Virus record (IMG/VR): IMGVR_UViG_3300028025_002794
Location: 1-30,812 of that record
Strand: one strand, 5' to 3'
DNA from: a virus
Length of the DNA stretch: 30,812 bases
Shown piece after piece: positions 1-30,812 of this stretch (position 1 is its first letter; each line of letters starts with the position of its first letter). The position numbers and the translations under genes are program-made. Under the pieces are notes generated by a model. It was not told where the DNA came from and did not search any database. It saw nothing but the letters and a program-made list of their open reading frames with translations.

Positions 1-24
1 GCCTTGCACTTTAAACAAGGTTTA

Positions 25-588
25 TTAAAGGCCATTTGCTTTGGCTATTACTTTGCCGTTGGTATAGGAGCGGTACTGGTCTAGTGTCCCCCGGGTATTG
101 GGGTCGTGCATACTTGCTGCTTCCATAGCTCGTAGCGCAGATAGGTCGTGGTTCTTGTGCCAGTCAGGTTTGTATTGTTTCTCAGCTAATGAGCCAAGGG
201 CTAGGTCTGCTCCCGATCCGATAGCCCAGTAAGGGCTGGCCGTAAGCACGCTTAGGTTCTCGCTTACAAGGAATGCTTTGCCATGTGTAACCAGTAAGGC
301 TTCAGCATCCATGTCAGTATCTTTAACGGTGTCATCTATTAGTGGGATTACCTTGGTAACCAACCACTTCATCCACTCGCCAGACTTAACTACTTCTATT
401 GGTGGCTTAGGATACTCAACCGCATACTGGAGTTGGTCGCATACTCTTGCACTTCCAGCTACACCGATAAGCCACGTGTCTTGCTGAACGATCTTAGGCA
501 TATCAGGATGAATAACGTCTGACGTAATACCTTGATCTGCTGTAAGTGTGCAGAAGTTATTGCCAGTTGTAGTTACTATCGTGGTCAT
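25..588 (-). CDS. HslV/proteasome-like Ntn hydrolase
   Basis: 187 aa. The N-terminus MTTIV matches the start of bacterial HslV as I remember it; removal of Met would expose Thr2 as the Ntn nucleophile. Asp18 sits where HslV has its catalytic Asp17 (mature numbering). Lys32 in the MPKIV segment is a candidate for the catalytic Lys, two positions off. The AIGSG motif (122-126) matches the HslV motif that carries the active-site Ser, and the SYTNG near the C-terminus resembles the HslV YTN ending. Length is close to HslV (about 175 aa). The start ATG overlaps the upstream stop as ATGA. No HslU/ClpX-like ATPase lies in the window, so an unfoldase partner would have to be the host's or encoded elsewhere. 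It is the last gene of the early run here. Role (host or phage protein turnover) is inference. Confidence 0.75.
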   Translation of the reverse strand: MTTIVTTTGNNFCTLTADQGITSDVIHPDMPKIVQQDTWLIGVAGSARVCDQLQYAVEYPKPPIEVVKSGEWMKWLVTKVIPLIDDTVKDTDMDAEALLVTHGKAFLVSENLSVLTASPYWAIGSGADLALGSLAEKQYKPDWHKNHDLSALRAMEAASMHDPNTRGTLDQYRSYTNGKVIAKANGL

Positions 589-881
589 TGCTCTAGCCCA
601 TCGCTCAGGTGTATGCCGTACCTAACTAAGTCCACTGCTGACTGCAGACCTGCTAGGTACTCAAGCGTAATGCTTGAATCTCCTAGAACGCGGTAAGTGA
701 CCATTGCTTCTAGTTCTGCTTCAAGTACGTCTGCTATTGCTTGGCGTGTTATACCTACGCTTAGCGAAAGGTTGACAACGCTCTTCTCTAGCTTCTCACG
801 GTCTGCGTCAGGCTTGTTCTTGAGCGCACTGCGAACTAGGTCGTTGTGAATAGTCACGCCTACTGTGTCAGTCCAGTTCAT
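585..881 (-). CDS. Hypothetical protein upstream of HslV-like gene
   Basis: 98 aa, mostly predicted helical, without recognised motifs; the middle (KLEKSVVNLSLSVGITRQAI) resembles a helix-turn-helix-like segment but this is weak. It overlaps the HslV-like gene by four bases (ATGA), so the two are very likely co-translated, making it the best guilt-by-association candidate for a partner or regulator of that protease. The start ATG has no strong Shine-Dalgarno sequence. It is separated by 12 nt from the 39-residue gene upstream. I do not recognise the family. Confidence 0.65.
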   Translation of the reverse strand: MNWTDTVGVTIHNDLVRSALKNKPDADREKLEKSVVNLSLSVGITRQAIADVLEAELEAMVTYRVLGDSSITLEYLAGLQSAVDLVRYGIHLSDGLEQ

Positions 882-893
882 CTGGCTAGTCTA

Positions 894-1013
894 TTAAGGT
901 CTAAGACTAGATTTGTCTATTGACACGTTGGCAGCCTGTAAGCATTCCCAGTAACTATCGTGGTCTTGTGTATCACAACCAGCACGACAAATACCGTTAG
1001 GTTCAGGCTTCAT
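894..1013 (-). CDS. Cys-rich microprotein (CxxxC-TQDHxSYxEC type)
   Basis: 39 aa. Reading from ATG at 1013 gives a peptide with Cys9, Cys13 (CRAGC), then TQDHDSYWECLQAANV and a stop at 894-896. The pattern of a GC-TQDH-SY-EC segment is one I recall from small proteins common in actinobacteriophages, where it is usually the N-terminus of a longer protein; here it stops right after the conserved part. It overlaps the gene upstream by 11 nt and lies 12 nt before the next, typical for this tight operon. Cys and His suggest metal binding. Function unknown. Confidence 0.6.
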   Translation of the reverse strand: MKPEPNGICRAGCDTQDHDSYWECLQAANVSIDKSSLRP

Positions 1014-1230
1014 GTTTTTTACCGTTCAGCACTTTCATAAGTTCTAAATAAACATACAATGATATAAAATCCTTTTCCCAGTATTCCTGTGTAAGTTCAC
1101 GCACACGATCAATGGCTTGCCTGTATTCATTGGCTATGCCCTTAAATTCTTCAATCAACTCAGCATCTAAACGTGCTTCAGCGTGCAGTATTGCAATTTC
1201 TTTTTCATAACCTGTTAATGGTTTAGTCAT
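1003..1230 (-). CDS. Small hypothetical protein with RVREL segment
   Basis: 75 aa, charged and mostly helical, without Cys motifs. The segment AIDRVRELTQ (about residues 39-48) is shared with the 91-aa protein encoded at 2006-2281 (AIQRVRELHK), suggesting a common short helical module or paralogy. The start ATG at 1230 overlaps the upstream stop by 8 nt. Function unknown. Confidence 0.7.
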   Translation of the reverse strand: MTKPLTGYEKEIAILHAEARLDAELIEEFKGIANEYRQAIDRVRELTQEYWEKDFISLYVYLELMKVLNGKKHEA

Positions 1231-1408
1231 TAGTCATCCCAGCAAAGTTGTTGTTGTATAAATTGTTGTATGCCTTGCTTATTTCGTTCATACAGAACAG
1301 GCAGAAACTCTTAGGCGCAACTGTTCCTAGCACGCCGTACTCATTCTTTTCTTCTAAGATCAGGGTCACTTTGGCATCGAAGCCACAGGCAATACATTGT
1401 TCTTTCAT
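1223..1408 (-). CDS. Zinc-ribbon microprotein
   Basis: 61 aa from the ATG at 1408, which forms an ATGA overlap with the upstream stop and has GGTGG five bases upstream; a GTG start at 1420 is possible but has no such support. Two CxxC knuckles (CIAC near residue 5 and CLFC near residue 36) make a four-Cys zinc ribbon likely. Such proteins often bind nucleic acid or stabilise complexes. No family recognised. Confidence 0.7.
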   Translation of the reverse strand: MKEQCIACGFDAKVTLILEEKNEYGVLGTVAPKSFCLFCMNEISKAYNNLYNNNFAGMTND

Positions 1409-1689
1409 CTCTGCCACCACCAGTAATTCTTAATCATTGGCTTTGCTGGATCATTGGCTATTGCTTGCGCCATTCGTTCTTCAAAGGATTCTTCACGAGT
1501 TTTCATTCTGTTCTCTGATTCAATCCAATCATTCTCGTGCATGGGATTCCAGAAACGATCAACAAAGTTAAGGCAGTTAATCCAGTAACGTAGGCCACAT
1601 TCGCATTGCCAGACTGTTCTGATTCCCATGTGTTCGTCAATTTCTGGCAGTACGCAACGGTGTTCGATAGTGATAAAAGTTCCGGTCAT
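1405..1689 (-). CDS. Hypothetical protein with CECG motif
   Basis: 94 aa. Cys12, Cys29 and Cys31 (WQCECGLRYW) suggest a metal-binding knuckle near the N-terminus; the C-terminal half is charged and Trp-rich (YWWWQR at the end). The start overlaps the upstream stop as TAATG and the stop overlaps the next start as ATGA, so it sits inside a translationally coupled run. Function not recognised. Confidence 0.7.
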   Translation of the reverse strand: MTGTFITIEHRCVLPEIDEHMGIRTVWQCECGLRYWINCLNFVDRFWNPMHENDWIESENRMKTREESFEERMAQAIANDPAKPMIKNYWWWQR

Positions 1690-2006
1690 TACTGCTCCTC
1701 GTTTATAGCTGCATAAGTAAAGAAATCTAATACAACGTATTCTGCTTGTTCTTCTGGTATTGGAAAGTCATCCAAAAACATTAAAAGATCTTCATTTAGA
1801 CCATCCATAGAAGCAATGAACACTTTTCTGTGAAGTATTGGCTTCTTAGTGATCATCACAAAATCTTTATGCTTTTCGACTGTTTTTTCAACCGATTCTA
1901 AAAGGTAATCAACTAACCATTCCTGTTCATCCCATAACTTTTTAGATACGATTTGCCTGTTCCAAAATTGTCTGACTGGATAGGTTTTTTCTGATGCTTT
2001 GTTCAT
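1689..2006 (-). CDS. Hypothetical early protein
   Basis: 105 aa, without Cys motifs or membrane segments, rich in Glu, Lys and aromatic residues. The C-terminal part (FLDDFPIPEEQAEYVVLDFFTYAAINEEQ) is acidic, a feature shared with some phage inhibitors of host DNA-binding proteins, but I cannot assign it. It is coupled on both sides (TAATG downstream; start adjoining the upstream stop). No known family recognised. Confidence 0.65.
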   Translation of the reverse strand: MNKASEKTYPVRQFWNRQIVSKKLWDEQEWLVDYLLESVEKTVEKHKDFVMITKKPILHRKVFIASMDGLNEDLLMFLDDFPIPEEQAEYVVLDFFTYAAINEEQ

Positions 2007-2281
2007 TAGTTCTTAAATCCTTCTAATGCTTTTATTGTTTTGCATGGGTAAGTATTGCATCCGCAATCATCGCTTGAACCCCATTCATTGCAGGCCCAGC
2101 ATTTTGTACAACCATCACAAATGTCAGTTGTTATGATCTCGCCGTTTTTTTCATAAATAAATGGTTTGTGCAATTCGCGCACACGTTGAATGGCTCTATG
2201 TAAAGTTGATTCCATGTCAGTTTTGACGTATGCGATCGCTTGCCATTCGCATATATGTTCTGTCTTATTTTTTCTAAACAT
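2006..2281 (-). CDS. Cys-rich early protein (RVRELHK ... CxxC ... YPC)
   Basis: 91 aa. The N-terminal half carries AIQRVRELHKPF (about 29-40). The C-terminal half has a Cys cluster (CDGCTKCWAC, then CGC and YPCKTI), which should bind one or two metal ions. The arrangement RVRELHK followed by CxxC and YPC-TI-AL resembles small proteins seen in many actinophage early regions; their role is unknown to me. The start at 2281 is coupled to the HNH gene upstream. Confidence 0.7.
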   Translation of the reverse strand: MFRKNKTEHICEWQAIAYVKTDMESTLHRAIQRVRELHKPFIYEKNGEIITTDICDGCTKCWACNEWGSSDDCGCNTYPCKTIKALEGFKN

Positions 2282-2562
2282 CAGTCATCCCAACTATTCT
2301 TGAGCCAGCCTTCAGCTTTGCCGATTGCCGGGTTTTGCGTTATGTAAGTGTGGCAAGGTCTGCACAACAGCGCAAGGTTATCCCTATCCACAATGCTTCC
2401 ACCTCTAGCCCGTGTCTTGATTTCGTGAACATCCGTTGCATAAGCCACAGCGCAACGCTGACAAGCCGGGAAGTCCCGTAGCAACTCTTTGACCAACTTA
2501 CGGCGTTCAGTCGCGTACAGGCTCTCCATCTTCTTAGAACGGGGTCTTATTGGCTTAGTCAT
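2281..2562 (-). CDS. HNH endonuclease-like protein
   Basis: 93 aa. Compact HNH (McrA-type) fold: zinc knuckle CQRC (34-37), VHEIKTRARGG with His46, Asn62 in DRDNLALLC, and a second knuckle CRPCH (67-71). This is the full core of an HNH nuclease with nothing added, so it could be a stand-alone nicking or cleaving enzyme used in packaging, recombination or homing. It sits in the early operon rather than next to a terminase, which favours a DNA-processing or homing role. Start overlaps the upstream gene by 8 nt. Confidence 0.85.
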   Translation of the reverse strand: MTKPIRPRSKKMESLYATERRKLVKELLRDFPACQRCAVAYATDVHEIKTRARGGSIVDRDNLALLCRPCHTYITQNPAIGKAEGWLKNSWDD

Positions 2563-2824
2563 TGAAAGGTAAATCCCTAACTATTGAGATACACCTTTGC
2601 TTCATCACCTGCATTGCAACATGAAGTGCAGGCTCTTGATCACTGATTTTAATAGCTTCTAGGGCTTCAATGATTGTGTCCCGGTAAGCAATTAGGCTTT
2701 TATTCCTATAACAGCTAGGGCATAAGTCATAAACAGTAGGTGGATCTGTCTTGTAGTTGTGGACTGCCCACCAGCCATCCCCTTCTGAGGATGACCGGGG
2801 GCAAACACCGCATTTACTTGTCAT
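2555..2824 (-). CDS. Zinc-binding hypothetical protein
   Basis: 89 aa. The N-terminal half holds two CxxC knuckles (CGVC at 5-8 and CPSC at about 35-38), probably one zinc ribbon; the C-terminal half is helical (YRDTIIEALEAIK). The start overlaps the upstream membrane-protein gene by 11 nt and the end overlaps the HNH gene by 8 nt. No family recognised. Confidence 0.7.
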   Translation of the reverse strand: MTSKCGVCPRSSSEGDGWWAVHNYKTDPPTVYDLCPSCYRNKSLIAYRDTIIEALEAIKISDQEPALHVAMQVMKQRCISIVRDLPFND

Positions 2825-3029
2825 CAGTGAACGGCTTACTTAGATCATCTGTGTAGGCATACTCACGATCTAGTGCAGCAAAGATTGGCTCCATAGAGTC
2901 AGTCTGACTGTGTAGATAATCAAGCCAAGCAATGTGCTGCTGTGCTTTGTGATGTAAGGCTAAACGGTATCCGGCAAAGAATACCAAGATAGTCGTAGAT
3001 ACTACTGAGAGTATTAGGGCAATAATCAT
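2814..3029 (-). CDS. Small N-terminally anchored membrane protein
   Basis: 71 aa from the ATG at 3029, which overlaps the SSB stop as ATGA; a TTG two codons upstream is open but less likely. Residues 1-22 (MIIALILSVVSTTILVFFAGYR) form one transmembrane helix, followed by a soluble tail with acidic residues. It is one of three single-pass microproteins in the early region (with 4417-4560 and 5338-5460). Function unknown; early phage membrane microproteins often act in exclusion or host takeover, which is inference here. Confidence 0.65.
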   Translation of the reverse strand: MIIALILSVVSTTILVFFAGYRLALHHKAQQHIAWLDYLHSQTDSMEPIFAALDREYAYTDDLSKPFTDDK

Positions 3030-3394
3030 AACCAAGGATCTTCCGTTAGGTCTTTCTGCTTACTTGCTTTAACTACGGCTGCAATGTCAGATGCTTCGAT
3101 CTCAACTGCTGTTGCTTTGTTGCCGTTCTTATCTTCATAGTTACGAACCTTAAGTTTTCCAGTCACCATTACTGATTGACCTTTCTTAAAGCTATCTCCA
3201 ACGGCTTCAGCCAAGCTGCGCCAAACTACAACATCTAGAAATGTAGGTTCGCCGTCTGACCATGTTCCGTCTTGCGCTTTCTTTCGTTCATTGCAAGCAA
3301 TTCTTAAACGACAACGGCTGATTCCGCTAGCGGTTACTTGGAAATCTGGGTCGAACGTTAGATTCCCGATTGCTGTAATTGTTGGTAGTGCCAT
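3026..3394 (-). CDS. ssb: Single-stranded DNA-binding protein
   Basis: 122 aa OB-fold protein: the N-terminal GNLTFDPDF, the core LRIACNERK and LDVVVWRSLAEAV, and the KGQSVMVTGKLKVRNYED segment are typical of SSB. The tail ends LTEDPWL, an acidic-aromatic tip like the partner-binding tail of bacterial SSBs, though the linker is very short. It would coat ssDNA in replication and recombination, working with the Rad52-type annealing protein and RusA encoded upstream in the same operon. Downstream gene coupled through ATGA. Confidence 0.9.
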   Translation of the reverse strand: MALPTITAIGNLTFDPDFQVTASGISRCRLRIACNERKKAQDGTWSDGEPTFLDVVVWRSLAEAVGDSFKKGQSVMVTGKLKVRNYEDKNGNKATAVEIEASDIAAVVKASKQKDLTEDPWL

Positions 3395-3399
3395 TTTAT

Positions 3400-3726
3400 T
3401 TATCCTGCTTCTCTCATGCGCTTACGATAAGCGCGTGTGTTTTTTGCTTCCTTTGTTTGTGATTCAAAGGATTCTTTGTAGGGTTCATCAATGCGTACTG
3501 CTTCGATCCCTAATTCTTTTCTCAGTGACTTGCGCTGTGATTCAGTTGTACCGGCCCAAAAGCCATCAACTTTCACATTTAGAGCGTAGTCGTAACATTC
3601 CCAAAATACGTTGCAATTCATGCAAATTCTTCTAAGTGTCTTTTCTGTTTGTGGTGCTATCGCTCCATTAGGAAAGAACAACTCAGGGTCTACGCCTAGG
3701 CAATTAGCTTGATTTGTATCAAACAT
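3400..3726 (-). CDS. WhiB-family Fe-S protein (second copy)
   Basis: 108 aa from ATG 3726, which has GAGGTG four bases upstream; a longer reading to 3744 is less likely. Four Cys match WhiB cluster ligands: Cys9, Cys35-xx-Cys38 and Cys44. GFWAGT (55-60) stands in for the usual G(V/I)WGG turn. The C-terminal tail is basic (RAYRKRMREAG), as expected for DNA contact. WhiB proteins bind a [4Fe-4S] cluster and act with the principal sigma factor; phage copies can interfere with host WhiB regulation. The gene sits between RusA and SSB, so it would be made with the recombination genes. Confidence 0.85.
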   Translation of the reverse strand: MFDTNQANCLGVDPELFFPNGAIAPQTEKTLRRICMNCNVFWECYDYALNVKVDGFWAGTTESQRKSLRKELGIEAVRIDEPYKESFESQTKEAKNTRAYRKRMREAG

Positions 3727-4138
3727 CTTGCACCTCGCTTGCAATTACCTGACAACCAATCCGATCTGTGGCGTACTGCTTTGATGCGCTTAAAGCTATA
3801 ACTAAGGCATCGTCTGTGTAGAGTCCACCAGTTGTAAGCCCGTCAAAGGTGCTGCGAACCAGTTTGTCTAGGTCAGGTTTAACAGCAGGCCATTTACGAT
3901 TGACTGTTTTAGGTCTAGGCAAATGAAACACAAGGGCAATCTCTACCGGGGTAGTTAGTGTCCATTGTTCAGCCATAGGCCATTTGCTTGCTCTGTATTC
4001 CTGCGTAGCGTTTGCAACGGCTTCGCGCCAAGGCTTAACCTTCTTGCTTGATTCGACCATAACAACGCGACCATTCTTAACAAAGCCATTTTTTGAACCT
4101 TGCGGTGCTGGCTCGCCGTCAATCCAGAAGCTATACAT
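3719..4138 (-). CDS. rusA: RusA-family Holliday junction resolvase
   Basis: 139 aa from ATG 4138, which overlaps the upstream stop by 8 nt and gives the usual RusA length; further codons upstream are open but not RusA-like. Conserved acidic residues are present: KPDLDKL (Asp89, Asp91), FDGL (Asp99) and YTDDALV (Asp109-110), matching the RusA Asp set that binds Mg2+. The N-terminus (FWIDGEPAPQGSKNG) fits the family. It resolves four-way junctions made by phage recombination, acting with the Rad52-type protein and SSB of the same operon. All catalytic positions look intact. Confidence 0.9.
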   Translation of the reverse strand: MYSFWIDGEPAPQGSKNGFVKNGRVVMVESSKKVKPWREAVANATQEYRASKWPMAEQWTLTTPVEIALVFHLPRPKTVNRKWPAVKPDLDKLVRSTFDGLTTGGLYTDDALVIALSASKQYATDRIGCQVIASEVQDV

Positions 4139-4427
4139 TGCCCACCCACACTGCGTGAATAGAACCGTGTGATGCCTTGCGCTTAGAAGGCGCGTATCCA
4201 ACCTTGCGAATAATCCCAGCGCGTGCTGCCTTGTTCATAACTGCGCCTGATGCGTTGTTCTTGTTCATGCCAACGTCACCGCTTGGAAGTCCTGTAATTG
4301 CTAAAACATCTTCACTTGTGAACTCTGTTCCGCGCTTTGCCAGTTGTTTAATAGCTTCAAAGGCTTGTTCTGCCCAATCAGGTTGCGCATCTAAAGCTAG
4401 TTGCATTCCAATTTCTTTAGTTGTCAT
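4131..4427 (-). CDS. Winged-helix-like early protein
   Basis: 98 aa from ATG 4427; the preceding GTG (4430) is also open. Features: PDWAEQAF near the N-terminus, then GTEFTSEDVLAITGLP, a likely helix-turn-helix, and a C-terminal KASHGSIHAVWVG. The series PDW ... FT-DV ... AA-GII ... SHG ... W-G recurs in small proteins of actinobacteriophage replication and recombination regions and resembles a winged-helix DNA-binding protein. Its position just before rusA suggests a recombination accessory role (inference). Confidence 0.7.
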   Translation of the reverse strand: MTTKEIGMQLALDAQPDWAEQAFEAIKQLAKRGTEFTSEDVLAITGLPSGDVGMNKNNASGAVMNKAARAGIIRKVGYAPSKRKASHGSIHAVWVGNV

Positions 4428-4560
4428 CACGCACCGCCCTTAGTGCCGGGTGATTTTCTGACGGTGGCAAACTATCGCGTACTGCAAAAGATAGGGCCAT
4501 AAGAATCATGCCAAAAAATCCGCCTAGTAAAAATAAGACCGCCCCTAGTAAAAATGTCAT
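4417..4560 (-). CDS. Small membrane protein (DUF3789-like)
   Basis: 47 aa. ATG 4560 overlaps the annealing-protein stop as ATGA; TAA is at 4417-4419, overlapping the next start. Residues 2-26 form one hydrophobic helix with the MTFLLGAVLFLLGGFFGMI pattern typical of tiny phage membrane proteins of the DUF3789 type, followed by a short polar tail. The coupling to both neighbours supports translation. Function unknown. Confidence 0.65.
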   Translation of the reverse strand: MTFLLGAVLFLLGGFFGMILMALSFAVRDSLPPSENHPALRAVRDDN

Positions 4561-5120
4561 GCTCCAAACTCAGTTTTCTTGTTGTTAAAAATTAGCCTTA
4601 GATTTCGCTTTTCATCTTCTGTAAATTCGCCACCTTGAATTAGTGGCACAATCTGACTTAATTCCACCAATGATGCTGAAGTATTGATGCGATCAATCAT
4701 CTTTTGTGTCGCTGTGCTTAAATCTTTAGTAGCTTTAGGCACAGGCTTTACGTCTGCCGGTGCTTCCTTAGCCCATAGATCAAGTGCTACCCCGTATCTC
4801 ATGGCTGCATTCCTTACGGCATTTCCAATAGCCGATTTTTTCTGATCGTACTTATCTCTAGTTGCTGGCTCGCCGTAACCGTAACGAGTAACACCGCAAA
4901 CAGTTAGTTTTATCCATAAACCGCCGTTTTCATCAAACTTAGGTAATCCTGCTTCATCAAATGCCACTGGTTCCCAAGTCCACATGGGATCTACTTGAAG
5001 CAGACGGTCTGTTACCCAAGCGTGGCTGACGTAATCTAATTGCAATCCGCCAGTAGGTAGTTTCTGAATTTGTTCTTTTGGAAACGGTGCGCGTAACGCA
5101 TCTTGTTGTTCTTGTTTCAT
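4557..5120 (-). CDS. Rad52-type single-strand annealing protein
   Basis: 187 aa. The layout matches Rad52/22-type phage recombinases: FPKEQIQKLP, LDYVSHAWVTDRLLQVDP with WTWEPV, then GVTRYGYGEPATRDKYDQKKSAIGNAVRNAAMRYGVALDLW, the signature helix-rich core. The C-terminal 55 residues are a variable tail. It would anneal complementary ssDNA during phage recombination, with SSB and RusA as partners in the same transcript. Start coupled by ATGA to the upstream gene. A LexA-box-like site upstream of this gene run suggests damage induction. No host-type RecA or Erf features seen. Confidence 0.82.
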   Translation of the reverse strand: MKQEQQDALRAPFPKEQIQKLPTGGLQLDYVSHAWVTDRLLQVDPMWTWEPVAFDEAGLPKFDENGGLWIKLTVCGVTRYGYGEPATRDKYDQKKSAIGNAVRNAAMRYGVALDLWAKEAPADVKPVPKATKDLSTATQKMIDRINTSASLVELSQIVPLIQGGEFTEDEKRNLRLIFNNKKTEFGA

Positions 5121-5338
5121 GCTTTGTCCTTTTCAATTTGTATGTTTTTAATTTTGCTTTTTAGTGTCATAGCTTCTTGCCGGTTTAACTTGGTCGTATC
5201 AAAAGGTTTACCAAGAAGGGCTGACAAAAATTCAATTTGCTGCTGTGGTTGTGTAATGCCTAAGTATTCAAGCATTTTTCTAATTTTGTGTTTATCGTCA
5301 AGCGTTGCCCGTTCCATTGAAAAGGGTACAAATCCCAT
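5117..5338 (-). CDS. Hypothetical protein preceding annealing protein
   Basis: 73 aa from ATG 5338 (TAATG with the upstream stop); an internal Met8 is an alternative start. Helical and basic, with TQPQQQIEFLSALLGKPF then LNRQEAMTLKSKIKN. Coupled by ATGA to the Rad52-type gene, so it may modulate that protein. No family recognised. Confidence 0.65.
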   Translation of the reverse strand: MGFVPFSMERATLDDKHKIRKMLEYLGITQPQQQIEFLSALLGKPFDTTKLNRQEAMTLKSKIKNIQIEKDKA

Positions 5339-5460
5339 TAGTTACCACCTAGTGCGTACCAAGTGCCTACAAATAAGACCCAACTAATACCGACAACGGC
5401 AACAGCTTGACATACTATGCCAATCATCTTGGCGCGTGGTGTCCAGTTCCAGTCACGCAT
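5338..5460 (-). CDS. Small single-pass membrane protein
   Basis: 40 aa. ATG 5460 lies inside the end of the upstream gene (overlap 8 nt) and the TAA at 5338-5340 forms TAATG with the next gene. A basic, Trp-containing N-terminus (MRDWNWTPRAK) precedes a hydrophobic helix (residues 12-35), giving a likely N-in orientation. Coupling on both sides supports a real gene. Function unknown. Confidence 0.6.
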   Translation of the reverse strand: MRDWNWTPRAKMIGIVCQAVAVVGISWVLFVGTWYALGGN

Positions 5461-5647
5461 TTTGCACCAACCTAGAATCCATTGCGCTTTTTAAGGTTGG
5501 GTAAGTTGAGCCAACCCAGTCAATGTCCCAATCTTCTGAGTCATCGTTGATAAAAACTCCCCAGCATCTTGGGCCGACATTTTTAATCATAAATTTTTTA
5601 TCAGTTGTTATGTAAATACGACCACCAAGTCGCTTCCAATTAGTCAT
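5453..5647 (-). CDS. Hypothetical early protein
   Basis: 64 aa, Trp-rich and probably beta-strand rich (GRIYITTDKKFMIKNVG, CWGVFINDD, DWDIDWVGSTYPTLKSAMDS). The pattern of a short sheet followed by a final helix with a TLK-A motif resembles small phage proteins of unknown role. Start overlaps the upstream stop by 8 nt. Confidence 0.65.
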   Translation of the reverse strand: MTNWKRLGGRIYITTDKKFMIKNVGPRCWGVFINDDSEDWDIDWVGSTYPTLKSAMDSRLVQNA

Positions 5648-5792
5648 CTTCAGACTCCTTTTCTAACATTGCTGGTGCAGCATCGCAGGCTACACATGGC
5701 ATAGTCGCGCCAAAGTCATTCCAAGGAACTTGTTGTTCTTCAAAACACTCAAGACAAATTACTGATTCTGTTGTTGGCATTTTTATTTTCAT
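5640..5792 (-). CDS. Zinc-ribbon microprotein
   Basis: 50 aa from ATG 5792, which forms TAATG with the upstream stop; a longer reading to 5858 lacks support. Two knuckles, CLEC (13-16) and CVAC (33-36), predict a zinc ribbon with an acidic tail (KESEDD). Likely a small nucleic-acid- or protein-binding factor; no family recognised. Confidence 0.65.
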   Translation of the reverse strand: MKIKMPTTESVICLECFEEQQVPWNDFGATMPCVACDAAPAMLEKESEDD

Positions 5793-5998
5793 TACGCACC
5801 TACTACTTTGCAAAATTCTTGTTCGCTCATTTTTTCTTGCATTGCTTTCATAATCCAACCCCGTGTGACAAGAAGCGCATCCGCATCTTCATTTTTAAGT
5901 GCGCCATTACGAACACGGGTCATCATTTTTTCAGACACAATCCAAAGATTTTTTAAATCTTCAGCTTTCATAGTTTGCAACTTTTCAAAAGCGTTCAT
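5792..5998 (-). CDS. Hypothetical early protein
   Basis: 68 aa, helical and charged, without motifs apart from a C-terminal EQEFCKVVGA. TAATG overlaps on both sides place it in a coupled run from 6174 leftward. Its last residues (VVGA) echo those of the upstream protein (VYVAGA), perhaps by chance. Function unknown. Confidence 0.65.
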   Translation of the reverse strand: MNAFEKLQTMKAEDLKNLWIVSEKMMTRVRNGALKNEDADALLVTRGWIMKAMQEKMSEQEFCKVVGA

Positions 5999-6174
5999 TA
6001 CGCACCAGCCACATAAACGTTGTTAAAAGTTTCTGAACAATAACCTTCAGCGTGACTACATCCGGCGTGCGCCCAACCTTTTTCAAAAGATCCATTGCCA
6101 ATAGCTTCTTCCATAGATTCGATATATTCAGCTACTAACTTTTCCCATTCAGGGCTTCCAACGATTGATTCCAT
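5998..6174 (-). CDS. First gene of early recombination run, hypothetical
   Basis: 58 aa. ATG 6174 has AAGGAAC about 7 bases upstream; the TAA at 5998-6000 overlaps the next start as TAATG. The protein has two Cys and two His (HAGCSHAEGYC) in the middle, a possible metal site, and an acidic N-terminus. It is the first gene after the 138-base leader with the LexA-like box, so it opens the operon carrying the Rad52-type protein, RusA, WhiB and SSB. Function unknown. Confidence 0.65.
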   Translation of the reverse strand: MESIVGSPEWEKLVAEYIESMEEAIGNGSFEKGWAHAGCSHAEGYCSETFNNVYVAGA

Positions 6175-6198
6175 TTGCTTTGTTCCTTTGCTTCTCTT

Positions 6199-6214
6199 GG
6201 AACTTCTCAGTTCC
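6199..6214 (-). promoter_or_regulatory. Leader inverted repeat before early operon
   Basis: A perfect 6-bp inverted repeat GGAACT-TCTC-AGTTCC lies 25-40 bases upstream of the first ATG (6174). There is no T-run after it on the minus strand, so it is not a terminator. It could be an operator or an RNA hairpin near the ribosome-binding site. Function inferred only from position. Confidence 0.4.
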
Positions 6215-6298
6215 CCTTACATGTATAACGTTACAGGATTTGGTCAGATTTGTACACCATTTAGGACATTTTTAGGTAACGTTTTGATAACAACTTAT

Positions 6299-6314
6299 TC
6301 GAACATTTGTTCTA
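6299..6314 (-). promoter_or_regulatory. LexA/SOS-box-like operator
   Basis: The top strand reads TCGAACATTTGTTCTA. The actinobacterial/Gram-positive LexA consensus, TCGAAC-N4-GTTCGA, is matched at 11 of 12 specified bases. The site overlaps the TAG stop of the WhiB gene and stands about 125 bases before the first ATG of the recombination operon. It is the only site with intact GAAC-N4-GTTC that I found by eye. Binding by host LexA is inference. Confidence 0.55.
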
Positions 6315-6650
6315 ATTTGTGTAAGCAAAAACTCTTAAAAATCTACGCTTTTCTAATTTGTCTTTTGGTAGCTTTGGGGACTTAGATAACTTTGCTCTTT
6401 CGATTGGATCCAATCCGCCCCACATGCCCCACTTTTCATCAATACCAATTTCTAGACAAAATCCAACAACCGGGCATTCTTCACACAATCGCCGCGCTAT
6501 GTCGTAAAGGTGCGGTTCATCATCTTCAGGAAAGCAAGTATCCGGGTGAGCATCGTTACAAGCTGCCTTGTGCATCCAGCCTTCAGGCGCAGAGCAGATT
6601 AGGCACATGCCAGAATCTAGCCATTCTTCATGCTCACAGTCTTTGATCAT
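6312..6650 (-). CDS. WhiB-family Fe-S protein with extra Cys cluster
   Basis: 112 aa. The WhiB core has Cys31, Cys56-xx-Cys59 and Cys65 as [4Fe-4S] ligands and the turn GMWGGLDP (75-82), followed by a basic tail (KLPKDKLEKRRFLRV) for DNA contact. The first 27 residues add a possible second metal site: Cys5, His7, Cys16, Cys19 (CEHEEW ... CLIC), not part of a minimal WhiB; Cys39 is also extra. Probably acts with the host sigma factor to redirect transcription. It starts 7 nt after the helicase-loader-like gene and ends inside the LexA-like box. Confidence 0.88.
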   Translation of the reverse strand: MIKDCEHEEWLDSGMCLICSAPEGWMHKAACNDAHPDTCFPEDDEPHLYDIARRLCEECPVVGFCLEIGIDEKWGMWGGLDPIERAKLSKSPKLPKDKLEKRRFLRVFAYTN

Positions 6651-6657
6651 TAGACCA

Positions 6658-6999
6658 TTATGGTCGCTTTAGTCCCATTTCCACCAATTTGGCGCGTACA
6701 TCGTCTGGCATTCCCTGCGATCTAGGAGTAGAACCAATAGCCCTAACGTTGTTTATTTCGTTTTCACGGCTTCTGTGACTGCTCCACATAGCGTTTAGAT
6801 GTGCAGGCATTATCGAATCTGTTGATGATTTGTAGTGCTTTCCTATTGCATCACGGGCAAACTCAAAATCCATAGATTCGCTGAGTGCTAATGACCAGCC
6901 TTCAACCTTTGACCTAAAAGCCGTTTCATCAGTTGCGCCCAAACGTGCATCTATCGCTAATGCAATTGCTAATACTTTTCCTACTTCTGCTTTGTTCAT
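6658..6999 (-). CDS. Helicase-loader-like replication protein
   Basis: 113 aa from ATG 6999 (ATGA overlap with the initiator-like gene; AAGGAA upstream). The sequence KVLAIALAIDARLGATDE ... VEGWSLALSESMDFEFARDAIGKHYKSSTDSIMPAHL follows the pattern of a small actinophage family (D-R ... W ... L-d-d-A-AV-HY-S ... I-PA-I) regularly found beside replication genes and thought to act in helicase loading. The C-terminal tail ends MPDDVRAKLVEMG. Context next to a winged-helix initiator supports a replication role; the exact function is inference. Confidence 0.65.
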   Translation of the reverse strand: MNKAEVGKVLAIALAIDARLGATDETAFRSKVEGWSLALSESMDFEFARDAIGKHYKSSTDSIMPAHLNAMWSSHRSRENEINNVRAIGSTPRSQGMPDDVRAKLVEMGLKRP

Positions 7000-7772
7000 T
7001 GTCCTAGTTCCTTTGTTTCGTTTTCTAGATTTTTGAGCCAATCAATAGTTTTGGTGAACTTGCTTTGCTTATTGTTGCGTTGTGCTGCAAGGCGTAACTG
7101 GTCGTATTGCTTACGCAGTTTTGCTGGACTCATAATGTTTCCACGCCAAAAGTCATCAGCCTGACACCACTGAATAGCTTTTGTTATCTGTTCCCAACTG
7201 CGTTCGTCAATCCTGTGAAGTTTTTCCATATCGCTTAACCATTTATCGGTTACCTGTGGCCTGCGCGATCCGTTATCAGCAATTAAGTCAGCTAAAAGAT
7301 TGCACGCTTGAATAATCTCTTCACCGTAGGTGTGAGTATTAAGTTCTTTGGTTCTAAGTTCTATATGGTTATTAGTTAGTTCACCACTGGTGGGTATAGG
7401 GGTATCCCCATCTGTGGGTATAGGTGTACCCACTGGTGAGCATAGGTATCTGCAATTCGTCACACTTGAAGTATGAACGTGATACAGATTTGAAGTCCAG
7501 TCACCGTCTTTATTTTTACGGTTAATTTGGCACAATGCACCCATGTCTATCAACTCTTTTTTAGCGCGATCCATAGTGTTTGCTGACGTGCCTAATTGCT
7601 CTGCAAGTTTTCTGCGTGACCAAAAACTTGTACCCCGTTTGTTATCGCCGTTCTTGCGCAGCACTAGGTAAAGTTTTATAGCCGTAGCTGAAACGTCAGA
7701 CTCAAATACCCAATTTGGTATCTGTTGAAACGGTAAAGGCTCAACGTGTATTTCTGCTTTGTCGTTGTCCAT
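6996..7772 (-). CDS. Winged-helix replication-initiator-like protein
   Basis: 258 aa from ATG 7772 (TAATG with upstream stop). Residues about 15-100 form a winged helix-turn-helix: IPNWVFESDVSATAIKLYLVLRK, then WSRRKLAEQLGTSANTMDRAKKELIDMGAL and a YHV wing strand. A low-complexity linker (PVGTPIPTDGDTPIPTSGE) follows, then a C-terminal helical domain with a WCQADDFWRGNIMSPAKLRKQYDQL segment typical of phage replisome organisers. That C-terminal motif is common in initiators that load helicase. The linker-coding DNA holds iteron-like repeats. It could instead be only a transcription regulator. Confidence 0.7.
   Translation of the reverse strand: MDNDKAEIHVEPLPFQQIPNWVFESDVSATAIKLYLVLRKNGDNKRGTSFWSRRKLAEQLGTSANTMDRAKKELIDMGALCQINRKNKDGDWTSNLYHVHTSSVTNCRYLCSPVGTPIPTDGDTPIPTSGELTNNHIELRTKELNTHTYGEEIIQACNLLADLIADNGSRRPQVTDKWLSDMEKLHRIDERSWEQITKAIQWCQADDFWRGNIMSPAKLRKQYDQLRLAAQRNNKQSKFTKTIDWLKNLENETKELGQ
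7384..7446. repeat. Iteron-like direct repeats, putative replication origin
   Basis: Within the initiator-like gene, GTGGGTATAGG occurs at 7390-7400 and 7414-7424, with a 9/11 match (GTGAGCATAGG) at 7436-7446, so the spacing is 24 and 22 bases. CCACTGGTG occurs at both ends (7384-7392 and 7430-7438). An AT-rich stretch (about 7336-7383) adjoins on the left. Origins inside initiator genes are known for lambda O and dairy-phage replisome organisers. Origin function here is inference. Confidence 0.45.
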
Positions 7773-8077
7773 TACAGATTCTCTTGAAACTCTACTTTTG
7801 ACCACTTAAGTCGTAAGGCTTCAACAACTGCGCTGCGCTCAAGCTCTGGCAGGTTAGCAATTTCATCTAGGCTAACTTCAACCATTTCAGAACCACAAAG
7901 GAACTCTAGAACGGCAACCATTACTAGCTGATTAGCATCAAACTCAGGTTCATCTAGGTTATCTATTACTTCCCAGACCTTAGCCCAATCAATCGGGGTA
8001 ACAGCATCGTGATTGTTAAATAGCTTGTGTTCTGCCATCCATGTTGTCTGCACCAATTGTTCGCTTGGTGTTCTCAT
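7772..8077 (-). CDS. Hypothetical early protein
   Basis: 101 aa from ATG 8077, which has AGGAG seven bases upstream and an ATGA overlap with the RHH gene; a longer reading to 8152 is not supported. Acidic and helical (PIDWAKVWEVIDNLDEPEFDANQLVMVAVLEFLCG, then LDEIANLPELERSAVVEALRLKW). It lies between a ribbon-helix-helix regulator and the initiator-like gene. No family recognised. Confidence 0.7.
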   Translation of the reverse strand: MRTPSEQLVQTTWMAEHKLFNNHDAVTPIDWAKVWEVIDNLDEPEFDANQLVMVAVLEFLCGSEMVEVSLDEIANLPELERSAVVEALRLKWSKVEFQENL

Positions 8078-8232
8078 TGCTTTGCTCCTGTCATTAGTTC
8101 TATTGCTGATCTGATCACTTGACTTACATTGGCGTTGTGTTGATGCGCCCATTGTCTAACTGCAAGCATTTGCTCATTATTAAGCCGTAGCGCAATTAGA
8201 TTTTCTTTTGTTTCTTTCTGTTCGTCAGCCAT
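8074..8232 (-). CDS. Ribbon-helix-helix DNA-binding protein
   Basis: 52 aa from ATG 8232, with AGGGG six bases upstream; upstream in-frame codons to 8325 run into the terminator hairpin and are rejected. LIALRLNNEQMLAVRQWAHQHNANVSQVIRSAIELM is a typical CopG/Arc ribbon (LIALRL) followed by two helices with the N-VSQVIRSAI signature. Dimers of such proteins repress phage operons. It is the first gene of the replication operon after a strong terminator, and AGACAATG repeats lie in and before it, so it may be autoregulated. Confidence 0.75.
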   Translation of the reverse strand: MADEQKETKENLIALRLNNEQMLAVRQWAHQHNANVSQVIRSAIELMTGAKQ

Positions 8233-8308
8233 TGCTAACCCCTTCCATTGTCTTTGTATGACACTAAAGGCATTGTCTAACAAATGCAAGAAGGCACACC
8301 GGGAAAAA
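8233..8308 (-). promoter_or_regulatory. Leader of replication operon with AGACAATG repeats
   Basis: This gap between terminator and RHH gene carries, on the minus strand, AGACAATG at 8271-8278 and 8246-8253. A third copy lies inside the gene at 8150-8157; the copies at 8271 and 8150 extend to an identical 11-mer GTTAGACAATG. A weak TTGTTA-17-CATACA promoter can be drawn. The repeats are candidate operators for the RHH protein. Confidence 0.4.
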
Positions 8309-8346
8309 GTAAACCCACCGCACAAAGCATAAGACGGTGGGTTTAC
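8309..8346 (-). terminator. Strong intrinsic terminator
   Basis: A perfect 12-bp stem, GTAAACCCACCG with CGGTGGGTTTAC, encloses a 14-nt loop and is followed on the minus strand by TTTTT. It lies 15 nt after the stop of the 8361-8582 gene and separates the late/lysis transcript from the replication operon. Confidence 0.85.
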
Positions 8347-8360
8347 GGTTTAGGGGTTAC

Positions 8361-8582
8361 CTAAAGCTGCGCAAGTCTGCTCAGTCTAGCGCGTAAGTGT
8401 GCCAAATACACAATCGCATCGTCAAGTTCTTCTAGCGTTTCTTGCACAACTTGACCGCCAGACTTTGTTTCTATGGATTGTTGATTGCCCCGGCTGTATT
8501 GTTCATCGCCTGTGCCAATGATTCTTGAGCGTAGCGACTCAACACAGGCAGTAACTTGTTCAGCTAATTCTTCACTTGTCAT
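8361..8582 (-). CDS. Small conserved actinophage-type protein
   Basis: 73 aa from ATG 8582, with GGAG ten bases upstream; longer readings (GTG 8666, ATG 8648) overlap another small gene and lack ribosome-binding sites. The form MTSEELAEQVTACVESLRSRIIGTGDEQY, then a helix with LDDAIVYLAHLRARL, is one I recall from many actinobacteriophage genomes, always small and of unknown role. It ends just before the strong terminator. Confidence 0.68.
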   Translation of the reverse strand: MTSEELAEQVTACVESLRSRIIGTGDEQYSRGNQQSIETKSGGQVVQETLEELDDAIVYLAHLRARLSRLAQL

Positions 8583-8682
8583 TGAATACCAACTCCATAA
8601 ATTCACACTTGCGACACACTTTGTAATCGCCTTCTGTTGATCTGACATAGAGCATGTCGTGATCACAAGACTTTGAGGTCAT
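8572..8682 (-). CDS. Zinc-finger microprotein
   Basis: 36 aa. ATG 8682 overlaps the metallophosphoesterase stop and has AAGGG seven bases upstream. The peptide has CDHDMLYVRSTEGDYKVCRKC, that is Cys6, His8, Cys23, Cys26, a compact zinc finger or ribbon. TGA at 8572-8574 overlaps the next start by 11 nt. Microproteins of this type are frequent in phages. Function unknown. Confidence 0.6.
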   Translation of the reverse strand: MTSKSCDHDMLYVRSTEGDYKVCRKCEFMELVFNDK

Positions 8683-9853
8683 CCCATTTCCCTTCGCCTA
8701 CTGTTAGTGTCAGCATTCCTGCTGGTGCTTCTGCGCCACTTGAATTTGAAAACCACTGGCTGCCACCATCCAAGGCAGGAGCCTGAACCCAAGTCTTGCG
8801 ACCTGATTGTTCAATGCGCAAATGATGATAATGGCCCGTGAGCAGTAAAGTGGCTTCGCCTATGTCTTGTTGCCCGTGAGCCTGTTTCATCCACCAATCA
8901 ACAGCCTTACCCCGGCACTGATGACCATGAGCAAGACCAACAACTGTTCCAGCCATGTCTAGAGTCACAGTCAAAGTGTCGTATTTAGGAAAGGTAAAAC
9001 TTATGTGCTTAAAGTCAGGATGATCAGCCAGCGCATCCGCAACTGCTGAAGCTGCATCTAGCGCGAATGAATCAGTGTAAGTCGTAGCCATTGAGTTTCC
9101 AACGCGCACTGCTTCATCGTGATTGCCCGGAACACAAGGCACAATCACCTTTTCAGCAAGTGGCGCAAATGCCTTGACCATGTGAAGTAGTAACCGCCGG
9201 TAGACACGAATTTGTGAAGTTAGATCTAAATCCGTTCTCCACACATTCTTTCCGCCTTGGCTACTGAACCCCTCAATACAATCGCCAAGCTGCGGTAGAT
9301 AGACCGTTCCAATGTCGCGCCCTGCCTTTCGTAGTTCCTTGAGTCGGGCAACCGCTAAATCGGTCTTATGTAATACGTTCTGAATAATCTCCTCAGAGCC
9401 ACCACCGTCAATTTTTCCGACTTGGGTGTCTGCAAGTACCACAACGTAGGCTAAACGGCTCTCAGACCCCTTTACGGGCTTCCTAGAGGCATCCTGTGGC
9501 TTTGGCTTCCACTTCTTTATGACTTCAAGTAGGTCATCTATTGGAATTTGGTGGGTTCCTGAAGTTGGCACAAAAGTAGCCCTAAATGCTTCTAACCAAT
9601 CGCCATTAAATGACTGCCACTTAGAACGGCGCAGTCCTGTTATACGCCAACGGTTAGGGTCTAGCTGAAACTCAGCAAACAACTCCGCGTGATCAGGTTC
9701 ATCAGGCACAGCCATTCTTGGCACTGAGGTCAGCGTTCCACCTGTGGAATCATACTGAATTGCTGGTTCCCAACCCTTAGGGATTTCCTTAGCAATCCGT
9801 TTTCGTTGCGTATCATCACCTAGATTACTTAGATCATCTTTTAGGCTACCCAT
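8663..9853 (-). CDS. Calcineurin-like metallophosphoesterase
   Basis: About 396 aa from ATG 9853 or 402 from ATG 9871; neither has a strong Shine-Dalgarno and both lie inside the HNH gene end. Counted from 9871, the metal-binding motifs are Asp148 (ADTQVG, with Gln150 in place of the usual His), Asp197 (LGDCIEG), Asn250-His251-Asp252 (GNHDE), His315/His317 (AHGHQ) and His347/His349 (GHYHH). The first 140 residues are a phage-type extension (WRITGLRRSKWQ). Such enzymes, often called Mre11-like, act as nucleases or phosphodiesterases on nucleic acid. Its neighbours (a small DNA-binding protein and HNH) suggest DNA processing or packaging. Substrate unknown. Confidence 0.83.
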   Translation of the reverse strand: MGSLKDDLSNLGDDTQRKRIAKEIPKGWEPAIQYDSTGGTLTSVPRMAVPDEPDHAELFAEFQLDPNRWRITGLRRSKWQSFNGDWLEAFRATFVPTSGTHQIPIDDLLEVIKKWKPKPQDASRKPVKGSESRLAYVVVLADTQVGKIDGGGSEEIIQNVLHKTDLAVARLKELRKAGRDIGTVYLPQLGDCIEGFSSQGGKNVWRTDLDLTSQIRVYRRLLLHMVKAFAPLAEKVIVPCVPGNHDEAVRVGNSMATTYTDSFALDAASAVADALADHPDFKHISFTFPKYDTLTVTLDMAGTVVGLAHGHQCRGKAVDWWMKQAHGQQDIGEATLLLTGHYHHLRIEQSGRKTWVQAPALDGGSQWFSNSSGAEAPAGMLTLTVGEGKWDDLKVL

Positions 9854-10428
9854 GTCAAACTCGCTTTCCATTCTGTAAGAAACTTACTGCCCTTGCTTTG
9901 ATTACATTTGGAACAGGCAGCAATCAAGTTACCTATTGAATGTGAACCACCCCGGCTAATTGGAACAATGTGATCTATTTGTATCGACTCTTTTGAACCA
10001 CAATAAAAACAATTTGATTCTGTTATTTTCTTAATTTCTTTTTCTTTAACTACAAAAATTCCATTGCTTAATAATCTTGCTCTGCGCACATGATACTTAT
10101 TTTTAGCTTGTTCCTTGTGAGTCTGATAATACTTTTGTCTACGTTCAATTTGCTTTTCAATGTTGCGTGCATAAAAACTACGATTCTTTGCGTTGATTTT
10201 TGATTTGTTTTGAACGTAATAATTTCTTTGATACTCATTTATAGTGTCTTTATTTTTTTCATAACGAATTTTGTTATTGGCGTTAATGCGTTCTTTGCTT
10301 TGATCGTAATAATTACGCACACACTCTTTACATTTCTCATGTAATCCGTCTTTATTCCTGCTGCGTTTACCAAATAGGTCTACCACTTTGGTTTCTTTGC
10401 AGTTGCTACAAGTTTTGAAATCACTCAC
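9841..10428 (-). CDS. HNH homing-type endonuclease with N-terminal zinc domain
   Basis: 195 aa from GTG 10428, which overlaps the upstream stop by 8 nt and puts the start just before FKTCSNCKETK, the usual beginning of this family; an ATG at 10500 would overlap 80 nt. An N-terminal four-Cys zinc domain (CSNC ... CKEC) is followed by a long Lys/Asn-rich helical linker (YYDQSKERINANNKIRYEKN repeats) and a C-terminal HNH (CFYCGSKESIQIDHIVPISRGGSHSIGNLIAACSKCNQSKG). The gene is clearly more A+T-rich than its neighbours and is wedged between two genes, overlapping both, which fits a mobile free-standing endonuclease. Confidence 0.85.
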   Translation of the reverse strand: MSDFKTCSNCKETKVVDLFGKRSRNKDGLHEKCKECVRNYYDQSKERINANNKIRYEKNKDTINEYQRNYYVQNKSKINAKNRSFYARNIEKQIERRQKYYQTHKEQAKNKYHVRRARLLSNGIFVVKEKEIKKITESNCFYCGSKESIQIDHIVPISRGGSHSIGNLIAACSKCNQSKGSKFLTEWKASLTWVA

Positions 10429-10666
10429 AAGCGCAACCGACTTCCTTTTGTCCACGTTTTCTATGACGTAGTAGGGATTTTCTATGGATTTTGTGACCAT
10501 GCTTTTCTAGAACTCTGGCAAGCATCGCCATTGAGGTATCAGAACTATCTATTGCTTTGAGTAAGGCTTCTGATTCTTTAGGGGGTAATTGCTTTAGTAA
10601 TGTTCCAACAGTGCATACGTTTGTATGACTGGGAATACTGGCTATGTCATCTAAGAATGACACCAT
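10421..10666 (-). CDS. Small helix-turn-helix DNA-binding protein
   Basis: 81 aa. LLKQLPPKESEALLKAIDSSDTSMAMLARVLEKHGHKIHRKSLLRHRKRG follows the pattern of small actinophage proteins with a helix-turn-helix (A-I/L-A-x-L-x-x-x-G-H-x-I/V, then xVxRHRRG). It ends in GCACE. The start has AAAGGTGG upstream (ATG 10666 or GTG 10663). In related phages such proteins sit near packaging or nuclease genes, so a terminase-small-subunit-like role is possible, but I cannot show it. Confidence 0.68.
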   Translation of the reverse strand: MVSFLDDIASIPSHTNVCTVGTLLKQLPPKESEALLKAIDSSDTSMAMLARVLEKHGHKIHRKSLLRHRKRGQKEVGCACE

Positions 10667-10712
10667 AGACCACCTTTCGGATAGGTTAAGACAAGCGTAA
10701 CCCAGAGGTCAG

Positions 10713-10994
10713 TCAGTTTGCGGATTTCTTAGGGCGTGTTGCAGGTTTTGTAACAAGTTCCTCAATAGCAACAACGCGCTTTTCTATGTCAGTTTGCTTA
10801 GACTCAATGCGGTTTACAGTCTGAGCTACATCGCTAAGGCTTCTGCCGCCATTTGCGCCGGGTGAAATTGGATAAGTAGCTTGATCTATGTACGCCTTGA
10901 TCGGCTTTACAACAACCCATTTAACGAAAAGACCAACAGCACCGGCAATAGTTGTCAGTGCTGCTGCGTATTGAGCGATTACAAGAATAGACAT
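10713..10994 (-). CDS. DUF2746-like membrane protein, holin candidate
   Basis: 93 aa. One transmembrane helix near the N-terminus (about 5-29), then an ISPGANGGRSLSDVAQTV segment and a coiled coil (RIESKQTDIEKRVVAIEELV) with a basic tail. The NANGG-RSL-DV motif after a membrane helix is typical of the DUF2746 family found in actinophage lysis cassettes. TAATG coupling to the upstream gene and closeness to the M23 peptidase support a lysis role. Confidence 0.65.
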   Translation of the reverse strand: MSILVIAQYAAALTTIAGAVGLFVKWVVVKPIKAYIDQATYPISPGANGGRSLSDVAQTVNRIESKQTDIEKRVVAIEELVTKPATRPKKSAN

Positions 10995-11389
10995 TATGGA
11001 ATAGCCAACTTAGTTTCGCGTGTGGTGATTGTTGCCTTGCCGTTTACCTTGACCTGAAAGACAACGGGCTGATCTTTAACAGCTTGAAACATCCAGTTAT
11101 CTTTGACGAACGTAGTGCCACCTTTGTTTAGTGGCTTTGTTTCGTAACCCGTTGCATCGTTGATGCCTTTAGGGTCGCGCACCCAGCGAATTGTTAGCTC
11201 AGTTGCGCCACCGATTTTAGGGGTCTTGATGTTTAGGTAAGCAGACCAGAACGCGCCATACTTGCTGTTCTCATTTGGCACTAGGGCAGTTAGTCCAGAT
11301 GCTTCAACTGAAGTCCATACATCAGGGGTTAGAACTTGCGTAGGGTTCTTGCTCTTAGCATCTGACTTGCGTGAAATGTATTGGCTCAT
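10994..11389 (-). CDS. Hypothetical protein in lysis region
   Basis: 131 aa from ATG 11389, which overlaps the peptidase stop as ATGA; the reading from 11401 is less likely. No membrane segment; probably beta-sandwich (FWSAYLNIKTPKIGGATELTIRWVRDP, NWMFQAVKDQPVVFQVKVNG). It looks like a secreted or virion-surface carbohydrate-binding-like protein, but no family is recognised. The position between peptidase and DUF2746 suggests a part in cell-wall recognition or the virion. Confidence 0.68.
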   Translation of the reverse strand: MSQYISRKSDAKSKNPTQVLTPDVWTSVEASGLTALVPNENSKYGAFWSAYLNIKTPKIGGATELTIRWVRDPKGINDATGYETKPLNKGGTTFVKDNWMFQAVKDQPVVFQVKVNGKATITTRETKLAIP

Positions 11390-11811
11390 GCTTCCATCCA
11401 CCTTTTAGGATTGACGTGCTTCTTAGGATTCCAAGTGCGACTAGCAAGGATTTGAAAGTGTAGATGTGGAGCTGTGCTTCTACCTGTGTTACCTGAGTAA
11501 CCAACAAGATCGCCCTTAGAAACTCTTTGACCAACGTGGACTGCAACTTTAGATAGGTGGCAATAGCCAGCCCAAAGCCCTGCATCGCCATCTGAGAACT
11601 TGTCGTTGTCTACTATGACGTGAATACCAAAAGCCGTTCCCCAGCCCTTACGAAACTTGTGAACGCCAGCGTGAACAATTACACCGGGAACAGCTGCATA
11701 GACAGGAGTTCCAACTTTGGCTCTGCCGTCAATGCCTTTGTGAATCGTGCCGTTTGAATACTTAGCACCATAAGGAAACGTAGTAACCCACGCCTTCAAG
11801 GGGGATGCCAT
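11386..11811 (-). CDS. M23 (LytM-type) peptidase, endolysin candidate
   Basis: 141 aa. All zinc ligands of the M23 family are present: His24 and Asp28 (HKGID) and His118 in HLH (116-118), with His85 (CHLS) as the likely catalytic His. The supporting GTPVYAAVPGVIVHAG and VGYSGNTG motifs fit. It has no signal peptide and no added binding domain, so export would need a holin; the gene just upstream is such a candidate (TAATG coupling). It cleaves peptide bridges of peptidoglycan; it could also act as a virion-bound enzyme. Confidence 0.88.
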   Translation of the reverse strand: MASPLKAWVTTFPYGAKYSNGTIHKGIDGRAKVGTPVYAAVPGVIVHAGVHKFRKGWGTAFGIHVIVDNDKFSDGDAGLWAGYCHLSKVAVHVGQRVSKGDLVGYSGNTGRSTAPHLHFQILASRTWNPKKHVNPKRWMEA

Positions 11812-12026
11812 TATTCATCCACTCCAACATCAGTGCCAAAGCGTTCATCAGCAGGGTTAAGCCATGAAATTAAGACCGGCAAGCTAGAAGCAAGGGCAAT
11901 GGCTATTGCAGGATGCAGGTTCAGATCATTGGCGTTAAGAATTACCCAACCCAAAACACCTGCTCCAAATGTGCGTAGAAAAGATGCGATCGGTGAGGTG
12001 GCGAACCAGATTTGTAATTGTTCCAT
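11811..12026 (-). CDS. Holin candidate
   Basis: 71 aa with two hydrophobic segments (about 14-30 and 38-54) around a short polar turn (NANDLNLHP), then LNPADERFG. The form RTF ... GWV ... LP-LI-WLNP-D-FG is close to small holins I recall from siphophages. It starts just after the two-hairpin region and is coupled to the M23 peptidase, the expected lysis order. Confidence 0.7.
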   Translation of the reverse strand: MEQLQIWFATSPIASFLRTFGAGVLGWVILNANDLNLHPAIAIALASSLPVLISWLNPADERFGTDVGVDE

Positions 12027-12046
12027 TGCATTAGTTTAGCAAAGCA

Positions 12047-12095
12047 GAATGCCCCACCGAAGTAGGGCATTCAAGTCCCACGCTAAGCATTGGGA
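12047..12095 (-). terminator. Double-hairpin terminator after tail genes
   Basis: Two hairpins: TCCCA/TGGGA (12076-12095) and the stronger 8-bp GAATGCCC/GGGCATTC (12047-12072, 10-nt loop). The minus-strand sequence after the second is TGCTTTGC, so the T-run is weak. The site lies between the last tail gene (stop 12111) and the holin candidate (start 12026), where a late transcript could end or be attenuated. Confidence 0.55.
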
Positions 12096-12110
12096 TGTGG
12101 TAGTTCTAGT

Positions 12111-12326
12111 TTACAGTGCAGCCACTTCGTCAGCAGTTAGACCAAGGGCAGCCAACTTAGCAAGGGCAGATTCACGCGCAGTTGCTTTGGCTTCTGCTTC
12201 TTCTTCTCGTGCTTCTGCTTCCGCCTGCATTGCTTCACGATCAGCAATTTCATCTGCTGTCAGTGGGCGTTCTGTTACTTCACCAGTTGCAGCATCAAAT
12301 ATAACTGCTTTTAATGTTTCAGTCAT
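12111..12326 (-). CDS. Tail-region coiled-coil protein
   Basis: 71 aa. MTETLKAVIFDAATGEVTERPLTADEIADRE then an Ala/Glu-rich coiled coil and LAKLAALGLTADEVAAL. Short proteins of this layout follow tail fibre genes in many phages and are thought to be fibre-assembly chaperones or tail-associated; here it follows the 233-aa fibre-like protein with a TAATG overlap. It ends before the double hairpin. Confidence 0.75.
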   Translation of the reverse strand: MTETLKAVIFDAATGEVTERPLTADEIADREAMQAEAEAREEEAEAKATARESALAKLAALGLTADEVAAL

Positions 12327-13027
12327 TACGAGTTCCTAACTCCATAAACTCTTACGTTTCCTGTGATGTTTCCAGACGTAGCGTAGATTTTGAACCCAGT
12401 CCATTGTGTAGATACATTTATCGTTCCACCTGCATAAGTTCCGTACTGCTGATAACTACTTTGAGCATTGTAAGAAGTAAGATTCGCAATATTTGGGGAA
12501 TACAAATTCACACTTCCACTTGCTCTAGTCACATCATTAAATCCACAAGTAAAAGCATTTTCAGTAGTTGAGTTATCTAAGTTTGCCCAACTTCCACCGA
12601 CTATTTGTTGTGCTGAAAACTTGTAATTTGTTCCAGTTGAATCACCAGAACCATCACGCAATCTAATTCGTATCAAACCAGATGCTGATGAAGTTAAATT
12701 GAATTCAATTCTGTAATTTTCATAAGTTGTATTGAAAACATTGTCAAGAGTAATAGTTGCAGCAGCACTTGCAGAAGCATTTACAATTTGTGTCAAACCA
12801 TAAGGTGTCTGCCATGCTGAACCTGTGTAAGTTTCAATCTGTGGAATAGTCGCAGTACCAGTAACACCAATGTAGGAAGTCATGCCTGTTGTCGGTGTAG
12901 GAATAGCTGAAGCTCGTGCAGCCGTACCACCAAAGTACATAACGGATTGCTCCATTAGGTATGTGTTTACATCACTTGCAGTTAATACTTCACCTGCTGT
13001 GAATGTCTTTTTACCAGCACCAGCCAT
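12326..13027 (-). CDS. Tail fibre / receptor-binding-type protein
   Basis: 233 aa. The N-terminus KKTFTAGEVLTASDVNTYLMEQSVMYF is a common tail-fibre attachment segment (TAG-LTASDVN-YL), followed by a Ser/Thr/Asn-rich beta region ending in FKIYATSGNITGNVRVYGVR, like the head domain of receptor-binding proteins. Located at the end of the tail module with AGGAG upstream. Probably forms trimers at the tail tip; host receptor unknown. Confidence 0.75.
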   Translation of the reverse strand: MAGAGKKTFTAGEVLTASDVNTYLMEQSVMYFGGTAARASAIPTPTTGMTSYIGVTGTATIPQIETYTGSAWQTPYGLTQIVNASASAAATITLDNVFNTTYENYRIEFNLTSSASGLIRIRLRDGSGDSTGTNYKFSAQQIVGGSWANLDNSTTENAFTCGFNDVTRASGSVNLYSPNIANLTSYNAQSSYQQYGTYAGGTINVSTQWTGFKIYATSGNITGNVRVYGVRNS

Positions 13028-13056
13028 TTTGTTTTACTCCTGTGTTGTTTCTAAGT

Positions 13057-13209
13057 TTACTTGGGTTCTAAGTCTGTTATTTGATTGCCACAGACACCAC
13101 AAATAGCATTTGGTTCTGCTTCCAATACATTAACCACAAAAACTATTTCTGCATTTTCACAATTAGTTGTGTGGCAAATAGCATTAAATTCTTTCAAATT
13201 AAAGTTCAT
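13057..13209 (-). CDS. Zinc-ribbon microprotein among fibre genes
   Basis: 50 aa from ATG 13209, with AGGA five bases upstream and TAA-N2-ATG-like spacing to the upstream gene; the longer reading to 13254 lies inside the preceding gene and is rejected. CHTTNC (12-17) and CGVC (37-40) form a probable zinc ribbon. Its position between two fibre-like genes suggests a virion or assembly role, but nothing else supports a function. Confidence 0.65.
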   Translation of the reverse strand: MNFNLKEFNAICHTTNCENAEIVFVVNVLEAEPNAICGVCGNQITDLEPK

Positions 13210-13211
13210 TT

Positions 13212-13625
13212 TTATCCTGCCGATGCTGCTGAAGTCATTTGTATTGCAAACCAATGCACATCACCATTTGTTAGAACTCCATCATTTCTAACTACATACA
13301 TAGAAACTGAAGTAGTTCCTGTGCTTAAGATAACTGCATAAAAAGAGTTTGAAGATGAACCACCAAAACTAGGTGTTATTTGCACTAATGGATTTTGAGT
13401 GAATCTACTAGCAGGCATAGTTACGGCTGTCACACCTGTTAGTGTCGCTGTACCAGCAGAGAATGCGTAAGGCATAACATTTGCGCCAAGTCCAAGTTTT
13501 GCTTCAATCGCTTCAATAGCATCATTGGCGTTTGCGTGTTGCGTTGAATGTGAAGGCAGGTTTAGAGAATCGTTAGCCGTCGGGTTCGTAAAGTTATCCA
13601 ACGATGTTGGGTAATTAGTTGGCAT
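13212..13625 (-). CDS. Tail-tip / fibre-like protein
   Basis: 137 aa. Residues 1-45 (PTSLDNFTNPTANDSLNLPSHSTQHANANDAIEAIEAKLG) are the widely seen segment PTSLD-F-NP ... HA-QHANANDAIEAIE-KLG of phage tail fibres and tip proteins. The rest is a beta-rich domain (VQITPSFGGSSSNSFYAVILSTGTTSVSMYVVRND). The start has AAGGTG upstream. Probably a short fibre or tip component. Confidence 0.75.
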   Translation of the reverse strand: MPTNYPTSLDNFTNPTANDSLNLPSHSTQHANANDAIEAIEAKLGLGANVMPYAFSAGTATLTGVTAVTMPASRFTQNPLVQITPSFGGSSSNSFYAVILSTGTTSVSMYVVRNDGVLTNGDVHWFAIQMTSAASAG

Positions 13626-13633
13626 TGTTCACC

Positions 13634-14941
13634 TTAGAAAGCAAGTATGTATCCGAATTCTTCTTGTCCATCGTATCGTACAAGGTCATCATCGTACGAA
13701 GCAGTGATTGCATCGTATAACGGCAACGCGCCACCAAGTCTGCCGTAGATAGGGTCATCAAGAACGATAGGGAAGTCCTGAACCGAACCAAAGTCAAACG
13801 TGACTGTATGAGTGTCAATCCCAATGGTGTGCTTGATGCCTGTAACTAAGCCGTATCGCTCAATGGCTGGCGGTATTCCGTTAGGGGTAAACACGATCTT
13901 GATAACGTCTTGAATTTCAACTGCTAGAAGTTCTGCCTGATCTGCGGTGTTCTTGTCGTGCAGGGTTACTTGCAGACTTGAGAAACGTAGTTCTGGCTGA
14001 TCGTAACGACCAAGCAAGTAGTCAGCCAAAATAAGTGAGTCAGCATCATCAACTAAAAGCAGCCCGTCTAGGGATAAAGTCTGTACGCCGTAAATGTCCT
14101 GAGATGAAAGGTTGTCAGCAACCTGTGGACTTCCACCTTCTCTTGTGATGATCACGCGGTTGTATAAGTTTTCTGAACCATAGATGACTTGAATGTTGTT
14201 GTATCCAACAGACTCAGCGCGACCATCATCAGCAAATATCAGTGTGTCCACAAGTGGTGGCACTGTGATGCGATCTCTGAAAGTTACTGCACCAGACTTT
14301 GACATGAACAATGATGCAGGCTCAGTTGATTCCACAACCTGCAAATACTGAAGTGCATTTGTGTTCTCAGTAACAACATCTGCTTGCAATGTTTCTTGAC
14401 CAGTATCAATGTCACGTTCACCAGCAGGCCATGCAACTTCTGGTCTGTTCAGAATTGTTTCAATGCGCTCGCCAGATTTTTGAACGATGTTTGTAAAGGC
14501 TGCCAACTGAGTTGCAGACAACTGCAAGAAACCATCAACACAACTGATCGATGCGTAAGACTTTCCACCTAGTTCATAAGTCAAGTCCCAGTCATCAATG
14601 TAACCAGTGAACTGGCGAATGCCGTTGGTTTCAATAACTACTTGCTTGCGCGGCAAAATTTGGGAACGGTAAGGACTATCCTCGTAGAAGGGGTCAAAGG
14701 TTCTATCGTCATTGTGCAGAGTAACTGATGCGTTGCCTGCGGTGAAGCGGTCTAGCTCCCGTGACTTACCTCTAGAAATAGAAGCACTAGCGACATAGTT
14801 AGTAACATCAACCAGAACATCGCCACCCAAAACGTAATCGCTATCAAGAACGCCGCGAACTGGATCATCAAGCGCAAAGAACGAACCACCTGATGCTGTG
14901 AGGTCAAACGCAATGTAGACCTTAGTTTCTGGATTAGACAT
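13634..14941 (-). CDS. Minor tail protein (tail hub/tip)
   Basis: 435 aa. The layout DVTNYVASASISRGKSRELDRFTAGNASVTLHNDDRTFDPFYEDSPY and QFTGYIDDWDLTYELGGKSYASISCVDGFLQLS is that of the large family of actinophage minor tail proteins downstream of the tape measure, related to distal-tail/Tal hubs. TAATG-like spacing to the tape measure stop. It should form the hub at the tail end that carries fibres. No peptidase or lysozyme motif seen. Confidence 0.85.
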   Translation of the reverse strand: MSNPETKVYIAFDLTASGGSFFALDDPVRGVLDSDYVLGGDVLVDVTNYVASASISRGKSRELDRFTAGNASVTLHNDDRTFDPFYEDSPYRSQILPRKQVVIETNGIRQFTGYIDDWDLTYELGGKSYASISCVDGFLQLSATQLAAFTNIVQKSGERIETILNRPEVAWPAGERDIDTGQETLQADVVTENTNALQYLQVVESTEPASLFMSKSGAVTFRDRITVPPLVDTLIFADDGRAESVGYNNIQVIYGSENLYNRVIITREGGSPQVADNLSSQDIYGVQTLSLDGLLLVDDADSLILADYLLGRYDQPELRFSSLQVTLHDKNTADQAELLAVEIQDVIKIVFTPNGIPPAIERYGLVTGIKHTIGIDTHTVTFDFGSVQDFPIVLDDPIYGRLGGALPLYDAITASYDDDLVRYDGQEEFGYILAF

Positions 14942-17263
14942 TTATGCGCTCGCAAATACCGGGCCACTAGTGCGCTCATATCTCTTAATGGCATCCACAA
15001 TGTCACGACCAATAGAAGCACCGTCTGCGCCCATACCTGCATTCACGTTAATTGTGATGTTGTTGCCCATGCCTGCATTACGACCTGATAACGGCACAAC
15101 AGCTTCTGGCCCGGCTTCACCGATTAGAGCTAGTGTTGGCCCGGTGACAATGCCACCCTTAGCAAAGGCAGGAACTTCAACACCAAGAGATGAAGCCAAG
15201 TCCATAATGTTCTTGCGTTCTTTATCCGTGATCTTTGTCTTACCCGGTGACTTCTTGCCCTTTGCTTTAGCAATAGCAGAATTAACCTGATCTATGCCTG
15301 CCTGATTAACAATAGTTCCAGTAGCTGTGACCGACAGACCAGCAGCAGCAATGGCTGCCTTAACGCCGTCTACAAGAGCTTGACCAGCAGCAACGCCTGC
15401 GGTGTAGAACTGGGAAGCAGCTGACTCACCAACGGCATCAGCAACCGATTGTGTAGCCGTTACAAGGGTATTAACTTGATCAACAACAGTTGCGCCACCG
15501 GCGATAATTTCATCAGCTATCTTGGTTCCAGCATCTGCGCCTGCGGCTAGTACCTGACTGATAGCAGTTTCAGAAAGACCCATTGCCAAAAGTTGCTTGA
15601 CCTTGGTTCCAAAGTCAGCGGCTTTAGCGGCTTGAGCAACAAGATTTTCTAAGAATGAACCCGATTCAGCAGTAGCAGCTGCACCAAAATCTATAATTCC
15701 AGTGATTGCGCCCTTAACCGTGTCTTTGAAACTTGCGTAAGCATCTTTAGCTTGTGCAAGAATTCCATTGCTGCGACCTAATTCATCGCCCAATCTAGCC
15801 ATTGCTTGCTGCGCCATTTTGCCAGCTTCGCTTAATCCCTTAACGGCAGTAGCCGCTTTAGCAGCCTTGCCAGCTGTGCCACCCAAACCTGCTTGATCAG
15901 TACCCGGAACAGCAACAGGGGTAGGTACGTTGCCGCGCTTGACGTTCATAATGCCAGCATTGTCTAATTCATCAGCCGCACGACTAGCCGCTAGAGCTAC
16001 GGCATTTAGGCTGACAATGTTCATCTGAATCTTGCCGTTCATTAAATCAGCGGCTTGACCCATGTTTCTAAAGGACTTAGTGCCGTTAGATTCCATAAAA
16101 CGTATTGTTTGATCTGTTGCGCTTGCTTGAATGCGCATCTCAATTAGCTTGCCAACTAGAAGGCCAGCCGCAACAATAAGCGCACCAATACCCGTACTAA
16201 TTAAGGCAGATCGCATAACTCCTGCTGCAATCTGGGTAGCTGTGGCAGTAGCTCCAATGGCAGCAGTAACACCAATCCAAGCTCCGCGCAAAGCCGCAAC
16301 TACTGGAATTACTATCTTGATGCCAATCATTACAAGGATTAAATCTTTAACCGTCTTAGCTGTTCCTTGTAGGTTTACTATGACGTTAGAAATTTCTGTG
16401 CCTACTGCCTTTAGGCCATCGCCTGCGCCCTGAAGCTTAATGACTTCAACAACACGCTGAACGGCAGGCAGAAGCTCTTGATTAAACGCGGTAACCACTG
16501 CCAAGGCTGCCGGTAGCAAGGCTTCGCCAAATCCAGCCTTAGCATCCTGAAGTCCTGCTTGTAGGAACTTCATTTGGTTGGCAAGGCCGCCTGCGGTACG
16601 CGCTACGTCACCTTGAGCTAATGCGCTATCTTTCATAATCAACGCATAAGCAGCTTGTGTCTTAATAACCTGCGGCAACGTGCCTTTAGTGGTTTTAATT
16701 AAACCTAATCTAAGAGCTTCTTCTTTAAGTCTGGCTTCATTTAAGGCAATACCAAAGCGTTTTAGCGGCTCTGTTTCGCCAGATAGACCAGAACGCAAAG
16801 CAAGCAACGCATCATCAATAGCAACGTTGTTAAAGGAAGCAAGGTCAGCAGCCAATTGAACAAGGCTGGTAGACATGTTTGCAGATTCTTGCTCACTAAT
16901 TCCAAAAGCTCTAAACAAGTTTCCGTAAGTTCCGGCAGCTTCTAATGCGGCTTGACGGCTTACGCCAAGTGCGCTTGCTGTGGTTTTAGACCAGTCTTGA
17001 ATTGCTTTGGCGTTTTTACCAAATACTGTGTCAGATTTAGCAATAGATTCAGAAAGATTAGATGCAGCCATAACAGCAGACTGCAAGCCTTTAACAACAG
17101 ATGCAGCACCAACACCGGCTAAGGCCGTCCTCATTATGTTGGAACTAGAAGAAATGGACTTAGATAATTTACTGGATTCCCCAGTCAAACCCTTAAAAGC
17201 TCGTTCAGCCTTGGTAACGCCATTTGCATCAAAGGTAGATGTAATCGGAACAATAATTGCCAT
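14942..17263 (-). CDS. Tape measure protein
   Basis: 773 aa, the longest gene in the window, just after the tail assembly chaperone block. Ala-rich and helical, with hydrophobic segments (about 310-370) and the C-terminal motif FAKGGIVTGPTLALIGEAGPEAVVPL, common in siphophage tape measures. The N-terminal FDANGVTKAERAFKGL is also typical. At about 1.5 Angstrom per residue it predicts a tail near 115 nm (inference). Starts 3 nt after the gp10-like gene. Confidence 0.95.
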   Translation of the reverse strand: MAIIVPITSTFDANGVTKAERAFKGLTGESSKLSKSISSSSNIMRTALAGVGAASVVKGLQSAVMAASNLSESIAKSDTVFGKNAKAIQDWSKTTASALGVSRQAALEAAGTYGNLFRAFGISEQESANMSTSLVQLAADLASFNNVAIDDALLALRSGLSGETEPLKRFGIALNEARLKEEALRLGLIKTTKGTLPQVIKTQAAYALIMKDSALAQGDVARTAGGLANQMKFLQAGLQDAKAGFGEALLPAALAVVTAFNQELLPAVQRVVEVIKLQGAGDGLKAVGTEISNVIVNLQGTAKTVKDLILVMIGIKIVIPVVAALRGAWIGVTAAIGATATATQIAAGVMRSALISTGIGALIVAAGLLVGKLIEMRIQASATDQTIRFMESNGTKSFRNMGQAADLMNGKIQMNIVSLNAVALAASRAADELDNAGIMNVKRGNVPTPVAVPGTDQAGLGGTAGKAAKAATAVKGLSEAGKMAQQAMARLGDELGRSNGILAQAKDAYASFKDTVKGAITGIIDFGAAATAESGSFLENLVAQAAKAADFGTKVKQLLAMGLSETAISQVLAAGADAGTKIADEIIAGGATVVDQVNTLVTATQSVADAVGESAASQFYTAGVAAGQALVDGVKAAIAAAGLSVTATGTIVNQAGIDQVNSAIAKAKGKKSPGKTKITDKERKNIMDLASSLGVEVPAFAKGGIVTGPTLALIGEAGPEAVVPLSGRNAGMGNNITINVNAGMGADGASIGRDIVDAIKRYERTSGPVFASA

Positions 17264-17266
17264 GAT

Positions 17267-17791
17267 TTATCTACCCTTTTTTAATCGTTCGTTGTATTCG
17301 CGACTCAATTTCTTAATTGTATCGTCTACCTGAGATTTGACGTATGGGATTTCCCGTTCAGCAGCAGGGTAGACGTAGCGAGATGCTTTAGCCTGTGTAT
17401 TCAAAGCTCTAATCATTGCCTTGCCAGATCTTGTCTTTCCTCTATGCTTTCGACCAGCCATGTCAGCAATTTGGAAGGCAGCTGCACCGGTAGAAGTTTT
17501 ACCTTTAGGGCCAACAACAATTGAAACTAAAGATGTTCCATAGCGTTCTGCTTTTTTAGAAAAATTGGTTTTTACTTTCGCCGTGATTCCAGCCGGTTGC
17601 CATGCTGTACGCCCATTGTGAACCATTCCACGCAAAGGTGCTTCAGTAGGAATGTTTGACTTAATTGCATTAGCAACTGGCTGTGCGCCGTTTCTTAGAT
17701 CTTTTCTAGCTTCTTTAACAATGTCTTTATCAATACTGTTAAGAATTTTGACCGTTTCAGCTAAACCAACAATCTTAAAAGGTAACGCCAC
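17267..17791 (-). CDS. HK97 gp10-like tail/neck protein
   Basis: 174 aa starting at GTG 17791, whose G overlaps the TAG of the frameshifted chaperone. The N-terminal FKIVGLAETVKILNSIDKDIVKEARKDLRNGAQPVANAIKSNIP resembles the HK97 gp10/neck family; the C-terminal region is basic (AEREIPYVKSQVDDTIKKLSREY). That family normally lies before the tail terminator, so finding it between the chaperones and tape measure is unusual. It may instead be a tail-specific relative. Family assignment moderate. Confidence 0.65.
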   Translation of the reverse strand: MALPFKIVGLAETVKILNSIDKDIVKEARKDLRNGAQPVANAIKSNIPTEAPLRGMVHNGRTAWQPAGITAKVKTNFSKKAERYGTSLVSIVVGPKGKTSTGAAAFQIADMAGRKHRGKTRSGKAMIRALNTQAKASRYVYPAAEREIPYVKSQVDDTIKKLSREYNERLKKGR

Positions 17792-18191
17792 TATGACCCC
17801 TGACTATTTCTCCATCGCAGGTACATGCTCATAGTAAAAAGCATACGCTCAGATTCTTGCATTAAAACTGACGGAGCAATGCCAGTTTCACACGCAAGGT
17901 AAGCCAAATACCAATGTTGGGATGAGTCACCCAACCCAGTTATTTTGGGCTTTCGTCACTCGCTTCAATAGTGTCTACTTCATCGCACCATTCGTCAAAG
18001 TCTTTTTTAGTTTTTCCTTGACGGTGTAGCCAATGCCATGCAATCCATAACAAGTCAGTAATCCGAAAATCAGTTTCTAGCGAAGCAACACTCTTAGTGA
18101 ACTTATCTTCAAAAGCAACAAGATCACGGGCAGTAGCTGAAATATCTTCAACTGACTTGTCATCAAAAGTAACGCGCAGGTTGATTTTCAT
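17791..18191 (-). CDS. Tail assembly chaperone, -1 frameshift fusion (GT-type)
   Basis: A -1 shift at the CCCAAAA site joins the 83-aa frame to a 50-residue extension (ITGLGDSSQHWYLAYLACET ... MLFTMSMYLRWR), about 133 aa in all, ending with TAG 17791-17793. The extension resembles the second part of phage tail chaperones (WHLAYLA-ETGI-P ... MLFTM-EYL-WR). It has no start codon of its own in that position, so frameshifting is the simplest way to express it. As in lambda gpG/gpGT, the two forms would chaperone tail tube and tape measure. Confidence 0.85.
17940..18191 (-). CDS. Tail assembly chaperone, unshifted form (G-type)
   Basis: 83 aa. MKINLRVTFDDKSVEDISATARDLVAFEDKFTKSV ... DLLWIAWHWLHRQGKTKKDFDEWCDEVDTIEASDE is the typical small N-terminal chaperone, with W-A-W-x-L-x-R. 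It sits between tail tube and tape measure as expected. The frame stops at TAA immediately after the slippery heptamer. Confidence 0.85.
   Translation of the reverse strand: MKINLRVTFDDKSVEDISATARDLVAFEDKFTKSVASLETDFRITDLLWIAWHWLHRQGKTKKDFDEWCDEVDTIEASDESPK
17943..17949 (-). other. Programmed -1 frameshift site CCCAAAA
   Basis: A canonical X-XXY-YYZ heptamer read C-CCA-AAA in frame 0, immediately before TAA. Conserved position (between the two chaperone parts) is as in lambda and many siphophages. A GC-richer segment with inverted repeat CTGGGTTGGG ... CCCAAC follows and may serve as stimulator. Confidence 0.85.
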
Positions 18192-18193
18192 AG

Positions 18194-18604
18194 TTACGCG
18201 CTAGTTCCGCGTGTGACTGTGCCAGATACAGGCCAAGTTACAGACAAGGTAGCGATATCGCCAACGCTTGATGCAAATGGTGAGTAGCTGTTTACCAAGC
18301 AAGTTGCTGTGTATGAAGGATTGGTGCTGTTTACAGTTCCTGAAGTTGGAACGATTACAACAGTAGCCAAAGTGTTAAGCAATGGATACAGAGTTGCATC
18401 TACTGAAGATGAACCAAAGTCCTGCATGAATTGAAGAGTTAAAGAACCGGACTTTAGACCGCCGATACGGGTGCGCCATTCGCCACCGAAAGCAGTTGTT
18501 TCTAAATCGTCTGATTCAATAGACAGTTCAACGCTGTTTAGGTTTGTTGAAAAGTTTGTGCCGTTTACAGTTACCTTGTAATCGGTGGCTGCGAATTTCG
18601 CCAT
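18194..18604 (-). CDS. Major tail tube protein
   Basis: 136 aa. KVTVNGTNFSTNLNSVELSIESDDLETTAFGGEWRTRIGGLKSGSLTLQFMQDF is the signature of siphophage tail tube proteins (strand pattern, ETTAFG, GGLK-GSL-L-F-QDF). Located just upstream of the chaperones and downstream of the tail terminator. It polymerises into the tail tube around the tape measure. Confidence 0.9.
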   Translation of the reverse strand: MAKFAATDYKVTVNGTNFSTNLNSVELSIESDDLETTAFGGEWRTRIGGLKSGSLTLQFMQDFGSSSVDATLYPLLNTLATVVIVPTSGTVNSTNPSYTATCLVNSYSPFASSVGDIATLSVTWPVSGTVTRGTSA

Positions 18605-18618
18605 GTTGTGTTGCTCCC

Positions 18619-19026
18619 TTAGTCTGCATAGCAGAGAACTACGAACTCTGCTGATAAATAGTTTACCTCACCAACAAGTAGTTCACCATAGTTGCGCATG
18701 TCTGTAACTCTGGTATCGAACGCCTTGCCACCAAGTGTCTTATTAGATTCTATTGCTAGTTTGATACTGCTTGCCCCGGTGCTGGAACAGTAAGCATCTA
18801 TTGAGTTTTGCCCGGAACGCTCTGATTGCCTGCCCACAATTACCTGAACTGAAAAAGTGTAAGTCTGCATTCCGCGCTGAAAAGTATCGTCATAGTTCAC
18901 AGTAATTGGAAAAACAATGGCAACAGGTGGATTTATGTTGTCGGGCTGAAAGTCAGAAACCCTTAGCCCTGAGATTGTGGCTAGGTTTGCTTTAATTCCA
19001 GCGCGAAGCTCTGAAATAGAAGCCAT
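18619..19026 (-). CDS. Tail terminator-like protein
   Basis: 135 aa. ISELRAGIKANLATISGLRVSDFQPDNINPPVAIVFPITVNYDDTF and YTFSVQVIVGRQSERSGQ fit the tail terminator/minor tail family that precedes tail tube genes. TAATG coupling to the connector gene. It should cap the tail tube and join it to the head. Confidence 0.75.
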   Translation of the reverse strand: MASISELRAGIKANLATISGLRVSDFQPDNINPPVAIVFPITVNYDDTFQRGMQTYTFSVQVIVGRQSERSGQNSIDAYCSSTGASSIKLAIESNKTLGGKAFDTRVTDMRNYGELLVGEVNYLSAEFVVLCYAD

Positions 19027-19631
19027 TAGACAAAGTTCCTAACCCGGCGATAAGGCGCGACTAGCTGCTCAACATCAGGATCTAAGTAACGACTAACGCG
19101 CATTGCGCCCATGTCACCAAATCCAGCAATACCAAGTGGAGAGTCTAAACGCTTGAAGATACGGCTAGATTGAATAATGCAAGCTTGTGTAATTGAAATA
19201 GGCACAGATGCCCAACCAAAAACTGCGGTGAGTTTGACTAAAGCCTGATCTGCTTCTACCGGGAATAGGTAATTTTCAACAGCGCGAATGCGTGTGTATG
19301 GAACAGCAAGCCCGTCTACGTTTCCATTAAGTGGTTCTAACTGATAATCTCCAACAGCCCAAGTCGTATCAAATACGCCATCGCCTGCTGATGAAGTTTG
19401 TAAAGTTATGGCAGTTCCAGAAACGTCATCTATCTGAGTAATGAAAGAATCTTCTGCTGCGTAGTAGCGCGTAGCAGTACCGGATGAATAGAAGTAACGC
19501 CCAGCATGACCATCAATAGCCCGTGATGCAGACTCAACAGCCATTTCTAATAGTGCATCATCTACGTTGTCTGAAATACGCAAAGCTGATTTAACTTGTG
19601 CAAGTGTGGCGTAGCCGTTTGTGATTGCCAA
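19026..19631 (-). CDS. Head-tail connector protein (gp6-like)
   Basis: 201 aa starting at TTG 19631, which is preceded by AGGAG six bases upstream and gives AITNGYATLAQVKSALRISDNVDDALLEMAVESASRAIDGHAGRYFY, the typical opening of the gp6-like connector/adaptor family. C-terminal ALVKLTAVFGWASVPISITQACI is also typical. It would dock on the portal ring. A terminator lies just upstream of it, so this gene needs read-through or its own promoter. Confidence 0.85.
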   Translation of the reverse strand: MAITNGYATLAQVKSALRISDNVDDALLEMAVESASRAIDGHAGRYFYSSGTATRYYAAEDSFITQIDDVSGTAITLQTSSAGDGVFDTTWAVGDYQLEPLNGNVDGLAVPYTRIRAVENYLFPVEADQALVKLTAVFGWASVPISITQACIIQSSRIFKRLDSPLGIAGFGDMGAMRVSRYLDPDVEQLVAPYRRVRNFV

Positions 19632-19676
19632 TGGAAACTCCTAAAGTCTGTTCCTATTGTACGGCAGATACAAAAA

Positions 19677-19698
19677 AGCCCCCAGTTTCCTAGGGGCT
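19677..19698 (-). terminator. Intrinsic terminator of moron unit
   Basis: AGCCCC pairs with GGGGCT (6 bp, extended by AG/CT inside) and on the minus strand is followed by TTTTTT. It starts 6 nt after the stop of the 19704-20102 gene and closes the two-gene moron unit. Confidence 0.85.
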
Positions 19699-19703
19699 AA
19701 TTG

Positions 19704-20102
19704 TTAGGCAACCAACTTGTAAGGTTTGCTGTATTTTCCAATGTTGATGTCTATGTACCAACCAACGTTGAAGTAATCGGTTTGAATGTCGCTTTCATCC
19801 CAGTTGCCTGCGTTCATTGCTTCGATCAATTCAGTCATTGCTTCCAAAGCAACGCCAGTGAAATCCTTTTTGTACCAGTAAGGATTAACTTGAATGTCCT
19901 CGCTGATGTACTTGGTTTCTGCGTTTTGCTCTTTTGCAGTTTGAATCATGTTCTCGTAAAAGTTGATTGGGCCTTCTGAAATGTTCAACACCAAGGATGA
20001 ATGATTCCTTACAGCCAACGAACCCTTAAGACCATACTTCTTCAAGATAGCCTTGATAACTGGTGCTTTTTCTGCTTTGTTTTCTTGACTCATAAAAGCC
20101 AT
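19704..20102 (-). CDS. Moron-type protein, LPD29-like
   Basis: 132 aa from ATG 20102, with AAGGAG seven bases upstream (Met4 is an alternative). VIKAILKKYGLKGSLAVRNHSSLVLNISEGPINFYENMI, then YFNVGWYIDINIGKYSKPYKLV, resembles small proteins of plasmids and phages with the LPD29-like fold; I am moderately sure of this. It has its own promoter inside the preceding stop and its own terminator, the hallmarks of a moron expressed apart from the late genes. Function unknown. Confidence 0.75.
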   Translation of the reverse strand: MAFMSQENKAEKAPVIKAILKKYGLKGSLAVRNHSSLVLNISEGPINFYENMIQTAKEQNAETKYISEDIQVNPYWYKKDFTGVALEAMTELIEAMNAGNWDESDIQTDYFNVGWYIDINIGKYSKPYKLVA

Positions 20103-20133
20103 TTTGCTACTCCTTCTTTTTGACTACATTCTT

Positions 20134-20162
20134 ATTGTTTCAGTTTGTATAACGTTTGTCAA
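20134..20162 (-). promoter_or_regulatory. Sigma70-type promoter, moron gene 2
   Basis: Minus strand: TTGACA (20157-20162, overlapping the TGA stop of the 50-aa gene), 17-base spacer containing GTTATACA, then AACAAT (20134-20139). Perfect -35 and spacing, 4/6 at -10. Confidence 0.65.
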
Positions 20163-20311
20163 GCCCTTTTAGCCAAAACAGCCAAAATTTCTTTAGCTAT
20201 TTCTTTTTGTTTTTTGATCATTTCTTGATGAACAGCAACAGCAACTTCATATGCTTTTTCAACCATTTCAGCCGAAACTTCCCACCGCGACTCAATCAAG
20301 AACTCGCTCAT
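20159..20311 (-). CDS. Moron-type small helical protein
   Basis: 50 aa. ATG 20311 is preceded by GGGAGTAGTGAG; TGA is at 20159-20161. The protein is one long helix (EVSAEMVEKAYEVAVAVHQEMIKKQKEIAKEILAVLAKRA), amphipathic and basic at the end, probably a coiled coil. It stands directly behind the best promoter in the window, so it is likely well expressed, possibly in lysogeny or early infection. No family recognised. Confidence 0.6.
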   Translation of the reverse strand: MSEFLIESRWEVSAEMVEKAYEVAVAVHQEMIKKQKEIAKEILAVLAKRA

Positions 20312-20342
20312 CTCACTACTCCCTAAAACGCCCTACATAAGA

Positions 20343-20371
20343 ATTATCCCATAATGTATAACAGTTGTCAA
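20343..20371 (-). promoter_or_regulatory. Near-consensus sigma70-type promoter
   Basis: Minus strand: TTGACA (20366-20371), exactly 17 bases including GTTATACA, then GATAAT (20343-20348). This is the strongest promoter match seen in the window, 32 nt before the 50-aa gene and just after the epimerase stop. Confidence 0.8.
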
Positions 20372-20388
20372 GAGTAAAAAGCGTTTAT

Positions 20389-21255
20389 TTACAGGGTTTT
20401 TCTTTCTTTTAATGCCCTGCGGATGCCTTCGCGCAAAGAGATTTGAGGTCTAAAGTAATGATGTGATTGATAAGGATTACCTACGCGATACTGAACGCCA
20501 ACCGGCGCAGTCAGTATGTGATTAAAGATAGGCGCAATCCCTGCTTCTTCACAGACCATTTGAGCCAAGTCATTAAAGCTTGTAGGAATGCCAGAGCATA
20601 GGTTCCAAGTACCGTCATAGCCGGTCTGAACGTGCCACAGAACAGCCTGAACAATGTCCTCAATGTGGATGAAGTCGCGCACCTGCTCACCGTCACCCCA
20701 AATGTCAAAGACTTCTACCCCGGCTAGAGCGCGGTCAATAAAACTAGGGAACGGGTAATCTACATCTTGATCTGATCCGTATCCGCTAAATGGTCTAAAG
20801 ACAAACATCTTGGAATCGGTCACAAATTGCGCAAGATACTCCCCAGTTAATTTTGCCCAGCCGTAAGTAAGGTCAGGGTTGCTAACTGCATCTAGGCGAA
20901 TGTCTGACTCTGCTAAACGGTATCTGTGTTCTGGCTTTTGTAGCTCGATTGGGTAAGCAGCAGAACTAGAGAAATAGACCACGTTCTTAGGCTTAGTCTT
21001 TTGTACCCAATTAAAGAACTCTGCATCTATGGATAAGTCAGTGGCTACGCTTAATGGCTCGCCTTCGATAGTTGCCCGACCACCAACAATGGCGGCTAGA
21101 TGAATTACCAAGTCAAACTGTTCTGAATTGCGCTTAAAGAAATCCCGGCAATCGTGTCCGTCTTTTAAGTCAATCCCGGTGATCTTGCTATTAGGCAAAG
21201 CCTTTACAAAGTTACGACCAACAAAGCCCTTATGCCCGGTGATAAGTATCTTCAT
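20389..21255 (-). CDS. NAD-dependent nucleotide-sugar epimerase/dehydratase
   Basis: 288 aa from ATG 21255 (TAATG with the upstream glycosyltransferase). Extended short-chain dehydrogenase: TGHKGFVG (6-13) binds NAD(P), FSSSAAY near 95-101 and YGWAK (Tyr131, Lys135) supply the catalytic triad. The GDGEQVRDFIHIEDI region is typical of GDP-fucose synthase/UDP-glucose 4-epimerase relatives. It would make the activated sugar used by the three glycosyltransferases encoded upstream. Exact sugar unknown. Confidence 0.88.
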   Translation of the reverse strand: MKILITGHKGFVGRNFVKALPNSKITGIDLKDGHDCRDFFKRNSEQFDLVIHLAAIVGGRATIEGEPLSVATDLSIDAEFFNWVQKTKPKNVVYFSSSAAYPIELQKPEHRYRLAESDIRLDAVSNPDLTYGWAKLTGEYLAQFVTDSKMFVFRPFSGYGSDQDVDYPFPSFIDRALAGVEVFDIWGDGEQVRDFIHIEDIVQAVLWHVQTGYDGTWNLCSGIPTSFNDLAQMVCEEAGIAPIFNHILTAPVGVQYRVGNPYQSHHYFRPQISLREGIRRALKERKTL

Positions 21256-21929
21256 TACCAAGCCTTTACGTTCTCAACATCGTTAGCAAATTCAGTGGCA
21301 AGGTACTCAGCAAAGATAGCCTGATCGCCGTTGTGCATTTCAGGCGTGTTCACAGCTGCGTAACGGTCATCGTGTTCAGCCTTGCCGTTTGTGTAGTGCA
21401 GGTGTTCAAGGATTACATCTGGCAAATAGTTGCAGTTACCTAGAGCCTTACCCATTGCAAGCCAGTAGTTATCTAGGAACAAATGCTTTAGGGCTGGTGG
21501 TGACATAAAGCCCGTAGCCCTGATGATCTTGCTAGACATAACTACGGCAGTTGGCAGGTTCTCGCCTTGCAGTAAATCGTTACCGTAAGCAATGCCGGGC
21601 TGATCGCCAATGGCTTCTGCAAGTTTCGTATCCCAACCACCAGTGCGCGGTAGGTGGTCATCACCCATGAAGCAGATGTAGTCATAGTCAGGCGCAAACC
21701 ATAAAGCCCAATGGTTAAGAGTGCCGTTCATGCCCATACGGTTGGCGATACAGACCTTGACGTTATCTAGCCCAGCCGTTTCTGCCATAAGCCCGTTATA
21801 GGTTTTCGCGTCATCTGCATCTATTGCAAAGACAACTTCCGTAAAGTCTGCTGTTGCGTTGATTGCTTCAAATAAACGAATCGCGTTATCGTTGCGACCC
21901 CGTGTAGGAATAATCGTAAGCATTCTCAT
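21255..21929 (-). CDS. GT-A (family 2-like) glycosyltransferase
   Basis: 224 aa. IIPTRGRNDNAIRLFEAI opens a GT-A fold; FMGDDHLP (88-94) gives the DxD-like metal site, and HYTNGKAEHDDRY lies near the acceptor region. No membrane helix, so it acts in the cytoplasm. Start ATGA-coupled to the GT-B gene upstream. It may modify virion proteins, DNA or host surface glycans. Confidence 0.83.
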   Translation of the reverse strand: MRMLTIIPTRGRNDNAIRLFEAINATADFTEVVFAIDADDAKTYNGLMAETAGLDNVKVCIANRMGMNGTLNHWALWFAPDYDYICFMGDDHLPRTGGWDTKLAEAIGDQPGIAYGNDLLQGENLPTAVVMSSKIIRATGFMSPPALKHLFLDNYWLAMGKALGNCNYLPDVILEHLHYTNGKAEHDDRYAAVNTPEMHNGDQAIFAEYLATEFANDVENVKAW

Positions 21930-22729
21930 TGTTGTACCAATCTCCAGAAGGTGTCCCCGGCTTTATCTATCATGTGTCTTAAGTGATCTGCATCTTGCCA
22001 ATCTTGAACTGACGTGATGCCTACGTTGTCGTTGGTGTGAATCCTGCACCCTGAAAGAACGGCTTCCATAACTGCGCGACATTCAGACTCAAACGCTAAC
22101 GGCAAATGCACAAACCATTCGACCCTAGCCATAGCATCTAGAACCTGTTCACGCGGCACATCTGTAAGAGCTTTGAACTCATAACCTGCCTGCGCTGCCC
22201 AAAGTTCTGCTTTTAGTCTGCCCTTAAGCGGATGGTTACGAGCTGCCCATAAAGCCCAAGGTTGTTTGTCTAAATGGTCATAACACTTACTGGTGTCGAA
22301 GTAACTTAAAACCTGAGCTGTTTTGCGTGGCTTTGCCCAAGATAACTCCCTGCGCATGTGTGCCGGGGTATGGGTTACAAATAAACGACTGCCAGAGATT
22401 AAAGAATTAAGCCCTGCCCTTGGTGTCTGTAAATGATGCACAAACACGAACGGGTCATGCTTGCTCAGTTCATACAACTGAACATCTGTAAACGCATCTG
22501 TTCCGGTGACAATGACCGAATCAAACTTGCTTGGCTCAAACTGATCAAATGTGTATGGCGTGACAATTTCGATCTCATAGTCCAAAGGTGCTTGCAAGCG
22601 GTATTCGTAGTCTGACATTTCTGCGCCACCTGCAAACTGCCCACTGAATAGCCCTTCCTGCCCCACAGAGCCATTCTCAGGCACTTTAACCTGATTCTCA
22701 ACGTGATGTGTGTACCAGCCTATTTTCAC
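21926..22729 (-). CDS. GT-B-like glycosyltransferase
   Basis: 267 aa starting at GTG 22729. MKIGWYTHHVENQ with QFAGGAEMSDYEYR at the N-terminus and WFVHLPLAFESECRAVMEAVLSGCRIHTNDNVGI at the C-terminus (E-x-ECRAVMEA-LSGC) is a short GT-B fold lacking some middle elements. It lies between the GT4-like and GT-A genes. Donor and acceptor unknown. Confidence 0.78.
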   Translation of the reverse strand: MKIGWYTHHVENQVKVPENGSVGQEGLFSGQFAGGAEMSDYEYRLQAPLDYEIEIVTPYTFDQFEPSKFDSVIVTGTDAFTDVQLYELSKHDPFVFVHHLQTPRAGLNSLISGSRLFVTHTPAHMRRELSWAKPRKTAQVLSYFDTSKCYDHLDKQPWALWAARNHPLKGRLKAELWAAQAGYEFKALTDVPREQVLDAMARVEWFVHLPLAFESECRAVMEAVLSGCRIHTNDNVGITSVQDWQDADHLRHMIDKAGDTFWRLVQQ

Positions 22730-22732
22730 GCT

Positions 22733-23908
22733 CTACATCCGTTCTAGGGCTTTGGACTCCAAAACCTTTAGTGCAGGTTTCCAGTGTTCTTCAAAGACCG
22801 TATCTGCGTTATACGCTTTGGCAAACTCTTGCGCCTTTTCTGACCTGCCACGACCACGCTGATAAGCCTGCTCTAGCGCATCCACAATGCCGGGAACGCT
22901 AGGCATGTGGAACCAACTTGCCTGCGGTGCATCCCAAAGTGGCTGACCTTCAATTAACCAGCCGTCACCTAGTAGCTCTGTTGAAGCTGCAAAGTCAGAA
23001 ATAATGACTGGCGTGCCACAGGCTTGCGCTTCGATAGTTGGAATACCAAAACCTTCACCGTATGAGGTAGCAAGTAGAACATCCATAGCCGTATAGATCG
23101 TTGCTAGTGTCTGTTGCTCAATTCCGGTGCGGTAGGTGTATGGATCAACAAACCTAAACTTTTCTTCAGGCACTCCACAAGACTGAAGTAGTTGCATCAA
23201 CTTAATTCCGCCAAGTGCGCCAAGCTGATCTGTGTGCAGATACAGAACTACGTCATCGTGCTTTTGAGCAAACATCGAGAACGCAAGAATGTTTTCGCCA
23301 AATGCTTTGCGATTAGGACTCACGCCTTTATTAGCTGCATTCATTCCGACAACAAACTTATCTTCGTCAATGCCTATGAAGTCGCGCCCAGTAGTTCCCT
23401 TGTGGCGTTTCATTGGCTTAAAGACTGACTCAATGCCGTGTGGCACATAAAGAGATTCAATCCCTACGTTCTCAATCATTGCCTGCCCGTATTGGCTCAT
23501 GGCAATAGGGGTTACAAAGTCATTGCGTAGCCACTTAATTACTTCTGGCGGTGCAGGGATGTGATCAACAGGAACCCAACTTGCTACGTTCCAATCGCTC
23601 CACCTATCGCCTTTGAATACCCATACGTCATAGAGCGTGAAAAGAATGTGCGGTTGCTTTGGATGACGTGAAGTCCAGTCGTGCATGTGCGCTGGGACTA
23701 CATCATTTGAATAAAGGTCTGCGCCACGTTGATAAACGGGCATACCTTCCCAGTCAGTGTTAGAACCTTCTAGGCCGTAGTTGTTAAAGATTGCAACATC
23801 GTGGCCTAATGCTTTAAGTCGTTGTGTGACTTGTGCTGTTTGTGTGCCGTATCCAGTCGCAGCCCAAGGTGCGTTAGAGTTCCAGCCAATACATAGGGAT
23901 TTGCTCAC
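22733..23908 (-). CDS. GT4-type GT-B glycosyltransferase
   Basis: 391 aa from GTG 23908, with AAGGA six bases upstream. GT-B fold: N-terminal CIGWNSNAPWAATGYGTQTAQV, HGIE in the middle, and C-terminal EX7E motif in YGEGFGIPTIEAQACGTPVI (Glu285, Glu293), the donor-binding site of family 4 enzymes. First gene of the four-gene glycosylation cassette, after the capsid terminator. Retaining transfer from a nucleotide sugar is expected. Confidence 0.87.
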   Translation of the reverse strand: MSKSLCIGWNSNAPWAATGYGTQTAQVTQRLKALGHDVAIFNNYGLEGSNTDWEGMPVYQRGADLYSNDVVPAHMHDWTSRHPKQPHILFTLYDVWVFKGDRWSDWNVASWVPVDHIPAPPEVIKWLRNDFVTPIAMSQYGQAMIENVGIESLYVPHGIESVFKPMKRHKGTTGRDFIGIDEDKFVVGMNAANKGVSPNRKAFGENILAFSMFAQKHDDVVLYLHTDQLGALGGIKLMQLLQSCGVPEEKFRFVDPYTYRTGIEQQTLATIYTAMDVLLATSYGEGFGIPTIEAQACGTPVIISDFAASTELLGDGWLIEGQPLWDAPQASWFHMPSVPGIVDALEQAYQRGRGRSEKAQEFAKAYNADTVFEEHWKPALKVLESKALERM

Positions 23909-23967
23909 AGGTGTTCCTTAGATCGCAGGTAGTCAAACCTTAACCTAAAACCTGCTAAAACAAAAGC

Positions 23968-24003
23968 AGAACCCCACCAAGCCTGCGCTCCCGGTGGGGT
24001 TCT
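23968..24003 (-). terminator. Strong terminator after major capsid gene
   Basis: Perfect 11-bp stem AGAACCCCACC/GGTGGGGTTCT with a 14-nt loop; minus strand continues GCTTTTGTTTT. It starts 19 nt after the capsid stop. A 6-bp inverted repeat GCAGGT/ACCTGC (23925-23955) follows before the glycosyltransferase start. Confidence 0.85.
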
Positions 24004-24022
24004 ACGTTTTGGGGTGCTATTA

Positions 24023-25216
24023 CTAGCTGGCTCCGCCTGCGAAGTACTTCACATGGCTGGTCTGAATTAGATTGCCGTCTACGCGCATTGTGGCGCGGAA
24101 GGTAATCAAGTCATTCTGGAATGCGTAATCGTCTGAACGATCTAGGCGCAATCCGCCAACTGTGCGTGCGAAGTAGCTAGGTAGGTGTCCGAAGATAACG
24201 GACTTAGCTGATGTTGCTGGAGCTGCCATTGCTGGGTTCTCAAAGATTGGGTAACCAAGCAATAGATCGCGTGCATCTGCCGATAGTGATGGGCTGAACA
24301 GGTACTGACCTGCTGAATCCTTCAACTTGCGAACAGCTGCGATTGACTGGGCGTTCATCTGCCAGCCAGTTCCCGGAAGGGTGCGACCTGCGGTATCAAC
24401 GCTGTAAACCAAGTCAATTAGGTTGTCAGCAGTGAATGCGCCTGTTACGCCGGTTCCGCCAGTGATGCCTGAACCTGCGGCAGTTACGATACCTGTTGGC
24501 TGTACTGTTCCAGTTCCAGTTGTTAGTGCGCCATTGACTGCGTAGCCAAGTGCGTTACCTGTTTGCTGGGCAAGGAATCCAAGGATATCAACGCCTGCAT
24601 CTTCAACCATTTCACGGCTGATCTGGGTCAAGAATGAGTACTTGTAAGCACCAAGGGTCTTGAATGCGTTGAATGCTGGATCGCTTTCGCCAATTGCAGC
24701 TGCTTCAGCAGAAACTGTACCAACGCTGTATGCAGATAGTGAAGGAATCTGAAGATTCTCGCCACCGGCTGTGTTAAGGATGGTTGATGTTTCTAGCATT
24801 GGGCCAACGTGACGAGCAAGCATGATTACCTGATCGTAGAAAGAAGTTGGAACTGGTGCGCCAGTCGAACCCTTTGTTACATCGCGCTTCTCGAACGAGT
24901 GGGAACGAATCTCACCGCGTGCTAGGGAACGGATTAGTTCAGCTTCGTTGATTTCTGGAACAGAAACAACTTCTGGCTTAACTTGTGCTTCGAAACCCTT
25001 CATAGCTTCAGCTGCACGCTCTTCGCGCTCTGCTTGTGCCTTCATGGTTTCCATTACCTGTGAACGCTGATCAAGGTCTGCCATGATGCGGTCATAAGTT
25101 TGGTTTTCTTCTGCGGATAGATCGCGCTTTTCAGCTGCTGCTGAGTCGAGAAGAGCCTTTGCTTCTTCCCAAGCCTTAGCGCGTGCTTCCGCTTGCTGAC
25201 GGATGTAGTCAGACAT
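24023..25216 (-). CDS. Major capsid protein (HK97 fold)
   Basis: 397 aa with AGGAG upstream of ATG. Residues 1-80 are a charged coiled coil (the delta/scaffold domain), which the prohead protease should remove near residue 105-120 (SFEKRDVTKGSTGAPVP). The rest is the HK97 fold: MLETSTILNTAGGENLQIPSLS, SREMVEDAGVDILGFLAQQTGNALG, GWQMNAQSIAAVRKLKDSAGQYLF, VIFGHLPSYFARTVGGLRLDRSDDYAFQNDLITFRATMRVDGNL. Complete. Flanked by terminators on both sides. Confidence 0.95.
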   Translation of the reverse strand: MSDYIRQQAEARAKAWEEAKALLDSAAAEKRDLSAEENQTYDRIMADLDQRSQVMETMKAQAEREERAAEAMKGFEAQVKPEVVSVPEINEAELIRSLARGEIRSHSFEKRDVTKGSTGAPVPTSFYDQVIMLARHVGPMLETSTILNTAGGENLQIPSLSAYSVGTVSAEAAAIGESDPAFNAFKTLGAYKYSFLTQISREMVEDAGVDILGFLAQQTGNALGYAVNGALTTGTGTVQPTGIVTAAGSGITGGTGVTGAFTADNLIDLVYSVDTAGRTLPGTGWQMNAQSIAAVRKLKDSAGQYLFSPSLSADARDLLLGYPIFENPAMAAPATSAKSVIFGHLPSYFARTVGGLRLDRSDDYAFQNDLITFRATMRVDGNLIQTSHVKYFAGGAS

Positions 25217-25334
25217 GTGGACTCCTAAAGTCTTAGATTGGATTGGGTCTTGCAGGGATTCTGTGTGGCTCCACGACAGAAAAGCGCAATGGTGGCTCCA
25301 CGCAATCGCACACTCTAATTATGGCACAATAAAA
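25217..25334 (-). promoter_or_regulatory. Capsid leader with GTGGCTCCAC repeats
   Basis: Between terminator and capsid start. GTGGCTCCACG is repeated at 25265-25275 and 25292-25302; each copy is self-complementary at its ends (GTGG/CCAC), so local or cross-pairing hairpins are possible. A CATAAT -10-like hexamer lies at 25318-25323 but no matching -35 is seen. Probably the capsid mRNA leader. Confidence 0.45.
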
Positions 25335-25368
25335 AACGGCTCAGATGCTTCCCCACATCCGAACCGTT
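25335..25368 (-). terminator. Terminator after prohead protease
   Basis: A 13-bp imperfect stem (AACGGTTCGGATG with CATCTGAGCCGTT on the minus strand, with one G-T pair and one mismatch) is followed by TTTT. It lies 14 nt after the protease stop and ahead of the capsid leader. Confidence 0.8.
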
Positions 25369-25381
25369 CTTTGTAATTATG

Positions 25382-26089
25382 TTAGAACGCTTTAAGCATT
25401 AAATCAAGTTGTTTGCGTTTGATTTCCAACAAGTCTGCTGGGTTTGGTTGATCTGCTCTAAGTTTAGAAACAACTTCAGTCAGAATTTCAGCTTGTGTGT
25501 CAGTTAGTGTTTGACCTTCTTCAAGTCGAACCATTGCATCTGCTAAAGAATCTGCATCAACTAAAGTGCGAGTTGCAAGAATGTCAATGGTACGAACGTC
25601 AGCAGTTGTTGCTTCATAGGCTGGGAATCCAGTAACAACAGAAACTTCATGTAAACGGATTTGATGTAGTTCCCGTGTAGATCCGTCACTGCTCCACTTG
25701 TCACCATTTGGCGGAACTGAGAAACCGAAACTCATTGAATGAACATCTCCACGTTGCATCAAAACTGATAAGTCACGACCAACGGTTGTTTCAGGCAGTT
25801 TGGCTTCAGCTAATAAGCCCTTTGAATCTTCTGTAAGTCTTAGGGTTCCGGAACGTGTAGAAGCAAGAATGTGATCCATGTTGTGATTCATAAACATTTT
25901 CACTTCGTTGCGTGTTTTCAATGAACGCTGAAAAGCACCGGTACGAATGTACTCAGTGAAAGGTAGTGGTTCAGAAGGCGAATCGAAAACCGCAGCATAT
26001 CCTCTGAAGGTCATTTTGTCAGAACTTGCTTCACCTTCAAAATTAAGTTCAAAATTTGCCGGACTTGTTCTGCGTTCAACGGTTTTCAA
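25382..26089 (-). CDS. HK97-type prohead protease
   Basis: 235 aa from TTG 26089, with GGAG five bases upstream. S78-family residues: His69 (MNHN), Ser120 in SMSFGF, and Glu148 in LHEVSVV. FRGYAAVFDSPSEPL at residues 28-42 is the usual N-terminal signature. It cleaves the capsid delta domain during maturation. A terminator follows. Confidence 0.92.
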   Translation of the reverse strand: MKTVERRTSPANFELNFEGEASSDKMTFRGYAAVFDSPSEPLPFTEYIRTGAFQRSLKTRNEVKMFMNHNMDHILASTRSGTLRLTEDSKGLLAEAKLPETTVGRDLSVLMQRGDVHSMSFGFSVPPNGDKWSSDGSTRELHQIRLHEVSVVTGFPAYEATTADVRTIDILATRTLVDADSLADAMVRLEEGQTLTDTQAEILTEVVSKLRADQPNPADLLEIKRKQLDLMLKAF

Positions 26090-26138
26090 AGTTACTCCAA
26101 TTTAGAAATTGCGTTAAGTCTATTTTGGCATAAAAAAA

Positions 26139-26158
26139 TGGCGGAATTGCTTCCGCCA
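26139..26158 (-). terminator. Strong intrinsic terminator
   Basis: Perfect 8-bp stem TGGCGGAA/TTCCGCCA with a 4-nt loop, then TTTTTTT on the minus strand, 14 nt after the stop of the 26173-26499 gene. Confidence 0.88.
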
Positions 26159-26172
26159 CTCTATTTGTTTAT

Positions 26173-26499
26173 TTAGTAAGTTCCGGGAGCCGATTGCATC
26201 TTTGGTTCGCCTTCCCAAACTCCGATAATTCCTTCGTATTCGTTGGAACCTTTAGAAACCCAACCATAAGAGTTGAACTTTACTTTCCGCTTGAAGGGCT
26301 TTCCTTCTGGTTCTGAACTAGGCACAACGCCAACCACAGAAGGCCATTGTTCTGAACTTGGAATTACTTCTTTTTGTATCTTCTGAAACTTGGCCCATTG
26401 ACCTTCAAAGCTGATCACTTCATAGAATTCATAGAAAGTGGCTTCGTAACCCCACACGCCATAAACAATCTGACCAACAACAGGTGTTTCCTGCATCAT
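26173..26499 (-). CDS. Moron-type protein in head region
   Basis: 108 aa from ATG 26499 with AAGGAG seven bases upstream. VVGQIVYGVWGYEATFYEFYEVISFEGQWAKFQKIQKEVIPSSEQ ... PFKRKVK ... VWEGEPKMQSAPGTY matches the pattern of small plasmid/phage proteins (YGYE-T-FY-VV ... V-I-K-I ... G-PFRRKV ... WDGKP) of unknown role. It has its own leader and terminator between virion genes. Such insertion of an independently transcribed gene is moron-like. Confidence 0.75.
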   Translation of the reverse strand: MMQETPVVGQIVYGVWGYEATFYEFYEVISFEGQWAKFQKIQKEVIPSSEQWPSVVGVVPSSEPEGKPFKRKVKFNSYGWVSKGSNEYEGIIGVWEGEPKMQSAPGTY

Positions 26500-26562
26500 C
26501 TCGCTACTCCTTAATCTCACTTACATACTGAGTGTATAACAAAAGATTAAGAAAAGCAACTT
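26500..26562 (-). promoter_or_regulatory. Leader with GTTATACA element
   Basis: Minus strand contains TTTTGTTATACACTCAGTAT followed by GTAAG and AAGGAGTAGCGAG before the ATG. GTTATACA and the GGAGTAG-GAG box recur upstream of the moron genes at 20311 and 20102. No consensus -35 is visible here. Confidence 0.45.
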
Positions 26563-26766
26563 TTAAGCAGGATTTGGTATCTCAATGTCGGGAATTTCAG
26601 CAACAATTTCAAGGGAATCTCCTCTTTGCTGAATTTCTTTTATTTCATAGGTTATTTGTTCCCATAATTTGAGCATTTCTGGCGTTAATTTGTACCTAAA
26701 GCTAGATTGTGACTTTTTTAGGGCTATGTGAACGTACATTTTCTCAATTATTTCTGCCTGTACCAT
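26563..26766 (-). CDS. Hypothetical protein after zeta-kinase gene
   Basis: 67 aa, TAATG-coupled to the upstream structural gene. N-terminal strand (KMYVHIALKKSQSSFRYKL), a helix (MLKLWEQITYEIKEIQQRG) and a final acidic strand (LEIVAEIPDIEIPNPA). No motif found. As it is coupled to a zeta-toxin-domain gene, an antidote-type partner is conceivable, but nothing in the sequence shows that. Confidence 0.65.
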   Translation of the reverse strand: MVQAEIIEKMYVHIALKKSQSSFRYKLTPEMLKLWEQITYEIKEIQQRGDSLEIVAEIPDIEIPNPA

Positions 26767-28346
26767 TACTCACCAGCCTTTGCTAAGAAGGCGTTGTAAC
26801 CTTCTTCATCATTCACCTTGAATTTACCATTTTTGCCACTTGCAAGCAACTTTAGGTCACCGGTGGTATCAAAAAGGTTAATTTCATCAAATTGATCTAC
26901 GATTTTTGGCAAAACGCTACTAACTCCGGCATGTGTACCCCTGATCACTGATTCAGGAACATATCTACCGGTTTTTTTACCTCTTGCATTTGCTCTATCT
27001 ACTGCAACTTGAGTAGGAACAGTGGCGTAATTGCCAACAACTCTGTAATTGGCATCTTTTGCTTTCTTTATTTTCTTACCCATGCTGGCTTCTGAACTAT
27101 CTCCAGTTCCATCAGCTACAACATCTCGCTTAGTTTCAAAAGCTGCTGCCTGTATTCGCTTTGCAACATAGCTTGATTCTTCATGCGTAAATGCAGCTCT
27201 GTTGGTATCTCCCTGCATTCGATCCCATTCAGGCAACTTTTCTTTGACTTCATCCGGGTTTACTTGAACTGCTTTATCCGTAGAAGGAATGTTTACTTTC
27301 GAATCTTTAAGCATCGTGGACTTACCGGCAGCCGGCCCACCGCCCATGACGTAATACGTTGGATTATCCGAAACAGGAACGCCAGAAACTGCATCTGAAA
27401 CTATTTTGTCGTGCAGTGCTTGTCTTTCCGGTGTAAATGAATAGGAACCATCAGCATTCTCTCTTAAATGCGGTGCAGCTGATCCACCACGAAAATCTGA
27501 AGCCATTTCTTTGGTAATTTCAATGTTTCCCTGACCAACTTCTCCACCGCCACCCTTGCCATGTGACTTTTGATCATGTTTGCCAGTTAAATGACGTTGT
27601 TCTTCTTCTTTAACTCTTTCTGCAACATCTAACGCATACTGCATTGCGGCTCTTGCTTTTGTTTTTGAAGGGCCAGATCCCCAAAGTAAATGAGCTACCA
27701 CTCCTTTAGAAGGATAATTTGGTGATTTAGGATCGGCATCAGGACTATCCAAATCGTCTAAATGGCGTGCAATCCAAGCTGCCATTCTTACCCATTTATC
27801 GTCTGTGACTGTTCCGCGTGCCATCAATCGAGCTTCACGAATAGTTTTTTGAGTTAAACCATCTCCGCCCTTGCCTTCTGAGTAGTAATCTAACCCACGT
27901 CTTGCAGCTGCACGCATAAAAGCAGGTGCTTTTTTGTTAATAGCACGATCTTCTAAATCATTAACATCTTCTAGATCATCTACTTGGTCATCTTCCATGT
28001 CATCATCTGACTTTTCTGCCCAAGCGTTGCAGTAGTAACCGCCATCAACAAATTCATCCCATTTGTCGCACCATGCTTTAGTGCCTTCTTCATTCTGACG
28101 TTCTTCATTGAAAAACACGCAGTTTCCACAGGCACGACCTTCTGGAACATCTTGCGCTAGTGCTGGTCTGTAATTCTCAGGCAAGGCGCGTTCGCCACCC
28201 GGCTCTAATTTTTCAGCCAAAGACAAAGCAACCATTTGTTTTACTGCATCTTGCTTGCTTTCATGGCAACCTAAAACTTCGCCATCTTGTTTCGTAGTTG
28301 CCCAGCCTGAACAACCTTCTGCTTTATCTGTTATGAAGTATGGCAT
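26766..28346 (-). CDS. Virion-type polyprotein with zeta-toxin-like kinase domain
   Basis: 526 aa in several parts. (1) Residues 1-45, PYFITDKAEGCSGWATTKQDG, a small domain common in actinophage head genes. (2) 71-110, a four-Cys site (Cys73, Cys76, Cys93, Cys106), HiPIP- or zinc-like. (3) 111-133, acidic linker. (4) 136-245, a helical domain (KAPAFMRAAARRGLDYYSEGKGGDGLT ... VVAHLLWG). (5) HLTGKHDQKSHGKGGGG linker (252-268). (6) 300-526, P-loop kinase of zeta-toxin type: GGGPAAGKST (335-344), VNPDEVKEKLPEW (362-374), ADGTGD (411-416), ARGKKTGRYVP (454-464). It may be carried in the head and injected; target unknown. Confidence 0.82.
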   Translation of the reverse strand: MPYFITDKAEGCSGWATTKQDGEVLGCHESKQDAVKQMVALSLAEKLEPGGERALPENYRPALAQDVPEGRACGNCVFFNEERQNEEGTKAWCDKWDEFVDGGYYCNAWAEKSDDDMEDDQVDDLEDVNDLEDRAINKKAPAFMRAAARRGLDYYSEGKGGDGLTQKTIREARLMARGTVTDDKWVRMAAWIARHLDDLDSPDADPKSPNYPSKGVVAHLLWGSGPSKTKARAAMQYALDVAERVKEEEQRHLTGKHDQKSHGKGGGGEVGQGNIEITKEMASDFRGGSAAPHLRENADGSYSFTPERQALHDKIVSDAVSGVPVSDNPTYYVMGGGPAAGKSTMLKDSKVNIPSTDKAVQVNPDEVKEKLPEWDRMQGDTNRAAFTHEESSYVAKRIQAAAFETKRDVVADGTGDSSEASMGKKIKKAKDANYRVVGNYATVPTQVAVDRANARGKKTGRYVPESVIRGTHAGVSSVLPKIVDQFDEINLFDTTGDLKLLASGKNGKFKVNDEEGYNAFLAKAGE

Positions 28347-28612
28347 TAGTAAAGTGTCTGCCTTATCCAGTGAATACTTGCACCGGCACTTTCAGCAACT
28401 ACGAATAATGCTTCACCCGGATTGAGTAATAAGTCCATTTGTTCAAGTTTAACTAAACCAAAACCATTGTTAATAGTTACATCACCATTACCAATGTAAA
28501 CGGTCTTATCGTTGCTAGCGTTAAAGATACGAATGCGCGAAGGATTTGGACTTTGCCCATCTATCTGTGAAGGTGTGGTCAGAACTGCTGTGTGACCTGT
28601 GCTGATAGCCAT
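28346..28612 (-). CDS. Small beta-rich virion protein (head decoration-like)
   Basis: 88 aa. SRIRIFNASNDKTVYIGNGDVTINNGFGLVKLEQMDLLLNPGEALFVVAESAGASIHWIRQTLY fits small phage beta-sandwich proteins with V-N-S-YIG-VT-NG-L ... L-PGE-LFVV, found near capsid genes. TAATG overlap with the kinase gene. Decoration or fibre role is inference. Confidence 0.7.
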   Translation of the reverse strand: MAISTGHTAVLTTPSQIDGQSPNPSRIRIFNASNDKTVYIGNGDVTINNGFGLVKLEQMDLLLNPGEALFVVAESAGASIHWIRQTLY

Positions 28613-28621
28613 TGAGAATCC

Positions 28622-29569
28622 TTAGAGCATTAGAAGCAGTTCTGCTTCATCTTCTAGTATTGACCATTCTACTTGTGCACTGACATTTGTAGAGAATTTT
28701 GGACTTAAAGCTGATGTTGTAGCCGTGATCGTTGCAGGCATTCTTACAGGTCGTGCTGGTGGTGTTTCAACTATTACAGGTGTTGGTGGCTGTGGTGCTG
28801 GTTCAACCTTTGGCTGACGTTTTGGCGGTGCAGGGTATGGGCGATTGGAACCGTAGCCGGGAGCAACAGGTTCCGGTGGTGTTGGCGGTATAACAGTTGA
28901 AGTAGCACTAGCTGATAGTTCACCAAGCAAACCCATAAATACGGGTTTGATCGTTGGCAATGTGTCTGCTGTTGAAGTAATCGCTCCAAGTGCAGATTCA
29001 GCCGTTGCAACGTGAGTAACAAGAGCATCAGAAATGCTGACTAATCCACCTAGTTCAGATGCAAATACTGGAAGTATTTCTGGGGTTGTATTTGCGGTTG
29101 CCGTTAATTCACCTAGAACCGCTTCTGCTGAAGCAACGTGGCTAACCGTAGCCTGCACAACGTTAGCAATCTCACCTAGCGGAGCATCTAAAGTTGCAAA
29201 GATTTGTGAAATAGTTGTAGCTGTGGAATTTATAGACCCAAGTGATGCAGCAGATGAAACACTGTGGCTGACCAATGAATTGCTAGAGCTGGTCAATGCA
29301 CCCAAAGTAGATGCAGCAGACACGACAACATTTGGCGTAGATGCAATGCTTGCGCTTAGACCATTGAGATTAGCTGAACTACTTGCTAACTGAGTAAGTA
29401 CGCCTTCATAGGTAGATACTGCTGAGTCATAAACTAAATCAGTTGCATCATAAGCAGACCTGCCACCAACAACCGTTGAATTTAACTGACGTGAATCTAA
29501 GACCATCTGCGCTAGTCGCGCTAAACGGTCAGTGTTTAACTGAAAGTCATTGAGTTCTGACGAACCCAT
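28622..29569 (-). CDS. Leu-Gly repeat protein (virion, head-fibre candidate)
   Basis: 315 aa. An N-terminal helical part (1-65) is followed by about seven repeats of 19-20 residues from roughly 85 to 225, each centred on LG-x-(L/I) (LGAL, LGSI, LGEI, LGEL, LGGL, LGAI, LGEL), alternating with SHVASAEA and PVFASE blocks. A Pro-rich linker (about 228-270, PPTPPEPVAP ... PAPQPPTP) and a short beta-type C-terminus follow. Long, low-complexity and located among head genes, it looks like a head fibre or surface appendage. No family known to me. Confidence 0.72.
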   Translation of the reverse strand: MGSSELNDFQLNTDRLARLAQMVLDSRQLNSTVVGGRSAYDATDLVYDSAVSTYEGVLTQLASSSANLNGLSASIASTPNVVVSAASTLGALTSSSNSLVSHSVSSAASLGSINSTATTISQIFATLDAPLGEIANVVQATVSHVASAEAVLGELTATANTTPEILPVFASELGGLVSISDALVTHVATAESALGAITSTADTLPTIKPVFMGLLGELSASATSTVIPPTPPEPVAPGYGSNRPYPAPPKRQPKVEPAPQPPTPVIVETPPARPVRMPATITATTSALSPKFSTNVSAQVEWSILEDEAELLLML

Positions 29570-29572
29570 AAC

Positions 29573-29956
29573 TTAGCTCGCTACGGTTAGGGATGTTACG
29601 AAAGAACCAGAAGTGATTGTGTAGGTATCGCCTGCGGTGTAAGGGTTGCCTGTGATAGTTCCAGAAAACAAAAAGTTTCCAGTAGTTAATGAATCCCAAG
29701 CAGTGAAGAAAGTTGCATCCTGACTGCCACTTATGTTTGTCCAGGTAACATCAGCATCAGAAGCAATAGAGCCGTTAGAAGCACCAGCAAAAGATACAGC
29801 CTTGCGAGTTGTTTCAGTAGCAGCGTTAGCCGTACCTGCTGCACCGGGATCGCCAACGTGTAGTTTTACATAAACGTTAGTTACAGCGTATGCGGTGTTA
29901 TTACCTAAAGCGTTAAGCAAACTGTTTGCTAGATACGCGCTCATGCCGGTTGCCAT
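29573..29956 (-). CDS. Conserved phage virion-type protein
   Basis: 127 aa. SAYLANSLLNALGNNTAYAVTNVYVKLHVGDPGAAGTANAATETTRKAVSFAGASNGSIASDADVTWTNI belongs to a widespread family (LYVKLHTGDPG-AGT-N-A-ETTR-A) in tailed phages, of unknown role, usually near head or tail genes. TAATG-coupled to the portal. Probably a structural or decoration protein. Confidence 0.8.
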   Translation of the reverse strand: MATGMSAYLANSLLNALGNNTAYAVTNVYVKLHVGDPGAAGTANAATETTRKAVSFAGASNGSIASDADVTWTNISGSQDATFFTAWDSLTTGNFLFSGTITGNPYTAGDTYTITSGSFVTSLTVAS

Positions 29957-30812
29957 TATCCCTCAACTCTTTCAATGATGTTTACGATGTGTCCGTTATC
30001 GTCACGCTCAACGGTGCGAATGGTTGTTTTCTGTTGTGGTGCTTCAACCGTAACATTAGGCGGTGCAACGTTAATGATTGCAGGTGGCACATTAACAATA
30101 GTTTCTGGCATTTGCACATTCACGTCATGTGTACGCTGAACGTCATAAACCGCTTCTGGATCTTCCGGATCAATCTGAGCAACACCTTGCAGCTGAACTG
30201 AAGGAACTCCCGAATGCTGTATCGGTGGCAGACCTAAAGCAACCAAAACCCCAGCAGGATCGAACCCACTAAGAATAAGTTTCTGAGCCATAGTGACACG
30301 CTTGTCGGTTTCAACGAGTGAAGCAGCACCCAGATCCACGTTAGCCAGAGGAACGCGATAAACGTCACCACCATCCACAGGTCTGAGATCTTCGAAACGT
30401 CTGATGTCATTGACTGATAGGAATCCTGCTTGTGAACCAATTGAGTATCCGTTCATTCTAGTAGCAAAATCACCACGCAATAAGCCATCTACGTTAAAGC
30501 GGATGAATGCGCCTTCCGCTAGAAGTGCGCTGTAAGCATCTTCAATCTTTGCAACGTATGGGCGCAAGGTATGGGTTACAAAGTTAATGTTGTTTTGTTC
30601 AACAGATGCGTAAGACATTGCACCCGGTGTAGTAACGCCGATCATGTGCGGTGGAACGCGGAAGATGCGAGCTACTTCTTCAATGGCTAACTTACGGCTA
30701 TCAAGCATCTGGGCTTCATCAGGATTTACGCCAGTGCGTACAAACTTCGCGCCACCAGTTAGCAATCCTGTCTTGTGAGCCTTACGGAATCCCTTGTGCC
30801 GTGAGTCAAAGT
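29956..30812 (-). CDS. Portal protein, C-terminal part (cut by window edge)
   Basis: The frame is open to the window end (KGFRKAHKTGLLTGGAKFVRTG); the apparent start at 30765 (TTG) is internal. EVARIFRVPPHMIGVTTPGAMSYASVEQNNINFVTHTLRPYVAKIEDAYSALL is the HK97-type portal signature, followed by MNGYSIGSQAGFLSVNDIRRFEDLRPVDGGD. The last ~70 residues form a tail of alternating Val/Ile and Pro (MPETIVNVPPAIINVAPPNVTVEAP), unusual in length. It forms the dodecameric ring for DNA packaging. Confidence 0.92.
   Translation of the reverse strand, partial: FDSRHKGFRKAHKTGLLTGGAKFVRTGVNPDEAQMLDSRKLAIEEVARIFRVPPHMIGVTTPGAMSYASVEQNNINFVTHTLRPYVAKIEDAYSALLAEGAFIRFNVDGLLRGDFATRMNGYSIGSQAGFLSVNDIRRFEDLRPVDGGDVYRVPLANVDLGAASLVETDKRVTMAQKLILSGFDPAGVLVALGLPPIQHSGVPSVQLQGVAQIDPEDPEAVYDVQRTHDVNVQMPETIVNVPPAIINVAPPNVTVEAPQQKTTIRTVERDDNGHIVNIIERVEG

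Follow-up and report, generated by a model that had tools for sequence, protein, structure and literature searches.

The window, a 30,812-nt stretch of viral DNA (IMG/VR record IMGVR_UViG_3300028025_002794, positions 1 to 30,812), encodes a 187-residue protein whose membership in the proteasome family of Ntn hydrolases, beyond chance similarity, is confirmed by sequence profiles and a predicted structure. Judged from its sequence, its model and analogy with relatives, the protein is most likely a threonine peptidase that acts as a ring, needs no ATP and would trim unfolded or specific proteins in infection. The features discussed below are:

1..24, minus strand: region immediately following the protease stop codon, where relatives carry an HNH endonuclease gene (~101 aa) and then a cos-like terminus
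25..588, minus strand: proteasome-homolog (Ntn hydrolase) gene, 187 aa, ATG start, assigned from profile matches, predicted model and alignment
583..588, minus strand: start codon and Thr2 codon (MT...), predicted N-terminal nucleophile site, without propeptide
585..881, minus strand: gene for a predicted all-helical protein of 98 aa, sharing 4 bases with the start of the protease gene
25382..26089, minus strand: HK97-type (S78) head maturation protease, a separate gene

Fold and family of the window protein

In profile searches the window protein matches PHROG 1040 ('peptidase HslV family'; E=1.1e-20) and Pfam PF00227 (Proteasome), the latter at 22.9 bits, narrowly above the cut-off of 22.4. 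A search of the PDB with the window protein as a single sequence gave no significant match. A family profile built from 30 phage sequences matched BPH (residues 2–184, E=5e-10), Thermoplasma 20S β (residues 2–185, E=4e-9) and, in two stretches, HslV (E=3e-10).

The AlphaFold model (pLDDT 87, pTM 0.86) adopts the Ntn sandwich fold, so that both marks of the PF00227 family, this fold and a profile score above the curated threshold, are present. Foldseek aligned the model to 20S β with E=1e-10, and the best solved matches are proteasome β-subunits, BPH and HslV; TM-scores are only ~0.6–0.7 and rmsd values 4.5–7 Å, leaving details of a ring interface uncertain. The Ntn/proteasome fold proposed in the initial annotation is thus borne out by PHROG 1040, PF00227 and these structural matches. 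Among viral models the top match is an uncultured Caudovirales protein with 45% identity, followed by many phage proteins, some of them labelled HslV or proteasome β. Comparison with ten orthologs shows strong purifying selection on the reading frame (dN/dS 0.06–0.14).

Conservation of the active site

The alignment comprises 112 phage homologs, many closely related to each other, together with 10 HslV and 2 BPH sequences. The equivalents of Thr1, Asp17 and Lys33 are invariant throughout (112/112, 10/10 and 2/2, respectively), and the Gly47 equivalent is present in 111 of the 112 phage sequences. With the initiator Met counted, the predicted catalytic residues of the window protein are T2, D18, K32 and G45, which cover the N-terminal Thr/Ser nucleophile and all three other positions; S125 and D162 were also marked. 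In the DSSP assignment, D18 and G45 lie at the ends of strands 2 and 4, respectively, K32 sits immediately ahead of strand 3, and helices span 47–56, 64–69/72–87, 127–137 and 147–161. The protein is apparently catalytically intact, as far as a predicted active site can indicate.

Most of the sequence features first noted hold up. The MTTIV N-terminus (Thr2-Thr3-Ile-Val), Asp18 and AIGSG (122–126) are all present in the 187-aa minus-strand frame, and the invariance of the N-terminal Thr among the 112 phage relatives agrees with its placement as nucleophile. Two details need correction. Lys32 had been read as lying two positions off HslV Lys33; in the alignment it is the true equivalent, the S2–S3 loop of the window protein being two residues shorter. 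The 'YTN' near the C-terminus (residues 175–177), taken as an HslV match, is a chance resemblance: it is not conserved, and the threonine of the HslV YTN aligns with T165 within D162-P-N-T165. Position 162 is Asp in the phages and BPH and Cys in HslV. Arg48 is phage-specific (109/112), with Ala in HslV and BPH.

Relatives and distribution

Viral contigs hold 24 close relatives and at least 430 wider ones. Two scans of 84,980 genomes, using narrow patterns that differed from the pattern of the viral search, recovered no relative with the window-family patterns and a single contig with an alignment of a related clade. This contig (L109, JAURLY010000091.1) is binned in a gammaproteobacterial MAG; by eye it carries phage-like genes and a WhiB-like gene, and the latter together with the phage protease makes it probably a misbinned actinophage.

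Annotated relatives, usually labelled 'protease', occur in Arthrobacter and Microbacterium phages and in the lake actinophage DSL-LC01, and also in Vibrio, Pseudoalteromonas and Psychrobacter phages. The SEA-PHAGES 'protease' genes of Arthrobacter phages Hum25 (gp81) and Pitbull (gp77) and of Microbacterium phages Pumpernickel (gp135), WaterT (gp15) and others, together with the DSL-LC01 gene annotated 'HslV', encode the same invariant active-site residues as the window protein; they share ~22–30% identity with it where aligned and have other neighbours. The Hum25 and DSL-LC01 proteins match PHROG 1040, as the window protein does. Megablast of window positions 1–12000 found no close cultured phage, and the papers on freshwater actinophages that we consulted make no mention of the protease gene. 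The kind of relatives alone suggests a freshwater habitat for the phage.

Genomic context

Two genes for WhiB-family transcription factors (3400–3744 and 6312–6650) identify the window as actinophage DNA, as had been proposed. The gene order in the window lineage is (98-aa gene), protease, HNH endonuclease, cos-like end, ParB-like gene, terminases and portal; the HNH gene and the cos-like terminus are both lost from the window contig.

Several related contigs (L002, L005 and L019; ends L114–L116) end at the same place, which is internal in L001, L003, L013, L014, L020, L024 and others. The right ends stop at ...AC, the left ends start directly after the 9-nt CCCGACC(C/T/A)A, and this 9-nt sequence is found only in contigs spanning the junction. 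This pattern, beside the HNH gene, resembles a cos site whose single-stranded overhang would be 9 nt long. The slot between the ParB-like gene and the small terminase is variable (L001, L007, L013), holding a methyltransferase-like fusion, extra genes of 229–248 aa, or nothing.

The 98-aa gene, suggested earlier as a partner of the protease, is a sporadic neighbour. Four relatives lack it and keep the protease (L014, L017, L047, L048), which weakens that suggestion and led us to reject an obligate partnership; in L005 it lies ~1.2 kb from the protease, and among the more distant phages tested only L049 has one (51% identity). The model of its product is all-helical and of low confidence.

Protease neighbourhoods vary widely among phage groups. 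In the window lineage, in ct2KA10 and in WaterT the gene has a terminase or portal gene nearby; in Hum25 it is close to the HNH gene, at the right end of the genome; other phages carry it in nucleotide-metabolism or accessory regions. In a related clade (L088, L100, L105, L109) it closely follows a gene for a ~400-aa metallophosphoesterase-like protein; the metallophosphoesterase-like gene of the window (8663–9871) is distant from the protease. Elsewhere in the window, a 526-aa protein with a C-terminal Zeta-toxin-type kinase domain (PF06414, 5.8e-26) is encoded at 26766–28346, between the portal and the head maturation protease. By eye, NAD-dependent sugar epimerase-like and glycosyltransferase-like genes lie between the head and tail genes (20389–23908).

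Proposed activity and alternatives

We favour, with some reserve, a compact, propeptide-free peptidase of the BPH/HslV-like 'group I' (Fuchs, Alva and Lupas) that would assemble by itself into a ring and work without a dedicated AAA+ unfoldase. The computed results are the homology, the fold, the conserved active site, the selection, the lack of a phage-encoded HslU/ClpX-type ATPase and the separate maturation protease; Met removal, ring assembly, proteolysis, ATP independence and the substrate class are what we infer.

In 20S and HslV chemistry, removal of Met exposes Thr as the nucleophile. Host methionine aminopeptidase would likewise take off Met1 of the window protein and expose Thr2, which would attack peptide bonds together with D18 and K32, with G45 forming the oxyanion hole, as in 20S β and HslV. 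Self-assembly into a ring or double ring is probable because the helix pairs that make ring contacts in relatives are predicted to be present. In the infected cell, the particle may then cleave polypeptides of host or phage, either unstructured or specific ones. The retained contact helices, together with the missing ATPase and the example set by BPH, suggest that the protein assembles as a ring and works independently of ATP.

No obvious ATPase had been noted in the sequence, and none of the HslU or ClpX type was found in the phage or the relatives searched. The HslU-type domain PF07724 (AAA_2) was found in 0 of 17 phage records, so that the HslU partner expected of an HslV is missing from the records searched, and PF00004 was absent from the window-lineage records. 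Of the records searched, just Pumpernickel, DSL-LC01 and ct2KA10 have AAA domains; that these three more distant homolog-bearing phages encode some AAA protein counts against an unfoldase-free peptidase.

The ring is countered by connectase, a proteasome homolog that can be a monomeric ligase (PMC8665760). A dedicated processing enzyme or connectase-like ligase with one host or phage protein as its substrate, as opposed to a general degradation chamber, would fit the lack of an ATPase, the phage-specific Arg48 and the variable neighbourhood, which suggests a stand-alone enzyme. We consider it rather unlikely, as the window protein has only residues 36–39 where an insertion of the connectase type would stand, between strands 3 and 4, and retains the ring-contact helices.

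The position beside cos, HNH and terminase genes, shared in part by ct2KA10, WaterT and Hum25, could point to a virion-assembly protease acting in prohead or packaging maturation. A separate S78 head maturation protease is present in 12/12 window-lineage contigs tested, which argues against the Ntn hydrolase being the prohead protease, a candidate we rejected; with the gene placed in nucleotide-metabolism or accessory regions in other phages, an assembly role is improbable.

Relationship to HslV

The initial annotation had called the protein HslV-like, which holds for the fold and the Thr/Asp/Lys residues but not for membership in HslV, now largely refuted by sequence comparison. The window protein has no match at E<=1 to the NCBIfam HslV equivalog models (TIGR03692, NF003964), and relatives that do match reach 17–30 bits against cut-offs of 137–158. 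In the tree, the phage sequences lie on one side of a branch (85/73); the HslV clade (99/99) excludes the window protein, and the BPH pair (98/98) falls on another branch. Because the deep branches are long, the tree firmly shows no more than that the phage sequences lie outside HslV. Searched against cellular proteins, the family profile scores a BPH-like protein highest (47.6 bits), HslV at 13–42 and Anbu at 4.

Model scores, clade and the D/C difference at 162 led us to reject a true HslV. The MTTIV start, AIGSG, the name of PHROG 1040 and the profile-level similarity (E=3e-10) could speak for a true HslV taken up by the phage and docking on host HslU. Such an origin is very improbable given the model scores, the separate HslV clade, the Cys where phages and BPH carry Asp, and Table 1 of PMC8665760, which marks no HslV in Actinobacteria and so makes a host HslU unlikely. 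A catalysis-lacking scaffold or decoy, for example one capping the host proteasome, would draw on the 20S β-like fold and is scarcely credible, since all 112 phage homologs keep the catalytic T, D and K.

Comparison with known proteasome homologs

Phage proteasome homologs are already described in outline and form a little-studied family, in general with no known substrate or partner. A 2021 survey (Fuchs, Alva and Lupas, PMC8665760) reported PPH, AAH and CPH from phages, with a genomic context that gave no hint of function; in 2020, HslV without HslU had been described in a jumbo phage of Salmonella (PMC7823757). Added here is a conserved actinophage branch, catalytically intact by sequence, with sequenced relatives in phages of culturable hosts (Arthrobacter, Microbacterium), which makes viral use of the proteasome testable in laboratory phages. 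With lower probability, a broader idea can be raised: actinophages may have built up a branch of their own, either of proteasome-like particles that lack an ATPase or of proteases or ligases with a single substrate, and use it to reshape the host proteome in cells lacking HslUV. If true, viruses would have a proteasome that is none of HslV, BPH or PPH.

The window protein is one of the phage-borne representatives of the wider family of proteasome homologs. HslV (ClpQ) shares its fold, Thr1/Asp17/Lys33 and the GSG motif; the window protein differs in lying outside the HslV clade, in the lack of HslU in the phage and in having Asp instead of Cys at 162. Like AAH, PPH and CPH (PMC8665760), it is phage-borne and compact, with Thr1/Asp17/Lys33 and no AAA+ partner found. 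PPH is defined by ~140 residues and a missing helix H2, whereas the window protein has 187 residues and H2 is predicted (model helices 47–56 and 64–69/72–87). No Actinobacteria-specific phage with AAH is given in PMC8665760, whereas the window gene sits in a WhiB-bearing actinophage. BPH (PDB 5ovs/5ovu) differs in its low identity, its separation from the phage clade and its long acidic pore loop, which is shorter in the window protein. Of the cellular proteins it nevertheless scores highest with the family profile, and the two are alike in the full-length profile match, the D162 and G132 equivalents and the lack of a dedicated unfoldase.
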